Shown in pieces: positions 1 through 64,000 of a stretch of DNA of 64,000 bases (its first letter is position 1; the number at the start of each line of letters is the position of its first letter). A program made the position numbers and the translations under genes. A model generated the notes under the pieces. That model searched no databases. It saw nothing but the letters and a program-made list of their open reading frames with translations, and was not told where the DNA came from. Origin of the DNA: Labrenzia sp. 011 (GTDB taxonomy: Bacteria > Pseudomonadota > Alphaproteobacteria > Rhizobiales > Stappiaceae); NCBI RefSeq assembly GCF_003075075.1, contig NZ_QCYM01000064.1, forward strand, positions 1 to 64,000, given 5' to 3'.

Positions 1-31
1 CTTCCTGACTAAGCGAAGAATACCCGTTATT

Positions 32-53
32 GGTGAAATATAAAAATTTCACC
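32..53. terminator. Hairpin downstream of the tail fibre gene
   Basis: An 8-bp perfect stem (GGTGAAAT / ATTTCACC) with a 6-nt A-rich loop lies about 115 bp beyond the fibre stop codon, in an AT-rich stretch that contrasts with the GC-rich phage genes. It could end the leftward late transcript. It lacks a clear run of T on the leftward side, so it may work with Rho or may only stabilise a 3' end. Nothing else is recognisable in positions 1-168. Confidence 0.4.
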
Positions 54-168
54 TATGTTAATAGCGCACTCATGCACATGAACTTCAGTGCCTATCCATA
101 ATTAACCAGAGCACCGGCCAGCCCCGATGGCAGTTAAAATGTCAAAATTTCTCATATCGCAACAATTA

Positions 169-2142
169 TCATGAAACCCTTTCGTATAAAGCATAACTCT
201 CGGAGATTATACCACCTTGCCGCCACCTCACGGTAAGAGCGGCACCTTTAGATCCAGAAAAAGTGCTATCGACATACTGTTTGTTATCATCACCATACAA
301 ATACAGAGTACGGCTAGCATTTCTATTGGGTCCAGAACCATATGCTGCGGCAATATAGTGTCCAATTGGGAAGTTTGTCTCTGTGTGCGAAGAGCCGTCA
401 TAAACTAACGCGAGCTTGTGCATACCTCCATCGTTCTCTTCAGCAACAAAAGCGTTTGCACTGTCGTCCCACAGCAACGACCTCCAGGTATTACTGTTGT
501 CATCGTAGAAATAGGCGTTGCTGTCGCCACCTCCGTTCTTGCCAACGTACCAGTTCCCCTGCACCGAAAGGTTCCCCGTCACCGTGTAGGTCCCCGACAG
601 GGTATCGTTCGCATCCGAACGGACAAATTGCGTGCTGTTCAGCCCGTCGAGCGTTCCGGCGTCATAGCTGGTCGAGCCTGCAGGTCCTTGTGGCCCCTCC
701 GGTCCGGTCGCCCCCGTGGCACCCGTATCGCCTTTCGCGGCCAGAAGCCCCCAGTCATCGGGTGACGTACTCGGATTGCGGCCGGTATTGACCGTCAGGG
801 AGATATAGGCCGACCCGTTGTAGGTCACTGTTTCGTCGGAATTGTACGTCTCCCCGGAAGACCACATGCCCCGATAGGTCAGGCCGGGATCTCCCTTTGG
901 ACCCTGCGGTCCCTGTGCCCCTGTCGGACCCTGGGCACCGGTGTCTCCCTTCGGACCCTGGATGCCTTCCGGCCCCTGAACGCCCTGAGGACCTTCCGGC
1001 CCCTGCAGGCCTTGCGGTCCCTGCAGTCCCCGTTCGCCTTTCGACGCTACGATGTCCCATTCGGCGGCAGCATCTTCCGGGATCACATTCACATGGGGAA
1101 GAATGCAAATGTAGTAGGAGCCGTCATGGGAGACAGTATCGCCAACGTCATAGCTCTCCGTTTCTGACCAGCTTCCCCGATGCACCATGCCCACCGGACC
1201 GGCAGGCCCCTGGATCCCTTGCGGTCCCTGCAGGCCCTGAGGGCCGCGGCCGAAGGGAACCCCGTCCGACCATGCCCCGATGTCATTGGAAAGCTTGAAG
1301 TAGACCGTGCCTGTCTCGACATCGAGAAACGAAAAGTTGGCCGGTTCCGCGTTATAGGCAGCCTTGTCGGCGGTCAGGCCGGCCGCGTCCGGGTCAAACG
1401 ATTTGCCCACAGGGCCTTCCGGGCCCTGAGGCCCCTGCGGTCCGGCCGGTCCCTGGGGGCCTGTCGGACCCGTCGGTCCTTCCGGCCCTCGCGGACCTTC
1501 CGGTCCCTGCAGTCCGGTCGGACCACGCGGCCCCTCATATCCGATCGGTCCCCGCTCCCCTTGCGGACCCTGCGGCCCTTCCGGCCCCTGTGCCCCCGCC
1601 GGACCGGTCGGCCCCTGATCACCGACAGGCCCCTTCGGACCCTGGGCCCCGGGCAGCGAGGCGATCTCCAGCACCTGCTGAAGAGTGGGCAGGTCACCGT
1701 TGTCAGCCGCTTCGATCCCGTTGATCAGGCGCCGGCCCTGCAGGTCGAAACCGCCGTTTTTCTCCATCAGCGCCCGGGTCGCCACGGACTGCATGTTGAT
1801 CGCGGACCGGTCCATGGCCCGTTCCATCACCGCCGGATCAATCTCCCCACCGGCCAGGCTGTAGGGCTGTTCGAATGCACTTACCAGCAGGACTGTCAGT
1901 TCCTCCCCCGGCTGCAATGCCGACGCATCGAAGAAGACCGTACCGGTGGCGAAGTTCCCTCCGGTATAGGACCAGTTGCCGGGGTTCTGCTGATATACCC
2001 AGATCGTCGTTTCCCCTTCTGTGGAGGTGTGAATGACCTGCAGATTGGTTTGGTCGACAAACTGAAATGGCAGGTCGATGCGATCGGTCACGCCGTCACC
2101 CTGAATCCGGGCACGGCCTTCCGCCAAGGCTGCTACTGTCAT
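169..2142 (-). CDS. Phage tail fibre with collagen-like Gly-X-Y blocks
   Basis: This 657-aa protein is most likely the receptor-binding fibre of a short-tailed phage. Residues 1-90 resemble the T7-type fibre head that anchors to the tail (a short beta domain with the pattern [11 protein letters not shown]). Four Gly-X-Y blocks follow (residues about 164-247, 300-318, 369-420 and 471-489), which should form collagen-like triple-helical shafts. Two similar 50-residue modules sit between them (about 320-368 and 421-470; Trp/Tyr-rich, GDTV..DGSYY and DETV..NGSAY), like small carbohydrate-binding modules. The C-terminal 170 residues form a distinct tip domain without an obvious peptidase. The gene is last in the leftward late operon, with ribosome site GAAGGA six bases before ATG. 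It lies 82 bp after the 479-aa virion gene. Confidence 0.85.
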
Positions 2143-2224
2143 GAAATTTCCTTCGTAACGTTCGCGGCTTCATGAGCTGTTCGCGGCCGGAGTACCGGCC
2201 CCGCTGAAAATGCCGCCGGATGGC

Positions 2225-3664
2225 CTATCCCAAGAGATGGCTTGCCGGCCCGTTTCCGGGCACCTGCTCAAAAACTGCCTGCTTTTCGAGATCGTTCATT
2301 CTTGCCAGCTTTTCGGCCGCCTCTTCCGCGGTAAACCCGGAATGATCCGTGAGCAAATGCCATCTGGCTTTGGCTTCCAGGAGATATTTGCCCTGCTCCG
2401 AAGCCTGAACCGCGTCCGGGTTGATGGCAAGTATTCGCGCCAGGTTTTCATGCGCGTTGGCCACATCTCGCGGGTCTTTGCTCGCCAGTTCCTGCCGAAG
2501 CGAAAGCGCGTAAGGCCCCGGCAAAACGCCTTTCATGCGCAGCAGTCCGCGCGCCAGTTCGTCCCGGTCCGTCTCGCCGTCATCCAGGTAGGAGAATGCA
2601 CGATCCGCAAGTTCTCCTCGAGTCTTGTCCCCCTCCTCCTCCGGACCGGAGGACCACACCCACTGGAGAGCTTCAATATCCTTCTCCCGCTTCGCGACCG
2701 AATCTTCGAGACCTCTGATCAACTGCGCTTTCTGATGCGGTTGAAGCAGGGAATTGTCCGCGATTTCGGCCGGATCGATGTGCCCGTGCTCCACCGCTAT
2801 TTTTCTGGCGATACGCTCGGCCTCCGTGGCGGCCGCGGTCGTCCTTTGCTTCACGGCGGCCTCATGCAGCCGCTTCAGTGCCATGTCCGGCAGGATCGAA
2901 AGCGGTTCGGAAGTCTTTCCCGATGATGGCGCTCCGGATGCATTTCCGGCGTCCCCGGCTTCGCCAACATCACCGGCCTGCGGCTTCCGCCGCCTTTGCA
3001 GCTCCCTTTCAAGCGCGACAACCTGCTCTTCGAGAGGCAACGCCTCCACCCAGGTCGTGGCAAGCAGTTCATCCAGTTCGAGCAAGGCCTCTTCCTTCGC
3101 CTGCGCGGACAGAGGCATGTTTGCCAGAACCGATGCACCTTCGAGACGGACCTCATCGAGCATCCCGGGGCTTTCGCTCACCTCGGCTGCAAGCAGCCTG
3201 GAAAGATCGCGGAAGCCCTGCCGGAAATAGGCCCTGTATTCCGCATGTTCGCGCGCTGCGAACCGGTGCGCATGGCGGGCATGGGTCGCCTCGAATTCCC
3301 GGTTGAAGCTGGCGTGCACGCTTTCCGGCAGCGTCCCGAGAGCTTCCTCCCGTCCTTTTTCCAGATGCGCCAGCATGGCTTCCGTGTATCCGGCAGCGCC
3401 CGGGCGAAGGTTCCGCAGCTCCTCCGCCTGCCTGTCCCTCACATAGGCCAGCAGCTGCCGATGGGCCTTGCTCCGTTCAAAGTCATCAATCTGCTGCTGA
3501 CGCTTTTGCGCCAGATGCGCCAACCGGTCGGCCTGCCCTGCCGAACGCTGGATCTGCCTGCCCAGCGCTGCGGTTTCCGCACCGACCGCCGTGTCGGCAA
3601 TCACCTGTGGGCGCCGTACGCCCGGAAGGCTTTGCGCACCGCTGTATTTTTCAAATCTTGCCAT
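2225..3664 (-). CDS. Probable internal virion/core protein, coiled-coil rich
   Basis: This 479-aa protein is rich in Ala, Glu, Arg and Leu and is predicted by eye to be almost wholly alpha-helical with coiled-coil stretches (for example residues 40-90 and 190-330). I see no signal peptide, membrane segment or catalytic motif. Its place between the tail tubular genes and the fibre is where T7-like phages encode internal core or ejection proteins, so that role is inferred from position and composition. The start near position 3664 has a purine-rich sequence immediately before ATG, which is poor spacing. Residues 235-260 form a Gly/Ala/Ser-rich linker. It could instead be a tail-associated structural protein. 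Confidence 0.6.
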   Translation of the reverse strand: MARFEKYSGAQSLPGVRRPQVIADTAVGAETAALGRQIQRSAGQADRLAHLAQKRQQQIDDFERSKAHRQLLAYVRDRQAEELRNLRPGAAGYTEAMLAHLEKGREEALGTLPESVHASFNREFEATHARHAHRFAAREHAEYRAYFRQGFRDLSRLLAAEVSESPGMLDEVRLEGASVLANMPLSAQAKEEALLELDELLATTWVEALPLEEQVVALERELQRRRKPQAGDVGEAGDAGNASGAPSSGKTSEPLSILPDMALKRLHEAAVKQRTTAAATEAERIARKIAVEHGHIDPAEIADNSLLQPHQKAQLIRGLEDSVAKREKDIEALQWVWSSGPEEEGDKTRGELADRAFSYLDDGETDRDELARGLLRMKGVLPGPYALSLRQELASKDPRDVANAHENLARILAINPDAVQASEQGKYLLEAKARWHLLTDHSGFTAEEAAEKLARMNDLEKQAVFEQVPGNGPASHLLG

Positions 3665-3684
3665 CTTCCGAGAACCGTTCGCCG

Positions 3685-4185
3685 TCAGCCGATTTTTGAA
3701 ACGCTGCTGTAAAATCCATTACCGAGCGTGGTCGCTGCGCCGGTAATGCTGCCCAGAATCGCCCCGGTGGCGCCGATTCTTCCCGCCCGGCGCTGCGATC
3801 TGGCGCGCTCCCTCGCCGCACGGGCCTCGAAGTCGAGAGTGTCCCCTTCGCCCTCCGCCCTGTAACGGATCGCCTCGATGTCCTGCGCGGCCTCATAGGC
3901 ATTGTCATCGGCGATATCGGTGAGCGAGCCGGTTTCGGACAGCCCCCGTTCGGCTCCTGCCGCCCGGTTGTTCCCGAGCACGCGGTCCAGGCGTTCAAGC
4001 GTTCGCTTCCGCTCGAATGATGCCTGCGTCCGGTTCACGTCCTTCTGCCTGTCTGCAAGCTGTGCCCGGCGCTCTTCCGCCTGGGCCTCCGCATCCGCCT
4101 GCTGCCTGATGCCCCGGGCCTGCACGGCACCGCCTGCCAGGGTTCCGGCCACGGAAACCGCTGTTAGAATTGCTGGATGACACAT
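3685..4185 (-). CDS. Internal virion protein, gp14-like
   Basis: This 166-aa protein begins with a short hydrophobic Ala/Gly segment (residues 4-22), continues as a charged helical region rich in Gln, Ala, Glu and Arg (23-135), and ends with another Gly/Ala-rich hydrophobic stretch (137-158). That architecture is typical of the small internal virion protein B (T7 gp14) that podoviruses eject to form a channel in the cell envelope. It starts three bases after the tail tubular B stop codon, with a GGAG ribosome site inside the end of that gene, so the two are translationally coupled. Function is assigned by architecture and synteny, not by a diagnostic motif. Confidence 0.6.
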   Translation of the reverse strand: MCHPAILTAVSVAGTLAGGAVQARGIRQQADAEAQAEERRAQLADRQKDVNRTQASFERKRTLERLDRVLGNNRAAGAERGLSETGSLTDIADDNAYEAAQDIEAIRYRAEGEGDTLDFEARAARERARSQRRAGRIGATGAILGSITGAATTLGNGFYSSVSKIG

Positions 4186-4188
4186 GGT

Positions 4189-6621
4189 TCAAGGCTCCAA
4201 GTCTCGGCCGAAATTGATGGCCAGGATGGTGCAGGGTTTGCCGCCACCGGCTTCCAGTGTCAGCTGCCCCCCGTCTTCCCACCGCGTTTCGATTGTCTGG
4301 TCGAGCACCCCTGTGCGCAGCGGTGCCGGCTGCCCCGCAGGATCGCCTGCCCGGTAATAGATCAGCTCGTCCAGATAGGTTTCGTCGGCCCCCGCTTTCA
4401 GCGTGCCGGTTTCCAGAACCGCGATTTTGCAGCTGTCGACCCGCATCTTGCGCCCCATCGACGATCCGTCCTGTGCATTGACAGGAAAAGGCAAGGTCCT
4501 GGCTCTCGCCGTAACATCCAGTCCGACAAGAATGTTGCGCGCGGTCTGCCCGTTTGGCAGGCTCACCTCCCCCTCGGACACCCTTGTGCGGTAATCGGTC
4601 CCGTCAGCGTAGAGGACGACATCCTCCCCTTCCAGATAGTCCAGTCCTGAAATCGTGTTCGCCGGTGCGCCTTCATAGCGGCTGGCGCAATCCAGATGCC
4701 AGGCGTCTTCGATGGCCCCAGCCGGGAAAGGCCGCTGCATGATTTCGATATATCGCCTTGTCTGCCCATCGATGGTACGCCGGACGATCATCCAGATTTC
4801 ATCCGCTTCTGCCCCGGACAAATCAGCCATGCATTCCACGACACCGCCAAAATCGTGACGCTGCATGCCGTAGACCTGTTGCTGTCTCTCGTAGGTAAAA
4901 CCGATGACACGTCCCTGTGTGTCCCAGGCCCAGATGATGCTGTCCGGATATTGCTGATAGCAGGCACCGGCTACGCGCTCGCGGAAAAGATGCGACTGCA
5001 CCTCGCTGACCGATTGTGAAATCCGGCCGTCCGCACCGAAGTCATAGGCCATTTCCCGCATGTCGGTTCCATACGGACCGAAATACAGCAGAACGGAACC
5101 GACCTTGATCGGGCTCACGCTGTTGGCGCCGAAATTGGTTTCCGGTCTCTGGTCGACATTTTCAGGCCCGTAAGGATCCTGGTCTGTCGCCTTGCCGACC
5201 GCGCGCACGGCTCTTGTGGTTCCCACGATCAGATCACTGTCGTCGATAAGCCATTGAATGCGGTTCACCTGGCCCGACAGGATGCCGGCGGTCACTGCAT
5301 CGGATGCGTCAAGAACATGGGACACCGAAAAATTGGTAAAATCCTCCGTCTGACTTTCCCAGATCTTCTGCGGTTCCTGCTGCGTCCCTGCAAAGGCCAG
5401 CCGGCTTTTGTGCCAACCGACGGTTTCCGGCCAGCCGGTTGTCTGCGACCATGCGCCGAGCCGCCAGATGCTCTGGGCCTTGGTATCCTGCAGCGACTGC
5501 CCGAAAAGCTGCACCTTCACCACGGTGGACGACGTGCGGCTGCTGATCCGGAACCAGCGCCAGAAACCGTCGGACCCGCGAAACCGGATATGCCGGCCGA
5601 CATCCGAGGTCTTGAATCCCGCCCCGCCGTTGATACCCGCCGTCCCCGATGCGGTCAGATCGAACGGCGTCTGGTCGCCCCCCGCCTGGTGATAGACGAT
5701 CTGCCCGATCGCCGAATTGTCCGAGGTCGAGCCGCCGCCCTGTTTGAAGCTCAGCCGGTAGTGGGTAAAGGCGGTCTCATTGTGGAAGGCGTATTGCCGC
5801 CATTCATTCGAGGCCCAGGTATCCTGTCCATCCTGCGTGTCCAGGATGGTCCAGCCTGAACCGTCGTTGGAGGCCTCGATGGTCCATTGCCAGGGCATGT
5901 CGTCATTCTGGCTGTTGTCGTTCGGCGCCTGCAGCATGTAGCCGTCAATCACCACCGCGCTCGGGAAACGGTACTCCACCCAGCCGCTCCCGCCGTTTGA
6001 CAGCACGACCTTGCCTTCCGATCGGCTGAACACCTGCCAGGCGCTCGCGCTGCCGTTGGAGGCCGAAACCGTCCCGCTCGGCGCGGTGTTGGAGGTCATC
6101 TGCGGAACCGGGTTTCCGGTGCCCGAAGGCTTGAGATTGGTCGGCGATATGTTGACGTCCAGATAGGGACCGTCCTTGAAGGACATCGGCTCGATGATCC
6201 ACGACGTCTCGCCAAGGCGCTGCAATGCCTGTGGCGGCACCCCGCCCCCCGTGATGAACAGCGTGTCGGTTGACTGGACGAACTTCAGGTCCGGCAGCAC
6301 CTCCGTGCTGTAGGGTGTCGCCACCTCCACGGTACCGACACGGCCGGAACTGGTATGGACCCGGAAGTAATGGCTCCCGAATTCCAGCATGTAATACTGG
6401 CCGTTCCCGAACTCGAAGGGGATCAGCCAGCCGCCCGTTGCACTGCTTTTCAGCTCGGCGATGAACCTGGTTCCCCCGCGCCGGCGCAAACCGCCCCGCT
6501 TCAGGGTGATGAAATTCCGGCACTCGGCAAGCGAGGACCGGAAAAGCTCGAGGTCCGAACGGTAGATCAGTTCCGGGTCGAGTTCTCCCCGGCTGAATGT
6601 GGCTTGAAGGTGATAGGTCAT
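4189..6621 (-). CDS. Tail tubular protein B (nozzle), T7 gp12-like
   Basis: This 810-aa protein should form the tail nozzle of the podovirus particle. The N-terminus carries the hallmark of this family: an FSRGELDPEL segment followed by LAECRNFITLKRGGLRRRGGTR, the arginine-rich opening shared by many podoviral nozzle proteins. A Ser/Thr/Gly-rich beta domain around residues 175-310 resembles a discoidin or jelly-roll insertion (SRSEGKVV, WTIEASNDGSGW). The length is close to that of the family. The ATG overlaps the stop of tail tubular protein A by four bases (ATGA), as expected for subunits made in a fixed ratio. The family is well known, and the identification is by motif and neighbour order. 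Confidence 0.85.
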   Translation of the reverse strand: MTYHLQATFSRGELDPELIYRSDLELFRSSLAECRNFITLKRGGLRRRGGTRFIAELKSSATGGWLIPFEFGNGQYYMLEFGSHYFRVHTSSGRVGTVEVATPYSTEVLPDLKFVQSTDTLFITGGGVPPQALQRLGETSWIIEPMSFKDGPYLDVNISPTNLKPSGTGNPVPQMTSNTAPSGTVSASNGSASAWQVFSRSEGKVVLSNGGSGWVEYRFPSAVVIDGYMLQAPNDNSQNDDMPWQWTIEASNDGSGWTILDTQDGQDTWASNEWRQYAFHNETAFTHYRLSFKQGGGSTSDNSAIGQIVYHQAGGDQTPFDLTASGTAGINGGAGFKTSDVGRHIRFRGSDGFWRWFRISSRTSSTVVKVQLFGQSLQDTKAQSIWRLGAWSQTTGWPETVGWHKSRLAFAGTQQEPQKIWESQTEDFTNFSVSHVLDASDAVTAGILSGQVNRIQWLIDDSDLIVGTTRAVRAVGKATDQDPYGPENVDQRPETNFGANSVSPIKVGSVLLYFGPYGTDMREMAYDFGADGRISQSVSEVQSHLFRERVAGACYQQYPDSIIWAWDTQGRVIGFTYERQQQVYGMQRHDFGGVVECMADLSGAEADEIWMIVRRTIDGQTRRYIEIMQRPFPAGAIEDAWHLDCASRYEGAPANTISGLDYLEGEDVVLYADGTDYRTRVSEGEVSLPNGQTARNILVGLDVTARARTLPFPVNAQDGSSMGRKMRVDSCKIAVLETGTLKAGADETYLDELIYYRAGDPAGQPAPLRTGVLDQTIETRWEDGGQLTLEAGGGKPCTILAINFGRDLEP

Positions 6622-7205
6622 CGGTCCGTGATGATGTCCAGATCAATCATGGGCAGGGGCGTTCCCTGCATGGCATCGAAGCTTCCCGCCTGTTGAAAGG
6701 TTTCCCGCGCGGCCTGGCGCAGGGCCTCGGCCCGGCTGTTCTTGCCGGTGATCGCATGGGCGCAGCCGGCCGCCAGGAAAAGGGAAAATCCGTGCACGAA
6801 CAGGGGGGCGAATTCGACCTCGCGGATCACCCGGCGAATGTGACGGAGCGGGAAAGGCGGCGGCTGATCGGTCATGATCCGCTGTCCCACCACTTCAAAG
6901 GGAACCGCCCGGCCTCCCGCCTCGCCATTCACGGTCTGCAGCGGCACGCGCAAGCTGTCGGCCGGCCTCTTGTACTGGTAGGCCCAGCGGAAAGGCGGCC
7001 TGTCCGCCTCCGCCGGCAGTTTCACAAGTTGCGTCGCAAAGTCCCAGTCATGCATGGCCAGATAGGCGTCCCTGTGGGCGGCATAATGGTTGCGGAACCA
7101 GCGGGAGGCGACGGAGGAAAAGTCGAAATCGCGGATGGGCGCCTCCTTCAGATGCGCAAGCGCAAGGTTGGCCATCTCGACGGATGTATTGACCGTACCG
7201 GACAT
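6618..7205 (-). CDS. Tail tubular protein A (gatekeeper), T7 gp11-like
   Basis: This 195-aa protein matches the podoviral tail tubular protein A family, which connects the portal to the nozzle. The N-terminus has the family pattern: alternating hydrophobic residues leading to NLALAHLKEAPI, then a stretch in which the protein describes the arrival of a C-terminal residue-rich helix (RNHYAAHRDAYLAMHDWDFA). The DWDFAT motif is typical. The C-terminal half is helical and basic. It is coupled by an ATGA overlap to tail tubular protein B. A ribosome site (AAAGAAAG) precedes the start. Confidence 0.82.
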   Translation of the reverse strand: MSGTVNTSVEMANLALAHLKEAPIRDFDFSSVASRWFRNHYAAHRDAYLAMHDWDFATQLVKLPAEADRPPFRWAYQYKRPADSLRVPLQTVNGEAGGRAVPFEVVGQRIMTDQPPPFPLRHIRRVIREVEFAPLFVHGFSLFLAAGCAHAITGKNSRAEALRQAARETFQQAGSFDAMQGTPLPMIDLDIITDR

Positions 7206-7228
7206 GTAAACGCTTTCTTTTCTGCTGT

Positions 7229-7567
7229 TCAGGCCGCCGCATTCCCGGCGAGCCGGGCTTCATAGGCGGTGAGCGCCTGAACGGCCTCCTGTTTGTTGGC
7301 CGCCTTGACACCGGCATAATGCGCCGCCATCGCCTGCTGGGTTTTCCAGTGTTCCTTGCGCCAGCCCTTGGGAAGCGCCTGGGGCTGCGCGGAGGAACCC
7401 GCGCCCTTGCGTTTTCTGTTCCAGTCGGCCGATAGCGCATCGCACAGGGCCGCGTGTCGTTCCTCCGGGCTGGATCCGCGGTCACCGCGGCGCGCCTGAA
7501 AATCCTGCTCGTGGTTCTCCTCGAGCCGCTGTAGATGCTTCAGCCGCCGCATGATGAGTTCATCCAT
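7229..7567 (-). CDS. Small phage structural-region protein, unknown
   Basis: This 112-aa hydrophilic protein is rich in Arg, Ala, Gln and Glu, with no signal peptide or membrane segment. The first 30 residues form a probable amphipathic helix (RRLKHLQRLEENHEQDFQARR), and the C-terminus is Ala-rich. It sits 23 bp upstream of tail tubular protein A and 70 bp after the capsid gene. A strong ribosome site (GGAAAGGGG) precedes the ATG. In related phages this slot often holds a head-completion or decoration protein, but I do not recognise this one and do not assign a function. Confidence 0.6.
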   Translation of the reverse strand: MDELIMRRLKHLQRLEENHEQDFQARRGDRGSSPEERHAALCDALSADWNRKRKGAGSSAQPQALPKGWRKEHWKTQQAMAAHYAGVKAANKQEAVQALTAYEARLAGNAAA

Positions 7568-7637
7568 GTCATCCCCTTTCCAACAGGAAAAAAGGCGGCC
7601 GAAGCCGCCCCGAAAATCCGCTGTCTGACGGCAGGAG

Positions 7638-8675
7638 TCAGATATTCACCTTCAGACAGGCGAATTTCACGTTCTTGCGGGTGTACTTCCGGTCCCAGTT
7701 GGCCGCATCACGCAGCTCCGCCAGCGATGCTCCCTGGGACTTGGCAAGGGTGTTTGCCAGAAAGTCCATGCCGGCCGGATGGATCAGCTCGAAACGACGC
7801 GTGGTCAGGTAATCCGCGCCACCGCCGTCGCCGATATCCGGATCGCGCGTGATTTCCGTGCCTTCATTGCCGTAGATCGTCGGTCGGTTCGGCACCTCGT
7901 CGAAATGCATGAAGGCACCGGGAGCGAACAGGAAGCAGGAATATTCATCGGAACTGGCCCCCGCCGTGACCGGCATCATTTCCGAATGCACAACCATCAT
8001 GCCTGCATAATAGGGCACCTCGAAAGGCGCCTCGGACGGCTTCTTGAACTCGATCTTTTCGTCATCCAGAAGCGTGCCGTACACGAAGCTGTGCATGGCG
8101 ATGACACGCAGGTCGTCCAGATTTTCCCCCATCGTCAGCCGAGCCCGGTTGATCGCCTGATAGCTGATCCGGTTGGCTGCCGTCGGCGAGCCGACATCGG
8201 CATAGATCGAATAGACCATGTCACCGCCGTCATTGGCCACATTGTCCGCGATCACCCCTTCGGCGGTGGCAATGATGCGCTCTTCCTTGCGCCGGCCCCA
8301 ATAGGCCCCGATCCGCTCTGCGACCCGGTTCATGGCGCTGTCGCCCCGGCCCGTGGCCGCGTAGCTCGCAACCGTCTTGGCGCCGTATTTCTTCGCAAGC
8401 CGGTGCTTGTAGGCCTTCATGTCGCTGGCGGTGATCTTGCTGGTGGTGATCCTGTTGTCGCTGTCGTCCATCACCGTCGGTTCGGCATCGTCCAGGTCTT
8501 CCCAGTAGGGCACCTCGATCTGGTTGCCGCCGGTCTTGAAGCGTTTTGCGATCTCCGGCGCCGGAGCTGCCAGAATGCCGGATTTTTCCAGCATGATCAG
8601 TTTCGCCGGTTTGTTCTCGGCCATGTAAGGCGTGAAAACGCGCGGCACCACGATATCGGAAATTGCAGAAGTCAT
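7638..8675 (-). CDS. Major capsid protein
   Basis: This 345-aa protein is assigned as the major head protein. It follows the scaffold gene, has the right length for an HK97-fold capsid protein of BPP-1-like podoviruses, and opens with IVVPRVFTPYMAENKPAKLIML, a pattern common in these coat proteins (an N-arm, then a long helix). There is a RFELIHPAGMDF segment near residue 295, also typical. The start at 8675 is chosen because it has an AAAGGAAA ribosome site seven bases upstream; an in-frame ATG 33 bases earlier has none. A cluster of hairpins precedes it and may set its expression apart from the upstream genes. Confidence 0.85.
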   Translation of the reverse strand: MTSAISDIVVPRVFTPYMAENKPAKLIMLEKSGILAAPAPEIAKRFKTGGNQIEVPYWEDLDDAEPTVMDDSDNRITTSKITASDMKAYKHRLAKKYGAKTVASYAATGRGDSAMNRVAERIGAYWGRRKEERIIATAEGVIADNVANDGGDMVYSIYADVGSPTAANRISYQAINRARLTMGENLDDLRVIAMHSFVYGTLLDDEKIEFKKPSEAPFEVPYYAGMMVVHSEMMPVTAGASSDEYSCFLFAPGAFMHFDEVPNRPTIYGNEGTEITRDPDIGDGGGADYLTTRRFELIHPAGMDFLANTLAKSQGASLAELRDAANWDRKYTRKNVKFACLKVNI

Positions 8676-8710
8676 CGATTTTCCTTTGATTGGAGTCCTT
8701 TGGGACATGT

Positions 8711-8822
8711 GCCGGCCGGAAGCGGCCGGCGAAGCGGACGCAATGTCCGTTTCGGGTCGGGAGATCGAGGGGGAACTGCCTGCATCTTTGCAGGCCCCGA
8801 GGTCCCGGGCGCACCGGGAGCT
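8711..8822. other. Cluster of stem-loops between scaffold and capsid genes
   Basis: The 258-bp gap between the scaffold stop and the capsid start holds three close inverted repeats: 8711-8730 (7-bp stem GCCGGCC/GGCCGGC, 6-nt loop), 8778-8795 (7-bp stem GCCTGCA/TGCAGGC, TCTT loop) and about 8797-8822 (TCCCGG/CCGGGA, 5-nt loop, extended by GAG/CTC). They lie in the leader of the most highly expressed late gene. They may process or stabilise the capsid mRNA or partly terminate read-through from upstream. No T-run follows them in the leftward direction. The rest of the gap shows no gene. Confidence 0.5.
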
Positions 8823-8933
8823 CAGGAGGTCTGTCTCGCCACCGGAGCGGACAGGCGCCAGGGAAGCACCTCCCGCTTTTTTCGCGATCCCCGGCCCCTT
8901 CTCGGCATGAAAGCGTTGGTGGTTTGAAAGCGC

Positions 8934-9833
8934 TTAAAGCATGAATTTTCGCGGATCTCGGCCGGCCGCAAGGATCAGTTGTCTTGCCCGTGCCGGATTG
9001 CGTTCCAGCAGATCGGATTGCTCTTTGAGGTTGGGACGATCCCGGTCGAAAGGATTGGCGCCGCCCCCTTCTGTTCCGGATACGGCAAGGCCATCCTCGG
9101 CAAAGGCCTTGTCATGAACGAAGGCAAGCAGCTTCACCGCGGCTGGATCGGCCACCTGCTGAAGACCGTTTTCATCAGGCTGCGTCAGGGCGCCCTTGCC
9201 GCTGAACCAGTCGCCGAGATCGACGCCGGCATTCTTCAGGCCGGATAATGCCCGCTCGGCCTTGGCGACCACGTTCTGATATCCGTCGCTTCCCGGTTCT
9301 CCATATTCCTTCACCAGGGCCCGATGTGCGGCCTCCACGGCCTCCGCCTGCTGTCGGGCAGCATCTCGGGAAGCCTGTTCATGAGCAGTGAACTGATCGG
9401 CCATCTTGCCGACCCACCTGTCATGCAGCTTCTGCGCCGCCGCCGGATGCAGTCCCGCCTCCTGGAACCAGCCTTCCGCCTCTTTCGCGAATGCCTGATC
9501 GTAGGGAAAATTTTCCGGCAGCGCTTCGGGCATCCTGAACTGGTAGCCGTCTTCCGGCGTCCAGGTCTTTGACAGCTCCGCATAGAAGGCCGCCCGGTCT
9601 TCCTCGCTGGCGGATTTTTCCGGAAGCGTTACCGCCCCCGAGAGCTGTTCCCGCAGCGTCCGGTAGCTTTCCAGCACACTGCCGATATCCTGCCAGCCGT
9701 TCTCCGTCGCCAGCGCCCTGTCGTTGTCGCTCAGCGTGGACAGAAACGCTCCAGCCGGCGTGTCCATCCCTTGCAGGCCCTCCGCCTGCGGATTTCCCCC
9801 AGCTTCGCCCCTGTCGAATTCCCCGTCGCTCAT
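8934..9833 (-). CDS. Phage scaffolding protein
   Basis: This 299-aa acidic, helical protein lies just upstream of the capsid gene, the usual place for the scaffold that guides procapsid assembly and then leaves. Its composition fits: high Glu, Ala, Asp and Gln, no cysteine, an acidic Gly-rich N-terminus, and a helical middle (residues 150-210). The C-terminus ends in basic and hydrophobic residues (RQLILAAGRDPRKFML), suitable for binding coat protein. A LPEKSASEEDRAAFY segment near residue 95 resembles podoviral scaffold proteins. The ATG overlaps the upstream stop (TGATG), indicating coupling with the Bbp19-like gene; a GTG codon immediately before ATG is a possible alternative start. Confidence 0.72.
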   Translation of the reverse strand: MSDGEFDRGEAGGNPQAEGLQGMDTPAGAFLSTLSDNDRALATENGWQDIGSVLESYRTLREQLSGAVTLPEKSASEEDRAAFYAELSKTWTPEDGYQFRMPEALPENFPYDQAFAKEAEGWFQEAGLHPAAAQKLHDRWVGKMADQFTAHEQASRDAARQQAEAVEAAHRALVKEYGEPGSDGYQNVVAKAERALSGLKNAGVDLGDWFSGKGALTQPDENGLQQVADPAAVKLLAFVHDKAFAEDGLAVSGTEGGGANPFDRDRPNLKEQSDLLERNPARARQLILAAGRDPRKFML

Positions 9834-10147
9834 CACAAGTCCTCATCGTTTTCAAGGTCGGGAAGTGTTTCCAGCCGGGCCGCCTCCTGCAGGGCCGCAT
9901 GTTCCTCCGGGGAAATGCGGATCATGGACAGGATGCGGGCATAGAGCGCCTTGCGCCCGTCAAGATAACCGCTCGCCCGTGGCGCGAGATCCACCGGCGG
10001 CGCCTGATAGATCCCGCATTCGGCGGCCAGATCCGCCAGGACGGTTTCACCTTCCGGACACAAAAAAACGGACCGATAGGCCCGTTCGATCTCCGTGGCT
10101 CTGTCCCGTCGCCGTCTGGCAACCCGTCTCAGGCTATGCCAGACCAT
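9833..10147 (-). CDS. Bbp19-like phage protein
   Basis: This 104-aa protein matches what I know of the Bbp19 family of Bordetella phage BPP-1 and relatives. The diagnostic pattern is visible: YRSVF, then a short Gly-containing turn and VLADLAAECG, later ASGYLDGRKALYARIL. The role in the virion or head assembly is not established. It lies between portal and scaffold, overlapping the portal end by 14 bp and the scaffold start by one base. The first 20 residues are very basic (seven Arg), suggesting nucleic-acid contact or simply an extended N-terminus. Confidence 0.7.
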   Translation of the reverse strand: MVWHSLRRVARRRRDRATEIERAYRSVFLCPEGETVLADLAAECGIYQAPPVDLAPRASGYLDGRKALYARILSMIRISPEEHAALQEAARLETLPDLENDEDL

Positions 10148-11837
10148 CTATCCCTCCCTGCTCCCCCAGGGATTTCAGGAGCGGCGCACCGTCCTTCGCC
10201 ATCCGCGCCAGGCTTTCACCGGCCGCGAGCTGTTGCTGCCGGCCCTGCCGCGCCGCCCGTTCGGCCCGCAGGGCCTCCACCTCTTCGGGCCTGCGTTTGA
10301 GTTTCGCCGGCAGCCCCAGAGCCCGCCGGGTCAAGTCATATTCCTCTTCCCGGTCATGCAGATCCAGGATGGAGGGATCGGCCCCGGCGGCGATGCTCAG
10401 ATACTCCTGGAAGCCCATGATTGCCTCGAAATGTCCCGCCTCGCGCATCTGGTCGATCGGCGCCGTCGAGGTCAGCGTGACATCACTGTCGAGAACGCTC
10501 TCGGGCGGAGACAGGGGAGATCCCGGTACAAAGGCGCCCCGCCGGCCCAGAATGCCGATCTCCCGCTCGAACAAAGCGTCGTTGCCCGCCATGATATTGG
10601 TGGAGAACGGACCGATCATGTCGGCCATTTCCTTGCGGCGGATATTGGCCTCCGTGGCCGTGCGGCCGTTGCCCTGCAACAGCGTCTGCCACAGGTCGCC
10701 ATAAAGGCCGATACGCAATTTCTCGCGGATGGCTTCGATCTGCGCATCGGCTGCCCCCGGATTGACCGTGTCGATCATCGGCCGGAACAGCGGCCGCCCC
10801 TGCTCGTCGATCAGGCCGGGATTAGTCCGGCCCGGATTGAGATCGAGCTGCCGTTCCTGCGCATGAGTGGCGATCGGCGGCCGCACGGCCTGTGAACTGG
10901 CGATCAGACTGTCCCGGGCCAGGCTCTGCAGGCTCTTGATATCGCTCATCAGCTTTGCCTGCGGCGGCGAGCCGTAGGGCGACAGACCGTCCCGGTCCCA
11001 CCGGCTGATCACCAGCGGATATTCGAAGAAGCCGCCCCTTCGGCAGATGTGTTTGCTTTCTTCCTCGAAATGCAGACTCTCATAGCGGGACTGCCCAATA
11101 TCCGAGGCCTGCGGATGACCGCCCTCGCGCAGGAAACAGGCATGCACGAAGGCGTGCTCCGTGTTTTTGCGTTTCGGATCATCCGCCTCTTCCTTCACCT
11201 TTTCCGAAACATTGCCGCCATACTCCTTCACCGCCTGCCACGACGTCAGCATACGCACGCGGAAAAACCCGCAATCGTTTCCCTGCGCATCCACGATCAG
11301 ATAGATCTCGTAAAGCGGCACATACCGGTAATGGACCGGTGTCCGAATATCGGCAAGATTGTCCTCGTTCTCGATTGGAAAGAGAACGCCCGTGCCGAGC
11401 TTTACCGTCGACAGCAGCCGGGAGCGGTTGGCGAGCGCGAAGCCGGACCGGCCGGAGTAGCGCACGCGGAAAAGATGGTTCCGCACCCGTTCGAAAAACT
11501 CCTCATCGGCCTGCGCCGGCTCTGGCGCGAAGGGATCGGCGAAACCGACTCCATGCCAGTGAAACCCCTCCGGCATGGTCAGAGAACCGACGCCGGAGGC
11601 CAGGCGATCCAGCAGCCAGACCGCCGTCGGATCGTAGAGCTTGCGCGAACGGTCGCGGGCTGCCGAGTGCCGAAGGGCGCTCATCCCGTCCGGTGCGGTC
11701 ACACCGCCCGGCCGGTTGAATGCCCGCTCCATGTCGGGCGCCGTATAGGTCACATATTCCTGCCAGTCGGCTTCGTACCATTGACGCTCGCTGCGCGCGG
11801 TCTGCAGTTCCGATGTCAGATCGTCGACAATGCCCAT
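10134..11837 (-). CDS. Portal (head-tail connector) protein
   Basis: This 567-aa protein is the podoviral portal, the dodecameric ring through which DNA enters and leaves the capsid. The N-terminus (MGIVDDLTSEL, then a run with W..Y..YTAPDMERAF) and the later PYGSPPQAKLMSDIKSLQSLARD segment are typical of T7 gp8/BPP-1-like connectors. The C-terminal part (EEVEALRAERAARQGRQQQ) is a charged helix of the kind that forms the crown or wing. The start at 11837 is preferred over upstream in-frame codons because its ATG overlaps the stop of the preceding small gene (ATGA) and the family homology begins there. Confidence 0.88.
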   Translation of the reverse strand: MGIVDDLTSELQTARSERQWYEADWQEYVTYTAPDMERAFNRPGGVTAPDGMSALRHSAARDRSRKLYDPTAVWLLDRLASGVGSLTMPEGFHWHGVGFADPFAPEPAQADEEFFERVRNHLFRVRYSGRSGFALANRSRLLSTVKLGTGVLFPIENEDNLADIRTPVHYRYVPLYEIYLIVDAQGNDCGFFRVRMLTSWQAVKEYGGNVSEKVKEEADDPKRKNTEHAFVHACFLREGGHPQASDIGQSRYESLHFEEESKHICRRGGFFEYPLVISRWDRDGLSPYGSPPQAKLMSDIKSLQSLARDSLIASSQAVRPPIATHAQERQLDLNPGRTNPGLIDEQGRPLFRPMIDTVNPGAADAQIEAIREKLRIGLYGDLWQTLLQGNGRTATEANIRRKEMADMIGPFSTNIMAGNDALFEREIGILGRRGAFVPGSPLSPPESVLDSDVTLTSTAPIDQMREAGHFEAIMGFQEYLSIAAGADPSILDLHDREEEYDLTRRALGLPAKLKRRPEEVEALRAERAARQGRQQQLAAGESLARMAKDGAPLLKSLGEQGGIDGLA

Positions 11838-12064
11838 CAGGCCCGCCCCAGAAGAGTGACGCCGGGCCGGGAGGCGCTGCCGTAGTCGGCAACACCCAGC
11901 GGACCGGTCAGATTGGTTGCCCGCGTGCCATAGGCCGCGGCCCGGCGGCGGCGGTTGTTTTCCTGCAGGTTCCTGGCCTGCCGCTGCGGGTCGGGCTCGC
12001 GCGGCGGCGGCGGTGTCGGTTCCGGGTCGGGCTGTTTCGAGCCGCCCCCACCAAACATGCACAT
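11837..12064 (-). CDS. Short Gly/Pro-rich phage protein preceding portal
   Basis: This 75-aa protein starts with MCMFGGGGSK followed by a proline/acidic stretch (residues 11-25) and an Arg/Gln-rich segment, ending in a Gly/Ser/Thr-rich tail. Proteins of this shape (a short Cys/Phe/Gly start, then poly-Pro and basic residues) are recurrent beside phage head genes, but the role is unknown. ATG at 12064 has a good ribosome site (AAAGGGA). Its stop overlaps the portal start by ATGA. It occupies a different frame from the portal, so the longer in-frame extension of the portal ORF across this region is not used. Confidence 0.75.
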   Translation of the reverse strand: MCMFGGGGSKQPDPEPTPPPPREPDPQRQARNLQENNRRRRAAAYGTRATNLTGPLGVADYGSASRPGVTLLGRA

Positions 12065-12526
12065 GACTGGTCCCTTTCTGATGCTGGTTGAGTGTTCTGG
12101 AAGGTCGGCCCGGGCCTGCCGGGCGATAGCCCACGGCATGGCCGTCCCTGGGAAGACAGCTTCCCGGTGGTCTCGACTTTCAGGATTTCGGAACAGTCCG
12201 GATCAATGCCTCGCGGCGGCTGCGCCGCAGCGGCTACATGTGTCCGGGATAACGTTATGAGGGCCGTTTTAGCCCCGATCTGACGAACCGTCCATCGCGG
12301 TCATTCGTCTCAACTCGTTGTTTAGACAGTTCTTTTTCGCAAAATCTTGTCAAACAACAGCTTTGCGCGCCTGTTCTTTTATGCGCGCCTGTCCGGCTTT
12401 TCCGATTGCTTCTATCCAGTTCCCGCCAGGCATTTCCCCGGCAAGCAATCGTCCCCTGGCCCGTCCAACCGGCGCACTGCGGAACGTCTCCGTGAAACGG
12501 AGCAGGCTCCGTCTTGGCGGACTGGG
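12065..12526. other. 462-bp non-coding gap with repeat element and possible micro-ORF
   Basis: This gap separates the 200-aa gene from the portal operon. It contains one copy of the duplicated element (12246-12327, listed separately) and a GC-rich hairpin near 12228 (CTGCGCCGCAG type). On the minus strand a short open frame ends at 12350-12352 and could encode 27 residues from an ATG at 12433 (MPGGNWIEAIGKAGQ then a basic tail), or 32 from a TTG at 12448 that has AGGGGA nearby. I consider this ORF weak. The position suggests a promoter or leader for the portal-to-fibre operon. Confidence 0.5.
12246..12327 (-). repeat. Duplicated phage element, copy A
   Basis: An 82-bp stretch aligns almost without gaps to 15980-16062. 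Shared blocks on the plus strand are GATAAC near the left edge, GGGCCGTTTTAGCCC-like, TGACGAA, CCGTCCA and TTTAGAC, in the same order and spacing, with TTTCGCAAA just beyond the edge. By eye identity is about 65-70%. A short inverted repeat (GGGC ... GCCC around an A/T loop) is kept in both copies despite sequence change. It ends 181 bp before the start of the small gene ahead of portal. Function unknown: candidate promoter/leader, antitermination or packaging signal. Confidence 0.6.
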
Positions 12527-13129
12527 TTACACCGTTTGCAGGAAATGCTGCAGCTTCTCGCGCTGCCGAAGATCGGTATCGATCGAGCCGCTATTCAATC
12601 GGTAGGTCGCGCCTTTCGTCTTGACGGTTCCGTCAGCGAGAAAATGCGCGGCAAACAGAAACGGCAGCCCCGGTTTCTTGAGGTTCCATTGGAGAAAGCC
12701 GCCTCCCGGGGGATATTGCCGGTCCGGGCTCATGTCGTCGTCATGCCTGGTTTCCGGAAGGATCTTCACCAACCGGTCCGGCCCGGTAAAGGTTGAAATG
12801 CTCAGAACGTGTTTCTGGAATTCCCTGTACCCCTTCTCCCCGCGTTCTTGAAGAATGTCCTCGTGAACCGAAACGCGCCGCCTGTCCTCGGCAGCCGTTT
12901 GCGCCGGCAGACCGTAACGCCCGCCGGACCGCGATGTCGTGCCGTGAAACTCGAAATCCTCCGGTTTTGGAGGCGTTTTCAGAACCAGCAGCTTGTATCC
13001 CAGCGAAAGCCGGCCCGCGTGGTAGCCGATATTCTTCTCGGTCGCCCGATAGTTTGCCAGAATGATTGCCCTGAGCCGGGAAATATTGCCGGAGATGGCA
13101 GGTGTCATTTCGCCGAGTTTGAAACTCAT
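12527..13129 (-). CDS. Uncharacterised protein, possible phage moron
   Basis: I do not recognise this 200-aa protein. It has no signal peptide or membrane segment, is mixed alpha/beta, and carries many charged residues. The N-terminal third is basic and helical (GNISRLRAIILANYRATEKN), the middle has DFEFHGTTSRSGGRY, and the C-terminal part has aromatic beta-like segments (GGGFLQWNLKKPGLPFLFAA). It is flanked by 136 bp and 462 bp of non-coding DNA, unlike the tightly packed late genes, and an AT-rich stretch precedes it. This suggests an independently expressed insertion (moron) between terminase and portal. Ribosome site GGAG lies nine bases before ATG. Confidence 0.6.
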   Translation of the reverse strand: MSFKLGEMTPAISGNISRLRAIILANYRATEKNIGYHAGRLSLGYKLLVLKTPPKPEDFEFHGTTSRSGGRYGLPAQTAAEDRRRVSVHEDILQERGEKGYREFQKHVLSISTFTGPDRLVKILPETRHDDDMSPDRQYPPGGGFLQWNLKKPGLPFLFAAHFLADGTVKTKGATYRLNSGSIDTDLRQREKLQHFLQTV

Positions 13130-13265
13130 CTTGAAAATCTCCGGGAAGAAAACGATAAAAAATAACTTCCTGCAATTTTAGGGGCACCTGTCCGGTTTTC
13201 AATGCCTGAAAGCCCGCGGTGTCCAGCTTTCCGCGCCGGACTTCGGATTGCCACGCGCGCCCGCG

Positions 13266-13772
13266 TCAGCCAGTCGGCTCCTTCTCGGTATCCGAGTGCC
13301 GGTCTTCCCGTATCCAGGCATAAACGAAAAAATCCTCGCCTCCCCGCCCGTAGGAGCGCAGCCGGCCTTCCCGCCTTGCCCCCAATGTTTCGAGCCACCC
13401 ATGTGCGATGTCATGGTCCACCAGTGTGATCGCCTGCAGACGGCGGCAGCCGCGCCTGATCTGCGGACGCAGGCTCGTCAGGTGCCGGGTGATTGCCGGG
13501 ACACAGCGCCTGAACCGTGACGTTCCGAAGGCCCAGACCTGCCAATGTTCGGGATCGAAGGCCGACGCCCTGCTGAAACCAAATGCGGCTGCCGGCTGGC
13601 CATCGTACCAGACCGACCAGACCATGCCGGGAACGCAAGTTTCCAGGGCACAGATGCCCAGCGCCCGCGTATCCCAGTCCTTCCACAGACAGGCGATTTC
13701 CCGAAAGTCTTCCTCCCGCATGTTGGCGGCGACGAAGCTGGCGTCCCGGACGCACAGGTCCCTGATCAGAAT
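13266..13772 (-). CDS. Phage GNAT-like acetyltransferase protein
   Basis: A protein of about 168 aa shows the layout of the GNAT-related proteins found beside podoviral terminases and related to the N-terminal part of T7 internal virion protein A. Typical features are IRDLCVRDASFVAANMREEDFREI at the start, VWYDGQPAAAFGF (beta 4-5), VWAFGTSRF, and a late VDHDIAHGWLETLGA (the alpha-4 motif, where acetyltransferases have a conserved [DN]..A..[FL]Y..G). The usual start ATG is missing: the family N-terminus begins at an ATT or CTG codon (13767-13772) overlapping the terminase stop, while the first ATG is at 13721 and would delete the first strand. Whether it binds acetyl-CoA cannot be told from the sequence. 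Confidence 0.65.
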   Translation of the reverse strand: MLIRDLCVRDASFVAANMREEDFREIACLWKDWDTRALGICALETCVPGMVWSVWYDGQPAAAFGFSRASAFDPEHWQVWAFGTSRFRRCVPAITRHLTSLRPQIRRGCRRLQAITLVDHDIAHGWLETLGARREGRLRSYGRGGEDFFVYAWIREDRHSDTEKEPTG

Positions 13773-15346
13773 CCGTCCAGAGGATCCGCCAGCGGCGCCA
13801 TGCCGCCGCGGTCTGAAATCCGCAGTGCTGCTTTCAGCTCCGCCCTGTCCTTCCATCCCAAAGCCTCGACAATCGCATCCGCTTCATCCGGGGACGAGCC
13901 GAGCCGCTCCCGGATTTCTTCCTTGCTCTCGATCAGAATTCGTCCGCCTTTCATCTTCCAGCGATGAGCGGTGAGCTGCGCCTTGACGCTCGCCGACCGC
14001 TTGATCGCCAGCCCCAGTCCGCTCTTCGGATGCAGCGCCTCTCGCAGCCGCCAGTAGAGCTGCGCGCGAAGATTATGAAACGGAATCCTGCTGTCCCTGG
14101 CACATTCTCCGGACTGGGCGGAAAAGACACATTTCTCGACCCGAATGTTGTTCTCCCGCTGGAGAAAGCCGACCGTGTCGCCGCCCCATCCGCCGGTACA
14201 ATCGACTACAATCAGCGCATTGTCCCGCCGCTCGCGGATGATCAGCGCGCCGACATCCGCCCCGTCTCTCGTGTCCGCTCCCCTCACGACGATGTTCTGC
14301 TCGAACCGCCGTCCGTGCAACGGCTGCAGAACGGTCTTGTCCTTGCCGCCCTGTGCCACATCGACGGCCAGCACACTCATCGGCGCGTCTTTGTCGACGC
14401 CTTCCTCATAGCGTTGAAAGGCCAGATCCACCCAGTCCGACGGGATCACCTGCCAGTCGTGATCCTGGCGCGCCGCAAGGAAGTCCCCGGTCTTCAGCGC
14501 CGTGCGCATCGGCTCCGGCATCTGGTCGAGCTGGGCATCGTAGTCCGCGCCCAGATACCTGTTGTCACCCCGCCTTGCGGGAATGAAGGTCCGGCTTTTC
14601 GGCGTGCGGATCTCACCCTCGATCCTGACCGGCTGCGGTCCGTCCACCCAGACGGTGCGAACGGCATCGCCGTCGTCGATGAAAACCGCCCAGAGCAGTT
14701 CGCCGGGTTTCACCCTGCCGTAAAGCGGATGCATCGGATCGAGCCAGGGCGCGAACCACTCGCTCAGAAAATCCCCCTGGCCGCCCAGCGGCGGGTTGGT
14801 GGCGATCAGCCCGCGGCAGCGCTGCCCCTTTCTTGTCGAACGCAGCCAGCCGAGCACGAAGAGGATCTTGCGCGGATCCATCTGCGCCCCCTCGTCAAAG
14901 GCCTTGAAGTCGTGATCACGGCCCTGCCAGTCTTCCTCCGATCCCGGCAATCCCAGATGTCCGAATTCGATGATGCGCTCATCCGGCCCCACCCATCGCG
15001 GCGGATTACCCGAAATCTTGCCCATCCCGGCCTGGCGCAACAGCGTGTTCATCCGCTCGATCAGGCCTTTGAGGGACTTCAGCGACTGGCGGAAGATTGC
15101 CGCCTTGTGATGGGCGAAAAGCGCCAGCCCGGCGATCAGATCCGTCTTGCCACCTCCGGCCGCCCCACCGTAAAGCGTCAGGTCGGCTTCGCAGAAATAT
15201 CCCTCCGTCTGCGGTCCGGGCTGCGGTCGCCAGACGGCGAACTGCTCCAGAACCCCCGCTTCATCCAGTTGCTTTTGCAGGGCGACACGCTCCGGCGCCG
15301 CCATCCTGTCGATGTGATCAATCAGCGTCTTGAGAGCCGTCGCCAT
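13766..15346 (-). CDS. Terminase large subunit
   Basis: This 526-aa protein is the DNA-packaging motor and nuclease. The ATPase Walker A is GGAAGGGKTD at residues 60-69 and Walker B/catalytic acids are in FKAFDEGAQ (Asp151-Glu152). A coupling motif lies in LIATNPPLGG near 180. The nuclease half has the expected acidic residues Asp329 (LAVDVAQGG) and Asp382 (VVDCTGGWGGD). Length and motif order agree with the headful-type terminases of podoviruses. It overlaps the small subunit by 29 bp upstream and ends inside the start of the GNAT gene. All motifs are present, so the gene looks functional. Confidence 0.92.
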   Translation of the reverse strand: MATALKTLIDHIDRMAAPERVALQKQLDEAGVLEQFAVWRPQPGPQTEGYFCEADLTLYGGAAGGGKTDLIAGLALFAHHKAAIFRQSLKSLKGLIERMNTLLRQAGMGKISGNPPRWVGPDERIIEFGHLGLPGSEEDWQGRDHDFKAFDEGAQMDPRKILFVLGWLRSTRKGQRCRGLIATNPPLGGQGDFLSEWFAPWLDPMHPLYGRVKPGELLWAVFIDDGDAVRTVWVDGPQPVRIEGEIRTPKSRTFIPARRGDNRYLGADYDAQLDQMPEPMRTALKTGDFLAARQDHDWQVIPSDWVDLAFQRYEEGVDKDAPMSVLAVDVAQGGKDKTVLQPLHGRRFEQNIVVRGADTRDGADVGALIIRERRDNALIVVDCTGGWGGDTVGFLQRENNIRVEKCVFSAQSGECARDSRIPFHNLRAQLYWRLREALHPKSGLGLAIKRSASVKAQLTAHRWKMKGGRILIESKEEIRERLGSSPDEADAIVEALGWKDRAELKAALRISDRGGMAPLADPLDGF

Positions 15347-15800
15347 CTTCGGGCATATCCTTTGCGGTCAGAAGAGCCAGCACTCCCAGAGCGATCTCCT
15401 CCGAGCTGCGCGGCTTGAATGTCTCTGCTCTTACAATGCCATCCCCTGTGCATGGACTGCCCCGGGCGTCGGCCTCCGGCCGGTCCTGCCAGCCGGCGCG
15501 GTTCTTCATCGTGAATGTCCATGCACTGGCATTGAATTTCGCCAGATCGCCCTTCGCGCCTTCCTTGCCGATCCGCTCCCACTCGAGCAATCCGAGCCTT
15601 TCGGCTTCCTCCAGCTTTGCGGGAGGGAAGTCGTTCGGAAACTGCTCGACGTAATAGCGGATGGTCGTTCGGTTCGCGCCGGGAAAACTGTCCAGCGAAT
15701 ATCCGGCGGCAATATGTGCGCACAATGCCTCGCATGCCGCCCGGCGCGCTTTCCGTGTCGGCCACTTCAGCGCGGGCGCCTCATCGTCCGGTAGGACCAT
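15318..15800 (-). CDS. Terminase small subunit
   Basis: This 160-aa protein is probably the DNA-recognition subunit of the packaging enzyme. Residues 14-50 form a helix-turn-helix region (ACEALCAHIAAGYSLDSFPG), with NRTTIRYYVEQFP as the recognition helix. The FNASAWTFTMKNRAGW segment near 105 is a hallmark of one family of small terminase subunits. The start at 15800 is chosen over a longer in-frame extension to 16076 because it has AAGGA seven bases upstream and the extension is low-complexity and overlaps the duplicated element. It precedes and overlaps the large subunit gene. Confidence 0.82.
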   Translation of the reverse strand: MVLPDDEAPALKWPTRKARRAACEALCAHIAAGYSLDSFPGANRTTIRYYVEQFPNDFPPAKLEEAERLGLLEWERIGKEGAKGDLAKFNASAWTFTMKNRAGWQDRPEADARGSPCTGDGIVRAETFKPRSSEEIALGVLALLTAKDMPEDGDGSQDAD

Positions 15801-15979
15801 GCCATTTCCTTCAGTCCGTTTTTCGAAATGAAAAATCAGGCGGGCAGCGTCCACCTCCAGGCATGAAATATGGCTTTTGCCGAAAGACGGCTTTGGCCTG
15901 CGTCCCGGTGAAAGCCGCGCGCCGGCGGACGTGATCGCCGCAGCTTGAAACACCTCGCCGCCGCGGACGCCAGTTCCCT

Positions 15980-16062
15980 GAGATAACCTGATGGGGCCGG
16001 TTTTAAGCCCGTTTTGACGAAGCCGTCCAGCGCCCGCGCTTGCCTCGATCAGGCGTTTAGAC
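15980..16062 (-). repeat. Duplicated phage element, copy B
   Basis: This 83-bp copy aligns to 12246-12327 with at most two single-base gaps. Its left edge lies 179 bp before the terminase small subunit start, almost the same distance as copy A from its gene (181 bp). Both contain a small inverted repeat with GGGC/GCCC arms and an A/T-rich loop, and both carry TTTAGAC at the upstream edge. The leader between element and gene is much less conserved, which argues that the element itself is under selection. A role in late transcription or DNA packaging is inferred from location only. Confidence 0.6.
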
Positions 16063-16088
16063 GCGGAATTTCGCAAAGCCCTTGCCGA

Positions 16089-16292
16089 TCAGCACGATCG
16101 CAGCCCCGCGCCATTAAGCGCAGGCGGACCATTTTCCGGCACCGGCAGCAGGTTCTGATCGGCCGACACCAGCGTTGCATCGGTTGGCGTATCGTCCTGC
16201 AGCTTGTTGAAGTCGTCGATCCCGGAAAGCGACAGGAACCCACCGGTGAAGTTAAACGCAGCCTCATCGCGGCCGTTGTTGATCAGGCAGGA
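16089..16292 (-). pseudogene. Truncated coding remnant at the phage/host junction
   Basis: On the minus strand an open frame of about 67 codons lacks a start codon (a TAA lies directly upstream) but reads like protein: FNFTGGFLSLSGIDDF, then DATLVSADQNLLPVPENG. It stops at TGA 16089-16091. A one-base shift near the end would continue as GAAIVLIGKGFAKFRV and stop at TAA inside repeat copy B. The composite end (Pro-rich motif, hydrophobic stretch, basic residues) vaguely resembles a C-terminal sorting signal. It is probably the decayed 3' end of a gene. I do not recognise the family, and it could be chance. Confidence 0.3.
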
Positions 16293-16322
16293 TTATAAAG
16301 ACATTTCGAACGACACTGACAA
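16292..16322 (-). promoter_or_regulatory. Possible leftward sigma-70 promoter upstream of late genes
   Basis: On the minus strand TTGTCA (16317-16322) and a perfect TATAAT (16292-16297) are separated by 19 bp, slightly long. It faces the terminase genes and sits in the AT-rich strip 16300-16390 that separates the phage block from the signalling cluster. It would give the late operon a host-type promoter. Confidence 0.3.
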
Positions 16323-16401
16323 TTATCACAATAATTAAACGTAAAAAAAATATTAATACTTAAGACAGATACTGTCGATCGAAACAGAGCGAGACAAAGA
16401 A

Positions 16402-16818
16402 ATGAACCGTGCTCTTCGATCCAGGGCCGTGCAAATGGTTTCCGCATTCGAGCAACGCCTGGACGAAGACAAGGGCGCGCTCGTTTCGAGCATGTCGTCC
16501 ATTCAGGACAGCCGCCATGACGACGCGGGCCGCGAGAATGTCCGTTATATCGCTCATCGCATAAACGGCGGCGCGGGACTGTTCGACTGCAACGACCTGA
16601 CGGAACCGGCTCGGGAAGTTGAAAAACTGGTCGATGACGGTGCGGACACGCATCTGGTTGTCAATGCGGTTCAGGAACTGATCGACCGTATCGAACGGCA
16701 GCTTGCCTCCGGAGTGTCCCAGCCGGAGTGGATAACGTCCCGTCTGAAAAGACAACCTGAGCCCAAAGCCGGGCAGCCTGCGAGCAGCGCCGGCAGAACC
16801 GGTTCAGACATACCGTAA
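16402..16818 (+). CDS. HPt phosphotransfer protein 1
   Basis: This 138-aa protein is a stand-alone histidine phosphotransfer domain. The motif AHRINGGAGLF has the phosphorylatable histidine at residue 52 followed by the small residues that fit against a receiver domain; surrounding helices (EFEQRLDED-like start, AREVEKLVDDG, AVQELIDRIERQL) complete a four-helix bundle. It is clearly paralogous to the protein at 19854-20201. The C-terminal 25 residues are a Pro/Ser-rich tail. It lies 75 bp upstream of a hybrid kinase that has a receiver domain but no HPt of its own, so it probably carries phosphate onward from that kinase. Confidence 0.75.
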   Translation: MNRALRSRAVQMVSAFEQRLDEDKGALVSSMSSIQDSRHDDAGRENVRYIAHRINGGAGLFDCNDLTEPAREVEKLVDDGADTHLVVNAVQELIDRIERQLASGVSQPEWITSRLKRQPEPKAGQPASSAGRTGSDIP

Positions 16819-16892
16819 CCTTCCGGATCCGCATTTTCCGGTCAGAAGTCAACGGGCGCACCTGTTGATTTGAAGCGAAACAGAGGCCCGCA

Positions 16893-19613
16893 GTGTCCCT
16901 GACGAAAAAGCACTTTTTCGGAAAGATTTCCGAGGGCCTTTACAGGCTGATAATGCCCTCCAGTCTCAAGAAGAGGATATTGATCCTCACCGCATTCTGC
17001 GTAGCCCTGTCCACGCTTGCGGTCGGCTCCCTTTCCTATGTTCGCATCAGATCCGAAACCCTGCATCTGGCAGAAACACATCTGGCCACGGAAGCCGAGT
17101 TGCTGTCCCAGAGATTCGGCTTCGACTACCATCTGATCGCCAACGACCTCAGGACGATCGCCGAAACGCCTCCGGTCCAGGGTCTGATCCGCAGCATCAA
17201 GAGCGACGGTAGAGATCCACTGGATGGCTCCGCCGAAGCTGACTTGCGCTCACGTCTCGCGATCAACTTTCAGGCGGTCCTGCAGGGCCGGCCGGAATAC
17301 TTCCAGTTCCGTTTTATCGGCGTGGAGGATGCCGGACGCGAGCTCGTCCGCGTCGATCGCACGCTCTATGGAATGAAAGTGAAGGAAAGAGGAGAGCTTC
17401 AACAGAAGAAACTGGAGCCCTATTTCCGCTTCGCAATCGAAGCCCCGACCGGGGAAGTCGTCTTTTCCGATATCTCCTACAACCGCGAATACGGTCAGCA
17501 GGACCGCTCCTATACTGCGACATTGCGCGGAATGATGCCAATCGACGATGAGGACGGCAACCGTTTCGGTTTCCTCGTCATAAACGTCAACTACGAGGCA
17601 ATGCTTCAATCCGCCTTTGCCGAAATCAACCCTGACCAACATACATTCGTCGTCAATGGGGGGGGAGATTTCATGGAGCACCGGCCCGGTATGGAACAAA
17701 CCGTCTACCGGCTCGAATTGAACGGCAACATGACACGCCCTTTGCCGGATATCGTGAAGCAGGTCCTGGAAACCGGGGAAGATCGCGGGCTTCTCTCCAC
17801 GGCAGATGACGTTGGATATTTCATCCGGGACACGAGCCACTTCTCCCAGGCTTCAGCAAATCTGGGTGTCGTGGTCGTCGTCCCGAACGAGGTCTGGTAT
17901 GCCGCATCGACGCAAAACCGCAATGAGGTGCTGCTTGTCGGCTTTCTTGTAATTTTATGTAGCGTCCTTCTGGCGGTCGTTGTCGTCAGATCCATGATGC
18001 AGCCGCTGTCGGATCTTGCCGAGGCCGTCCGCCTCTCCGGTGACGAGGACAGCCTCGAGCATCTTCCCACCTGGCGCAACGATGAAATCGGCAAGCTGGC
18101 GTCCGCAATTCAGAAACGAAATTCAGACCTTGTCGAAAGCCGCACACGCGCCTCTGCGATCGTGAACAATGTCGTCGACGGTCTCGTTCTGATCGACGGT
18201 TTCGGTATGATCGAGCAGTTCAACCCCAGTTGCGAACGCATGTTCGGCTATTCCGCGTCCGAAGCCATTGGCTGCAACATCAAGATACTCATGAAACCGG
18301 AAGACGCCGGCGCTCATGATGGGTACCTTCAGCTCTACCGGGACGGACTGGGCGGCAAGTCGTTCGACACCACCCGCGAACTTGAAGCCGTCGACAAGTC
18401 CGGCCGGGTGTTTCCCATCGAACTTTCGATCAATGCTGTCAAACTCAACGGCGCGACGAAATTCAGCGGCGTGATCCGGGACATCGGCCAGCGCAAGGAA
18501 ATAGACCGTATGCGCAAGGAATTCGTCTCCACCGTCAGCCACGAGTTGCGCACACCGCTCACATCCATCCGCGGATCGCTGACACTGATCGACATGTTGG
18601 CACCGGAAGACATGCCGCCCAAGGTGTTCCAGTTGATCGGCATGGCCCGGAAAAACACGGAACGGCTGATCCAGCTCGTCAACGAAATTCTCGACTTCGA
18701 AAAGCTGCGCGCCAACAAGACCAAATTCGAGTTGAGTGTCATGGATCTCAACGACGAAATCGAAAAGGCACTGGAACTCAACCAGGGCTACGCGGACGAT
18801 GCCGGCATCCAGCTGGAAGCAGAGCGGGCAGCCACTGCAATTTCCGTCTCCGTGGAGGCCACGAAATTCCAGCAGATCATGAGCAACCTGATCTCGAACG
18901 CCGTGAAGTTCTCGCAGAAGGGTCAAAAGGTCACGATCCGCACCATGATTTCGAAACGCAACGGCAGGATCGAAGTCGTGGACAAGGGGGTGGGCATCGA
19001 CGAGAATTTCAGGAAACACATCTTTCAGGCCTTTTCCCAGGCAGACGGCAGCGCGACCAGAAGCGAGGGCGGGACAGGTCTCGGGCTGAATATTTCCAAA
19101 AGCTTCGTCGAGGGCATGCACGGTCAGATCGGCTTTGAAAGCGAGCTGGGCACCGGGACCACTTTCTGGGTGGAATTCCCCTTGCAGGCCTCCACCGGAA
19201 CCAGCGGTGGCAAGTCGCGGGATCCGGCGGACACACGGCTTCTTGGTCTGCACGTGGAGGATGACAATGACTTCTACACGATACTGGCCACAGGACTTGA
19301 ACCTGATCTGGAACTGCTTCACGTCAAGACGGTCGCCGAGGCCAGAAAGCTGTTGAAGGAACATGTCTTCGACATCGTTATCCTCGACCGGCTGCTCGAG
19401 GATGGTGAAGGACTGGATGTCATCCCGTTCATCCCGGCTCCGGAAAGTACGAAAATCCTCGTGGTGACGGCGATCGACGAGAATGTTCAGCACATTCACG
19501 TTGATGCGACACTGGTCAAGGCCAAGACACGGCCGGGAGAATTCGCTGCCAGAGTCACCGAATTGGTGGACCAGATAAAACGGAACAAAGACCTCAAGTC
19601 CGGAGCAGCATGA
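16893..19613 (+). CDS. Hybrid sensor histidine kinase
   Basis: This 906-aa inner-membrane kinase has: a first membrane helix (28-48), a periplasmic Cache-like sensor (about 55-335), a second helix (347-367), a HAMP-like linker (368-412), a PAS domain (418-535), HisKA with His550 in SHELRTPL, an HATPase domain (NLISNAVKF 665-673, DKGVGID 697-703, GGTGLGL 726-732) and a C-terminal receiver (782-895, phosphoacceptor Asp832, Lys876 or Lys878). The start used is a GTG with a weak AGAGGC site; ATG at 16953 would still keep the first helix. The ligand is unknown. The architecture and neighbours suggest a BarA-like relay: His, Asp, external HPt, final regulator. Confidence 0.88.
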   Translation: MSLTKKHFFGKISEGLYRLIMPSSLKKRILILTAFCVALSTLAVGSLSYVRIRSETLHLAETHLATEAELLSQRFGFDYHLIANDLRTIAETPPVQGLIRSIKSDGRDPLDGSAEADLRSRLAINFQAVLQGRPEYFQFRFIGVEDAGRELVRVDRTLYGMKVKERGELQQKKLEPYFRFAIEAPTGEVVFSDISYNREYGQQDRSYTATLRGMMPIDDEDGNRFGFLVINVNYEAMLQSAFAEINPDQHTFVVNGGGDFMEHRPGMEQTVYRLELNGNMTRPLPDIVKQVLETGEDRGLLSTADDVGYFIRDTSHFSQASANLGVVVVVPNEVWYAASTQNRNEVLLVGFLVILCSVLLAVVVVRSMMQPLSDLAEAVRLSGDEDSLEHLPTWRNDEIGKLASAIQKRNSDLVESRTRASAIVNNVVDGLVLIDGFGMIEQFNPSCERMFGYSASEAIGCNIKILMKPEDAGAHDGYLQLYRDGLGGKSFDTTRELEAVDKSGRVFPIELSINAVKLNGATKFSGVIRDIGQRKEIDRMRKEFVSTVSHELRTPLTSIRGSLTLIDMLAPEDMPPKVFQLIGMARKNTERLIQLVNEILDFEKLRANKTKFELSVMDLNDEIEKALELNQGYADDAGIQLEAERAATAISVSVEATKFQQIMSNLISNAVKFSQKGQKVTIRTMISKRNGRIEVVDKGVGIDENFRKHIFQAFSQADGSATRSEGGTGLGLNISKSFVEGMHGQIGFESELGTGTTFWVEFPLQASTGTSGGKSRDPADTRLLGLHVEDDNDFYTILATGLEPDLELLHVKTVAEARKLLKEHVFDIVILDRLLEDGEGLDVIPFIPAPESTKILVVTAIDENVQHIHVDATLVKAKTRPGEFAARVTELVDQIKRNKDLKSGAA

Positions 19614-19853
19614 GCCAATATCTTGTCGAACCAGTCGAAAGAACACTGCTCACAGAATGAAGGCACCTTATTTGCCCCCCAGACAGAAAACAGAAAAACG
19701 GGCCCTCTAAAGTAAATTATATAAACTTACCAGACACCTACATGTTTATGAAAATAATTTTAAATAACACCGTCAAATATACCGATATAAATGGATAAAA
19801 AAATCTTAACAAACAAATGGCATTGTCCTCAACGCAACGTAAAGAGAGATTGA

Positions 19854-20201
19854 ATGACAGATGCCCTGAAAGTCAGGACAGCGCGACTCGTCGCCGCCTA
19901 TGAACTGCGTCTCGACAAAGACAAGAGCGAACTCATCTCCAGCCTGGCGGCGGTTCGCGACGGCAATACGGCCGGGGGATTTGAAATCGTCCGCTACATA
20001 GCACACCGGCTCGTGGGCAGCGCGCGCCTGTTCGGATGTGAAGACCTCGACACTCCGGCCCGCACTGTCGAACAAATGGTCGATAGCGGCGTGGAGCCCA
20101 GTCTCATTATCCAGGCTGTCAATGAGCTCGTCGAACGGATCGACCGGACCTTGCTGATCGGACTGCAGCAACCGGACTGGTCGGATAGGCGCACGGATTG
20201 A
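19854..20201 (+). CDS. HPt phosphotransfer protein 2
   Basis: This 115-aa protein is a second HPt domain, paralogous to the one at 16402. Both share an N-terminal RL...YELRLD/EQRLDED helix, the AHR..G.A.LF.C.DL block (phosphorylatable His51 here), PAR.VE..VD.G and a C-terminal AV.EL..RI helix. It lacks the Pro/Ser tail of the first. A 240-bp AT-rich gap with no gene separates it from the kinase, so it may have its own promoter. Its stop overlaps the next start (TTGA), coupling it to the diguanylate cyclase, which is therefore its likely partner. Confidence 0.75.
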   Translation: MTDALKVRTARLVAAYELRLDKDKSELISSLAAVRDGNTAGGFEIVRYIAHRLVGSARLFGCEDLDTPARTVEQMVDSGVEPSLIIQAVNELVERIDRTLLIGLQQPDWSDRRTD

Positions 20202-21508
20202 ATTCGCAGGTGAAAAGCAATGAAAGCTTGGGCAACGAGTGCCATTCGGATGACATGCTGACCGCGCCGGACAGAAAGGTCGTCGTTCTCGACTCCGACG
20301 AGAACCTCGAGCACATTACCCACATCCTGAAGGAATTCGGACTCGTTGCCGTTCCCTATACGGAAAGCTTTCCGCCGGAAACCGCCATTGTAGCCCTGAT
20401 CAATCCGGAAAAGGACCCGCACCTCGAAATCTGCAAGTCACTCAGCACAGGATGCAAGGTCCTGCTCACAACCGGAGAGCGGGCCTTCGAGTTCAAGATC
20501 AAGGCCGTGCATATGGGCGCCAGCGGCCTGCTGAGCTTGCCGGTGAACGCCGTCGAGGTTCTGTCCAACCTGGAGGACACCCGCAAGTCCGAAATGCCCG
20601 ATGCGCGTGTCCTGATCATCGACGACGATGAACTCACCGCGTCGGTCTATGCGCTGGCGCTGGAAGAATGCGGCTTGCGTGTCGCCGTTATCGACGATCC
20701 TCTGCGAGCGGAAGCAACGATCGAAGACTTCCGTCCGGATCTGGTGATCATGGACATCGACATGCCCCAGGCCAACGGCATCGATGTGGCACAGGCCATC
20801 CGGCTTGATCCGGCCCACACCTCGCTTCCCATCCTGTTCCTGTCTTCCATCTATCAGAAAGACATACAGGATCTGGCCCGCAAGATTGGCGGCGACGATT
20901 TCATCAAGAAACCCGTCGATGTGGGATATCTCGTCAAAATGGTGCGGATGCGCGCCGTAAGGGCTGTCGAGCTCCGACAGATCATCGTTCGCGACGGTTT
21001 GACCGGCCTCTTGAACCATGTGGCGTTCAAGGAGCGGCTGACCGGTGAACTGAACCGCAGCAAACGAACCATGTCGACCTTCACGGTTGCCCTGATTGAT
21101 CTCGATCACTTCAAGACGGTCAATGACACCTACGGTCATCAGATCGGTGACACGGTCATCCAGTCGTTTGCGACCTTGCTGAAAAATTCCTTCCGCAACA
21201 TCGATATCATCGCGCGCTACGGTGGAGAGGAATTCGCAATCATCCTTGTGGATGCGACGCCCGAGCAGTCCGAAAAGATCATCGACCGAATTCGCAGCGC
21301 GTTCGAGCGGATCGAATTCAATGCCTCGGGCAGGAAATTCAACGTGACGTTCAGTTGCGGCCTGGCCGGCTCGGAAGATAACACCTCGGAGGAAGGGCTT
21401 CTTACCGAGGCAGACATAGCGCTTTATCAGGCCAAGTCCTACGGGCGGAATTGCGTCAGAAAACAGTGTCGAGCCACTGGTGACGGGCTCACGACAACAG
21501 CGCCCTGA
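20198..21508 (+). CDS. Response regulator with REC and GGDEF domains
   Basis: This 436-aa protein is a diguanylate cyclase that makes cyclic di-GMP. Residues 25-125 are a degenerate receiver-like fold without the acidic pocket. Residues 137-253 form an intact receiver (Asp186 in VIMDIDMP, Lys237/238). The GGDEF domain (262-425) has an active signature GGEEF (342-346) and an inhibitory I-site RNID (333-336), five residues before it. The first in-frame start is a TTG overlapping the HPt stop; GTG at 20210 and ATG at 20255 are alternatives. It is likely the output of the local phosphorelay, tying the signal to biofilm or motility. Confidence 0.88.
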   Translation: MNSQVKSNESLGNECHSDDMLTAPDRKVVVLDSDENLEHITHILKEFGLVAVPYTESFPPETAIVALINPEKDPHLEICKSLSTGCKVLLTTGERAFEFKIKAVHMGASGLLSLPVNAVEVLSNLEDTRKSEMPDARVLIIDDDELTASVYALALEECGLRVAVIDDPLRAEATIEDFRPDLVIMDIDMPQANGIDVAQAIRLDPAHTSLPILFLSSIYQKDIQDLARKIGGDDFIKKPVDVGYLVKMVRMRAVRAVELRQIIVRDGLTGLLNHVAFKERLTGELNRSKRTMSTFTVALIDLDHFKTVNDTYGHQIGDTVIQSFATLLKNSFRNIDIIARYGGEEFAIILVDATPEQSEKIIDRIRSAFERIEFNASGRKFNVTFSCGLAGSEDNTSEEGLLTEADIALYQAKSYGRNCVRKQCRATGDGLTTTAP

Positions 21509-21854
21509 TATCGCTCGCAAGGCTTGTCGGATCGAAAGGCTTGGAAATCACGCCGACCGCGCCGAGAGCCTCAAGTTTTGCAATGTCTTCCTGCATCGAT
21601 TTGGCGGTGATGAAGATCACCGGAATCTCCGCCGTCTCACTGTCCTTCTTCAGAAAGCCGAAGGTGGTCGGCCCATCCATTTCCGGCATCATGAAATCCA
21701 GCAGGATCACGTCCGGCTTCCATGCGCGGGCGGTATTCAGCGCGTCCCGCCCCGACATGACACATCGAACCTCATAGGCGCCGTCGATATCGAGACACAT
21801 CTCGACGATCGTTCCGATATCCTCGTCATCGTCGACATAAAGGGCTTTGAGCAT
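21489..21854 (-). CDS. Single-domain response regulator
   Basis: This 121-aa protein is a lone receiver domain of the CheY/DivK type. Acidic residues are at 8-10 (VDDD), the phosphoacceptor is Asp53 (ILLDFMMP), Thr83 (FITAKS) and Lys105 (ISKPF) complete the active site. It has no output domain. It is convergent with the GGDEF gene and their ends overlap by 20 bp, so the two transcripts are antisense at the 3' ends. It probably competes for, or drains, phosphate in the same HPt-based relay. Confidence 0.88.
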   Translation of the reverse strand: MLKALYVDDDEDIGTIVEMCLDIDGAYEVRCVMSGRDALNTARAWKPDVILLDFMMPEMDGPTTFGFLKKDSETAEIPVIFITAKSMQEDIAKLEALGAVGVISKPFDPTSLASDIRALLS

Positions 21855-22013
21855 CCCGTGGCTCCCTGCAGGCGTCTAGCGGATTTCCTTCGGATCGAAA
21901 CTAGTCTCTTGGCCCACGGGTTGCCAGCGCCTCGGACCCTTTAGCTCACTTATACACCCCGGTCTGCGCCTATCGACGACGCAAGCCGGTTCCGGTGTGA
22001 GCGAACAGACCGG

Positions 22014-22670
22014 CTATTCGGCCGCCGGCTTGAGGCGGGCAACCAGGTGATGGAACTTTTCCCCCTGAACGGAAACATGCTGGCGGATCGCCTCGGCCGC
22101 TCTTTCGCCGTCAGCGGCATCGATCGCCGCGACAATGGTCTCGTGCTCCGCCATCGACTGGGCCATGCGTCCGCGCACGCGCAGCTGCCCTCTGCGGAAT
22201 GGTTGCAGACGGCGCTGCAGGCGCAGGCATTCCTGCTCCAGGAAGGTATTGCCGGACTGCCTGTAGAGGATCGCATGAAAGCGCTCGTTTTCACGATAGT
22301 AGGTGAAGATGTCCTGCACTTCGACAACCGCCTTGCAACGCCGGTTGGCGTCAAGGAGATCCTTGAACCCCTCGTCGGAAATGCGTGATGCGGCAAGCCT
22401 GGCACACACCGCTTCCAGCTCGGCCATGACCTCGAACATTTCAAGCAGTTCGACGGGTCCAGGCTGACGGACGAACACTCCCCTGCGCGGGATCTGCACG
22501 ACCAGACCGGATTGCGCAAGCCGTTGCAATGCCTCGCGAACCGGCGTTCTGGAGACAGAAAATCGGTTGGCCAGCTGGACCTCGTCCAGTCTCTCACCAT
22601 CGGTGAAAGTACCGTCGAAAATCAGTCCTTCCAGATCATCCGCGATGCAATCGGCACGTCTTCGTTCCAT
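22014..22670 (-). CDS. matR: GntR/FCD transcriptional regulator of malonate genes
   Basis: This 218-aa regulator has an N-terminal winged helix (residues 5-70; VQLANRFSVSRTPVREALQRL is the recognition region) and a helical FCD ligand-binding domain (80-215) with the metal/ligand residues spread over RENERFHAILYR and SMAEHETIVAAI. The start at 22670 is chosen because the longer frame begins with an unrelated hydrophobic sequence. It is divergent from the malonate transport and degradation genes, and the gap holds a TTGTATACAA palindrome typical for this regulator family. The symbol follows the matR of rhizobial malonate operons, assigned by context. Confidence 0.82.
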   Translation of the reverse strand: MERRRADCIADDLEGLIFDGTFTDGERLDEVQLANRFSVSRTPVREALQRLAQSGLVVQIPRRGVFVRQPGPVELLEMFEVMAELEAVCARLAASRISDEGFKDLLDANRRCKAVVEVQDIFTYYRENERFHAILYRQSGNTFLEQECLRLQRRLQPFRRGQLRVRGRMAQSMAEHETIVAAIDAADGERAAEAIRQHVSVQGEKFHHLVARLKPAAE

Positions 22671-22717
22671 GCTTCTGCATTTAGCATAAGCCAATTTGGC
22701 GCGCAATATTGCTAATC

Positions 22718-22764
22718 TTGTATACAAAATCGCTTGACAAAAAAACATGGCTTGAGGGTATGAT
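22718..22764 (+). promoter_or_regulatory. Operator and promoter of the malonate operon
   Basis: A perfect 10-bp palindrome TTGTATACAA (22718-22727), the classic FCD-GntR operator core, lies just upstream of TTGACA (22734-22739). A possible -10, TATGAT, is at 22759-22764 with a 19-bp spacer. The site is 80 bp before matP and about 50 bp before matR, so the regulator could control both directions. Confidence 0.6.
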
Positions 22765-22806
22765 CATGGTCCGGTCCCAGAACCGGAACTTCCAGGGAGG
22801 AATGAA

Positions 22807-23793
22807 ATGAACTTCAAGCTTTCAGCGTCCGTTGCCGCCATGGCGTTTTTTGCCGGCGCGCTTACGGCAAACGCCACTGAACTGCGCCTGTCGCATCAAT
22901 GGTCGAACGGCGATGTCCGCCACAAGGTTGCGCAGATGGTCGCCGACGAAGTCGCCGCTGCGGACGTCGACCTCGACATCAAGATTTTCCCTTCGCAGTC
23001 GCTTCTCAAGGCGCGCGAACAGTACAAGCCCCTCACCCGTGGCCTGCTCGACATGGCTGTCCTGCCGCTGAGCTATGCGGGTGGGCAGCAGCCCGCTTAC
23101 AATCTCACCCTCATGCCCGGCCTGGTGAAGAACCACGATCACGCTGCACGGCTGAACGAAAGCCCCTTCATGGATGCCATCGAAGGCATCATGGCTGATG
23201 ACGACGTGATGGTGCTGGTGCACGGCTATCTTGCGGGCGGATTTGCCGGCAAGGACAAATGCATCACCAAGCCCGACGACATGCCGGGACTTCAGACACG
23301 TGCGGCCGGCAAGGCCTTCGAGCAGATGCTCGCCGGCGCGGGAGCATCCATCGCCTCCATGTCCTCGTCCGAAATCTACAACGCCATGCAGTCCGGCGTG
23401 CTGGATGCGGCGAACACTTCCTCGTCCTCTTTCGTGAGCTACCGGATTTACGAGCAGGTTTCCTGCTATACGCCGGCCGGAGAATACGCCCTCTGGTTCA
23501 TGTACCAGCCGCTCATCATGAACAAATCCACCTTCGAGGGCCTGACCGAGGAGCAGCAGCAGGCGCTGCTGGCCGCTTCCGAGAAGGCACAGGCGTTCTA
23601 TCTTGACGAAGCCAAGAAGGAAGATGCCGCGTCCGCAGAGGTTTTCCGCGAAAATGGCGTCGAGATCGCAGCCATGACGGAAGAGGACTTCGAAGCCTGG
23701 AGGGCATTGGCGAAGGAAACGTCCTACAAGGCCTTTGTGGAGGAAACTCCCAATGGACAGGAACTTCTTGACCTGGCCCTGTCGGTCAACTGA
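22807..23793 (+). CDS. matP: TRAP transporter substrate-binding protein (malonate)
   Basis: This 328-aa periplasmic protein belongs to the DctP family. A signal peptide covers residues 1-23 (cleavage after TANA). Family features include LRLSHQW at the start of the mature protein, FPSQSL near 65, the GLQTRAAGKAFEQML segment (the DctP signature, where an arginine contacts the substrate carboxylate), and SGVLDAANTSSSS. It is the first gene of the operon and precedes the membrane subunits. The substrate is inferred to be malonate from matA and matB in the same operon, not from binding residues. A hairpin after the gene likely boosts its level over the membrane subunits. Ribosome site AGGGAGGA. 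Confidence 0.85.
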   Translation: MNFKLSASVAAMAFFAGALTANATELRLSHQWSNGDVRHKVAQMVADEVAAADVDLDIKIFPSQSLLKAREQYKPLTRGLLDMAVLPLSYAGGQQPAYNLTLMPGLVKNHDHAARLNESPFMDAIEGIMADDDVMVLVHGYLAGGFAGKDKCITKPDDMPGLQTRAAGKAFEQMLAGAGASIASMSSSEIYNAMQSGVLDAANTSSSSFVSYRIYEQVSCYTPAGEYALWFMYQPLIMNKSTFEGLTEEQQQALLAASEKAQAFYLDEAKKEDAASAEVFRENGVEIAAMTEEDFEAWRALAKETSYKAFVEETPNGQELLDLALSVN

Positions 23794-23816
23794 CGCCTCC
23801 GGGCCTGATCTCAACC

Positions 23817-23837
23817 GGGGCGGCACCCAGCCGCCCC
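23817..23837 (+). terminator. Intercistronic hairpin after matP
   Basis: An 8-bp perfect stem GGGGCGGC/GCCGCCCC with a 5-nt loop lies in the 85-bp gap between matP and matQ. No T-run follows, so it is more likely an mRNA-stabilising or attenuating structure, commonly seen after binding-protein genes. Confidence 0.55.
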
Positions 23838-23878
23838 GCAAGATGCCTTCTACCCGATCTCATTCGAAGGAGTGACCC

Positions 23879-24427
23879 ATGGCGGGCCACAGTACGGCTA
23901 CGGTTGCGTATGTCGGCAACAATCCCTTTCTGCGCGGCGTTGCCGCAATCTCGACTGTCGCGGGCTGGTGTTCCGCGGCCATGATCGTCATTGCTGTCGC
24001 CATCACGTGCCAGATGATCTTCATGCGCTTCGTGCTCAACGCCTCGACCGTCTGGCAGACCGAGGCGGTCATCTATCTCGTTATCGCCGCCACGCTTGTC
24101 GGCCTTCCCTATGTCCAGCGTCTGCGCGGGCATGTGAACGTCGACCTGTTTCCCTTGTCGCTTGGTCGGCGGGCGCGATACTGGCTTGCCTGCCTGACCC
24201 TTTCCACCTCGTCCCTGCTCATCGGCGTGATGCTCTACTACGGCATTGAGTACTGGCACTTCGCCTGGGCACGTGGCTGGACTTCGGACACGGTCTGGGG
24301 TGTCAGGCTGTGGATTCCCTATCTCTCGATCCCCGTCGGCTTCGGCCTGCTTCTTCTGCAGCTGGTCGCGGATCTCTTTGCGGTCCTGACCGGACTGGAA
24401 AAACCCTTCGGACTGGAGGACGCCTGA
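23879..24427 (+). CDS. matQ: TRAP transporter small membrane subunit
   Basis: This 182-aa DctQ-type protein has four hydrophobic segments (about 34-56, 66-82, 103-124 and 146-166). It contains the family's VWQTEAVIYLVIAATLVGLPY segment with its conserved acidic residue and the FMRFVLN loop. It joins the large subunit in the inner membrane. A GGAGTGACCC site precedes ATG. Its stop overlaps the next start (TGATG). Confidence 0.85.
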   Translation: MAGHSTATVAYVGNNPFLRGVAAISTVAGWCSAAMIVIAVAITCQMIFMRFVLNASTVWQTEAVIYLVIAATLVGLPYVQRLRGHVNVDLFPLSLGRRARYWLACLTLSTSSLLIGVMLYYGIEYWHFAWARGWTSDTVWGVRLWIPYLSIPVGFGLLLLQLVADLFAVLTGLEKPFGLEDA

Positions 24428-25743
24428 TGGATCCGCTGCTTCTCGGCCTGCTGGTCGCCGTAATCACAATTATCGTTCTGTTCTCCGGAGTTTCGGTCGC
24501 CATCGGCCTTCTGATCGTCTCCGCCGGTTTCCTGCTCTTCTTCGACGGCTCGCGCTCTCTTGAGCTGATGCCGGAAATCTTCTTCGGAAAACTCGACAAT
24601 TTCGCGCTTCTGTCGATCCCGATGTTCATCATCATGGGGGCCTCGATCGCCTCAACCCGGGCCGGTGCCGACCTTTACGAAGCCCTCGAGCGCTGGATGA
24701 CGCGCATTCCCGGCGGGCTGGTGATCTCCAATCTCGGCGCCTGCGCCCTGTTCGCCGCCATGTCCGGCTCTTCGCCGGCAACCTGCGCGGCAATCGGCAA
24801 GATGGGCATTCCGGAAATGCGCAAGCGCGGCTATCCCGACGGCGTCGCCGCCGGCTCCATCGCTGCCGGTGGCACGCTGGGCATCCTGATCCCGCCATCC
24901 GTCACCATGATCGTCTATGGCATCGCCACGGAAACATCGATCGGCCGCCTGTTCCTTGCCGGTGTTGTTCCGGGCATGTTGCTCATGGGTCTGTTCATGG
25001 CCTGGTCGCTCTATTCCACCTGGCGCAGCGGCAAGGCCAGCGTCCTGAGCGCCGGCAACTATTCCTGGGCCGAAAAGTTCGAGATCCTGCCCCGTGTCCT
25101 GCCTTTTCTCGCCATCATCCTCGGCGTTCTCTACGCCATGTACGGCGGCGTCGCGACCCCTTCGGAAACCGCCGCCGTGGGTGCGCTTCTGTGCCTCGTG
25201 ATTGCGATGATCATCTACAAGCTCTGGAGTCCGGCCGCGCTCTGGGTAGTCCTGCGCGACAGCACCAGGGAAAGCGTGATGATCCTGTTCATCGTCGCCG
25301 CCGCGGGCGTGTTCTCCTACATGCTGTCCTCGCTGTTCATCACCCAGGCCATTGCCGAATGGATCGGAACCCTTGAGGTCAATCGCTGGATCCTGATGGC
25401 GGCAATCAACGGCTTCCTTTTGATCGCCGGCTTTTTCCTGCCGCCGGTCGCCGTCATCCTGATGGCGGCACCGATCCTCCTGCCGATCATTGTCGCGGCG
25501 AATTTCGATCCCGTCTGGTTCGCCGTCATCCTCACCATCAACATGGAAATCGGCCTGATTTCCCCGCCCGTTGGCCTGAATCTCTATGTTATCAACGGCA
25601 TCGCACCCGATATCTCGTTGAAAACCATCCTCACAGGATCTCTTCCCTTCGTGGCCTGCATGGTTTTCGCGATCTTCCTGCTGTGCCTGTTCCCGGAACT
25701 GGCCACCTGGTTGCCCGACACCGTGATGGGAGTACCCAAATGA
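24427..25743 (+). CDS. matM: TRAP transporter large membrane subunit
   Basis: This 438-aa DctM-type permease has about a dozen hydrophobic segments and the family signatures ALLSIPMFIIMG, MSGSSPATCAAIGK, AAGGTLGILIPPS (residues near 150-160) and the second-half LISPPVGLNLYVINGI. The longer frame from 24310 was rejected because the family start begins at MDPLLLGLLV and overlaps the matQ stop. It couples solute movement to the sodium gradient. It overlaps matA by four bases. Confidence 0.9.
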   Translation: MDPLLLGLLVAVITIIVLFSGVSVAIGLLIVSAGFLLFFDGSRSLELMPEIFFGKLDNFALLSIPMFIIMGASIASTRAGADLYEALERWMTRIPGGLVISNLGACALFAAMSGSSPATCAAIGKMGIPEMRKRGYPDGVAAGSIAAGGTLGILIPPSVTMIVYGIATETSIGRLFLAGVVPGMLLMGLFMAWSLYSTWRSGKASVLSAGNYSWAEKFEILPRVLPFLAIILGVLYAMYGGVATPSETAAVGALLCLVIAMIIYKLWSPAALWVVLRDSTRESVMILFIVAAAGVFSYMLSSLFITQAIAEWIGTLEVNRWILMAAINGFLLIAGFFLPPVAVILMAAPILLPIIVAANFDPVWFAVILTINMEIGLISPPVGLNLYVINGIAPDISLKTILTGSLPFVACMVFAIFLLCLFPELATWLPDTVMGVPK

Positions 25744-26987
25744 CCTTTCTGGCGGACATCCTCTCTACCGTCTTCGAGAGAAGATATCGTTTCAGAATGT
25801 CCGACAAGACGGACGACAGGCCGCTTGAAGCGCTTGTCGCCGATCTGATCGGCGCGACCGGCGAGGTCTCCGGCGTCACCATGGCCCGGCAGATCCTGAG
25901 CCGTTACGCCACCCTGGATGACGCGGAGAAGCAGGCCTTCTTCCATCATCTGGCCGAAGATCTGACCATCTCGGTGCCCGCGGTTCGGGCCGCGCTGGAA
26001 ACCTATGAAATGGGTCAGTCCAAGGCCAGCTACCGGGCCTTCATGGAAGCTGCCGAGCCGCCGCGGCAGGAACTGATCCGCCGGCTCAACCAGGTCCCCG
26101 ACGCAACCCGCTCCCTGGTCAGAATGCGCGAGGACCTTCTGCGGCTGGGCCGGGACGACGATGCCCTGCAGGCGCTCGATCTCGATTTCCGCCACCTGTT
26201 CGGAAGCTGGTTCAACCGCGGCTTTCTGGTTCTGCGGCCCGTGAGCTGGGAGAGCCCCGCGCAATTTCTGGAAAAGATCATCGCCTATGAAGCCGTCCAC
26301 GCCATCGACAGCTGGGACGACCTCCGGCGCCGGCTGGAACCGGCGGACCGGCGCTGTTTCGCCTTTCTCCACCCGGCCATGCCCGACGAGCCCTTGATCT
26401 TCGTCGAGGTGGCCCTGACGAAGGGCCTGCCGGGCTCGATCCAGGACCTGCTAGCCGAAAACCGCGAGGTCATCGATGCCGATCGCGCGGACACGGCGGT
26501 TTTCTATTCGATTTCAAACTGCCAGGAAGGGCTCGCCGGAATTTCCTTCGGCAACTCGCTCATCAAGCAGGTCGTCACCGATCTTTCCATCGAACTGCCG
26601 GGTCTGAAGACCTTCGTCACCCTGTCTCCGATCCCGGGACTGGTGCGCAAGCTCAAGGCCGACGGCAGGCAATACGATCCGACCGACGACGAGAAGATGC
26701 GGAGCCTGGCCGCGAACTATCTCATGACCGCCAAGCGCGAGGACGGGCTGCCCCTCGATCCCGTCGCCCGCTTCCATCTCGGCAATGGCGCCATGATTCA
26801 TCAGGTCCATGCCGGGGCGGACATTTCGGAAAAGGGCATGCAGCAGTCCGCCGGCGTCATGGTCAACTACCTTTACGATCTGGCGAAAGTCACGCAAAAC
26901 CACGAGCGCTTCGCCTCCAGCCATACCATCGCCGCATCGTCGGAAATCCGGTCGTTGAGCGCGGCCGCCGAAGAAGCTCTCGCTTAG
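25740..26987 (+). CDS. matA: Malonyl-CoA decarboxylase
   Basis: This 415-aa enzyme converts malonyl-CoA to acetyl-CoA and CO2. An N-terminal helical domain (1-145) precedes the catalytic GNAT-like domain. Diagnostic blocks are WESPAQFLEKIIAYEAVH, FYSISNCQEGLAGISFGN, TFVTLSPIPG, and VARFHLGNGA around residue 345 with the catalytic histidine. The length fits bacterial enzymes (about 400-460 aa). Its start overlaps the matM stop (ATGA), and matB follows 12 bp later. With matB it forms the two-step route from malonate to acetyl-CoA. Confidence 0.92.
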   Translation: MTFLADILSTVFERRYRFRMSDKTDDRPLEALVADLIGATGEVSGVTMARQILSRYATLDDAEKQAFFHHLAEDLTISVPAVRAALETYEMGQSKASYRAFMEAAEPPRQELIRRLNQVPDATRSLVRMREDLLRLGRDDDALQALDLDFRHLFGSWFNRGFLVLRPVSWESPAQFLEKIIAYEAVHAIDSWDDLRRRLEPADRRCFAFLHPAMPDEPLIFVEVALTKGLPGSIQDLLAENREVIDADRADTAVFYSISNCQEGLAGISFGNSLIKQVVTDLSIELPGLKTFVTLSPIPGLVRKLKADGRQYDPTDDEKMRSLAANYLMTAKREDGLPLDPVARFHLGNGAMIHQVHAGADISEKGMQQSAGVMVNYLYDLAKVTQNHERFASSHTIAASSEIRSLSAAAEEALA

Positions 26988-26998
26988 GATCCCATACC

Positions 26999-28516
26999 AT
27001 GACCAACCCACTCTATGACCGGTTGTTCGGCAAACATGCCGGCAAGGATACCCCGTTCCTCTACCTGCCGGACGGCACTGTCCTCAGCCATGCGGCGTTC
27101 CTGGAAAAAGCCGCCGGGATTGCCCATGTCCTGACGCGAAACGGATTGCAACCGGGAGACCGCCTCGCCGCACAGGTCGAGAAATCGCCGATGGCTTTGG
27201 CGCTCTACGCCGCCTGTGTTCAGGCCGGCATCGTCTTCCTGCCGCTGAATACTGCCTACACCGTCGATGAGTTGAGCTATTTCATCGAAAACAGCGGTGC
27301 CCGGACAGTCGTCTGCGCCGACGCAAGCAAGGAACGGCTGGCGCCGGTCGCCGCGGAGATGAAAGCCCGGATCGAAACCCTGAACGCCGACGGCTCCGGC
27401 TCGTTGACCGATCTTGCCGCCACCATGCCCGCGACCTATCCGACCGCCGAGCGGACCCAGGACGATCTCGCCGCCTTTCTGTACACCTCCGGCACCACCG
27501 GCCGCTCCAAGGGGGCCATGCTGACGCAGAAGAACCTCCTGTCCAACGCCGAAACGCTGGCCGGATACTGGCGGTTTTCTTCCGGCGACGTCCTGCTGCA
27601 TGCACTGCCGATCTTCCACACGCACGGCCTCTTCGTCGCGACGAACATTACCCTGATCGCCGGCTCCTCCATGATTTTCCTCCCGAAATTCGACCTCGAC
27701 GCGATGATCGAATGGCTGCCGAAAGCAACCGTGATGATGGGCGTGCCGACCTTCTACACCCGCCTGCTTCAGGACCCGCGTTTCACCCGCGAGCTGACCG
27801 GCCACATGCGCCTCTTCATTTCCGGAAGCGCCCCCTTGCTTGCCGACACCCATCAGGAGTTCGAAAAGCGCACCGGCCACCGGATCCTGGAACGCTACGG
27901 GATGACCGAAACCAACATGAACACCTCCAACCCCTATGACGGCGAGCGCCGGGCCGGCACGGTCGGCTTTCCGCTGCCCGGTGTGGAGCTGAAGATCACC
28001 GATCCGGAAACCGGCGAGACCCTGCCTCAGGGAACAGTCGGCCAGATCGAGGTGCGCGGCGACAACGTCTTCAAGGGCTATTGGCAGATGCCCGAGAAGA
28101 CGGCGGCGGAACTGCGTGAGGATGGTTTCTTCATCACCGGCGACCTTGGCCTGATCGACGTGGACGGATATGTCCATATCGTCGGACGCAACAAGGACCT
28201 GATCATCTCCGGCGGCTACAACATCTATCCCAAGGAGATCGAACTGGTCCTCGACGACCAGCCCGGAGTGCTGGAAAGCGCCGTCATCGGCGTTCCCCAT
28301 GCCGACTTCGGAGAAACGGTCCTCGGCCTCATCGTGCCCGCACCCGGCCAGACACCGGACCTGGACGCCATAATGACAGCCGCCGGTTCGTCGCTGGCCC
28401 GTTTCAAGCACCCGCGCAAACTCATCCTCGTCGACGCTCTGCCGCGCAACACGATGGGCAAGGTTCAAAAGAACATTCTCCGGGACAAGTATCGGGACGT
28501 TTTCGCGACCGGCTAG
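26999..28516 (+). CDS. matB: Malonyl-CoA synthetase
   Basis: This 505-aa AMP-forming ligase makes malonyl-CoA from malonate, ATP and CoA. It has the adenylation motif YTSGTTGRSKG at residues 162-172, the ERYGMTETNM motif in the middle, the hinge/ATP region FFITGDLGLIDVDGYVHIVGR, and the C-terminal PRNTMGKVQKN with the catalytic lysine. Arg/Ser residues that select malonate in known MatB proteins (the SGSAPLL region) are in place. Last gene of the operon, 12 bp after matA. Confidence 0.92.
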   Translation: MTNPLYDRLFGKHAGKDTPFLYLPDGTVLSHAAFLEKAAGIAHVLTRNGLQPGDRLAAQVEKSPMALALYAACVQAGIVFLPLNTAYTVDELSYFIENSGARTVVCADASKERLAPVAAEMKARIETLNADGSGSLTDLAATMPATYPTAERTQDDLAAFLYTSGTTGRSKGAMLTQKNLLSNAETLAGYWRFSSGDVLLHALPIFHTHGLFVATNITLIAGSSMIFLPKFDLDAMIEWLPKATVMMGVPTFYTRLLQDPRFTRELTGHMRLFISGSAPLLADTHQEFEKRTGHRILERYGMTETNMNTSNPYDGERRAGTVGFPLPGVELKITDPETGETLPQGTVGQIEVRGDNVFKGYWQMPEKTAAELREDGFFITGDLGLIDVDGYVHIVGRNKDLIISGGYNIYPKEIELVLDDQPGVLESAVIGVPHADFGETVLGLIVPAPGQTPDLDAIMTAAGSSLARFKHPRKLILVDALPRNTMGKVQKNILRDKYRDVFATG

Positions 28517-28943
28517 AACTCGCCGGCCGTCGAAGAACCGGAAAACTGGTCCGCACGGCTGGCAGGATCGTCCTCAGTCGCCAGGGGCCGCCATTTTCGG
28601 GCAATCACCGCAGTGCCCATCCCCGTGCGGCCCGCCCCTTTGGCATGTCCCGCAGGCAACGGTCCCAGGACCGCTGCGGGACGGAAGTTCGCTTCCGCTC
28701 CCCTGATTGACCCCGACATTTCAGAAAACTGGGCATCCCCGGCCCGAACAGGTTCTCCGGAATCCGATTTGACGTTACCGTGACGATGAACTTGAATGAG
28801 ACAGACCTGCTTCGGGAGGAGCCCGGGCAGGACATGCGGAAGTCGGAATATCGCTGATCCGTTTAGGCACTCGGTCGATGGTTGATCGACCGGATCTGCA
28901 ACAGGCAGCCGGACTTCCTGACTCACGAAGACAGTCGCATTTC
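28517..28943. other. 427-bp non-coding region with strong stem-loops
   Basis: No convincing gene is seen between matB and the protease. At 28647-28682 a compound hairpin pairs GTCCCGCAG with CTGCGGGAC (9 bp) and, inside it, CGGTCC with GGACCG around a 2-nt loop. A second hairpin follows at once (CGGAAG-TTCG-CTTCCG, 28682-28697). No T-run follows. It may be the 3' end of the mat transcript, a REP-like element, or a structured RNA. Confidence 0.45.
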
Positions 28944-29744
28944 ATGCGTGCCCCTCTGACTGCAAAGGGCCTGACGTTGAAGTTTGTGATTTCATTTTTA
29001 CTCCTCGCAGGTCTGAGCCTCGACCTGTGCAACACGGCACGGGCCGTCGAAGTGGGCAGGTTTTCCCCGCTGAAGCTCGACGGTCTTCTGGTGAAATGGG
29101 GATCGGGGCAGCTCGGAACACCCGCGCATGTCACCTACGCCTTCGCCAACGGCCCCCTTGCCCGGAAAAACAGCCGCAACTGCCGCTCCATGGACAGTCT
29201 GGACCGACTTGCCCGGCTTTCCGGACTGTCTCCGGCCGCCATCCGCAAGGAGGCGGCTGCGGCCTTCCGGCTGTGGGAAGACGCCAGCGGTGTGTCCTTC
29301 AAGGAAGCCGCAAGCGTCGGCGAGGCGGATATCGTTGTCGGTGCGCAATCCCTGCCGCGCGGCTATGCCTTCACCAGCGTGCAATACGCAAAGCCCCTCC
29401 CGCGACGTCCCGACAGGACCCTGGGAGCGGACCGGGGCCTGAACCGGCCCGGCCTGGAAACAGCCAGGAAAAAGGGCCATGCAGGCGCGCCCGACATCGC
29501 CGAGATCACCCGCTCGGCCGTTTGCCTCAACCCGGCGCACAAGTGGAAGATAGGTTTCGACGGCGATCTGAAATCCTATGATCTCAGATATACATTTGCC
29601 CACGAGATAGGCCATGCCATCGGCCTTGACCACTACCTGCGCGGACGCTCCATCATGCACTTCAAGTACCGCGAGACCTTCCGCGCGCTCCAGCCGGGCG
29701 ACATCGCCGGCGCCCGGTGGCTATATGGCCCGGACGGAAGCTGA
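28944..29744 (+). CDS. Secreted matrixin-like zinc metalloprotease
   Basis: This 266-aa protein starts with a signal peptide (residues 1-34; basic start, hydrophobic FVISFLLLAGLSL, ending in TARA). The metzincin zinc site is HEIGHAIGLDH at 220-230 (His220, His224, His230, general base Glu221), and the Met-turn follows at Met238 (RSIMHF). This fits the M10A matrixins, which in bacteria are secreted or periplasmic. It ends with the ADDIAGARWLYG-like motif of the family (GDIAGARWLYG). The start at 28944 fits the signal peptide better than a longer frame from 28878. It is isolated in the genome, so its substrate is unknown. Confidence 0.85.
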   Translation: MRAPLTAKGLTLKFVISFLLLAGLSLDLCNTARAVEVGRFSPLKLDGLLVKWGSGQLGTPAHVTYAFANGPLARKNSRNCRSMDSLDRLARLSGLSPAAIRKEAAAAFRLWEDASGVSFKEAASVGEADIVVGAQSLPRGYAFTSVQYAKPLPRRPDRTLGADRGLNRPGLETARKKGHAGAPDIAEITRSAVCLNPAHKWKIGFDGDLKSYDLRYTFAHEIGHAIGLDHYLRGRSIMHFKYRETFRALQPGDIAGARWLYGPDGS

Positions 29745-29767
29745 ACCGTTCCTCACCGGACCGCTAT

Positions 29768-30646
29768 TCACGCGTAGATCGCTTCGTGATGCGCCACGGC
29801 GACCTGCTGGGCGACCCTGGCCGCGCGGATGATCAGTTCGTTGCGCGGCTCGCCGATATAGGTCGCCGTGAACCGCAGCGGCGTCGGCAGCCAGCCCGGA
29901 TCGAAAGTGGCAATCCGTTCCTCCTCCACCAGCCGGCGTCCGAGTTCCTGCGGCAGGATGCCGACACCGATCCCCGACGCCACCATTTCAAAGCCTGTCG
30001 AAAGGGAATTCGTTGGAAAGATCTGCGCCGTGATGCCGTGGCGATCCTGAAGCTGCTGCATCAGCTCGCGGTAGGGACGCGAATTCCGGTTGTAGGTGAT
30101 GACCGGAGTAACGCCGAGATCCGGCTCCGGCAGATCCACGGGCCGGTACCAGGCGAGCTCGAAGGGAGGCAGGTCCAGATTGTCGACGCTGTATTCCGAA
30201 ATGGGTCCCATCAGGATCGTCAGATCCAGCGACCGGTCCAGCAGCATCTCCCTGAGGTTGAGGGAAATATCGACCGAGACTTCGATCTTGAGCCGGGGGA
30301 AGTTGCGATGCAGTTGACGCAGGAAATCCGGCAGCCAGGTCTGTGCAACCGTCTCCGCAACGCCCAGCCTCAGTAGCGAGCTGACGCTGTCTTCCGACAT
30401 CACGTCCCCCTTGATCCGCTCCAGGATCGCCATCACCTGTTCCGCATGCTGGCGAAGAAGCACCCCCTTGCGGGTCAGCACCACGCCGGTGGACACCCTG
30501 CTGAAGAGTTCCGTACCCAGGTAAGTTTCCAGGCTGGAAATGCGCGCGGAAACAGCCGGTTGAGAGATATTCATCTGCTCGGCCGCGCGCCTGACGCCCC
30601 CCATGCGGGCGACCGCCAGAAACGTCCTGAGCTGTTCAAGGGTCAT
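29768..30646 (-). CDS. LysR-family transcriptional regulator
   Basis: This 292-aa regulator has the LysR winged helix at residues 1-60 (TFLAVARMGGVRRAAEQMNISQPAVSARISSLE) and a periplasmic-binding-like effector domain (90-290). It is divergent from the DUF1445/TRAP/amidase operon and separated by 114 bp that contain a 19-bp palindrome, so it likely controls that operon in response to its substrate. The first residues MTLEQLRTF and length are standard. The effector is unknown. It converges on the protease gene with a 23-bp gap. Confidence 0.9.
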   Translation of the reverse strand: MTLEQLRTFLAVARMGGVRRAAEQMNISQPAVSARISSLETYLGTELFSRVSTGVVLTRKGVLLRQHAEQVMAILERIKGDVMSEDSVSSLLRLGVAETVAQTWLPDFLRQLHRNFPRLKIEVSVDISLNLREMLLDRSLDLTILMGPISEYSVDNLDLPPFELAWYRPVDLPEPDLGVTPVITYNRNSRPYRELMQQLQDRHGITAQIFPTNSLSTGFEMVASGIGVGILPQELGRRLVEEERIATFDPGWLPTPLRFTATYIGEPRNELIIRAARVAQQVAVAHHEAIYA

Positions 30647-30666
30647 GAAAAAACACCTCTTTCAGG

Positions 30667-30685
30667 TGATCAGGATATCTGATCA
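30667..30685. promoter_or_regulatory. LysR-type operator palindrome
   Basis: A perfect interrupted palindrome, TGATCAG-GATAT-CTGATCA, lies 21 bp from the LysR start codon and 75 bp before the operon. It contains the T-N11-A type spacing favoured by LysR proteins. An AT-rich stretch with GATAAT (30714-30719) may be the -10 of the operon promoter. Confidence 0.6.
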
Positions 30686-30760
30686 CTTTGGACAGAAATT
30701 CACGATTTGACTTGATAATAGATCCGCCGCAGCATTTTGCCACCGACTTTCGAGGTGAAA

Positions 30761-31588
30761 ATGACAACTGCGCTTGCCGAATTTTCCCAATTGGCCGACA
30801 TGGCCCCGTCCGACGCACGCCGGGCGATCCGGCTCGGCCGTTACAGCGGCCACACCGCGGGCCTTGCCAGAGGCAGGCTCCAGTGCAATCTGGCGATCGT
30901 GCCGGGCGATTATGCCGCCGACTTTCAGGCCTTCTGCCGCAACAATCCCAAGCCCTGCCCCCTGGCCGGCATCTCGGCTCCGGGAGACCCGGCAATTGCC
31001 CGGCTCGGAGACGATGTGGACATCCGTACCGACGCGGCCCGCTACAACGTCTACCGGTTCGGCAAGCTGGAAGAACAGGTCACCGATCTTTCCGCCCTGT
31101 GGCAGGACGATCTGGTCGCCTTCGCCATCGGCTGTTCCTTCACCTTCGAGAACGCGCTGCTGCGGGCCGGCTTTGCCATGCGTCACATTGATGCCAATGT
31201 GACCGTTCCCATGTACCGCACGACGCTGGAAACGGTACCCGCCGGACCTTTCGGCGGCGGCATGGTGGTCTCCATGCGGCCGGTCGCCGAGGATCGGCTT
31301 GAAGAGGTCAGGGCGATCTGCCGGACCTTCCCGCTTGCCCATGGCGCACCGGTTCATGCGGGTGACCCGCGCGCCATCGGCATCACCGACCTGAACGCCC
31401 CCGACTGGGGCGAGCCGGTCGAGATTCGCAAGGGCGAAGTCCCGGTGTTCTGGGCCTGCGGCGTCACCCCGCAGGTTGCTATAATGGCGGCGAAACTCCC
31501 CCTTTCGATCACCCATGCACCCGGCGCCATGCTCATCGCCGATGTCGATGAACGGACCGCCCCGATCTACCCATACGTCGATAACTGA
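30761..31588 (+). CDS. DUF1445 / D-glutamate cyclase-like protein
   Basis: This 275-aa protein belongs to the DUF1445 family (YcsI-like, putative hydro-lyase; one mammalian relative has D-glutamate cyclase activity). Recognisable blocks are RLGRYSGHTAGLARG, QCNLAIVPGDYAADF, FAIGCSFTFENALLRAG and the C-terminal ACGVTPQVA...HAPGAMLIADV. No signal peptide, so cytoplasmic. The start has a clear GAGGTGAAA ribosome site. It opens an operon with a TRAP transporter, DUF2848 protein and amidase; a role in breakdown of an amide or lactam-like compound is possible but not proven. Confidence 0.8.
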   Translation: MTTALAEFSQLADMAPSDARRAIRLGRYSGHTAGLARGRLQCNLAIVPGDYAADFQAFCRNNPKPCPLAGISAPGDPAIARLGDDVDIRTDAARYNVYRFGKLEEQVTDLSALWQDDLVAFAIGCSFTFENALLRAGFAMRHIDANVTVPMYRTTLETVPAGPFGGGMVVSMRPVAEDRLEEVRAICRTFPLAHGAPVHAGDPRAIGITDLNAPDWGEPVEIRKGEVPVFWACGVTPQVAIMAAKLPLSITHAPGAMLIADVDERTAPIYPYVDN

Positions 31589-31622
31589 CCGACATAAAAA
31601 GCAAAAGAGGATGGAACTGCAT

Positions 31623-32669
31623 ATGAAGACCCTGTTGAAATTGTCCGCGATCTCCATGATCGCGCTATCTGCCGGCACGGCCGCCCAGGCCGAGGAACTT
31701 GCCGTGGTCGGCAGCTGGAGCGGCCTGCCCCTGCACAAGCAGTATGAAGCCCCCTTCTGGAACGAAAAACTTCCCGAACTCTCCGGCGGCGACCTGACCG
31801 CGGCGCTCACCACCCACGATCAGATGGGCATTGGCGGCGGTGACGTCTTCCGCCTGCTGTCGCAGGGCGTCTTCGATGTCGGCATGACCGTCGCCGATTA
31901 CGCGGTTTCCGACAGCGCCGCGCTCGAGGCCCTCGATGTTCCGCTGATCGCCCCCGACGCCGCCACCGCGAAAAAGGCCGTCGATGCGGCGCGGCCGATG
32001 GTCGACGACATCTACAAGGACGTCTTCAACGCCAAGGTTCTGGGCATTGCCCCCTATCCGCCGCAGGTGGTTTTCTGCAACGCCGAAATCTCCTCGCTGG
32101 ATGACCTGAAAGGCAAGAAGGTCCGTGCGTCCGGGCGCATGACCGCCAAGTTTCTCGAAGCCCTCGGCGCCGAAGGCGTGAATGTCGGCTTCGGCGAGGT
32201 GCCCGGCGCCCTGCAGCGTGGCGTCGTCGATTGCGCGATCACCGGAGCCGGTTCGGGCTACAATGCCGGCTGGTGGGAAGTCTCCACCCATCTGATGCCA
32301 ATTCCGCTCGGCGGCTGGGATCCGGTCGTCACCGCGATCAACCTGGACAAGTGGAATACGCTGTCCGACAGTCAGAAGGCCGTTCTTGAAAACGGCGTGA
32401 AGGAATATCTCGAGGCCCCGGCCTGGGAGAGCGCCCAGAACGCCCTGGACAACGACATCATCTGTTTGACCGGCAGCGGCGAATGCCCCTACGGTGAAGC
32501 CAGGGATCTGGTGCTTGTCGAGGCAAGCGATGCCGACCTGGCCAAGGCCAGGGAAGTCCTGATCACCGAGGTTCTGCCGGAATGGGCCGAACGCGCCGGT
32601 GGAGACTGGGCAAAGCGCTGGAGCGATACTGTCGGTGAAGTCACCGGCGTCAAACTCGAAGCAAACTGA
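31623..32669 (+). CDS. TRAP transporter substrate-binding protein
   Basis: This 348-aa DctP-type protein carries a signal peptide (residues 1-23, ending AAQA). The mature part begins with LAVVGSWSGLPLHKQ, and the family's carboxylate-binding signature lies around LKGKKVRASGRMTAKFLEALGAEGV with the Arg in KVRASGR. A following stretch, GEVPGALQRGVVDCAITGAGSG, is typical. It is only distantly similar to matP. Substrate unknown. The chosen ATG at 31623 has AGAGGA upstream; ATG at 31611 is too near it. Confidence 0.82.
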   Translation: MKTLLKLSAISMIALSAGTAAQAEELAVVGSWSGLPLHKQYEAPFWNEKLPELSGGDLTAALTTHDQMGIGGGDVFRLLSQGVFDVGMTVADYAVSDSAALEALDVPLIAPDAATAKKAVDAARPMVDDIYKDVFNAKVLGIAPYPPQVVFCNAEISSLDDLKGKKVRASGRMTAKFLEALGAEGVNVGFGEVPGALQRGVVDCAITGAGSGYNAGWWEVSTHLMPIPLGGWDPVVTAINLDKWNTLSDSQKAVLENGVKEYLEAPAWESAQNALDNDIICLTGSGECPYGEARDLVLVEASDADLAKAREVLITEVLPEWAERAGGDWAKRWSDTVGEVTGVKLEAN

Positions 32670-32681
32670 GGCGCAACTCCG

Positions 32682-33215
32682 ATGATGTCCCTGGTATCTC
32701 TTGTCCGGCGGTTGAATGACCGTCTTGCCATCGGTGTCGGTCTCGTACTGATGGCATGCGTCGCATTCACCCTGGTGGAGATCGTCACCCGACGGCTGGG
32801 GGCCTCACTCGGGGGCGTCGACGAAATCTCCGGCTACGTGATGGCCGTCACCACGAGCTGGGGCATAAGCTATGCCCTGACGGAGCGGGCGCATGTGCGC
32901 ATCGACCTGCTCCGTCAGCGCCTCATCCCTTTCGGGCGGGCGGTCTTCGACATCGTGTCTCTCTTCTGCCTGGCGGCGACAGCCATTCTGGTCGCCTGGC
33001 GCGGGTGGGCGGTGCTCGAAAAGACCCTCTCCACAGGCGCGCGCGCCAACACGCCGCTTGAGACACCGCTTTGGATTCCGCAATTGCTGTGGTGGGCAGG
33101 CTGGGTCTGGTTCGCCGTCTCGGCAAGCCTGCTTCTCCTCTCCATCCTGGTAAAATTCCTGTCCGCCGACTTCCGGTCCGTGGATGAAATCGCCGGTGCG
33201 CGGGGGGAAGCATGA
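32682..33215 (+). CDS. TRAP transporter small membrane subunit (DctQ)
   Basis: This 177-aa protein has four hydrophobic segments (about 17-36, 50-66, 85-106 and 131-152) and the DctQ-type GVDEISGYVMAVTTSWGISYALTE segment. It starts 12 bp after the binding protein and overlaps the large subunit by four bases. It forms the secondary transporter with the next gene. Confidence 0.85.
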   Translation: MMSLVSLVRRLNDRLAIGVGLVLMACVAFTLVEIVTRRLGASLGGVDEISGYVMAVTTSWGISYALTERAHVRIDLLRQRLIPFGRAVFDIVSLFCLAATAILVAWRGWAVLEKTLSTGARANTPLETPLWIPQLLWWAGWVWFAVSASLLLLSILVKFLSADFRSVDEIAGARGEA

Positions 33216-34492
33216 TTTCCTTCACATCCTTCGGCCTTCTCGGCCTGCTGACCCTGTCCATTCCGGTCGGCATCGTCCTGTTCCTGCTGGCCTTCGGCAT
33301 CGACACGTTTTTCAGCCCGTTTCCCCTGATGCGCGGCCTCGGCCAGGTGGTCTGGTCGTCCTCCAACAGTGCCACGCTCATTGCCATTCCGCTCTTCGTG
33401 CTGCTTGGCGAAATCCTGGTGCGCAGCGGCGTGGCCCGGCGAACCTATGCCGCGCTGGAAAAATGGGTGGCCTGGATGCCGGGCGGACTGATCCACGCCA
33501 ACATCGCCACCTCGACCATGTTTTCGGCGACATCCGGCTCGTCGGTCGCCACGGCGGCAACCGTTGCGACCGTGGCCATGCCACAGGCGCAGGAACTCGG
33601 TTACAACCAGAAACTCTTCTCCGGTGCGATCGCTGCCGGCGGCACTCTGGGCATCATGATCCCGCCATCGATCAACCTGATCGTCTACGGCTTCCTCACC
33701 GAAAGCTCCATCCCGCAGCTCTTCCTCGCCGGCCTCGTCCCGGGACTGCTTCTGGCCGCCCTGTTCATGGTGACGACAATCGTCCTGTGTGTCGTCTGGC
33801 CGTCCCTCGGCGGTCCCCGGCGCTCAAGCTCGGCGGCGGAAAAGCTGACAGGTCTTGCCGACCTGCTGCCGATCTTCGGCCTCTTCGCCGCCATTGTCGG
33901 CTCCATCTACGCGGGCTGGGCCACGCCGACGGAAGCAGCCACGGTCGGCGTCGCGATCGCTCTGCTGATCGCCGCTCACCAGAAGGCCCTGACATGGACC
34001 ATGCTTTCCGAGGCCCTGCGCGGTTCGGTGAAGACCTCCTCCATGATCATGCTGGTCGTCATCGGCGCCTATGTGCTGAACTTCGCCCTGACGGCAGCCG
34101 GTGTCAGCCGGGCGCTGCAGGACCTCCTGGGCGGCCTCGGCCTCGGACCGCTTGAAACACTGCTGGTGATCATCCTGATCTACATCGTTCTGGGCTTCTT
34201 CATCGAAACCCTGTCGCTGATGGTGGCCACCATCCCGATCGTGGTGCCGATCGTCGTCCAGCTCGGTTACGACAAGATCTGGTTCGGCATCCTGATGATC
34301 ATCCTGGTGGAAATGGCGCTGATCACACCGCCGGTTGGCCTGAACCTCTATGTGGTCCAGGCCGCGCGCAAGTCGGGAAGCTTCAGCGACGTCATGCTCG
34401 GCTGCATCCCCTATGCGCTGGCAATGCTGGCGATGGTCGGGCTGCTGATCCTGATGCCGCAACTGGCCCTTTTCCTTCCCTCAACCCTCTGA
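33212..34492 (+). CDS. TRAP transporter large membrane subunit (DctM)
   Basis: This 426-aa permease carries many hydrophobic segments and the DctM signatures LIAIPLFVLLGEILVRSG, ATSGSSVATAATV, AAGGTLGIMIPPSINLIVYG and the C-terminal LITPPVGLNLYVVQA. It uses ion gradients to move the solute delivered by the binding protein. The two TRAP systems in this window share the same gene order but differ in sequence, which argues for different substrates. Confidence 0.9.
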   Translation: MISFTSFGLLGLLTLSIPVGIVLFLLAFGIDTFFSPFPLMRGLGQVVWSSSNSATLIAIPLFVLLGEILVRSGVARRTYAALEKWVAWMPGGLIHANIATSTMFSATSGSSVATAATVATVAMPQAQELGYNQKLFSGAIAAGGTLGIMIPPSINLIVYGFLTESSIPQLFLAGLVPGLLLAALFMVTTIVLCVVWPSLGGPRRSSSAAEKLTGLADLLPIFGLFAAIVGSIYAGWATPTEAATVGVAIALLIAAHQKALTWTMLSEALRGSVKTSSMIMLVVIGAYVLNFALTAAGVSRALQDLLGGLGLGPLETLLVIILIYIVLGFFIETLSLMVATIPIVVPIVVQLGYDKIWFGILMIILVEMALITPPVGLNLYVVQAARKSGSFSDVMLGCIPYALAMLAMVGLLILMPQLALFLPSTL

Positions 34493-34504
34493 GAGAGAAT
34501 TCCC

Positions 34505-35158
34505 ATGCAATTCAAAACGGCGACAGGAGTGCTCTCCTGCACTCCGGACCGGCTCATCGTGGCCGGCTGGACCGGCCGGGACCGGTCCGCGGTCAACCAC
34601 CATATCGAAGAGCTCGCAGCCATCGGTGTCCCGGCTCCCTCCTCTGTCCCGCTCTATTACCAGTGCGCGCCCGCACTACTGACGCAGGACGCCTCCATCC
34701 AGGTCCTGGGCGACCAGTCCTCCGGCGAGGCGGAACCGTTCCTGCTCAAGCAGGACGGCAGGATCTGGCTGGGGCTTGCCTCGGACCATACGGACCGGGC
34801 ACTGGAGACCTATTCGGTTGCCTGTTCCAAACAGGCCTGCGCCAAGCCCGTTGCCGACACGCTCTGGCCCTTCGAGGAGGTCGCCGATCATCTCGACAGC
34901 CTCAAACTGCAATCCTGGATTCGCGAAGGCGGTGACTGGGTCGCCTATCAGGACGGCACCCTGGCATCGATCCTGCCGCTTCAGGAACTGATCGCCGGAG
35001 CCGACCTTCGCGATGGCACCGCCATGCTGTGCGGCACCCTTCCGGCCATCGGCGGCGTGCGGCCTTCCACCGACTTCAGGATGAAGCTGGAAGACCCGAA
35101 GTCCGGACAGTCGATCGAGTGGACCTACAGCAGCACCGTTCTCGAGATCGTTTCGTGA
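34505..35158 (+). CDS. DUF2848 family protein
   Basis: This 217-aa protein is assigned to DUF2848, whose members often sit beside transport and amidase genes. Visible family features are LIVAGWTGRDRSAVNHHIEELA, VPLYYQCAPALL, GLASDHTDRALETYSVA and SKQACAKPVA. No signal peptide. The distant fold is thought to resemble fumarylacetoacetate-hydrolase-like enzymes; I do not claim an activity. It begins 12 bp after the DctM stop and precedes the amidase, so it likely acts in the same pathway. Confidence 0.75.
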   Translation: MQFKTATGVLSCTPDRLIVAGWTGRDRSAVNHHIEELAAIGVPAPSSVPLYYQCAPALLTQDASIQVLGDQSSGEAEPFLLKQDGRIWLGLASDHTDRALETYSVACSKQACAKPVADTLWPFEEVADHLDSLKLQSWIREGGDWVAYQDGTLASILPLQELIAGADLRDGTAMLCGTLPAIGGVRPSTDFRMKLEDPKSGQSIEWTYSSTVLEIVS

Positions 35159-35170
35159 TCGCCACCGGCG

Positions 35171-35200
35171 GGAGCGAAGACAGACAATTCCCTTCGCTCC
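35171..35200 (+). terminator. Hairpin between DUF2848 and amidase genes
   Basis: A 9-bp perfect stem GGAGCGAAG/CTTCGCTCC with a 12-nt loop starts 12 bp after the DUF2848 stop. No T-run; it may attenuate transcription into the amidase. Confidence 0.4.
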
Positions 35201-35299
35201 GGCCTGGCGATGCCCTTCCGGTCCCGGCCGAAAGGGGTTGATGGCAGCGGCAATTCCGGGTCATCTCTGTTGGTGTGAATTTTTCTAGGATTCTTGTTC

Positions 35300-36592
35300 A
35301 TGAGCACTTCGTTTCCCTGGTCCCCGGACACCGCTGAAAGCCGCCTGGAAACGACCCTGCAGACGATCTCAGGCGACCCGGGCTCCAAGGCCGTTTTCCT
35401 CAAGCTGCTCGAGGCTCCCGCCCGCGCCCAGGCCAAGGCGGCGGCAAGCGGGGGGTCTCCTCTGGCCGGCGCCCTGATCAGCGTCAAGGCGCTGTTCGAT
35501 GTCGCAGGCGAAGTCACGACATCCGCCACCAGAGTCCTGTGCAACGAACCTCCGGCCAGGGCCCATGCTCCCGCGATCGCTCGTCTCGATGCGGCCGGCG
35601 GCGTTTTCGTCGGACTGACCAACATGTCCGAATTCGCCTACTCCGGGCTGGGTCTCAACCCCCATTACGGCACGCCGCAAAATCCGGTCTATCCCGGCTG
35701 CGCGCCCGGCGGATCCACCAGTGGCGGCGCGGTCTCGGTCGCCCTCGGTCTTTGCGACATCGCGATCGGCAGCGACACCGGCGGTTCGCTGCGCATCCCC
35801 GCGGCCTTCACCGGCATCACCGGCTTCAAGCCCAGCCAGGCCTCCGTGCCGCTGACAGGCGGCAAGCCCCTGTCGGACAGTCTCGACAGCTTCGGGCCGA
35901 TGGCCAGAACCGTCGGGATCTGCGAGCTCGCGTGGCAGGTAATGGCCGGCCGGCCCGCCCGCCCGTCATCGCCCGCTCCCGCCCGTCTGGTGATCGCGCG
36001 CAATTTCGGTTTCGACGAGATCGACCCGCAGGTCTCTGATGGCTTCGAGGCTGTCGTTCGGATGCTGCAGGACAAGGGCTTCGAGGTGATCAGCAAGGAT
36101 CTGGCCTCGATGAGGCTCTATGGTGATGTCCCCCCGTGGCACATGACATCGGTGGAATCGCGCGCCCATTACGAGGAGTACTTCCGCGACACTCCAGAAC
36201 AATTCGATCCGCGCGTACGCGCCCGCATGGCACGGGCCGATGAAATCACCGCGATCGATTACCGCCGGACCCTGAACCGCCGCGCAGCGTTCATCGCGGC
36301 CTTCCGCGAGGAGCTGGGCAACGACATGCTCCTGCTGCCGACCACCCCCATCCTGCCCCCGAAGATTGCCGATCTTGAAGACGACGAGACCTTCAACCGC
36401 ATGAACCTCCTGGCCCTGCGCAACCCCTCCCTGGCGAATGTTGCCGACGCCTGCAGCCTCGCCCTGCCCTACCGCCACACGGACAAGGTCCTGAGCGCCA
36501 TGCTCGTCGCCGCAGGCGGGCGGGACGACGCCCTGCTGGCCTGCGGCAAGGCCGTTGAAGCGGCCCTCGCAGGGATGAACGGCACCGATTGA
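35300..36592 (+). CDS. Amidase (amidase-signature family)
   Basis: This 430-aa protein has the Ser-Ser-Lys catalytic set of amidase-signature enzymes: Lys63 (ISVKALFDV), the GGSTSGGAVSVALG loop at 137-150 with the middle serine, and the nucleophile Ser163 in GSDTGGSLRIPA. Short for GatA and without its partners, it is likely a small-molecule amidase. It ends the LysR-controlled operon and may hydrolyse the imported compound or a downstream product. The start at 35300 is chosen because AGGA lies nine bases upstream; TTG at 35294 is an alternative. Confidence 0.87.
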   Translation: MSTSFPWSPDTAESRLETTLQTISGDPGSKAVFLKLLEAPARAQAKAAASGGSPLAGALISVKALFDVAGEVTTSATRVLCNEPPARAHAPAIARLDAAGGVFVGLTNMSEFAYSGLGLNPHYGTPQNPVYPGCAPGGSTSGGAVSVALGLCDIAIGSDTGGSLRIPAAFTGITGFKPSQASVPLTGGKPLSDSLDSFGPMARTVGICELAWQVMAGRPARPSSPAPARLVIARNFGFDEIDPQVSDGFEAVVRMLQDKGFEVISKDLASMRLYGDVPPWHMTSVESRAHYEEYFRDTPEQFDPRVRARMARADEITAIDYRRTLNRRAAFIAAFREELGNDMLLLPTTPILPPKIADLEDDETFNRMNLLALRNPSLANVADACSLALPYRHTDKVLSAMLVAAGGRDDALLACGKAVEAALAGMNGTD

Positions 36593-36601
36593 GGAGAGCT
36601 T

Positions 36602-36631
36602 CGGCACCAGACGCAGGGTTTCCTGGTGCCG
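36602..36631. terminator. Bidirectional terminator hairpin
   Basis: A 9-bp perfect stem CGGCACCAG/CTGGTGCCG with a 12-nt loop lies in the 66-bp gap between the convergent amidase and small phage gene. It could stop transcripts from both sides. Confidence 0.55.
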
Positions 36632-36658
36632 GTAGCAATCATTGGCGGACCGGGGCTT

Positions 36659-37018
36659 TCACAGCCTCTCCGCCAGCTTCTTCAGAACCACCCGGTTCCG
36701 GCTGGTCACTGTCGAACGTTTCCAGCCGTATTTCCGGCACAGGGCGGAGAACTTTCCTCCACCGGCCTTGCACATGACCTCGAACTGCAGCGCCCTGCGG
36801 GCATCCGCATCCTCGATCAGAAAGAACCAGCCCAGCGCTTCCTCTGCCCGGCTCACCTGCGCGGGCGAAAAGAAGCGGCGGCGCCTGGCGATCCTGCCCT
36901 TGCACCCCGGCCAGGCTGCCAGGATTCCGCGCGGCCCGTCTCCCTTTCCCGTGGCGGCAATCACTTCGACGGCCTCCGTCAGACGGGCCATGATGTCTTC
37001 AGGGGTTTCAGCTTTCAC
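36659..37018 (-). CDS. Phage-type helix-turn-helix protein (DUF6362-like)
   Basis: This 119-aa protein resembles a family found in alphaproteobacterial prophages (I believe DUF6362, not certain). Residues 1-40 hold PEDIMARLTEAVEVI and GPRGILAAWPG. The C-terminal third reads as a helix-turn-helix (FSALCRKYGWKRSTVTSRNRVVLKKLAERL), suggesting a DNA-binding regulator. It is the last gene of a three-gene leftward operon under repressor control. In related prophages such regulators precede late or terminase genes, which makes its leftward orientation toward the terminase block at 15.8 kb notable. Confidence 0.65.
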   Translation of the reverse strand: MKAETPEDIMARLTEAVEVIAATGKGDGPRGILAAWPGCKGRIARRRRFFSPAQVSRAEEALGWFFLIEDADARRALQFEVMCKAGGGKFSALCRKYGWKRSTVTSRNRVVLKKLAERL

Positions 37019-37126
37019 CTGACAGCTCCTGCGAATTCATGTTTTGGCAAAATTCGGTTTCGACTGAGGTGCCGCCGCCGGAAGTCTCAGGCGACGGCAT
37101 GTTGTTTTCTCACATCCCCTCTGCGG

Positions 37127-37537
37127 TCATGCCGCTTGGGCCTCTGCCGCCATCAGCCGGTCCAGCTCATAGGAAAGCAGGACCGACAGGGTCAGCGTCG
37201 GCGCGGAGGGGTTGATGTATTTGGCGCGCCTGAGGAGCTCTTCCAGATCGAGCTGGTCGAAAAGATCGAGAAATCCTCTGCGGTCGATCCACTCCGGCTT
37301 GCTTTTCACCAGCCAGGACACCGCCGTCAGACAGGGCGCCGACCAGTTGCCGCGGTTCTGCGCCGTGTTGATCAGACCGAAGACCAGGCGCAAATGCTCC
37401 GGTCCGTGCTTTTTCAGCAGGGTCTGGCAGGTACGACGGGCCTTGGACTGGTGACGCCCCTCCACCCGCCGGGTGTGATTGATGAATTGCACCCCGTATT
37501 CGGCGGCAATCCTGTCGACATGCCCACCGGACGCCAT
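37127..37537 (-). CDS. Small phage protein, unknown
   Basis: This 136-aa protein is basic in its N-terminal half (HTRRVEGRHQSKARRTC) and helical throughout, ending in an Ala/Glu tail. It contains LRLVFGLINTAQNRGNWS and LTAVSWLVKSKPEW, features I associate with uncharacterised prophage proteins of Rhizobiales. No function assigned. Its ATG overlaps the stop of the preceding gene (ATGA). A 108-bp gap without features separates it from the next leftward gene. Confidence 0.6.
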   Translation of the reverse strand: MASGGHVDRIAAEYGVQFINHTRRVEGRHQSKARRTCQTLLKKHGPEHLRLVFGLINTAQNRGNWSAPCLTAVSWLVKSKPEWIDRRGFLDLFDQLDLEELLRRAKYINPSAPTLTLSVLLSYELDRLMAAEAQAA

Positions 37538-37866
37538 CAGTCACGGCCTTTCGTTGCGCAGGCAACGGGTCGGCTGTCCGGCACCCGCTGCAGGGAACCG
37601 AAGGCGGCTTCCGCCCTTTCCCGGGCAGTCAGGATTTTTCGTTCCTGTTTTGTTCTTTTTGTCCTGCCTTCGGGCACTTTCCGACCGGTTTCTCCCCGTG
37701 ACCCTTCTCCCAGTTTCAGAAGCCGGAGCTCCAGGGTCAGCAACCGGTTGCGCGCCTTCTCCAGCGCGAATTCGTCTTCCAGGCGTGCGCTCGGCCGCTC
37801 CGCCCGGATCCGGCAATAGGCGACTTTCTCCCGCGCGGTCTCGATCTCGTCCTTGAGGTCAATCAT
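37537..37866 (-). CDS. Small coiled-coil phage protein, first gene of leftward early operon
   Basis: This 109-aa protein starts MIDLKDEIETAREKV; the first 60 residues form a likely coiled coil (heptads of Leu/Ile/Ala with Glu/Arg flanks), and the rest is basic and Arg/Lys-rich. It looks like a small DNA- or RNA-associated protein but is not recognised. The start at 37866 has AGGAGA eight bases upstream; a longer frame to 37938 lacks one. It lies about 180 bp downstream of the repressor-controlled leftward promoter. Confidence 0.55.
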   Translation of the reverse strand: MIDLKDEIETAREKVAYCRIRAERPSARLEDEFALEKARNRLLTLELRLLKLGEGSRGETGRKVPEGRTKRTKQERKILTARERAEAAFGSLQRVPDSRPVACATKGRD

Positions 37867-38036
37867 AAAGGCTCTCCTCTGCCCCGCCCCTGCCGTCGGC
37901 CTCCTTGCGGCACAACTGCATCGTTCTTCCATTCGCACTCCGTCTGCATGACACCATGCCCCTCGCCCGGAGATGAACCGGACCGTCGGAACACATCACA
38001 ATTTCCATCATGTCTTCCATTCATCAAACTCATTGC

Positions 38037-38072
38037 TTGCAAATTCGTACGCATTATGCGTATAGTTGTCAA
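38037..38072. promoter_or_regulatory. Divergent phage promoters with shared operator (PL and repressor promoter)
   Basis: The perfect palindrome TACGCATTATGCGTA (38048-38062) sits in the spacer of two opposed promoters. Leftward: TTGACA (38072-38067) with TACGAA 17 bp later. Rightward: TTGCAA (38037-38042), 18-bp spacer, TATAGT (38061-38066). A repressor bound here would block the leftward early operon and control its own gene. Adjacent 12-mer GCGTACGAATTT (minus strand, 38052-38041) recurs at 38994-39005. Confidence 0.75.
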
Positions 38073-38137
38073 CGTGGAATTCATACGTTTTCTACTGCTA
38101 CCACGTACGCACCTCAAACGGCACGGCAGATACGATC

Positions 38138-38872
38138 ATGGAAGAGAGCACCCAATCGGCCGTCTCCAGGCAGCTTGCGGACCTGAAGAACCGCAGCGGA
38201 TTGTCCATCCGCGCCATCGCCCGCGCGATGGGGTACCAGAACGCATCGTCCATCCAGCGTTATTTCAGTCCGGACTATTCCCGCCCCGCGCTGCCGGCCG
38301 ATTTCGTCGCCAAGCTGCTGCCGGTCCTCACCGGCAAGGGAGAGCAGCCGGTGACCCGCGAGGAAATTCTGGCGTTGGCACCGGAGTCCATTACCGACCT
38401 GGAAGCCACCCATGCCCCGTCCAGGGCCGCAAGACCCCTCGAGATCAAGGGACAGGTTGCCGCCGGGTTGTGGATGGAGGCCGGATTGTTCGAGACGGAC
38501 GCCACTCGAAAGGCCACCATGGCCGGAGACCTGCGCTACCCGAGCGAATGCCAATATCTGTTGCAGATCAACGGAGAAAGCCTGAATCGGATCGCCCGGG
38601 ACGGCGACCTTGTCCTTTGCCTCGACTATCTCGCAGCCGGAATCGACATCCGCTCCGGCGATCTGGCTGTCGTGGAGCGCTCAAGGGACGGCGGGCAGAC
38701 GATCGAACGCACTGCAAAGCGCATCATTCGCCACGAAAACGGAATTGAATTGCGTCCGGAATCCGACGATCCGCGTTTTCAGGAGCCGATCATCTTCAAC
38801 GAACTTGACGAAGAAGCCACGGAAGTGCGGATCATCGCCAAGATCCTGACCGTCATCCGCCAGATCGTCTAG
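38138..38872 (+). CDS. CI-type phage repressor with S24 self-cleavage domain
   Basis: This 244-aa protein should keep the adjacent prophage genes silent. An N-terminal helix-turn-helix (residues about 20-45: LSIRAIARAMGYQNASSIQRYFS) is followed by a linker and a LexA-like peptidase domain. The expected self-cleavage Ala-Gly is at 109-110 (GQVAAGLWMEA), the catalytic serine is Ser148 (NGESLNRIARDGD), and the lysine is Lys194 (ERTAKRI). All needed residues are present, so it should respond to RecA/DNA damage. It lies between the two operator-bearing promoters. The start at 38138 follows the promoter; upstream in-frame codons overlap the promoter region. Confidence 0.85.
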   Translation: MEESTQSAVSRQLADLKNRSGLSIRAIARAMGYQNASSIQRYFSPDYSRPALPADFVAKLLPVLTGKGEQPVTREEILALAPESITDLEATHAPSRAARPLEIKGQVAAGLWMEAGLFETDATRKATMAGDLRYPSECQYLLQINGESLNRIARDGDLVLCLDYLAAGIDIRSGDLAVVERSRDGGQTIERTAKRIIRHENGIELRPESDDPRFQEPIIFNELDEEATEVRIIAKILTVIRQIV

Positions 38873-38996
38873 CCCCGCCTTGCCACACAGTCCTGCCGCA
38901 GGCGCAAGCCAGCCCCCGGCTCCCGCTTTGCTGCGCTCCAGTCGGAAACACCCCTTTCTTCGGGCGGATCGTGAACCTCACCGCTCGCCAACCGCG

Positions 38997-39044
38997 TACG
39001 AATTTACGTACATTTATTGACATATACGTAAATTGCGTATAAAT
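38997..39044 (+). promoter_or_regulatory. Rightward repressor-controlled promoter (PR-like)
   Basis: TTGACA (39017-39022) and TATAAAT (39038-39044) flank TACGTAAATTGCGTA (39025-39039), the same operator type as at 38048. A second site TACGAATTTACGTA (38997-39010) lies just upstream. The stretch aligns with the leftward promoter: both read TTGACA, then TATACG, then TGCGTA. The transcript would encode the 105-aa protein. Confidence 0.75.
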
Positions 39045-39072
39045 CGATTGCTGTTGAAGGGAGAGTGTTGCG

Positions 39073-39390
39073 ATGCCTTTGAACTTGGACAGGCCGGTCT
39101 TCTGGGTGATTTGCGAGCTGGACGGCACTCTCTATCTGCCCGAAACCGAACTGGCGGACATGTCCTTTCACCGGATTGTTGGCGATATCCGCAGCGGCCA
39201 GCTTGAAAACGTCCAGGCTGTTCTGGAGAGCAATCCGGCCGAAGGCTGGTGCAACGACATCACCCGCACCGTCATGGCCGCCGCCTTCCCGGAAACGGAC
39301 GACGAGAGCGGGGGCGAAGACTGGTCGGATTACAGTACCGAGCGCCTCGACGGCAGGCTCGCAGGCGTCCGGGTCCGGGTCGCCGCCTGA
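39073..39390 (+). CDS. Small protein under repressor control, unknown
   Basis: This 105-aa acidic protein (FWVICELDGTLYLPETELADMSFHR at the start, an Asp/Glu/Ser-rich stretch at 77-90) has no signal peptide and is not recognised. It lies 29 bp after the -10 of the operator-bearing promoter and is the only gene before host-type genes resume, so it should be induced when the repressor is cleaved. Its position corresponds to that of cro or of an early effector, but it has no clear DNA-binding motif. Ribosome site GAAGGGAGAG. Confidence 0.6.
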   Translation: MPLNLDRPVFWVICELDGTLYLPETELADMSFHRIVGDIRSGQLENVQAVLESNPAEGWCNDITRTVMAAAFPETDDESGGEDWSDYSTERLDGRLAGVRVRVAA

Positions 39391-39545
39391 TTTTCCCCAA
39401 GCATCCCGAATAGCCCCCCTGGTCCGGCAAACAGACACGCCCCGCGCGCCCCCAGGCCGCGCACCGGAACATTTACGGGAGCGTGATCATCGCTATGCTG
39501 CCGTCCACGAATGCGACCAGCGCATCACTTCACAAGGGAGACATC

Positions 39546-40457
39546 ATGACCGGCACGCACTACGAAATTCTCGACGACCGTTTTTCCGGACTGATCCACA
39601 CCAACGCCGGTCTCGATACGCTCTGGACCGGCGGACGCTGGACGGAAGGCCCCGCCTATTTCGCCGCCGGCCGTTATCTCGTCTGGTCGGACATTCCCAA
39701 TGACCGGCTCATGCGCTGGGACGAAATGAACGGCGCCGTCGCCACCTTTGAACAGCCCTGCCGCAATCACAACGGTCACTGCGTCGACGGACGCGGACGC
39801 CTGATCTCCTGCGAGCATCGGGGCCGCTGCGTCAGCCGCTATGAGATCGACGGTTCCCGGACGATCCTGGCCGGCAGCTTCGACGGCAAGCGCCTCAATT
39901 CCCCGAACGACGTCGTCGTGAAATCCGACGGCTCGATCTGGTTCACGGACCCCTCCTATGGCATCGACAGCGATTATGAGGGCGATGCTGCGCCGATGGA
40001 GCAGGATGGGCGGCATGTCTACCGGATCGACGCGGACGGAAACATCACCCGCGTCATCGATGACATGAAACAGCCCAACGGCCTCGCCTTCTCCCCGGAC
40101 GAGGCATATCTCTATGTCTCCGATACAGGCAGATCCCATTTCCCCGACCATGCCCCCAGGATTCGCCGCTACCTGGTGGAATCCGGCGGCATGTCTCTCG
40201 GCGCGGGCGAGGATCTCGTCTTCTGTGACACCGGGGTCTTCGACGGCTTTCGCGTCGACACGAACGGCAACATCTGGTCCTCCGCCGGCGACGGCGTCCA
40301 CTGTTTCGCCCCGGATGGCACTCTGCTCGGCAAGATCCTGATCGACGAGACCGTCGCCAACCTCTGTTTCGGCGGCCCGAAACGCAACCGCCTCTTCATC
40401 TGCGCGACGACATCGGTCCAGTCGGTTTACGTCAGGGCGCGGGGCGCGAGGCCCTGA
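39546..40457 (+). CDS. SMP-30/gluconolactonase family protein
   Basis: This 303-aa protein is a six-bladed beta-propeller of the SMP-30 family, which hydrolyses sugar lactones with a bound divalent metal. Typical blocks are WTGGRWTEGPAYF (with the metal-binding Glu), CRNHNGHCVDGRGRLISCEHRG, NSPNDVVVKSDGSIWFTDPSYGI (Asn and Asp metal ligands), QPNGLAFSPDEAYLYVSDT and DGFRVDTNGNIWSSAGDGVH. No signal peptide. ATG at 39546 has AAGGGAGA upstream. It stands alone downstream of the phage island; no sugar genes lie beside it. Confidence 0.88.
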   Translation: MTGTHYEILDDRFSGLIHTNAGLDTLWTGGRWTEGPAYFAAGRYLVWSDIPNDRLMRWDEMNGAVATFEQPCRNHNGHCVDGRGRLISCEHRGRCVSRYEIDGSRTILAGSFDGKRLNSPNDVVVKSDGSIWFTDPSYGIDSDYEGDAAPMEQDGRHVYRIDADGNITRVIDDMKQPNGLAFSPDEAYLYVSDTGRSHFPDHAPRIRRYLVESGGMSLGAGEDLVFCDTGVFDGFRVDTNGNIWSSAGDGVHCFAPDGTLLGKILIDETVANLCFGGPKRNRLFICATTSVQSVYVRARGARP

Positions 40458-40498
40458 GAGATCCGGACGCCTCATAGTGCTACAGGACGGCTCTTCCG

Positions 40499-41647
40499 CT
40501 ATTGTGAAACATCCTTCGGAATCCCCGGTATGGAAGATGCATCGGTCTTCGGAGTTCCTACGGTGTCCCCGGACTCGGCACTGCCTTTGGGTATGGCGTT
40601 CACACCGAACAACGTATTGAGATGTTGCGATTTTTGCGTTTCGGGAAAGTGGCCCTTGTACAGCCGTTCCATCGTTCCGTCCGAGAACATGCTGTATAGG
40701 GAGAATGTCAGGAGCTCCGGGAATTCGGGAATGCTGCGTGACGAGGCGACAAAGGCGTAAGGCTCATATGTTCCTCCGGGGGCAATCGTATAGCTGTTCA
40801 GACAGGAAACACCGGGCTTGGCCCGATAGGCCGAAATGGACGCCCTGACGATGTCGGCATCGCCATAATATCGGGACACACGACCTTCGCAAAAGGCTTT
40901 GGCAGCCTCATGATGCGAACTCATCGGACTGGTGCAAATCACCGGCCCGGTCTTGTGGCTGCTTGAGCGAAGCCGCGCCTCCAGTTCGACTTTGTTGCCA
41001 ATCGTCGTTCCCTCAACATAGCCGTGGAACTCGAATGTGCTGTTCTCGCCCGCGTCGTTTTTCGGCGGGAAAAACGTAATCCAGGGTTTATCCGGCTTGG
41101 CGTTGTCGTCGTCTTCCGGCAGCTCAATCTGCTCCGCGTCGCTGAGGGGGCGTTGCTTCAGCACGCGACAGTAGTCTTCGCCTTCCTGAATGTTTTCGGG
41201 AATCTTTCCCCAACCCCAGCCCTTCTGACCGAACCTTTGAACCGCATGCGTTCCGTTTGCCACAAAGATGATCGGCGAAAAGGCCAGATGCGAAGCCTCT
41301 CCACCTCCAGCCCGGGTGAAATTGCGCATCCTTAGCAGCGTTATGGTCGTCGGGTCGCAGAGCAGATCGATATCTTCCTTCCCGGCGCTCAAAAACGCGC
41401 TGCGCTCTGCCGCGTCGATTGATACGCTTTCAAACCGGAAGCCGGCTCTTTGAACCGCCTCGGTGCAGATGTCCCAGAAAAAGCCGAGATAATGCCCGGT
41501 CTCGGCGTCTTTCCAGATAAATGGCCGGGCATCGTCTCGGGCAGCTATCCGGACGGTCTCTTCCGGTCCTGCAAAGGTCCGGTCCCCGCTGACCATCAGC
41601 AATTGCAAGGAAAGGAACAGAAGACAAATCGGATCGCGTCCACGCAT
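40499..41647 (-). CDS. Periplasmic solute-binding (SBP_bac_3-like) protein
   Basis: This 382-aa protein has a signal peptide (residues 1-26, hydrophobic ICLLFLSLQLLMVSG, ending TFA). The mature part resembles the amino-acid-type binding fold: VRIAARDDARPFIWKD, GFFWDICTEAVQRAGFRFE, then DIDLLCDPTTITLLRMRNFT. The middle region (about 150-215) is longer and more polar than usual, and the ends lack the transport-system partners; no ABC permease or ATPase is nearby. Its ATG lies two bases after the stop of the 656-aa membrane protein gene, so it is translated with that protein. This suggests the binding protein works as a sensor for the membrane protein. Confidence 0.75.
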   Translation of the reverse strand: MRGRDPICLLFLSLQLLMVSGDRTFAGPEETVRIAARDDARPFIWKDAETGHYLGFFWDICTEAVQRAGFRFESVSIDAAERSAFLSAGKEDIDLLCDPTTITLLRMRNFTRAGGGEASHLAFSPIIFVANGTHAVQRFGQKGWGWGKIPENIQEGEDYCRVLKQRPLSDAEQIELPEDDDNAKPDKPWITFFPPKNDAGENSTFEFHGYVEGTTIGNKVELEARLRSSSHKTGPVICTSPMSSHHEAAKAFCEGRVSRYYGDADIVRASISAYRAKPGVSCLNSYTIAPGGTYEPYAFVASSRSIPEFPELLTFSLYSMFSDGTMERLYKGHFPETQKSQHLNTLFGVNAIPKGSAESGDTVGTPKTDASSIPGIPKDVSQ

Positions 41648-41649
41648 GA

Positions 41650-43620
41650 CTACACCTTCAAGGCCTTGGAATTCACCGATCCTGGAATGCGGCGCTGATA
41701 AAGCAGCACTTCGGAAACGGCAAAGATGACGCAGAAGCCGATGATGGCCGAAAAGATAGCCGCGTAGGCAATTAGCCCGCGATCGATCTCATCCAGGCTT
41801 TCTCTGGGGACAGCCGCTTGAACAGCCCCTGCCCAGGAAGACATGTAGCGCGTCAATCCCCCGACGAACCCCATGAAGACCGCTGTGCACATGGCCCAGC
41901 CAAAGCTCGTCATGTGGGTGGGCCGCCAGGCCTTCATCGTACGAGGCACACGCCAGGCATCGAGAAGCAGGATAATGATGAGGGCGAGCAGAGCGCCACG
42001 AAGGGGGATGGGGCCGTTATAGGCAAGCGAAAACCGCAATGTGGCCCAGACATCGTACGCATTGGCATTCCAACCCCGGCCGGCCCCCGATTCCCAAAGG
42101 GCCGCCGCGAGGATACACACAGTGCCCAGCGCCCAGGACATCGCGAGCACGAAAATGGCTTGCGGCAGAAGCACCGTCCAGTTGCCGAGCGCCAGGCGCA
42201 TGTTGCGCCAGCGGTGCAGTTGCCTCCCGCCATCGCGTATGGCAAGCGCCACGGTGATGGGAATGCAAAAGGCGAGGAAGTTCGTGAAGGTATAGGTGAG
42301 AACACGCCAGAACATTCCCACTTCGGCACCGCGCTGAAGATGGCTCTCATAACGGCCCGGGAACAAGCTCCAGAGCAACGCAATGGACATGACGATGCCG
42401 AAGGTCCACAGACCGATGATCATCCCGAAGGAACGCGAACGCGCGGGACCGGTCTGATCGCCCAGATGGTCCTTGAGAAAACCTTCCAGCTTTTTTCTTG
42501 CAAGTTCCCTCTGCAAGGTGACCGGACTCTCCGTCGGGCCGCGATGGCCGTCAGTTTGCTCAATGACAATGATTTCGTGTTCGGCGTATAACGCAAGCAG
42601 AATGCAGAAATCATCCGCAAGTTCATCCACTTCGACGGAAAGTCTCTCCCAGCTTGTCGATCGGCCTTCGTTGAGATTTACATCATCCGCCGATGCCTCC
42701 TCCTGGTCAGCCATCGTTAGATGATCTTTCCGGCTGGCGAAAAAATCTGTCTTCTCGTCGAGAGCATGGACAAGTTCATTTCTTCGTCTGGTCAACGCCT
42801 CTTCAAGCTCGTGAAACCGCTCCCGCTCGTGAGGATTGTTCAGTTTCAGTTTTCCTTTCAGAATCCAGGCAGAAATTGCAAAAATCAGCGCTATATCGTT
42901 GTGGAAGTCCTCCGGTGCGTCGAGCAGACCCTTCGTCTTGACACTGTAATGATAGATGCGGCGCCAGTCGGTTCGGGACACGAGAAGACTGTCTTTGGGC
43001 GCCTGGCCATCGGGAGCATCGTTGGGCAGGGTCAGGATTTCCGCGCGCAGATCGTCCCGAATGCTCAGAACGCGCGTGGGAATTCCCGCCAGCCGGTGCG
43101 CGGAAGCCCGCATCCAGGTTTCAAAACGCTGCAGCACCGGAAATGCCGGCGCCAATCCGATGATCATCAATGCAACGGCCATGGAAATCTTTGCATCGAT
43201 GCCAATATCGTAGCCTCCTGCGTTTTGGGCAGAGGCCGACGCGGACGATTGCGCCTGCTGCCCGTCAGCACCGCCAGATCCCTGTGCGGAGGAAACCGGC
43301 GTGAAGCCTGTGGTTGGACCGGCCACTTCACCGCCCGCCGGAACTGGAAGTTTGCTCGCGCCAACAGCCAGGTCCGGTCCACCCAGCGCCGGTATCAGTT
43401 CGGCATAAGCACAAAGAAAGACGTAGATGAGCAGGAAGGTTGCCGCATAAAAACCATAGGCGTTCAGGACCACGCGCCTTGAACGCAACTTGTCCGGTGA
43501 TAACAGATCGACCAGGCGCTGAAGCTTCTGTCCGGCTTCATCTGTCGTCCGGTTAAAACGTTCAAAAGAAAAAAGGAGGACGATCACCGCCCCGAAGACC
43601 AGTGCCAATAGGTTCGTCAT
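41650..43620 (-). CDS. Nine-helix membrane protein of unknown function
   Basis: I do not recognise this 656-aa protein. By hydrophobicity there are about nine membrane segments: 3-20, 53-73, 143-163, 397-420, 437-461, 482-508, 538-555, 573-592 and 616-640. A Gly/Ser/Gln-rich, low-complexity stretch (100-135) lies between segments 2 and 3, and a charged, mostly cytoplasmic-looking domain of some 230 residues (165-395, with coiled-coil RFHELEEALTRRRNELVHAL) separates the two membrane halves. No ATPase, kinase or nuclease motif is visible. It overlaps nothing upstream and is followed by the binding-protein gene after two bases. The pair looks like a ligand-sensing membrane system. Confidence 0.6.
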   Translation of the reverse strand: MTNLLALVFGAVIVLLFSFERFNRTTDEAGQKLQRLVDLLSPDKLRSRRVVLNAYGFYAATFLLIYVFLCAYAELIPALGGPDLAVGASKLPVPAGGEVAGPTTGFTPVSSAQGSGGADGQQAQSSASASAQNAGGYDIGIDAKISMAVALMIIGLAPAFPVLQRFETWMRASAHRLAGIPTRVLSIRDDLRAEILTLPNDAPDGQAPKDSLLVSRTDWRRIYHYSVKTKGLLDAPEDFHNDIALIFAISAWILKGKLKLNNPHERERFHELEEALTRRRNELVHALDEKTDFFASRKDHLTMADQEEASADDVNLNEGRSTSWERLSVEVDELADDFCILLALYAEHEIIVIEQTDGHRGPTESPVTLQRELARKKLEGFLKDHLGDQTGPARSRSFGMIIGLWTFGIVMSIALLWSLFPGRYESHLQRGAEVGMFWRVLTYTFTNFLAFCIPITVALAIRDGGRQLHRWRNMRLALGNWTVLLPQAIFVLAMSWALGTVCILAAALWESGAGRGWNANAYDVWATLRFSLAYNGPIPLRGALLALIIILLLDAWRVPRTMKAWRPTHMTSFGWAMCTAVFMGFVGGLTRYMSSWAGAVQAAVPRESLDEIDRGLIAYAAIFSAIIGFCVIFAVSEVLLYQRRIPGSVNSKALKV

Positions 43621-43946
43621 GACTAATTTTCACAAGTTAGGTCAAAATCCTAACGGCATTGCTGCACAGCCGGGTTACACGCAGTTTGTGCGGAAATAGC
43701 AGTCGGAAAAAAACCTGTAAGAACGAAAATAAGAAACAAAACTCTCATAATAATACTCCGCCAATTATGGCAACCCTTAGTAGGTACTACAATTCGTCAA
43801 AAAACTCAAGTTTTCCGTATCGGAGCGGCATTCGGATTTGCCGGAACCTCCCCGGCTTTTTTCAAAGTCATGCATGTCTCACCGGAAGAATGATGAGCAA
43901 ATTGCCAGTTCAGAAAAAAAGGGTGAACCCGGGTTTTCCTGCCGGA
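43621..43946. other. 326-bp AT-rich intergenic region, no gene seen
   Basis: This stretch between the membrane-protein gene start and the GntR stop is AT-rich at 43700-43850 and holds no supported ORF, RNA or strong hairpin. It probably contains the promoter of the membrane-protein/binding-protein unit, but no convincing -35/-10 pair could be chosen. Confidence 0.4.
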
Positions 43947-44744
43947 CTACCGATTGCCGCTCAATTCCCCCGATGCCTTCTTCTGCCCTCCTCGCGTGCG
44001 CATCGCCGCCCGTTCCAGCATGTATTTCTCCGCCTCGATCATGTGGCCGCGCATGATCATCCGGCTGAGCTCCGCGTCCCCCGCCTTGATCGCCCGCAGA
44101 AGGCGGACCTGGTAGTGCAGGCCGGTTTCGCGCAGCGCCGGATTCGGTTCCTTGTAGATCGACCGGCACACGGTCATGTCGCGCAGCAGGCTGAGCAGGA
44201 ACGAACAGGTGAAGGCCAGGATCGGATTGGAGCAATGGCGGGCAAGCTCCTCGTGGAAATCGAGCTCCGCCAGTCGCTGCGCGTATTCCTCCTCCGCCGT
44301 TTTCGGCTCGTCTTCGTAAAGGCGGATACATGTCTGCAGCGACTGGAAGGCCGGTTCCGTCAGATTGCCCGCCACGCAGGCGGCCAGCTCCGGTTCCAGC
44401 TGCTTGCGCAGCGTATAGATGTCGGTGATCGACGGCTGATCGAACAGGAAAAGATTGTCCAGCAGCCGGATGGCTTCCCCCGGCTCCACAGACGCCACGA
44501 AGACCCCTCCGCCCGGCCCGCTCTTGGTCGAGATCAGTCCCTGGTATTCCAGCACCTTCAGCGCCTCGCGCAAGGTCCCGCGCGAAACCTTGACGGCTTC
44601 CGGCAACAGCCATTCATGCGGCACCCGGTCTCCCGGCTGCAAGCCGGCTTCGACGATCTGCTCGCGGATCTGCTGGGCGGCGATATCGGTCCGCCGCAGA
44701 CGTTTCCTGGTTTTCGGGTCGGTGGCACCTTCTGGAATTCTCAT
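43947..44744 (-). CDS. GntR/FCD transcriptional regulator
   Basis: This 265-aa regulator has a basic N-terminus (TDPKTRKRLRRTDIAA), a winged helix (residues 15-85; LPEAVKVSRGTLREALKVLEYQGLI) and an FCD domain (95-250; FHEELARHCSNPILAFT carries ligand/metal residues). It lies downstream of the peptide-type ABC operon in the same direction, 137 bp from it, so it may sense the transported compound and regulate that operon or the divergent hydrolase. A candidate operator is the 18-bp palindrome at 50506-50523, but this link is inference. Confidence 0.85.
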   Translation of the reverse strand: MRIPEGATDPKTRKRLRRTDIAAQQIREQIVEAGLQPGDRVPHEWLLPEAVKVSRGTLREALKVLEYQGLISTKSGPGGGVFVASVEPGEAIRLLDNLFLFDQPSITDIYTLRKQLEPELAACVAGNLTEPAFQSLQTCIRLYEDEPKTAEEEYAQRLAELDFHEELARHCSNPILAFTCSFLLSLLRDMTVCRSIYKEPNPALRETGLHYQVRLLRAIKAGDAELSRMIMRGHMIEAEKYMLERAAMRTRGGQKKASGELSGNR

Positions 44745-44881
44745 GGCCGGATAGTCAGCTAAGCCCTCTGCCGGATCAACGGACGTTCAATCGTCATCGA
44801 CTGCGCGTCCCCGCGTTGATCCATCCTCGAAAAGTGTTTGCGCACCCGGCGTCCGATTGAACGCCGGGCTCTTCGGAATGC

Positions 44882-45892
44882 CTATGCCCGCGGCAGCGGA
44901 TGATGGCAAGCCGCGAAGTGGTTCTCGTCCTGTCCCCGCGCAGCATCAGGTGCCGGTCGCGCGCTCAGGCAAAGATCGGATTTGCGCGGGCACCTTGCCG
45001 CGAAGGCACAGCCCGGAGGCGGGTTGTAGGGATCCGGCAGTTCTGCCGCCGCATCCTCGGACAGAAGATCGTGCCGGCCCGGAGCCGGTGCGGAGCGCAT
45101 CAGCAGATCGGTATAGGGGTGCAGCGGATGCTTGAAAATCTCCTTCGCCGGCCCGAGTTCGGCCATGCGTCCGAAATACATGACCGCCACCCGGTTGCTC
45201 ACGCTTTCGACCACCGACAGGTCGTGGCTGATGAAGATATAGGTCAGCCCGAATTTCTCTTTCAGGGCATCCAGCAGGTTGAGCACCTGCGCCTGCACGG
45301 AAACATCCAGGGCCGAGACCGGTTCGTCCAGCACGATCAGCTCCGGCCCGGCCGCCAGCGCGCGGGCGATGCCGATCCGCTGCGCCTGACCGCCGGAAAA
45401 TTCGTGCGGATAGCGCTCCAGGAATTCCGGCGCCAGGTTGACCGCCTCCAGCAGCTCCTCGAGACGCCGTTCGCGTCCCCTAGCATCGAGATCGGTCAGA
45501 TGCTTCAGCGGCGCTTCCAGGATGGTACGGATCGTCTTGCGCGGATTGAGCGAGGCGACCGGGTCCTGAAACACATATTGAACCTTGCGGGCAAGCGCGT
45601 TGCGGTTCCGTCTGGCAAGGGCGGTCAGATCCTCCCCGTCAAAGGTGATCGTTCCGGCCGTCGGCAGATCCAGGCCGACGACCAGCCGCGCCAGCGTGGA
45701 CTTGCCGCAACCGGATTCACCGACCACGCCAAGGGTCTCACCCCGGCGCACATTCAGTGTCAGACCCTGCACCGCATGAACCGCCGGCATCTTGCCACCG
45801 AACAGCTTTCGCCCGCCGCCGAAAATCCGTTCGACATTCTCGATGTCCAGCAAGGTATCCCCTCCGGACTTTCCTGCATGCAATTCGTTCAT
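44882..45892 (-). CDS. Oligopeptide/dipeptide ABC transporter ATP-binding protein (DppF-like)
   Basis: This 336-aa ATPase powers solute import. Walker A is [10 protein letters not shown], the signature is [15 protein letters not shown], Walker B is [12 protein letters not shown], and the C-terminal oligopeptide-type extension contains the Cys-rich GCAFAARCP...C motif. The start at 45892 ([10 protein letters not shown]) overlaps the upstream stop by ATGA; the longer frame reads into the other frame of the fusion gene. It is the last of four transporter genes. Confidence 0.88.
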
Positions 45893-47826
45893 GCGGCCCC
45901 CTCGGTATTCAGCGGATAAAGGCAGCGCACGCCGCGGTCTTCGCGCGATATGACCAGCGCGATCTCGCCGGACCGGCACTCGGGTCTCACCCGCCCGCAG
46001 CGGTCGGCGAAGGCGCAGCCGTCGGGCAGGTTGTTGACCACGGGCGGGCGGCCCTCGATCGCATCCAGTCGCCGTTCCGGCTCGCCCAGCACGGGAACGC
46101 ATTCGATCAGCTTTGCCGTATAGGGATGTTGCGGACTGGCCAGCACCTCGTTCGTCCGGCCGGTCTCCACGATCCGTCCGGCATACATCACCGCCACCCG
46201 GTCACAAATCGCCGACACGACACCGAAATCATGGGTGATGAACAGGATCGCCGCATTTCGGTCCCGGCGCAGGCCGTTCATCAGTGTCAGGATCTGCGAT
46301 TGCACGGTGACATCCAGCGCAGTGGTCGGTTCGTCGGCAATCAGCACCTTGGCATCATTGGCTAGCGCCATGGCAATACACACCCTCTGCCGCATGCCGC
46401 CGGACAGCTCGTGCGGATAGGCCGACAGGCGTTCCTTCGCATTGGGAATGCGCACCAGCGACAGCAGTTCGATGGCTCTCGCCTTCACTTCGGCCGCCGA
46501 CAGCGGCTGATGGGTGCCGATCGCCTCCCTGAGCTGATCCCCGACGGTGAACAGGGGATGCAGGGTCGAGAGAGGGTCCTGAAACACATAGGCGACCGCG
46601 CTGCCGCGCAGCTTGCGGATACGCCTGTCGCTGACAGCGAACAGGTCCTCGCCGTCGAGATAGGCCGCCCCGCCGGCGATCCTTCCCGGAGGCGTGGGAA
46701 CCAGCCCCATGATCGACATGGCCGTGACCGACTTGCCCGATCCGGACTCTCCGACGATCCCCAGACACTCGCCCGCCGCGAGGGTGAGATCGACACCGCC
46801 GACCGCCTTGTAGACCGAGCCGCCGATCTCGAACTCCGTCCGCATGTCCCTGACATCCAGCACGCCGCCCTTTCCGGAAGGAGGCGGAACGGGTGCATCG
46901 CCGCGTTCCACCGCCGTGCGGGCCACCGGCCGGGTCAGGGATCCGGCACGCAGACGCGGGTCGAGAACGTCGCGCACCCCGTCTCCGAACAGATTGATGC
47001 TCATCACCAGCGCGAAGATCATCAGGCCGGGAATGACCGAAACATGCGGCGCCGTGAACAGGATCTTCCGCCCCTCCCCGAGCATCGAGCCGAGATCGGC
47101 CTGCGGCGGCTGGGCGCCCAGTCCCAGGAAGGACAGGCCGGCCGTTTCCAGGATCATCCAGCCGACCGTGGTCGACATGGTGATCACGATGACCGGCAGG
47201 ACATTGGGCAGGATCTCGAGGAACAGGATCTGCGCGGGCGACTTGCCCGACAGCCGGGCCGCATCGACGAATTCCCGGCGCGACAGGCCCAGCGTGATGC
47301 CGCGGATGTTGCGGGCAAAGAACGGGATGTTCACCAGGGCGATTGCGTAAAGCGCATTGAGCAGCCCCGGTCCGAGCACGGCGACAATCGCCAGCGCCAG
47401 CAGGATATAGGGAAAGGCCATGACCATGTCGATGCCGCGCATGATCAGCGTATCGACCCGCCCGCCCGCATAGCCGGCAACCAGCCCCAGCAGGGATCCG
47501 AAGAAGGCCGCGATGACGGTCGCCGAAAGCCCCACCGCCAGCGAAACCCGCGTCCCCCAGATCAGCCGGGAAAGGAGATCCCGGCCCAGATGATCGGTAC
47601 CCAGAAGATGACCGTCGCTGAAGACCGGCTGCAACCGGTCGACCGGTGCCGTCACATCCGGATCGGCAAGCGGCAGCAGCGGAGCCGCAAGCGCGATCAG
47701 GCAGATCGCCACGAGGACGATCAGTCCGCCCGTCGCCAGCGAGTTGTTCAGAAGAAGAGCCAGCGTCCCGGGCCGGGCGGACGTCCGCTTCGGTTTCATT
47801 TCCACCGTTTGTGTCGTGTCCGTCAT
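45889..47826 (-). CDS. Fused ABC permease (DppC-like) and ATPase (DppD-like)
   Basis: This 645-aa protein joins two normally separate subunits. Residues 1-300 are a DppC-type permease: five or six membrane helices and the EAA loop EFVDAARLSGKSPAQILFLEILPNV (185-209). After a Pro-rich linker (305-320) comes a complete ATPase: Walker A GESGSGKS at 359-366, signature LSGGMRQR at 474-481, Walker B VLIADEP at 494-500, then the Cys-rich C-terminal oligopeptide-type extension. No stop or frameshift breaks the join, so the fusion is real. Similar fusions exist in other Rhizobiales. The fixed one-to-one stoichiometry implies asymmetric assembly with the separate DppF. Confidence 0.9.
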   Translation of the reverse strand: MTDTTQTVEMKPKRTSARPGTLALLLNNSLATGGLIVLVAICLIALAAPLLPLADPDVTAPVDRLQPVFSDGHLLGTDHLGRDLLSRLIWGTRVSLAVGLSATVIAAFFGSLLGLVAGYAGGRVDTLIMRGIDMVMAFPYILLALAIVAVLGPGLLNALYAIALVNIPFFARNIRGITLGLSRREFVDAARLSGKSPAQILFLEILPNVLPVIVITMSTTVGWMILETAGLSFLGLGAQPPQADLGSMLGEGRKILFTAPHVSVIPGLMIFALVMSINLFGDGVRDVLDPRLRAGSLTRPVARTAVERGDAPVPPPSGKGGVLDVRDMRTEFEIGGSVYKAVGGVDLTLAAGECLGIVGESGSGKSVTAMSIMGLVPTPPGRIAGGAAYLDGEDLFAVSDRRIRKLRGSAVAYVFQDPLSTLHPLFTVGDQLREAIGTHQPLSAAEVKARAIELLSLVRIPNAKERLSAYPHELSGGMRQRVCIAMALANDAKVLIADEPTTALDVTVQSQILTLMNGLRRDRNAAILFITHDFGVVSAICDRVAVMYAGRIVETGRTNEVLASPQHPYTAKLIECVPVLGEPERRLDAIEGRPPVVNNLPDGCAFADRCGRVRPECRSGEIALVISREDRGVRCLYPLNTEGAA

Positions 47827-48770
47827 CAGCGCAGCCTCGGGTCAAGCAGGGTCTGCACCACATCGGCAAACAGATTGAAGAGCACATAGGCCGCGGCGAC
47901 AACCAGCACGCCACCCTGCACCAGCAGCAGATCGCGGGTGGAAATGGCGGTCACCAGCATCGAGCCGATGCCCGGCCACTGGAAGACCGTCTCGATATAG
48001 ACCGCCCCGCCGATCACGAAACCCGCCTGGATGCCGATCACCGGCACCACGCCGACAAGGGCGGACTTGAAGGCATGCTTGTAGATCACCTTGCGCTCGG
48101 AAAGCCCCTTGGCCCGGGCCGTGCGGATATAGTCCTGGCGCAGCACTTCCAGCATGGCGGTGCGGGTCAGCCGCGCGATCACGCCGGTGGCCACCACCGA
48201 AAGGGTCAGCGCGGGCAGCGTCAGGTGATGGATGAGATCGGGCAGATCACTGCCGCCATAGATCGCATACATGCCGGAGGCGGGAAACAGCCGCAGGTTG
48301 ACCGCGAAGATGAGGATCAGGATCAGGCCGAGCCAGAAGGACGGTGTCGAAATGCCGACCAGCACCAGCAGCGTGATGATCTTGTCGGCCCAGCCGTATT
48401 GACGAACGGCCGAGACAATTCCGGCGAGCAGGCCGAAGACCGAACACAGGACAAGCGACGTTCCGGCGAGGATGAGTGTTGCGGAGAAGCGTTCCAGCAC
48501 CTCGTCCAGCACCGGCCGGTTGAGCGTATAGGAACGGCCGAGGTCGCCCTGGAAGAGATTGCCGATCCAGATGACATATTGCTCGAACAGGGTCTTGTCG
48601 AGACCGAGCTCCCTGTTGAGTCTGGCGACATTCTCGGGCGTCGCATAGGACCCCAGAATGGCGGTTGCCGGATCGCCCGGGATCATCGCCATGATCAGGA
48701 AGACGATGATGGTCAGCCCGAACAGCACCGGTATGGCAGCCAGCAGACGCCTGGCGATATAAGCGGCCAA
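47826..48770 (-). CDS. Oligopeptide/dipeptide ABC transporter permease (DppB-like)
   Basis: This 314-aa inner-membrane protein has six hydrophobic segments and the DppB-type signatures RLLAAIPVLFGLTIIVF at the N-terminus, PGDPATAILG, and the EAA loop DYIRTARAKGLSERKVIYKHA. It overlaps the fusion gene by a shared base (ATGA). It forms the channel together with the fused permease half. Confidence 0.9.
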   Translation of the reverse strand: MAAYIARRLLAAIPVLFGLTIIVFLIMAMIPGDPATAILGSYATPENVARLNRELGLDKTLFEQYVIWIGNLFQGDLGRSYTLNRPVLDEVLERFSATLILAGTSLVLCSVFGLLAGIVSAVRQYGWADKIITLLVLVGISTPSFWLGLILILIFAVNLRLFPASGMYAIYGGSDLPDLIHHLTLPALTLSVVATGVIARLTRTAMLEVLRQDYIRTARAKGLSERKVIYKHAFKSALVGVVPVIGIQAGFVIGGAVYIETVFQWPGIGSMLVTAISTRDLLLVQGGVLVVAAAYVLFNLFADVVQTLLDPRLR

Positions 48771-48874
48771 CGTTCTCTCCCTCTTGCGCGCGTGCGCCCC
48801 CGCTTGCCCCCGGACATGACAATCCGGGTGTTCGGTCTGAACCGCGGAACAATGCCCGGCATCGGAAGCGAAAA

Positions 48875-48902
48875 TCCCGGCGAACCCTTCGGTTCGCCGG
48901 GA
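48875..48902 (-). terminator. Intercistronic hairpin between binding protein and permease
   Basis: An 11-bp perfect stem, TCCCGGCGAAC/GTTCGCCGGGA, with loop CCTTCG lies in the 145-bp gap after the binding-protein gene. It is likely to protect the upstream mRNA or attenuate read-through so that more binding protein than membrane subunit is made. Confidence 0.65.
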
Positions 48903-48915
48903 CCGTGTGTTCAGC

Positions 48916-50475
48916 CTACTGAGGCTTCCTGACGTCCTGGAGCATCAGGAAGAAGGACGGCTGCAGCTTGAAGCCTTCGACAGACGCCTTGGTGACGGCA
49001 TTCTGCTTCCAGTTGGCGACGAAGACCCAGGGAGCGTCTTCCTGCACGATCTCCTGCATCTCCTTGTAGAGCGCGGCACGTTCCCTCTGGTCGGTGACCT
49101 GACGGGCCTTTTCCAGAAGCGCGTCCACCTTGGCGTTGGAGTAGTAGCCGGAGTTGAACCCGCCTTTGTCGGGCATCGCCTCGGTGCGCAGCGCCAGGAA
49201 CGGCAGCGTGTCCGGATCGTTGGTCATCCACGCCATTTCCGCCATGGCGGCCTTGCCTTCCAGGCCCGGGTTCACCTTGCCCAGGAAGGTGTTCCACTCG
49301 TAGGTCTCGATCTTGACGTTCATGCCGACCGCCTGAAGATCGGCCTGAATGGCCGTGCCCATGGCAATCGGATCGAGCATCCCGGAACCGCCTTCGGTGA
49401 CATAGAAGGTGATTTCCTCACCATTGTAACCGGCTTCCTTCAGAAGCGCCCTGGCCTTGTCCGGATCATACGGATAAGGCTCCAGGCCCTCGTTGTAGGC
49501 CCAGGCGAAAGCCGGAGGTGTCGGACCGGCCGCAACCTCTGCCGTGCCCTGCAGGATGTTTTCCACCAGCGCCTTCTTGTTGATGGCGTAATTGGCAGCC
49601 TGGCGGGCGGCCTTGCTGTTGAAGGGAGCTTCCTTGGCATTGAGGATCAGGAACCAGACGTGGGGGCCGGCCTGTTCCAGCACGGTGAAGCTTTCATCCG
49701 TCTTGAACTGCTGCAGGCTGTCGGGCGGCACCTCGACCATGACATCCAGTCCGCCGGACAGCATTTCCGCAATCCGCGTGTTGGCGTCGGTGATCGGCCG
49801 GAAGATCAGCGCTTCCAGCTCCGGCGCACCATCCCAGTAGTCCTCGTTCCGGACCGCGACCATCTTCGCATTCGCATCCCACTCGGCGAACTTGTAGGCA
49901 CCCGTACCGGACGGATTGCGGCCGAAGTCCTTGCCGTGCGTCCTGACCGCCTCAGGCGAGACCATAAGGCCCGTCGGATAGGCAAGATTGGACAGGAACG
50001 GCGCGTAAGGCGCGCTGAGCTTGAAGGTCACCGTCGTCTCGTCGTCCGCAGTCACGTCCTCGACCGTGGAGAAGAAGAAGGACAGCGGGAAGGGACCGGT
50101 GTCGTGAAAGGGATGATCCTCTTTCAGCATGCGGTCGAAGTTGAATTTCACCGCTTCGGCGTTGAACGGCGAACCGTCATGGAAGGTGACGCCCTCGCGC
50201 AGTTTGAACGTATAGGTCTTGCCGTCGTCGGAGATCGTCCAGCTTTCGGCGAGAGACGGTTCGACTTCCAGCGTGCCGTCCTTGTAGCGAACAAGCCCGT
50301 CGTAAAGGTTCACCAGAATGCGGAAGTCGTTGACGGCCGTGACCGCATGCGGGTCGAGCGACTTCGGCTCCGCGATCTGGCCGACGACCAGCACATTCGG
50401 TGGTGTTTGCGCCTGCGCCTGGGGTGCGAAGGCGAGAAAGGCCGAAGCAAATGCCGCGGCTAGGATTTTTTTCAT
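48916..50475 (-). CDS. ABC transporter substrate-binding protein, family 5
   Basis: This 519-aa periplasmic protein has a signal peptide (residues 1-22, MKKILAAAFASAFLAFAPQA, then QAQ) and family 5 features: LKREGVTFHDGSPFN-like (LREGVTFHDGSPFNAEAVKF), VRTHGKDFGRNPSGTGAYKF, and NPGLEGKAAMAEMAW. Such proteins bind peptides or related polar compounds. The start at 50475 has GAGGGG seven bases upstream; an ATG two codons earlier is less well placed. First gene of the operon, divergent from the M20 amidohydrolase. Confidence 0.88.
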   Translation of the reverse strand: MKKILAAAFASAFLAFAPQAQAQTPPNVLVVGQIAEPKSLDPHAVTAVNDFRILVNLYDGLVRYKDGTLEVEPSLAESWTISDDGKTYTFKLREGVTFHDGSPFNAEAVKFNFDRMLKEDHPFHDTGPFPLSFFFSTVEDVTADDETTVTFKLSAPYAPFLSNLAYPTGLMVSPEAVRTHGKDFGRNPSGTGAYKFAEWDANAKMVAVRNEDYWDGAPELEALIFRPITDANTRIAEMLSGGLDVMVEVPPDSLQQFKTDESFTVLEQAGPHVWFLILNAKEAPFNSKAARQAANYAINKKALVENILQGTAEVAAGPTPPAFAWAYNEGLEPYPYDPDKARALLKEAGYNGEEITFYVTEGGSGMLDPIAMGTAIQADLQAVGMNVKIETYEWNTFLGKVNPGLEGKAAMAEMAWMTNDPDTLPFLALRTEAMPDKGGFNSGYYSNAKVDALLEKARQVTDQRERAALYKEMQEIVQEDAPWVFVANWKQNAVTKASVEGFKLQPSFFLMLQDVRKPQ

Positions 50476-50505
50476 GACCATTCCCCTCGTTATGTTCTAT
50501 CGCCT

Positions 50506-50523
50506 AATTAATCATGATTAATT
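50506..50523. promoter_or_regulatory. Perfect 18-bp palindrome in the divergent promoter region
   Basis: AATTAATCATGATTAATT lies between the transporter operon and the hydrolase gene, 31 bp from the binding-protein start. It is a likely operator for a dimeric regulator, plausibly the GntR protein encoded at 43947-44744. AT-rich flanks could hold the two promoters. Confidence 0.6.
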
Positions 50524-50621
50524 GCGAAGCTGCAATAATTATTTAATACTAATTACCGCTGGCGGGATTTCCCTCCGGAACAAAAAAGAGCTTGAATGCT
50601 GATTCATAGGGAGAAATCCGG

Positions 50622-51875
50622 ATGCCAACGCCTCACCTGCGTGTCGATCTGAAGCGGCTGAAATCGCTTCTGGAAGGGGTCAACCGCTTCGGCCCCGACC
50701 CTCGGACGGGCGGTTTCAACCGGCCGGGCTTCTCTCGGGACGATACCCGGTGCCGGTCCTGGTTCGCGGCCAGAATGCGCGAGGAAGGCTTGACCGTGTG
50801 GACCGATGGCGCGCTCAACGTCTTCGGCCGCTTCGGTCCCGGGGACGGTCCCTGCATCATGGCCGGCTCTCATCTCGACACGGTCGTCAACGGCGGGGCC
50901 TTTGACGGAGCCCTCGGGGCCTGCGTTGCCCTGGAATGTGTGCTCGCCATGAAGGACGCCGGCATCGTGCCGAACACCGCCGTTGAAGTCGCGGCGACAT
51001 CCGAGGAAGAGGGCCGGTTCGGCGGCATGCTCGGTTCCCAGGCAATCACGGGGCAGGTAACGCCGGAGTGGATAGCCGCGGCCGTGGACGCAGAAGGCAA
51101 TCGCCTGAGCGAAGTCCTCAAGGCCCATGACCTTGACGCCGGCACCATTCTGGCTGCCGCTCGCCGTCCCGGGTCGATCGCCGCCTTTCTGGAACTCCAT
51201 ATCGAGCAGGGACCGATCCTTGAACAGGAACAGGTGCCCATCGGCATCGCCGACCGTGTATCAGGCGTCTGTTATCTCGAACTGGATTTCACCGGCACCG
51301 CCAACCATTCCGGCACCACGCCCATGCACCTGCGCGCCGATGCCTTTGCCGGCCTTGCGGAGCTGGCGCATTCGATCCCGCAGCTGATCGAGGCCCATGG
51401 CACGGATCAGAGCCGGATCACCATCGGCCATGTCTCCCTTACCCCCAACCAGCCCCACACCATCCCCGGCCGGGCCGTCTTTTCGGTGATCATTCGCGAC
51501 ACCTCGGAAGAAGTCATGCGGACCTTGCGCGAAAATATGACCCTCACTGCCGAAGCCAGTGCGAAAAGGCACAGGCTCACCATGAAGGCAAAGGAACGCA
51601 GCTGGCTCTCCCCTGTCCTGCTCGACCCCGATGTCGCCGATCTCCTCGAAGTCCTCTCTGAACGGCACGGGCTGCCCGCAAGGCGCATGCCCTCCGGCGC
51701 CGGACATGATGCCCAGACCATGCAGGCCTTCTGCCCGTCCGGCCTGATCTTCGTCCCCAGCCGCGGCGGCATCAGCCACGCGCCGGAAGAACACAGCGAC
51801 TGGCAGGACATCGAAAAAGGCGCCAACCTGATGCTTCAGGCCCTGATCGAACTGTGCCGCGCCAAACCCGGTTGA
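50622..51875 (+). CDS. M20-type amidohydrolase (hydantoinase/carbamoylase, AllC-like)
   Basis: This 417-aa enzyme belongs to the group of N-carbamoyl-amino-acid hydrolases and allantoate amidohydrolases. Metal ligands are visible: His84 in GSHLDTV, Asp95 (GAFDGALGA), the Glu cluster 128-130 (SEEEGRFGG), and later His residues (LELHIEQG, and PSGAGHDAQ in the C-terminal part). The dimerisation domain contains NHSGTTPMHLRADA. It is divergent from the ABC operon and may process the imported compound, such as a carbamoylated or ureide compound. Substrate not decided. Confidence 0.85.
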   Translation: MPTPHLRVDLKRLKSLLEGVNRFGPDPRTGGFNRPGFSRDDTRCRSWFAARMREEGLTVWTDGALNVFGRFGPGDGPCIMAGSHLDTVVNGGAFDGALGACVALECVLAMKDAGIVPNTAVEVAATSEEEGRFGGMLGSQAITGQVTPEWIAAAVDAEGNRLSEVLKAHDLDAGTILAAARRPGSIAAFLELHIEQGPILEQEQVPIGIADRVSGVCYLELDFTGTANHSGTTPMHLRADAFAGLAELAHSIPQLIEAHGTDQSRITIGHVSLTPNQPHTIPGRAVFSVIIRDTSEEVMRTLRENMTLTAEASAKRHRLTMKAKERSWLSPVLLDPDVADLLEVLSERHGLPARRMPSGAGHDAQTMQAFCPSGLIFVPSRGGISHAPEEHSDWQDIEKGANLMLQALIELCRAKPG

Positions 51876-51877
51876 AG

Positions 51878-51912
51878 AAGCCGCGAGGGTGGAGTCCCCC
51901 ACCTCGCGGCTT
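51878..51912. terminator. Bidirectional terminator
   Basis: The stem AAGCCGCGAGG/CCTCGCGGCTT (11 bp), with GTGG/CCAC extending it inward, lies in the 67-bp gap between two convergent genes, the hydrolase and the autotransporter. It should end both transcripts. Confidence 0.75.
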
Positions 51913-51942
51913 CCCGGTCTTCGCTGCGCACCGCATGGACGC

Positions 51943-54900
51943 TCAGAAGGGAATGCTCACCCGAAGCGACCCGCTGTTCGTCGCCAGTTTGTCGGAAAAG
52001 CGTCCGTCATATTCGAGGCGAAGATCGAACCCGTCGACCGACGTGAGCTGAAGCCCCGCTCCGATAGATGCGAACACATCTTCATGATCCAGCGTGGTCG
52101 TGAACTTGCCCGCGCCCGACGGGGCGGATACGAATTGCGCCCTCGTTTGCCAGTCGTTGTTGGAAAGAACGGTCAGCCCGACCCGTCCGAAGAATCTCAG
52201 GCTTGTTCCGCTGTCGTAATTGTACCGGCTTCCCAATTCCAGCGATGGCGTGACAGCGAAGTTCCATTGATCCGTTTCATCGAATTCCAGACCGTAGATA
52301 CCAGACTCCTTGTACTCCCCGACACGCGAATAGATCGCATCGAGATCGACAAACGGCTTCGCATAGAAGCTGGTCGCCGCGAAGGTACGCGCGATTCTGG
52401 CGCGAATGGCGCCGTTATAGACATTCGGCGAGCTTGAAACGGTTTCGGCAACGTTGGTGATCGAAATCCGTCGGTCCATGTCGTATTGCGCGTAACTGCC
52501 CGACACGGCCCCGGATAGCGTCCAGTCGCCGATCTCATGTTTGAGGCTCACGCCGGCAAAGCCACCCATTCCCTCGCCCGAGACCGAGTTGGAGGATTGG
52601 GAAATCCAGCTCTGCTGGAAGGCAGCGGCCGTGCCGACGAACCAGCCGGGCGCGATTTCCTTCTGGGCGCCCATCGTGTAGGTGACCGCATCCGCGTTGT
52701 AGCTCGGCGCCATCCCCGTCGCCTGCCGATGCCCCGTGCCCGCCGTAAGGCGCGCCCAGCCACAGCTTCCCTCGGAGAGGAAGGCATTGTCGGTTTCGAA
52801 AACCGGGCAGCTCATGAGACTGTTGCCGAAGGCGAGCATTTCGAAGGCCTGCTCGACCGCCGGAGCAAGCGCCGCCCTCGGCCGCAACTCGTCGAGCGTG
52901 CTGCCGTAATTGCGGCCCGCATTATCGACTTCATTGGCAATTGCCCCGAAGAGCGAACCGAAGGCGTTGTTGCCGCCCAGGTTCCAGATGGACTGCAGGT
53001 TCTGCGCCAGTCGTATCTGGTCTTCGCTCATCTGCGTCTTGTCCAGCGGGGTGAAGTCCGCGGCATCGACAGAAAGATAGTGATCCGTCCCGACCGTGTT
53101 GATCGCATAGTCGAATACCAGCGATTCCTGCGGCGTCAGCGAACCGCTAAGGGCGCCGTCAACGGTCAGGAACCGTGTCCGGCGGCCCGGCAGCAGACTG
53201 ATCGCATCGACGCCGAGCGTGCCGTCAAGGCTGGCGTCTCCGCGGATTTCAAAAAGATCCGATTCGGAGTTGTTGAGGTCGATGTCGGCGACAAGTTTGC
53301 CTGCGTCCGATTGCACGAAGTTGCCCGTCAGAACCGTCGTTCCGGTGTCATGAGCCCGGTTCAGCACGAAACGGCCATTGTTGACGATATGCGCTCCGTA
53401 GAAATAGCCGCCGGCAAGGGTGTTGGGCGAATTGTTCGTAACCGTACCCGCCGTATTGCCATCGGCGTTTTCCAGCAGGACATCTCCGTAAAGTGAGGCC
53501 TCGTCATTGACTGTCACATTGAGGATGGCCCCGTCCGCGGTCGTTCCGCTGCCCGAATATTGAACGGCGTAGTTGTCTTCATAGTTGTTGCCGGTCACAT
53601 AGGAGCCGGACTCGACAACCGCGTCGTCATTCAGGACAACACTGTTGTTGCTCCCGCCGGCCACCATGATAGCCGAGGACGAATCGCTGTACCCCCCGAT
53701 GACCTGTCCTCCGGAGTTGACCGTGATGCTGACCTGGTCATTGCCGTCCGGTCCCTGGCTCTGGGCAAAGACACCCAGGCCGCGCGTGCCGGTGGACGAG
53801 ACGGAATCCGTTATCGTTATGGCAATGTCGCCACCGGTTCCTGCCCCGTCGGAGGAGGTAACCCCGGCGAAGGCACCGGTTGCCCCACCGCCCAGGCCGC
53901 CGCCCCCGCCGATGGATTGCGCAACCACGCCGATCGCATCCTGACCGGTTACGGCAATGGGAGCACCAATGTCGAGCGTGATCGTGTCGCCATTGCCGCT
54001 CGCGCCGCCGGAGGCGTTTTCGCCCGAAGTCAATATATTGATCACCCCGCCGGTCGCATCGCCGCCCAGTCCGCCGCCCCCGCCGATCGACTGGGCGATA
54101 ATGCCGTGGGCACCAATACCGCTGGTGGCGATGCCGGTGCCGCCGGTGAGGTCGTAGGTGACGGTATTGCCGTTCCCAGCCGCGCCGCCCATCCCTCCGA
54201 TGGACAGATCCAGATCGCCTCCCACGGAGCCGGTCACCCCCAACCCGCCGCCGCCGCCGATGGATTGCAGCACAACGCCGTGGGAGCGATTGCCCAGCGT
54301 GACAATGCTGGTGGCAGCCTGGAGGTTGATCGTGCCGCCATCGCCTGCCGTCCCGCCCGAGCCACCAACGGATACACTCAGTTCATGGCCGTCTGCCCGG
54401 GTTGCCTCCACGCTGCTGCCAACACCTCCGGTGCCGCCACCGCCACCGATGGCCTGAGCGATCAGCCCTGCGGCATCGGAACCATAGGTGTTTATGAAGA
54501 TGTCGCTGTCATTGTAGGTGTAGACCGACCCGCCGTCGTTGCCGGCACCGCCACCGCCGCCCCCGTCACCACCGATTGCCATGGTTCCGGTCTGGCTGTC
54601 GGAACCATCGCCCCCCTGGCCGCCACCGCCGCCGATCGACTGCATCAGGAGACCGGCGGCACCATAGCCATGAGTCTCAATGAGATTGCCGCTCTCTCCG
54701 GATACCCAGATCGCCGCATCGCCACCTGCACCTCCGGAACCACCGGTTCCCCCGACGCTGACTTCGATATTCGCAGTCACATCACCGCCGGTCGCGACAG
54801 ATGAGCCCCCCTGTCCACCGCCGCCGCCAATGGACTGAAGCACGACACCATCTGCCCAATCACCATAGGTTGCCACGCGGCCTGCCTGGTAATACTTCAC

Positions 54901-57900
54901 CGTGCCGCCGTCGCCGCCACTGCCGCCCTTTCCGCCGACTTCGACCGTCAACTGGTAGGAGCTGCCCTCGTCGGTAAGACGCGATATCTTGTCTTCCGTA
55001 TTGCCGATCAGGTCGAGGATCTTGTGAGACGACGCATCGCTGCCGAGCGAACCGCCGATGCCGCCGCCGCCGCCGATGGACTGAAGCACGATCCCGTCCG
55101 CGTCACCGCCGAATGTTTCGGTAACACCGTATTCCTCCACATAGACGACCCCTCCCTTGCCGCCACTTCCGCCGGTCGCGCCGACGCCGACATTCAGCGT
55201 CCCCGTGAACCCACCAGTACTCGCCGCAAGATAGAGCGTCCCTCCCTGCGAGTTTCCGCCGCCGCCGCCAATCGATTGCGCGACGATGCCCTTCGCGCCC
55301 GATCCCTGGGTCTGCACCGTGTAACCGGCAAAATTATGCACCGTGACGGAGTTGCCGTTACCGCCCGAACCACCTTGACCGCCAAGTGAAATATCAGCCT
55401 TCAGAGACGCCACGCCGCCTTGCGCATAGGCGTTGCTGTTGCCCACGCCCCCGTTGCCGCCGCCGCCGCCGATGGACTGGGCGAGCACGCCATGCGCGCC
55501 ATCGCCGAACGTCAGCATGGTCCCTTCAGGCGCCAATGAGCTCAATCGGGTCGCACCTGTGCCGGTGGCATTTGTGTCTTCCCCGTAGGTTCCCAGCGTG
55601 ACGGAAACACTGCCGCCGGCACCACCGCCCGAAGTTGTATAGCTATAGCCGGCATTGAAATCGCTCATGATGTTGCCGGCACCGCCGCCGAAGGCGACAC
55701 CTGCGGTTACCTCGACGGTATCCTTGTCGCCCAGCGTGGTGGAAAGTACCGAAGCGTCTCCGCCGTTGCCGCCGCCACCGCCAATCGACTGCGCGACGAT
55801 GCCATGTGCCGCATCGCCGATCGTCGTCAGTCCGGAGTCGTCGTCGAAGGATACGCTCACGCTGCCGCCATTGCCCGCATTCGCACCGTTTCCGCCGACG
55901 GCCGCCTGATAATTGAAGGCGACCGGCACACCGGTTCCCGTCGGTGCGGCAACAACGAAATCGCTTGCCGAAACGGCCCCGCCGGAGCCCCCGCCGCCAC
56001 CGATGGACTGGGCCAGGATACCGACCGAATTGTTCGGAGCGGACTGGGTGGTGGATTTGGTGACCAGGCCTGTCGCGATATAGGCGTCGGTCAGATCGAG
56101 ATTCAGCGTACCGCCGCTGCCACCGGCGCCACCACTGCCGCCGACGATGAAGGCGGCATTGAAGCCGATCGTGGCATCGAAATAGCTGGCGCTTCCGCCC
56201 GTGCCGCCGCCGCCGCCAATGGACTGGGCGATCAGACCCGGCGATTGCGCACCGGATGTGTTTACCGCGAAATCGTTCTGAACGAACCGGATAGTTCCAC
56301 CCGCACCGCCGGCCCCGGCCGAACCGCCCGTCTGAAGAGCGAAAAACGACAAGGCGCTGTAATTCTTGTCACTGCCGCCGTTACCGCCACCACCGCCGAC
56401 GGACTGAGCGACCACGCCAGGGGCAAAATCGCCGATGGTGGTGACCCTGGCATCGCCGTCATCATCAGGATTGGCGAGGCTTGAAAGATAGGGAACGAAC
56501 GTTCCCGAAGAATTGTTGGCTCCGCAAACAGCCGAATTGTCTATACACAGCAGGCCGCCATCACCACCGCCTGAAGCCGAGCCTCCGATCCCGATGGACG
56601 CAATGGCCGACAGGGTCAGAGTACTGCCGCCGTTCCCCCCGCCCCCGCCAATCGACTGGAACACTGCACCGGGGGATGAATCCTCAAACGTATTGATCTT
56701 GCCGATATTGGGTATCGCGACGATACCACCATCACCGCCGGCCGCCCCCTGTCCTCCGACTCCGGCAATACCCGCGACATCTCCACCGGAGCCGCCACCA
56801 CCACCGATGGACTGCGCCAGGATCGCAATCGAGGATTCTCCTTTTGTAGCGATATTGCCGGTATTCGAGATGCCGACCGTACCGCCGTCGGATGTGGAAT
56901 TCCCCTGCGCGTTCCCTCCCACGCTCACCAGACCGGTAGACGATCCGGCGGCGCCACCGCCGCCACCGATGGACTGGCCGATGATGCCCAGTGCATTGAA
57001 CCCCTGCGTGGTAATCGGAGCGCTGGAGTTGACCGTGACGGTCCCGACGGATCCGCCACCGGCGCCGTCGCCCCCGAGTCCCACCAGGGTCGACGTATCG
57101 ATGCCTCCGGTTCCGCCGCTGCCGGCAATCGATTGGGCGACAATTCCGAACGAATGATCGCCGTCGGTCGTCAGGCCTTGTGCATCGATGGAAACAAGTA
57201 CATTTCCCGCATCGCCACCGTTGCCGCCATTGCCCGCCTGACCGCCGAGCACACTCACGAAGTCGCCACCCGTGCCGCCACCGCCACCGACCGAATGGGC
57301 CACGATCGCCGACGCGTAGTCACCATCGGTTGAAACGGAGTCATCCCAAAGATCCACGGAAATCGTGACATTGCCGGCATTGCCGCCAAAACCGCCACCG
57401 CCGCCGGTTCCCGCCAGCGCGGCCCCATCGCCGCCGTCACCGCCTTCTCCGCCGATGCTCTGGCCGAGAATCCCATAGACGTAGTCACCAGAGGCAGTAA
57501 CGGCTCCGTCGTTGCCAACTGACATGGAAACGGTACCGGCCGAACCGCCGGAGCCACCATAGTGATCCTCGGAAGGACCGGTCCCCCCGCTGCCGCCCGC
57601 GCTCTTGCCCGCCATGACGGCACTGATTTCACCGACATTGCCGAGGACATCAAGAACAAGCTCATCACCGTTCGAAATGGTGACCGTCCCGCCGTCGCCC
57701 CCGTTGCCTCCATTGTCGCTGTTGTCGCTGGATGTGGTGCCATCGCCGCCCTGGCTGAGCCCCGACAATCCGAAAAGACCCGTTCCACCGCCAACGGTCA
57801 CATCCCAGTAAATTCTGCCTTCGAGATCTCCGGTAATGCTCACTGCTCCGCCGGCTCCCGCATTGCCGTTGTTGAAGCCCCCCTCTCCACCGATAGACTT

Positions 57901-58686
57901 CGCGATGAAACCGCCTCCGCTGCCCAATCCCGTGAAGCGGCTGGAGCTCAAGCCGAGATCAAAACCGGCCGAACTGTTTACAATCGTGATTGCACCGCCG
58001 GATCCACCCTGACCGCCCCGTTGATCCGACAGGACGGAATCGTTCTGCTTGCCCCCCATACCGCCATAGCTCTCGCCAAGATAAATAACGAAACCGGCGT
58101 CTGATCCTCCATCCACCCCATATTCAGCGATCCCGTCGTTGGTGAAATAGAGCGAACCACCGTTGCCGCCGGTTCCTCCATCTGAATCGTTGTCGCCGTT
58201 GTCCTGATCGCCCTCGCCCCCAAGAGAACGGGCATTCATGCCAACGGCAAGGCCGGACGTATTGCCGACATGGTAGTTGATGGCGCTGTCGTTATAGATC
58301 CTGACGTCACCGCCGTTGCCGGCGGTTCCCGTATCCTGCCCCTGCGCTCCCGACGTTTGCAGATACCAGGCCTGATTGTATCCGCTGCTCGTCGGGATAT
58401 CCTGGTCTTGATCGAAATAGTTGTTCACGGTCATCCCGACACCGTCCGCACCGTATGACTGTCCGCTCTGCTCGAAATGAATGCTTGAATTGTCCTCGCC
58501 CCAGGAGAAGGAGCACGTCCAGGGATCCCCCGAGGTGTCGCAGCCATCATCGGCAAAGACCGGCGCGGCCCCGAGCAGGCAGGACAGGGAAACAGTTGTC
58601 AGCAGAAATGACCTGTGCAGCCGGAGAGCGGAAGAAGTGGCATCCTTGCGGATTGAAAAATGCTCGTTTGCAATGCTGCCGCTCAT
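51943..58686 (-). CDS. Giant Gly-rich autotransporter adhesin
   Basis: This 2247-aa protein is exported by an extended signal peptide (about residues 1-46, ending VFA), and a C-terminal 12-stranded beta barrel (about 1960-2247) ends with the terminal Phe (VSIPF). Between them, about 20 repeats of roughly 60-110 residues share the core QSIGGGGGxGG preceded by GIVA or GVLA-type hydrophobic residues and intervening Asn/Asp/Ser/Thr turns. The likely fold is a long beta-helix passenger reaching out from the cell, suited for adhesion or biofilm. The Gly runs explain a GCC-rich appearance of the DNA. It lies divergent from a LytS/LytTR pair that may control it. No protease domain seen. Confidence 0.88.
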   Translation of the reverse strand: MSGSIANEHFSIRKDATSSALRLHRSFLLTTVSLSCLLGAAPVFADDGCDTSGDPWTCSFSWGEDNSSIHFEQSGQSYGADGVGMTVNNYFDQDQDIPTSSGYNQAWYLQTSGAQGQDTGTAGNGGDVRIYNDSAINYHVGNTSGLAVGMNARSLGGEGDQDNGDNDSDGGTGGNGGSLYFTNDGIAEYGVDGGSDAGFVIYLGESYGGMGGKQNDSVLSDQRGGQGGSGGAITIVNSSAGFDLGLSSSRFTGLGSGGGFIAKSIGGEGGFNNGNAGAGGAVSITGDLEGRIYWDVTVGGGTGLFGLSGLSQGGDGTTSSDNSDNGGNGGDGGTVTISNGDELVLDVLGNVGEISAVMAGKSAGGSGGTGPSEDHYGGSGGSAGTVSMSVGNDGAVTASGDYVYGILGQSIGGEGGDGGDGAALAGTGGGGGFGGNAGNVTISVDLWDDSVSTDGDYASAIVAHSVGGGGGTGGDFVSVLGGQAGNGGNGGDAGNVLVSIDAQGLTTDGDHSFGIVAQSIAGSGGTGGIDTSTLVGLGGDGAGGGSVGTVTVNSSAPITTQGFNALGIIGQSIGGGGGAAGSSTGLVSVGGNAQGNSTSDGGTVGISNTGNIATKGESSIAILAQSIGGGGGSGGDVAGIAGVGGQGAAGGDGGIVAIPNIGKINTFEDSSPGAVFQSIGGGGGNGGSTLTLSAIASIGIGGSASGGGDGGLLCIDNSAVCGANNSSGTFVPYLSSLANPDDDGDARVTTIGDFAPGVVAQSVGGGGGNGGSDKNYSALSFFALQTGGSAGAGGAGGTIRFVQNDFAVNTSGAQSPGLIAQSIGGGGGTGGSASYFDATIGFNAAFIVGGSGGAGGSGGTLNLDLTDAYIATGLVTKSTTQSAPNNSVGILAQSIGGGGGSGGAVSASDFVVAAPTGTGVPVAFNYQAAVGGNGANAGNGGSVSVSFDDDSGLTTIGDAAHGIVAQSIGGGGGNGGDASVLSTTLGDKDTVEVTAGVAFGGGAGNIMSDFNAGYSYTTSGGGAGGSVSVTLGTYGEDTNATGTGATRLSSLAPEGTMLTFGDGAHGVLAQSIGGGGGNGGVGNSNAYAQGGVASLKADISLGGQGGSGGNGNSVTVHNFAGYTVQTQGSGAKGIVAQSIGGGGGNSQGGTLYLAASTGGFTGTLNVGVGATGGSGGKGGVVYVEEYGVTETFGGDADGIVLQSIGGGGGIGGSLGSDASSHKILDLIGNTEDKISRLTDEGSSYQLTVEVGGKGGSGGDGGTVKYYQAGRVATYGDWADGVVLQSIGGGGGQGGSSVATGGDVTANIEVSVGGTGGSGGAGGDAAIWVSGESGNLIETHGYGAAGLLMQSIGGGGGQGGDGSDSQTGTMAIGGDGGGGGGAGNDGGSVYTYNDSDIFINTYGSDAAGLIAQAIGGGGGTGGVGSSVEATRADGHELSVSVGGSGGTAGDGGTINLQAATSIVTLGNRSHGVVLQSIGGGGGLGVTGSVGGDLDLSIGGMGGAAGNGNTVTYDLTGGTGIATSGIGAHGIIAQSIGGGGGLGGDATGGVINILTSGENASGGASGNGDTITLDIGAPIAVTGQDAIGVVAQSIGGGGGLGGGATGAFAGVTSSDGAGTGGDIAITITDSVSSTGTRGLGVFAQSQGPDGNDQVSITVNSGGQVIGGYSDSSSAIMVAGGSNNSVVLNDDAVVESGSYVTGNNYEDNYAVQYSGSGTTADGAILNVTVNDEASLYGDVLLENADGNTAGTVTNNSPNTLAGGYFYGAHIVNNGRFVLNRAHDTGTTVLTGNFVQSDAGKLVADIDLNNSESDLFEIRGDASLDGTLGVDAISLLPGRRTRFLTVDGALSGSLTPQESLVFDYAINTVGTDHYLSVDAADFTPLDKTQMSEDQIRLAQNLQSIWNLGGNNAFGSLFGAIANEVDNAGRNYGSTLDELRPRAALAPAVEQAFEMLAFGNSLMSCPVFETDNAFLSEGSCGWARLTAGTGHRQATGMAPSYNADAVTYTMGAQKEIAPGWFVGTAAAFQQSWISQSSNSVSGEGMGGFAGVSLKHEIGDWTLSGAVSGSYAQYDMDRRISITNVAETVSSSPNVYNGAIRARIARTFAATSFYAKPFVDLDAIYSRVGEYKESGIYGLEFDETDQWNFAVTPSLELGSRYNYDSGTSLRFFGRVGLTVLSNNDWQTRAQFVSAPSGAGKFTTTLDHEDVFASIGAGLQLTSVDGFDLRLEYDGRFSDKLATNSGSLRVSIPF

Positions 58687-58924
58687 AAAAACACTCCTGA
58701 TAAAAACCTGCCCCCCTTCAAACCTCGAACACTGGAAGGAAGGGAAACGCCGGTTTGCAATGGGAGCCGGCGGAGGGACTCGATATTTCTTTCAGGAGAC
58801 GGTCGGGGTTTCACGCAGGAATCGATGAACCTGTAAGAATTTTCGATGAAACGGCATCCTGAAAGTGATTTGTGAAAAGCTCACTGCTATTGCAGGATCG
58901 AGAAAAATAACAAGCGGCTGGAAA

Positions 58925-60061
58925 ATGGTTGACGTAGAGGAGGCAGGTGACGACGCAACGGAACAGGCGCGGACACAAGACTATTGGCGGGAAACCTCCC
59001 GACCGACTGAACTGCCGGCCGCAACCGGGCAGACCGGGCACTGGATATTCTGGAAACTGCACACCGCCGGATGGGCCTTCATAGCACTCTACGGGTTTTC
59101 GGCCAGGACACTGGCCTTTTCGGACGCAGGAACGGCTTTCAAACTCACCCTGGCGCTGGACAGCATCGGTTATGTCCTCACGGCGTTGATGCACGTTTTC
59201 CTGCTGTCCCGGGTACGGAAAATCACCACGGCACCCGTCATTTTGACCGTTGCGGGCCTGTGTCTTGCGGGCGGCATGTTGCAGACCTGGCTGGCCTGGC
59301 AGATGCGCGACCACTTTTTTCCGCTGGCTCAGACCCTCAACAGTCCCGTCATGCCGGCGATTTTCTACACGTCGACCCTCTTCGGCTGGGCCCTTGCCTA
59401 TTTCTGTTTGCGAGCGGACCACGAGGCTGGGCTGGAACGCCTGCGGCGCAGCAAGGCCCAGACGGAGGCCATGCGCTCGGAGCTGGAGCAGTTGCGGCTC
59501 CAGCTCGCGCCGCACTTCCTGTTCAACGCCCTGAACTCCGTCACTGCCGAAATTCATGAAAGACCCGATATCGCCCTTGAAATGGTGCGCAAGATCGCGG
59601 GCTATCTTCGCTATTGCCTCAACCAGCAAAGCCGCGACCTGTATCCGCTGGCAGAGGAAATCGAGGCAATGCACGCCTATCTCCACATTCAGGAAGTCCG
59701 CTTCGAGGACAGGCTGACCTGTACGGTCAATGTCGACCCGGCTGCCAGAGACTTTCTGGTGCCGCACATGATCCTGCAGGGCCTCGTGGAAAATGCAGTA
59801 AAGCACGGGCTCAAGCACGACACGGACAGCATCCACGTGAAAGTTGACGTTGAGAGAATGAATGCCGGTGACGTAAGGATTAGGGTCTCGAATCCCGGTA
59901 TGCTGATCCCCCCCGACGACGAGCGCCAGGCATCCGGACTGACCAACATAAAACGGCGCCTGAACATCCATTTCCCGAAGGCAAACGACCTCTCGATCCG
60001 CGAAGCTCAGGGGATCGTTGTCGCCCAGATCATCCTGAAAGGTTCTGCATGCACCGTGTGA
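58925..60061 (+). CDS. LytS/YehU-type sensor histidine kinase
   Basis: This 378-aa membrane kinase has four hydrophobic segments (about 46-64, 73-95, 104-122 and 140-162), a coiled linker, and the His_kinase family motif APHFLFNALNSV with His197 as the phosphorylation site. The ATP domain has a compact form typical of this class (MILQGLVENAVKHG, VSNPGM, GLTNIKRRL). ATG at 58925 is a suitable start; a longer frame to 58865 lacks a clear site. It overlaps the LytTR regulator by 13 bp, so they form a two-component pair. Signal unknown. Confidence 0.88.
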   Translation: MVDVEEAGDDATEQARTQDYWRETSRPTELPAATGQTGHWIFWKLHTAGWAFIALYGFSARTLAFSDAGTAFKLTLALDSIGYVLTALMHVFLLSRVRKITTAPVILTVAGLCLAGGMLQTWLAWQMRDHFFPLAQTLNSPVMPAIFYTSTLFGWALAYFCLRADHEAGLERLRRSKAQTEAMRSELEQLRLQLAPHFLFNALNSVTAEIHERPDIALEMVRKIAGYLRYCLNQQSRDLYPLAEEIEAMHAYLHIQEVRFEDRLTCTVNVDPAARDFLVPHMILQGLVENAVKHGLKHDTDSIHVKVDVERMNAGDVRIRVSNPGMLIPPDDERQASGLTNIKRRLNIHFPKANDLSIREAQGIVVAQIILKGSACTV

Positions 60062-60786
60062 TCCTCGTCGACGATGAGCCGTCGGCACGACGCGGCTTGA
60101 GGCGAATGCTTAGTCGGTATGATGACGTGGAGATCGTTGCCGAGGCCGGCAACATCGCGGCAGCCCGCAGCCTGATTGACCAGCTTGATCCGGACGCGAT
60201 CTTTCTGGATGCGGAACTGACCGGCGAGACAGGCTTCGAACTGGCCCGCAGCCTGCCACCCCGGACCGTGGTCATAATCGTCAGTGCGCACGACAATTAT
60301 GCGATCAATGCATTCGACATCGCAGCGATCGACTTTCTGGTAAAACCCGTTGCCCCGCTGCGTCTCGAAACCGCAATCGAACGGCTCCGTGACAAAATGA
60401 GCACCCTGAACGGGCAGTCCACCGTGATCGGGGCCGCTCCGGCAAACGGTACCGGCACGAAGATCCTCGTCAAGACCACGTCGGCGTCCATGATGGTCGC
60501 GGCCCGGACGATTACCCTGCTGAAGGCCGAAGGAGACTATACGCGGATATTCCTGCAATCGCACCAGAGCCACCTGGTCAGCAATCTGCTGCGAAAATTC
60601 GAACCCGAGCTTCCCAGCCCGCCCTTCCACCGCCTGAGCCGGTCCCTGATCGTCAACATGGATCACATCGAGAAGGTGGAATGGGAAACCACTAGCAGCT
60701 GCAGGCTGCATTTCGTCTCCTGCAGCGAAACCGTCACCCTCGGCCGCGCGGGCACGAGGCGTCTGCGGGAACTCCTCAGGATCTGA
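60049..60786 (+). CDS. LytTR-family response regulator
   Basis: This 245-aa regulator has a receiver domain (residues 1-120; DDE at 8-10, phosphoacceptor Asp54 in IFLDAELTGE, Lys99 in DFLVKPV) and a LytTR DNA-binding domain (about 140-243; LLKAEGDYTRIFL and FHRLSRSLIVNM are typical). LytTR proteins bind imperfect direct repeats and often control surface proteins; the divergent giant autotransporter, 238 bp from the kinase start, is the obvious candidate target. Confidence 0.9.
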   Translation: MHRVILVDDEPSARRGLRRMLSRYDDVEIVAEAGNIAAARSLIDQLDPDAIFLDAELTGETGFELARSLPPRTVVIIVSAHDNYAINAFDIAAIDFLVKPVAPLRLETAIERLRDKMSTLNGQSTVIGAAPANGTGTKILVKTTSASMMVAARTITLLKAEGDYTRIFLQSHQSHLVSNLLRKFEPELPSPPFHRLSRSLIVNMDHIEKVEWETTSSCRLHFVSCSETVTLGRAGTRRLRELLRI

Positions 60787-60853
60787 TCCCCGCACGCCCG
60801 GCCGAAGCGCCTGTGAGAGCGGTCGGACAGGGCATGAACAAGCCCTTCTGATA

Positions 60854-61648
60854 TCAGGTCCTCAGCAGGATCCTGTCTCCCCGTGAGACCGCCTCGGAGA
60901 CTTCGACGGGCATGCCTTCATCGTCCACGTTGACACCGGTTGTCACGAGCACGGGTTGCGAGGAAGGGATGTCCAGCAGCAGCGCCTCATGAGGACCGGG
61001 CAGACGGGTCATGATCGTTGTTTCAATGCGGAAGAAATCCTCCACGCCACAGGCGCGCAGCGCCGCCGTCACGCCCCCTTCGGTATCGATGTGATCGAGA
61101 ATGCCGGAAAAGCGGGACGACAGCGGATAGAAATGACGCGCGACCATCGCGGGCCGCCCCTGGACGAGCCGGATGAATTCCGCACGCTGGACCCGGGTTC
61201 CGGTCTTCACGCCGAAGGCGCGTGCGATATTGGCCGGAGCCGCCTGACGGCGCTTGCCGACCATGTTGAGTCGCGTGGTCCGGCCCTCCCCCGACAGGTT
61301 CACGCTGAACCGCGTACGGCGGGCGAGGGTATAGACGAAGCGGTCTTCGGATACGAAATTGCCGCGCCCCTGCCACCCGGTGACGTGACCGCTCGATTTC
61401 AGACGGTCGATCGCCTTGCGCACTTCATGGATCGACAGACCGCGCGCCTCGGCCATGGCCGCCAGAGAGGGCAGCCTGCTGCCGGCCGGCAGGCTGCCGG
61501 TCTCGATCCTTTCACGCAAATCGCTGACGACCGCGCGCCAGCCCTGCTCGACAGGAGGCGATTGAAGCACGGAACCATCTCCCTGACCCGTTTCCGTCAA
61601 CGCATAGCCTGCCACATTCCCATTGCACAGCCGTGACAGCGCACACAC
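60854..61648 (-). CDS. GntR/UTRA-type transcriptional regulator
   Basis: This protein of up to 264 aa has a winged helix (VVSDLRERIETGSLPAGSRLPSLAAMAEARGLSIHEVRKAIDRL, residues about 38-85) and a C-terminal UTRA effector domain (115-260; RFSVNLSGEGR, ARHFYPLSSRF, DIPSSQPVLVTTGV). This is the PhnF/HutC/FarR group. It is divergent from the Tat-exported binding proteins, so it likely controls them. The true start may be downstream of position 61648, for example at the GTG near 61570, as the first 35 residues are not conserved-looking. The sensed ligand is unknown. Confidence 0.8.
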   Translation of the reverse strand: MCALSRLCNGNVAGYALTETGQGDGSVLQSPPVEQGWRAVVSDLRERIETGSLPAGSRLPSLAAMAEARGLSIHEVRKAIDRLKSSGHVTGWQGRGNFVSEDRFVYTLARRTRFSVNLSGEGRTTRLNMVGKRRQAAPANIARAFGVKTGTRVQRAEFIRLVQGRPAMVARHFYPLSSRFSGILDHIDTEGGVTAALRACGVEDFFRIETTIMTRLPGPHEALLLDIPSSQPVLVTTGVNVDDEGMPVEVSEAVSRGDRILLRT

Positions 61649-61770
61649 CCGGCAACTTTGCGCGAAGCTTTTTTGAATAGCTGGTTACGAAGACGAAACC
61701 GTCATCGCACTGCAAAAGAGCCCCCCCATTCGAGTGAGCGTCACTGATTTTTCTCCATGAGGAGCTGGAA

Positions 61771-63354
61771 ATGTCCGTCACTCGCCGTGAATTTCTCACC
61801 TACGCCGCCTCCGGCGCCACCGTGCTGACCCTGTCGCACCTGCTCGACCCGACAAGGGCCCTGGCCGCCTCTCCCGATATCGTAGCCGCGATGATCGACG
61901 GCCAGACACCGAAATCCGGCGGTATCCTGACCTATGGCCAGACCTACCCGAACTGGGCGCTCGGCCAGTCCAACCGCGGAAAACATCCCTATTACTGGCT
62001 CGACCTTCTCACCCGCTCCGTCTGGAACGGCCTGACCTGGGTCGACGAGGACATGAACGTTCAGCTCGACCTGGCAAGCTCCATGGCCCCGAGCGACGAT
62101 CTGACCGTCTGGGACATCGGCCTGCGAGAAGGTGTCATGTTCCACGACGGCACCGAAATGACCTCCGAGGACGTCGTGTCCTCCCTGCAGTTCCATATGC
62201 TGGGCGGTGTCGGCCTGATCCGCACCCAGATGAAGAGCGTCGAGCCCAACGGCAAATACGGCGTGCGCGTTCATCTCAACGGCGCCAATGCGGAATTCCC
62301 CCATTCGCTCGCCGAATACCGCGCCATGATCCTGAAGAAGAACGATGTCGAGACAATCGGCTTCGACGGCATCGGCACCGGTCCGTTCAAACTCGTTGAA
62401 ATCGACAATGCCCGCCAGTTCCGTGCCGTGCGCAACGAGAACTACTGGATGGAAAACGCGCCCTATCTGGACGAGGTACGCGGCGTGCTGACCATGGGCA
62501 ACGCGGCCATCAACGGCTTCCGCGCCGGTCAGCTCAACGCGGTCTTCAACATCGACCCCGGCCAGGTCGGACAGTTCGAGGACGCCGGCGGAAGGACCCA
62601 TGCCTCGGCCTCCGGCGACCAGTTCTGGCTCGCCCTGCCGAAGAACCTCGACTTCCCGTGGAACGACAGGCTGGTCCGCCAGGCCATGTCGCTGGCCATC
62701 GACCGTCAGAAGATCAACAGGATCATCTACAACGATCCGAACGGCTGGACCGGCAATGACACCCACATGAACGGCGTCAACGGCGAATGGGTTGCCCGCC
62801 CGGTCGAGCGCGACGTTGAAAAGGCCAGGGCCCTTCTGGCAGAGGCCGGTTACGGCGAGGGTGTCACCCTGCCGGCGATCGCCTTCTGCCCGTCCTTCCC
62901 GGAAGAGCCCCGTGTCTATCCGATTGTCGCGGAGAGCCTTGCGGAAGCCGGCATCAAGCTGGAATTCCAGGAACGGCCCTGCGATGGCTTCAATCCCTAT
63001 ACGGAAGCGGTGAACAAGCCCTACGGCCGGCCGAAGCGCAGCCTGGTCGGACCGCGCAATCCCTTCATCAACCTGTCGCGCCTGACCACCGGCAACCCGG
63101 CGGAACGCGGCGCATGGGAAGGACCCCGGGCCGACCGTTACGGCAGTCTTCTCGTTGAAGCCGTCAGCCAGCAGGATCCGGAGGCCCGCAAGGCACTCTA
63201 TGCCGAAGCACAGCGCATCGCCCAGGAAGAGGTCCCGGGCATCATGCTCGGCGGACGGCGCAACATGGCGGCCCATGCGGCCAATGTGAAGAACCTTCGC
63301 AGTCACAGCCAGAACTGGTCCAGCCGCTTCGAATACGTCTGGATCGACGCCTGA
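61771..63354 (+). CDS. Tat-exported ABC substrate-binding protein, family 5 (first of two)
   Basis: This 527-aa protein carries a twin-arginine signal: SVTRREFLTYAASGATVL, then an Ala-rich h-region (cleavage probably near residue 32, ALA). Family 5 features follow: GGILTYGQTYPNWALGQSNRG, LREGVMFHDGTEMTSEDVVSS, FDGIGTGPFKLVEIDNARQFR and a NGVNGEWVARPVERDVEKARALL motif. Tat export means the protein folds in the cytoplasm, perhaps with a cofactor. It is 45-50% identical by eye to the next gene. Strong AGGAG ribosome site. The transporter genes likely follow beyond the window. Confidence 0.9.
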   Translation: MSVTRREFLTYAASGATVLTLSHLLDPTRALAASPDIVAAMIDGQTPKSGGILTYGQTYPNWALGQSNRGKHPYYWLDLLTRSVWNGLTWVDEDMNVQLDLASSMAPSDDLTVWDIGLREGVMFHDGTEMTSEDVVSSLQFHMLGGVGLIRTQMKSVEPNGKYGVRVHLNGANAEFPHSLAEYRAMILKKNDVETIGFDGIGTGPFKLVEIDNARQFRAVRNENYWMENAPYLDEVRGVLTMGNAAINGFRAGQLNAVFNIDPGQVGQFEDAGGRTHASASGDQFWLALPKNLDFPWNDRLVRQAMSLAIDRQKINRIIYNDPNGWTGNDTHMNGVNGEWVARPVERDVEKARALLAEAGYGEGVTLPAIAFCPSFPEEPRVYPIVAESLAEAGIKLEFQERPCDGFNPYTEAVNKPYGRPKRSLVGPRNPFINLSRLTTGNPAERGAWEGPRADRYGSLLVEAVSQQDPEARKALYAEAQRIAQEEVPGIMLGGRRNMAAHAANVKNLRSHSQNWSSRFEYVWIDA

Positions 63355-63368
63355 TCCTGCCCCCTCAG

Positions 63369-63396
63369 GGGGCGCGACCTGGCCGCGCCCCTTGTT
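63369..63396 (+). terminator. Hairpin between the two binding-protein genes
   Basis: An 8-bp stem GGGGCGCG/CGCGCCCC with a 7-nt loop is followed by TTGTTT, close to a rho-independent terminator. It may separate expression of the first binding protein from downstream genes. Confidence 0.65.
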
Positions 63397-63434
63397 TCCA
63401 GTCTGAAAACCAGTCAACCCCAACGAGGTTCACC

Positions 63435-64000
63435 ATGCTTTCCCGTCGTGACTTTCTGGCCGGATCAGCCGTCATTATCGGTGTCGGAGCCCTTCCCAAA
63501 GGCGCCGCCGCGCAACCGCTCACCGACTTCGTCGACAGCCTGATCGACGGCCAGAGCCCCCGGCAGGGCGGCAGGCTCGTCTATGGCAACCCGGTGCCGA
63601 ACTGGGCGCTCGGCCAGTCCGACCGTGGTCAGCATCCCTATTATTTCATGGACATCCAGACACGCGGCATCTGGAATGCGCTGACCTGGGTGGATGAAGA
63701 CCTCAATGTGGTTCCCGAGCTCGCAGAAAGCTTTGTCTCCAACGACGATGCGACCGTGTGGGACTACAAGCTGCGTGAAGGTGTGTTCTTTCACGACGGC
63801 AGGGAATTCACCTCCGCGGATGCGGTCGCCTCGGCGCGCCTGCACGCCCATCCGAAGTTCGGCGGCGTCGGCTTCTTCAAGCAGGACATCAAGTCGGTCG
63901 AAGCGGTCGGCAAATATGGCGTGCGCTTCCACCTCAACCGCCCGAACGTCGAATTCCCGCATGCCACCGCCGAATACCGGGCAATGATGCTGCCGGCCAG
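63435..64000 (+). CDS. Tat-exported ABC substrate-binding protein, family 5 (second, truncated by window end)
   Basis: The first 188 residues are visible. A twin-arginine signal is present (MLSRRDFLAGSAVI, Ala-rich end near residue 27). The mature part parallels the preceding protein: GGRLVYGNPVPNWALGQSDRGQ, LREGVFFHDGREFTSADAVAS, and KYGVRFHLNRPNVEFPHATAEYR. The gene runs off the right edge without a stop. Tandem duplication of binding-protein genes under one regulator suggests related but distinct ligands or redundancy. ATG at 63435 has GAGGTT upstream. Confidence 0.88.
   Translation, partial: MLSRRDFLAGSAVIIGVGALPKGAAAQPLTDFVDSLIDGQSPRQGGRLVYGNPVPNWALGQSDRGQHPYYFMDIQTRGIWNALTWVDEDLNVVPELAESFVSNDDATVWDYKLREGVFFHDGREFTSADAVASARLHAHPKFGGVGFFKQDIKSVEAVGKYGVRFHLNRPNVEFPHATAEYRAMMLPA

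Follow-up and report, generated by a model that had tools for sequence, protein, structure and literature searches.

Lambdoid phages have one PR' promoter each, and the Q gene lies directly upstream of it. In lambda PR', a -10-like box occupies +1 to +6 and the pause falls at about 16, according to the excerpt of that account used here (PMC4604602); in the excerpted literature, G(-10)Y(-1)G(+1) is a published pause signal. The element that we describe here resembles PR' of lambda and 21 in combining a sigma-70 promoter with a conserved motif between the -35 and -10 boxes, in a -10-like box that most copies carry in the start region, beginning 15 nt ahead of a pause-consensus base as in lambda PR', and, in several relatives, in a candidate regulator gene directly upstream. 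It differs from PR' in reaching up to four copies per genome, in a conserved region that extends far upstream and includes an inverted repeat, and in leaders that are not enriched in terminators, and its candidate regulator, F13, differs from Q in having no sequence similarity to it.

Two further systems invite comparison. AlpA of Pseudomonas aeruginosa is described, in excerpts of two reports, as an antiterminator whose element, GGGACG, sits in the spacer from -35 to -10 of two separate promoters, together with a -10-like sequence (PMC7969949, PMC9371919). In our element the similar TGGACG is the -35 region itself, and unlike the AlpA binding element our element extends over ~155 bp and was found solely in the phage-derived clusters. 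The Caulobacter GTA promoter, which involves GafY, IHF and GafZ with RogA as repressor, resembles the system here in being an RpoD promoter whose activator site lies far upstream, near -120, in its long leader and in having an S24 repressor of the CI/LexA kind placed above the operon of the activator, as far as the excerpted accounts go (PMC11150451, PMC9632790). This likeness is judged by description. GafY is portrayed in those excerpts as DnaA-domain-IV-like, whereas the F13 model is 21Q-like, GafZ is said there to show no likeness to known antiterminators, and the phage genes here are podovirus-like, a difference from the Caulobacter GTA.

The stretch analysed (the window) comprises 64,000 nucleotides from Labrenzia sp. 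011. Local alignment of its non-coding regions 12136-12526 and 15802-16401 gave a score of 40, which exceeds that of every one of 2,000 dinucleotide-shuffled pairs (mean 11.4, maximum 22). The duplicated element reported in an earlier note on this DNA is therefore real, and its similarity stands up to the comparison with shuffled DNA that the note had proposed. The copies align at the sites given there, with 62 of 97 columns matching over the part then seen, for which identity had been put at about 65-70%. The length of ~82 bp was too short: the element spans ~155 bp, at 12232-12386 (copy 1, before the short gene and the portal/head module) and 15967-16121 (copy 2, before the terminase genes), both on the minus strand, which is the strand of the late genes. 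Over the whole element the two window copies are identical at 91 of 156 columns. They score 96.5 bits (E 2.9e-27) and 92.5 bits (E 5.0e-26), respectively, against the R1 model, and both are among its 22 source rows. These rows form alignment A1 and were drawn from 28 matches; the six omitted were duplicates (L001, L002 and L009), a near-duplicate (L085) and two mutually identical, partial sequences (L008 and L084). A larger set from the collected loci contains 64 distinct element sequences, the window's included, out of 132 matches, and falls into 49 groups at 85% identity, which speaks against chance or a lone duplicate. All copies were gathered with models that include the start region, and the set is biased toward start-region conservation. 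That selection acts on a non-coding sequence was correctly recognised from two copies, as was the fixed spacing within it.

The element occurs in one to four copies in 27 of the 45 genomes of the genus (Roseibium/Labrenzia, going by named relatives) and in 0 of the 42 other genomes of the family. Among the genomes searched it was seen solely in phage-derived late-gene clusters of this one genus, and blastn returned no near relatives from GenBank phages. We mapped 29 copies from 16 regions of 13 genomes, dropping matches below 30 bits. Of these, 26 point toward terminase, portal or F0/F9 genes, the first same-strand genes being terS in eight, the portal module in eight and the F0/F9 cassette in ten; the remaining three lead into F95/F47 or F227/F47, other genes of the cluster. 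In the window, all on the minus strand, copy 2 stands before a putative small terminase subunit (15321-15800), which is assigned by its position before TerL only and had no PHROG, Pfam or NCBIfam match, and the large terminase subunit (13769-15346; phrog_979, E 7e-30). Copy 1 stands before a short gene (11840-12064; phrog_831, E 3e-10) and the portal/head-tail adaptor frame (10137-12134; phrog_332, E 1.5e-68), the true start of which is probably internal. The fixed distance to the start codons that had been proposed holds as a near-equality in the window's genome, whereas in relatives the next same-strand gene begins between 64 bases and 1.8 kb away. Several relatives have the element directly behind the 3' end of F13 or overlapping with it; in the window F13 is 20 kb away from copy 2.

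The general layout of the core is a TNGACR -35 box, a spacer of 17-18 bp that contains TTCGTCA and a GCTAAAAC -10 box. In copy 1, the -35 box TGGACG is found at 12289-12294, the spacer motif TTCGTCA, a candidate Q-like binding element, at 12281-12287 and the -10 box GCTAAAAC at 12266-12273. Copy 2 has the same -35 box at 16024-16029, a spacer of 18 with TTCGTCA at 16015-16021, and CTTAAAAC as its -10 box at 16000-16007; all of these are on the minus strand. Three columns of the spacer motif are almost invariant in the distinct copies (T 64/64, C 64/64, A 63/64). The Caulobacter RpoD consensus, given in the excerpted source as TTGACGS-N10-14-GCTANAWC (PMC8144410), is matched at 13 of 14 positions by nine of the 22 aligned copies, which are not independent, versus 1 of 1,000 random window segments. 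Copy 1 matches 13 of 14 positions of TTGACGS-N14-GCTANAWC, a score that a single one of 1,000 random window segments likewise attained, and copy 2 matches 11 of 14, which 70 of 1,000 such segments equal or exceed; in eight of the 22 aligned copies the best match sits elsewhere. A generic E. coli-type sigma-70 scan called neither window copy, and the -10 box ends mostly in C, which is poor by the E. coli rule.

The conserved start letters place the predicted transcription start at 12258 in copy 1, the A of CAT, and at 15992 in copy 2, both on the minus strand. Among the 22 aligned copies these letters are Y-1 in 22, A+1 in 20 and T+2 in 22. A first count of the start region, on 58 copies reaching +24, had left out window copy 2, so the letters were recounted at set distances from the -10 box, which covered 63 of the 64 distinct copies; the L178 copy could not be anchored. 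This gave Y-1 in 63, A+1 in 53 (A or G in 59) and T+2 in 59. The pair of -35 and -10 boxes, which fits the published Caulobacter RpoD consensus in roughly half of the copies, the orientation of the 26 mapped copies and the conserved YRY start lend good support to the earlier suggestion of a phage-specific promoter, and we are confident that the element acts as a promoter.

Further into the start region lies a -10-like box, with T+8 in 53, A+9 in 61, T+13 in 58 and G+14 in 60 of the 63 distinct copies and TANNNT at the +8 box in 49. A pause-like signal is also present, with Y+23 in 59 and G+24 in 48 of the 63 copies, and all three pause letters (GYG) in 48. The window copies deviate from this pattern. 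The box of copy 1, TATCCCG (12245-12251, minus strand, +8 to +14), is weak and lacks T+13; that of copy 2, TATCTCA (15979-15985, minus strand), is also weak and lacks T+13 and G+14, and copy 2 has no Y+23 either. Pause signals are thus weakened in both window copies.

Upstream of the core, a conserved block reads GCGCATAA in copy 1 (12379-12386, minus strand, -128 to -121) and GCGCTTAA in copy 2 (16114-16121, minus strand). Its C, G, C and final A are invariant in all 22 aligned copies, and the conserved columns are kept in 61-63 of 64 copies of the larger set. Closer to the core is an inverted repeat, a possible activator site, which in copy 1 is GTCTAAAC-n5-GTTGAGAC (12307-12327, minus strand, -69 to -49) and in copy 2 is imperfect (16042-16062, minus strand). 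This repeat is paired in 84% of cells in the 22 copies, versus 68% for the GGGC/GCCC hairpin, whose bases flank the -10 box; that hairpin, which the earlier note had described as preserved, is poorly kept. Inspection by eye raised a possible IHF site at the conserved TTG near -99.

F13 (36662-37018, minus strand) is a DUF6362-like protein and a candidate trans-acting late regulator with a predicted 21Q/sigma-region-4-like fold; against PF19889 it scores E 4.9e-7 and 30.5 bits, just under the cut-off of 31. F14 (37130-37537, minus strand; phrog_22699) is a second candidate regulator, and upstream of it lies the small gene F32 (37540-37938, minus strand). Divergent from F32-F14-F13 is F15 (38066-38869, plus strand), a CI-like repressor with a Peptidase_S24 domain (PF00717, E 3.3e-10) that matches phrog_4, transcriptional repressor. 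Of the 27 element genomes, 26 have both F13 and F14, and neither gene occurs in any of the 18 element-free genomes of the genus; G038 carries the element without F13 or F14. A search of IMG/VR returned three loci for F13 and none for F14.

In a second look at structures, the F13 model (pLDDT 81.5) was best matched among 215 chains by 6jny_B, Q of phage 21, with Z 7.2, rmsd 3.3 and 97 aligned, although a Z below 8 can reflect a common arrangement. The next matches were to sigma region 4 (Z 5.0 and 4.6), and all others were at 3.0 or below. Sigma-region-4-like phage regulators, ArpU among their names, include DUF1492, and the F13 model is weakly similar to viral proteins that bear the names sigma-70, sigma region 4 or DUF1492, with E of at least 0.1; its sole match under E 0.001 was A0A6G5YKI1. 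Foldseek with F13 gave no significant PDB match and no Q protein among the 39 PDB rows listed, hhalign of F13 against two Q homologues of E. coli, QuuD and YdfT, gave probabilities of 0.2 and 0.1, and PF06530 (the 21Q family) had no match in the window's genome; no link by sequence between F13 and Q or solved structures was found in these searches. For F14, the best structural match was to an unrelated enzyme (Z 5.5), and we leave its fold unnamed.

The variation of F13 also bears on its role. All five distinct elements with TTTCACA in place of TTCGTCA lie beside the five F13 proteins that have WERSTVLKRN, and none of the 26 other F13 proteins shares a collected locus with a TTTCACA element. 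The two F13 groups are separated by 11 columns, of which three gap-rich ones were set aside. The predicted DNA-reading helix of F13 thus appears to change together with the spacer motif, a co-variation that probably belongs to one clade and so represents one event. On balance, we favour F13 as the trans factor of the element. F15 is an unlikely binder of the inverted repeat, as the gap between F15 and F32 never contains the motif pair of the element and holds only scattered single matches to its motifs (TTGAGAC in L084, a reverse TTCGTCA in L092 and ACGCATAA in the window). By eye, this gap has TTGAC and then one or two GTACG motifs in eight of eight loci.

We consider it probable that the element is a multi-copy late promoter that jointly switches on separate blocks of the phage-derived cluster. 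Sequence comparison shows a conserved layout, a place before gene blocks, restriction to such clusters in the searched genomes and co-occurrence with F13 and F14. Housekeeping RNA polymerase (RpoD) would use the weak TNGACR -35 box and the GCTAAAAC -10 box, and an activator probably has its sites in the inverted repeat around -59 and in the GCGCTYAA block around -125. The CI-like repressor F15 would keep F32-F14-F13 down. Once it is relieved, F13 may recognise the TTCGTCA spacer motif in each copy and help polymerase to leave the promoter as a termination-resistant complex. F13 would be loaded much as phage 21 Q is, during a sigma-dependent pause of the polymerase near +23. We propose Q-like loading rather than plain activation tentatively, at slightly less than an even chance. 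As to the antiterminator suggested earlier, a loading site is a plausible refinement in view of the layout and the F13 fold, whereas a terminator excess and sequence similarity to Q are both lacking: a simple scan, with Rho sites outside its scope, found terminator-like hairpins within 260 nt after 7 of 64 elements versus 7.2 expected from shuffles. A first scan for leader terminators had been suggestive in three relatives, and the controlled scan gave no enrichment. We therefore do not file the element as a member of the lambdoid qut/PR' class.

A plain activated late promoter is a serious competitor, which we likewise hold to be somewhat short of evenly probable. Here, F14 and/or F13 would bind the inverted repeat and the upstream block and recruit RpoD polymerase, antitermination would play no part, and the conserved +1 to +27 would reflect promoter escape or an operator. 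This would account for the inverted repeat and the GCGCTYAA block being about as conserved as the core, for leaders that lack terminator enrichment and for the sigma-region-4-like side of the F13 model; the upstream block also lies about where GafY acts at the Caulobacter GTA promoter, -123 to -113 in the excerpted report (PMC11150451). Plain activation alone leaves unexplained, however, the +8 to +14 box and Y+23 that most of the 63 copies have, as well as the conserved motif inside the promoter spacer.

It is unlikely that the real -10 box is instead TANNTT (+8 to +13), with the start ~20 bases further on, in which case the conserved start region would simply be promoter core and there would be no pause signal. 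Unlike TAAAAC, TANNNT does have the key positions T, A and T, conservation fades soon downstream as at a start site, and the -10 box of the Caulobacter GTA promoter is TATCTTT with a degenerate -35 box, according to the excerpt of that report (PMC11150451). However, the upstream pair fits the Caulobacter RpoD consensus, down to the GC that precedes TA and the S that follows the -35 box, the nine copies with 13 of 14 positions owe that score to this pair, the YRY start follows it at the right distance, and inspection by eye shows no -35 candidate at a distance of 17 bp upstream of TANNTT.

The last codons of F13 run into the upstream part of the element in L003, L004 and L006, as would be expected if the element were a decayed duplicate of the F13 3' end and the promoter downstream of it, with functionless extra copies. 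We regard this as very improbable, as invariant columns persist while the sequence between them diverges freely, and the extra copies stand before gene blocks. A structured leader RNA (a riboswitch or put-type RNA), which the earlier note had also offered, has slighter chances still. The start region is conserved and some pairs of the inverted repeat covary, as they also would in a palindromic DNA site, and this repeat is located upstream of where transcription is predicted to start. The poor pairing of the GGGC/GCCC hairpin, the 0 matches to Rfam families in the window at gathering and relaxed thresholds and an RNAalifold consensus fold of only -0.97 kcal/mol leave the proposal unsupported. 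The faintest candidate is a packaging (cos/pac) site, also raised earlier, or a recombination site, read by terminase or an integrase, for although eight of the 29 mapped copies lead into terS, the element holds a promoter consensus, has one to four copies per genome, some of them far from terminase genes (15 kb in G004), keeps the late-gene orientation in all 29 and is present in two genomes, G050 and G057, without a TerL match at E 1e-30.

If our reading is true, it identifies the master switch for a phage-derived cluster that more than half of the searched Roseibium/Labrenzia genomes contain, gives DUF6362-like proteins a function and extends Q-type control to a dispersed promoter set; it also gives exact bases that can be tested, namely the start sites, the pause base, the motif and the helix residues. 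A literature search covering few subscription journals found nothing with the term DUF6362. No title describing the cluster or the element was among the matches listed, and with so few subscription journals covered this does not imply absence from print. Speculatively, F13 may be an alphaproteobacterial antiterminator that has a 21Q-like fold without Q sequence similarity, uses two to four dispersed promoters of the Q-utilisation type as loading sites and runs, as a single regulon, a chromosomally fixed podovirus-like cluster stripped of its integration and replication genes; this would be a GTA-like device whose particle genes differ from those of RcGTA, and two genomes would have two such pairs of different specificity. 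The window's cluster is interrupted by the contig start. Among 11 genes scanned in the G004 cluster, no integrase or replication family was found, and an endolysin was.

The two similar stretches of the earlier note are a genuine repeat, as their local alignment scored 40 against a maximum of 22 in 2,000 dinucleotide-shuffled pairs of the surrounding non-coding regions. The full element is longer, and these stretches are its downstream two thirds; it lies on the minus strand, that of the late genes, at 12386-12232 (copy 1) and 16121-15967 (copy 2). The copies share the same base at 91 of 156 columns (62 of 97 in the part first noticed), and a model search of this genome returned exactly these two. 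An equal distance to the gene starts had also been claimed. This holds in the window, where the predicted transcription starts (12258 and 15992) lie 194 and 192 bases from the start codons, but not in relatives, where the next same-strand gene is 64 bases to 1.8 kb away. As this distance varies so much, the near-equality in the window is probably a coincidence.

Relatives were sought with the large terminase, and an iterated profile run on the resulting loci and the window yielded 28 element matches. After further loci were added, the collection held 64 distinct sequences in 49 groups at 85% identity. A sequence-only model (R1), built from a 22-row alignment that included both window copies, matched 27 of 45 genomes of the Roseibium/Labrenzia genus (1 to 4 copies per genome) and none of 42 other genomes of the family (overall 27 of 87 genomes and one of seven genera). 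Carriers with a name are recorded as Roseibium or Labrenzia, apart from one 'Rhodobacterales bacterium'. Blastn found no match among GenBank phages; a search with an exact pattern hit 10 IMG/VR stretches.

Column statistics on 22 and 64 copies revealed invariant islands at nearly fixed spacing, and the indels in the 22-row alignment are few and single-base. From 5' to 3', relative to the predicted start, the islands are GCGCTYAA (-128 to -121), TTG (about -99), the two arms of an inverted repeat, GTCTRAAC-n5-GTTCAGAC (-69 to -49), then TNGACR, TTCGTCA, GCTAAAAC, CAT, TANNTTG and the last island, AANTGCGGCC. TNGACR and TAAAAC are separated by 17-18 bases (more exactly, TGGACGS-N14-GCTAAAAC), and this pair is the published consensus of RpoD promoters in Caulobacter (TTGACGS, GCTANAWC; PMC8144410). 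Nine of 22 copies, including copy 1, match it at 13 of 14 positions, compared with 1 of 1,000 random window segments; copy 2 matches at 11 of 14, which 70 of 1,000 segments equalled or exceeded, and 8 of the 22 copies have their best match at another place. A generic E. coli-type promoter scan called neither window copy. A conserved YRY marks the predicted start (Y 22/22, A 20/22, T 22/22; among 63 distinct copies Y 63, A or G 59, T 59).

If transcription starts at that A, a second -10-like box follows (T+8 in 53, A+9 in 61, T+13 in 58 and G+14 in 60 of 63 distinct copies), and then Y+23 (59) and G+24 (48), with G+14, Y+23 and G+24 all present in 48; the gathering of copies with models that span the start region favours this conservation. 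These three positions would correspond to the G(-10)Y(-1)G(+1) pause signal (PMC4604602, PMC7876045). In the lambda late promoter PR', a -10-like box at +1 to +6 goes with a polymerase pause at about 16 nt (PMC4604602), and its 15-nt offset from box to pause is the same in the element. Pauses of this kind are described as the loading points of the antiterminators Q and AlpA, which use a DNA element located between the -35 and -10 boxes (PMC6606751, PMC7969949, PMC9371919); TTCGTCA occupies that interval here. The sequence TGGACG in the -35 region resembles the AlpA element, GGGACG, a likeness that may be fortuitous. The start region is defective in both window copies, which read TATCCC and TATCTC where the family has TANNTT, and the pause letters are missing from copy 2.

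The presumed ancestral copy adjoins a small regulatory block in which the gene of the CI-like, S24-domain repressor F15 is divergent from F32-F14-F13, a small gene and two candidate regulators. F13 scores 30.5 bits against Pfam DUF6362, slightly under the cut-off of 31. In the window this block occupies 36.7-38.9 kb, at a distance of 20 kb from copy 2. The interval between the late cluster and these likely regulators (F13-F14-F32/F15-F16), about 20 kb long (16402-36600), carries genes for two-component and GGDEF proteins, among others. Among the 45 genomes of the genus, F13 and F14 each occur in 26, all within the 27 with the element (G038 is the exception) and in none of the 18 without it; the major capsid gene is present in 17 of the 45. 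As G050 and G057 carry the element, F13 and F14 with no large-terminase match, the element is tied slightly more tightly to these regulators than to the terminase, which was found in 25. F13 ends right next to the element or inside it in L003, L004, L006, G030, G034, G054 (contig 1) and G057. The Q gene sits upstream of PR', and F13 takes the corresponding place in those loci. The F15-F32 gap (window 37938-38120) holds, by eye, TTGAC and then one or two GTACG motifs in all eight loci, and is likely a promoter with a putative repressor operator. As these motifs differ from the element's repeat, F15 more likely acts one step above the element.

Foldseek found nothing significant in the PDB for an AlphaFold2 model of F13 (pLDDT 81.5, 8 sequences). 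In a second comparison, with 215 chains, phage 21 Q ranked first (6jny_B; Z 7.2, a value below 8 that may reflect a common arrangement only; rmsd 3.3 over 97 of 119 residues). The next two were region 4 of sigma-S (Z 5.0) and of SigL (Z 4.6); all others scored at most 3.0. Phage 21 Q is itself described as sigma-region-4-like (PMC6606751). The Q-like position and pause layout had been recognised before this fold match. Neither hhalign nor a PDB sequence search detected homology of F13 to Q; among predicted viral proteins the model had one nameless match at E < 0.001 and weaker named ones, including sigma-70-like proteins. The predicted helix-turn-helix reads W[KT]R[ST]TV[TAI]SRN in 26 of 31 distinct F13 sequences and WERSTVLKRN in five, and these five adjoin the five of 64 distinct elements with the spacer TTTCACA. 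Five of the eight informative positions separating the two groups fall within residues 91-106. Both kinds occur, each with its own element type, in G054 (= G002; contigs C1 and C4) and G036 (C6 and C44). As the five probably form one clade, this co-variation counts as one event.

The element is most likely a multi-copy late promoter for RpoD polymerase, aided by F13 and perhaps F14. RpoD polymerase would read every copy with the assistance of F13, and F14 may act at the inverted repeat or the upstream block. Q-like loading of F13, rather than plain activation, is quite possible, and we hold it tentatively: the spacer motif, the pause layout and the fold and gene place of F13 favour it, whereas against it stand the damaged pause letters of the window copies and leaders that show no terminator enrichment (7 of 64, 7.2 expected). 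Among described circuits, the nearest are lambdoid Q/PR', AlpA, which acts at two promoters, and the Caulobacter gene transfer agent circuit of RogA, GafY, IHF and GafZ (PMC11150451, PMC9632790), in which the GafY site (-123 to -113) and the start codon (+251; PMC11150451) recall the layout found here; the element is filed as a member of none. The packaging site put forward earlier is rejected, as there are several copies and two carrier genomes have no large-terminase match. A structured RNA is likewise rejected, with no Rfam match, a negligible consensus fold and a hairpin that is not kept. A dead duplicate is held unlikely, as islands stay invariant amid freely diverging bases in 22 and 64 copies.

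Gene context was mapped for 29 copies of the element in 16 regions of 13 genomes. The next same-strand genes belonged to the phage-derived cluster for all 29: the small terminase gene (8), the portal module (8), the F0/F9 cassette (10) and F95/F47 or F227/F47 (3), with an opposite-strand gene (F68 or RidA-like) intervening in four. The F0/F9 cassette, often directly after an element copy, comprises 1-5 tandem F0 paralogues of ~170 residues and then mostly a variable F9 of ~750 residues (L129, L130, L134, L135). For one F9, Pfam and PADLOC gave no match, and for one F0 neither they nor PHROGs did. Several leaders (L007, L083, L085, L086, L088) contain GAAC-N7-GAAC, the form of the alphaproteobacterial LexA box.

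The late genes in the window have matches in T7/podovirus-type families (phrog_332 adaptor, phrog_247 capsid, phrog_394 and phrog_376 tail, T7 gp14-like), and the contig starts inside the cluster. The G004 cluster has an endolysin gene at its end, and the 11 of its genes that were scanned included no integrase or replication family. Flanking chromosomal gene families, e.g., F8, F19, F33, F43 and F44, recur beside the cluster across genomes of the genus (window 1-16300, L128-L160). The cluster may be a domesticated podovirus-like device akin to a gene transfer agent. Bacterial cargo genes lie between phage modules at L134:14243-17052 and in similar places in L138, L140 and L141, by Pfam phosphotransferase-family (APH) and radical SAM, and by eye LysE-like, RidA-like and Lrp-like. 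At 172-2142 (minus strand) the window encodes a tail-fibre-like protein with collagen repeats and a CBM5/12 carbohydrate-binding module.
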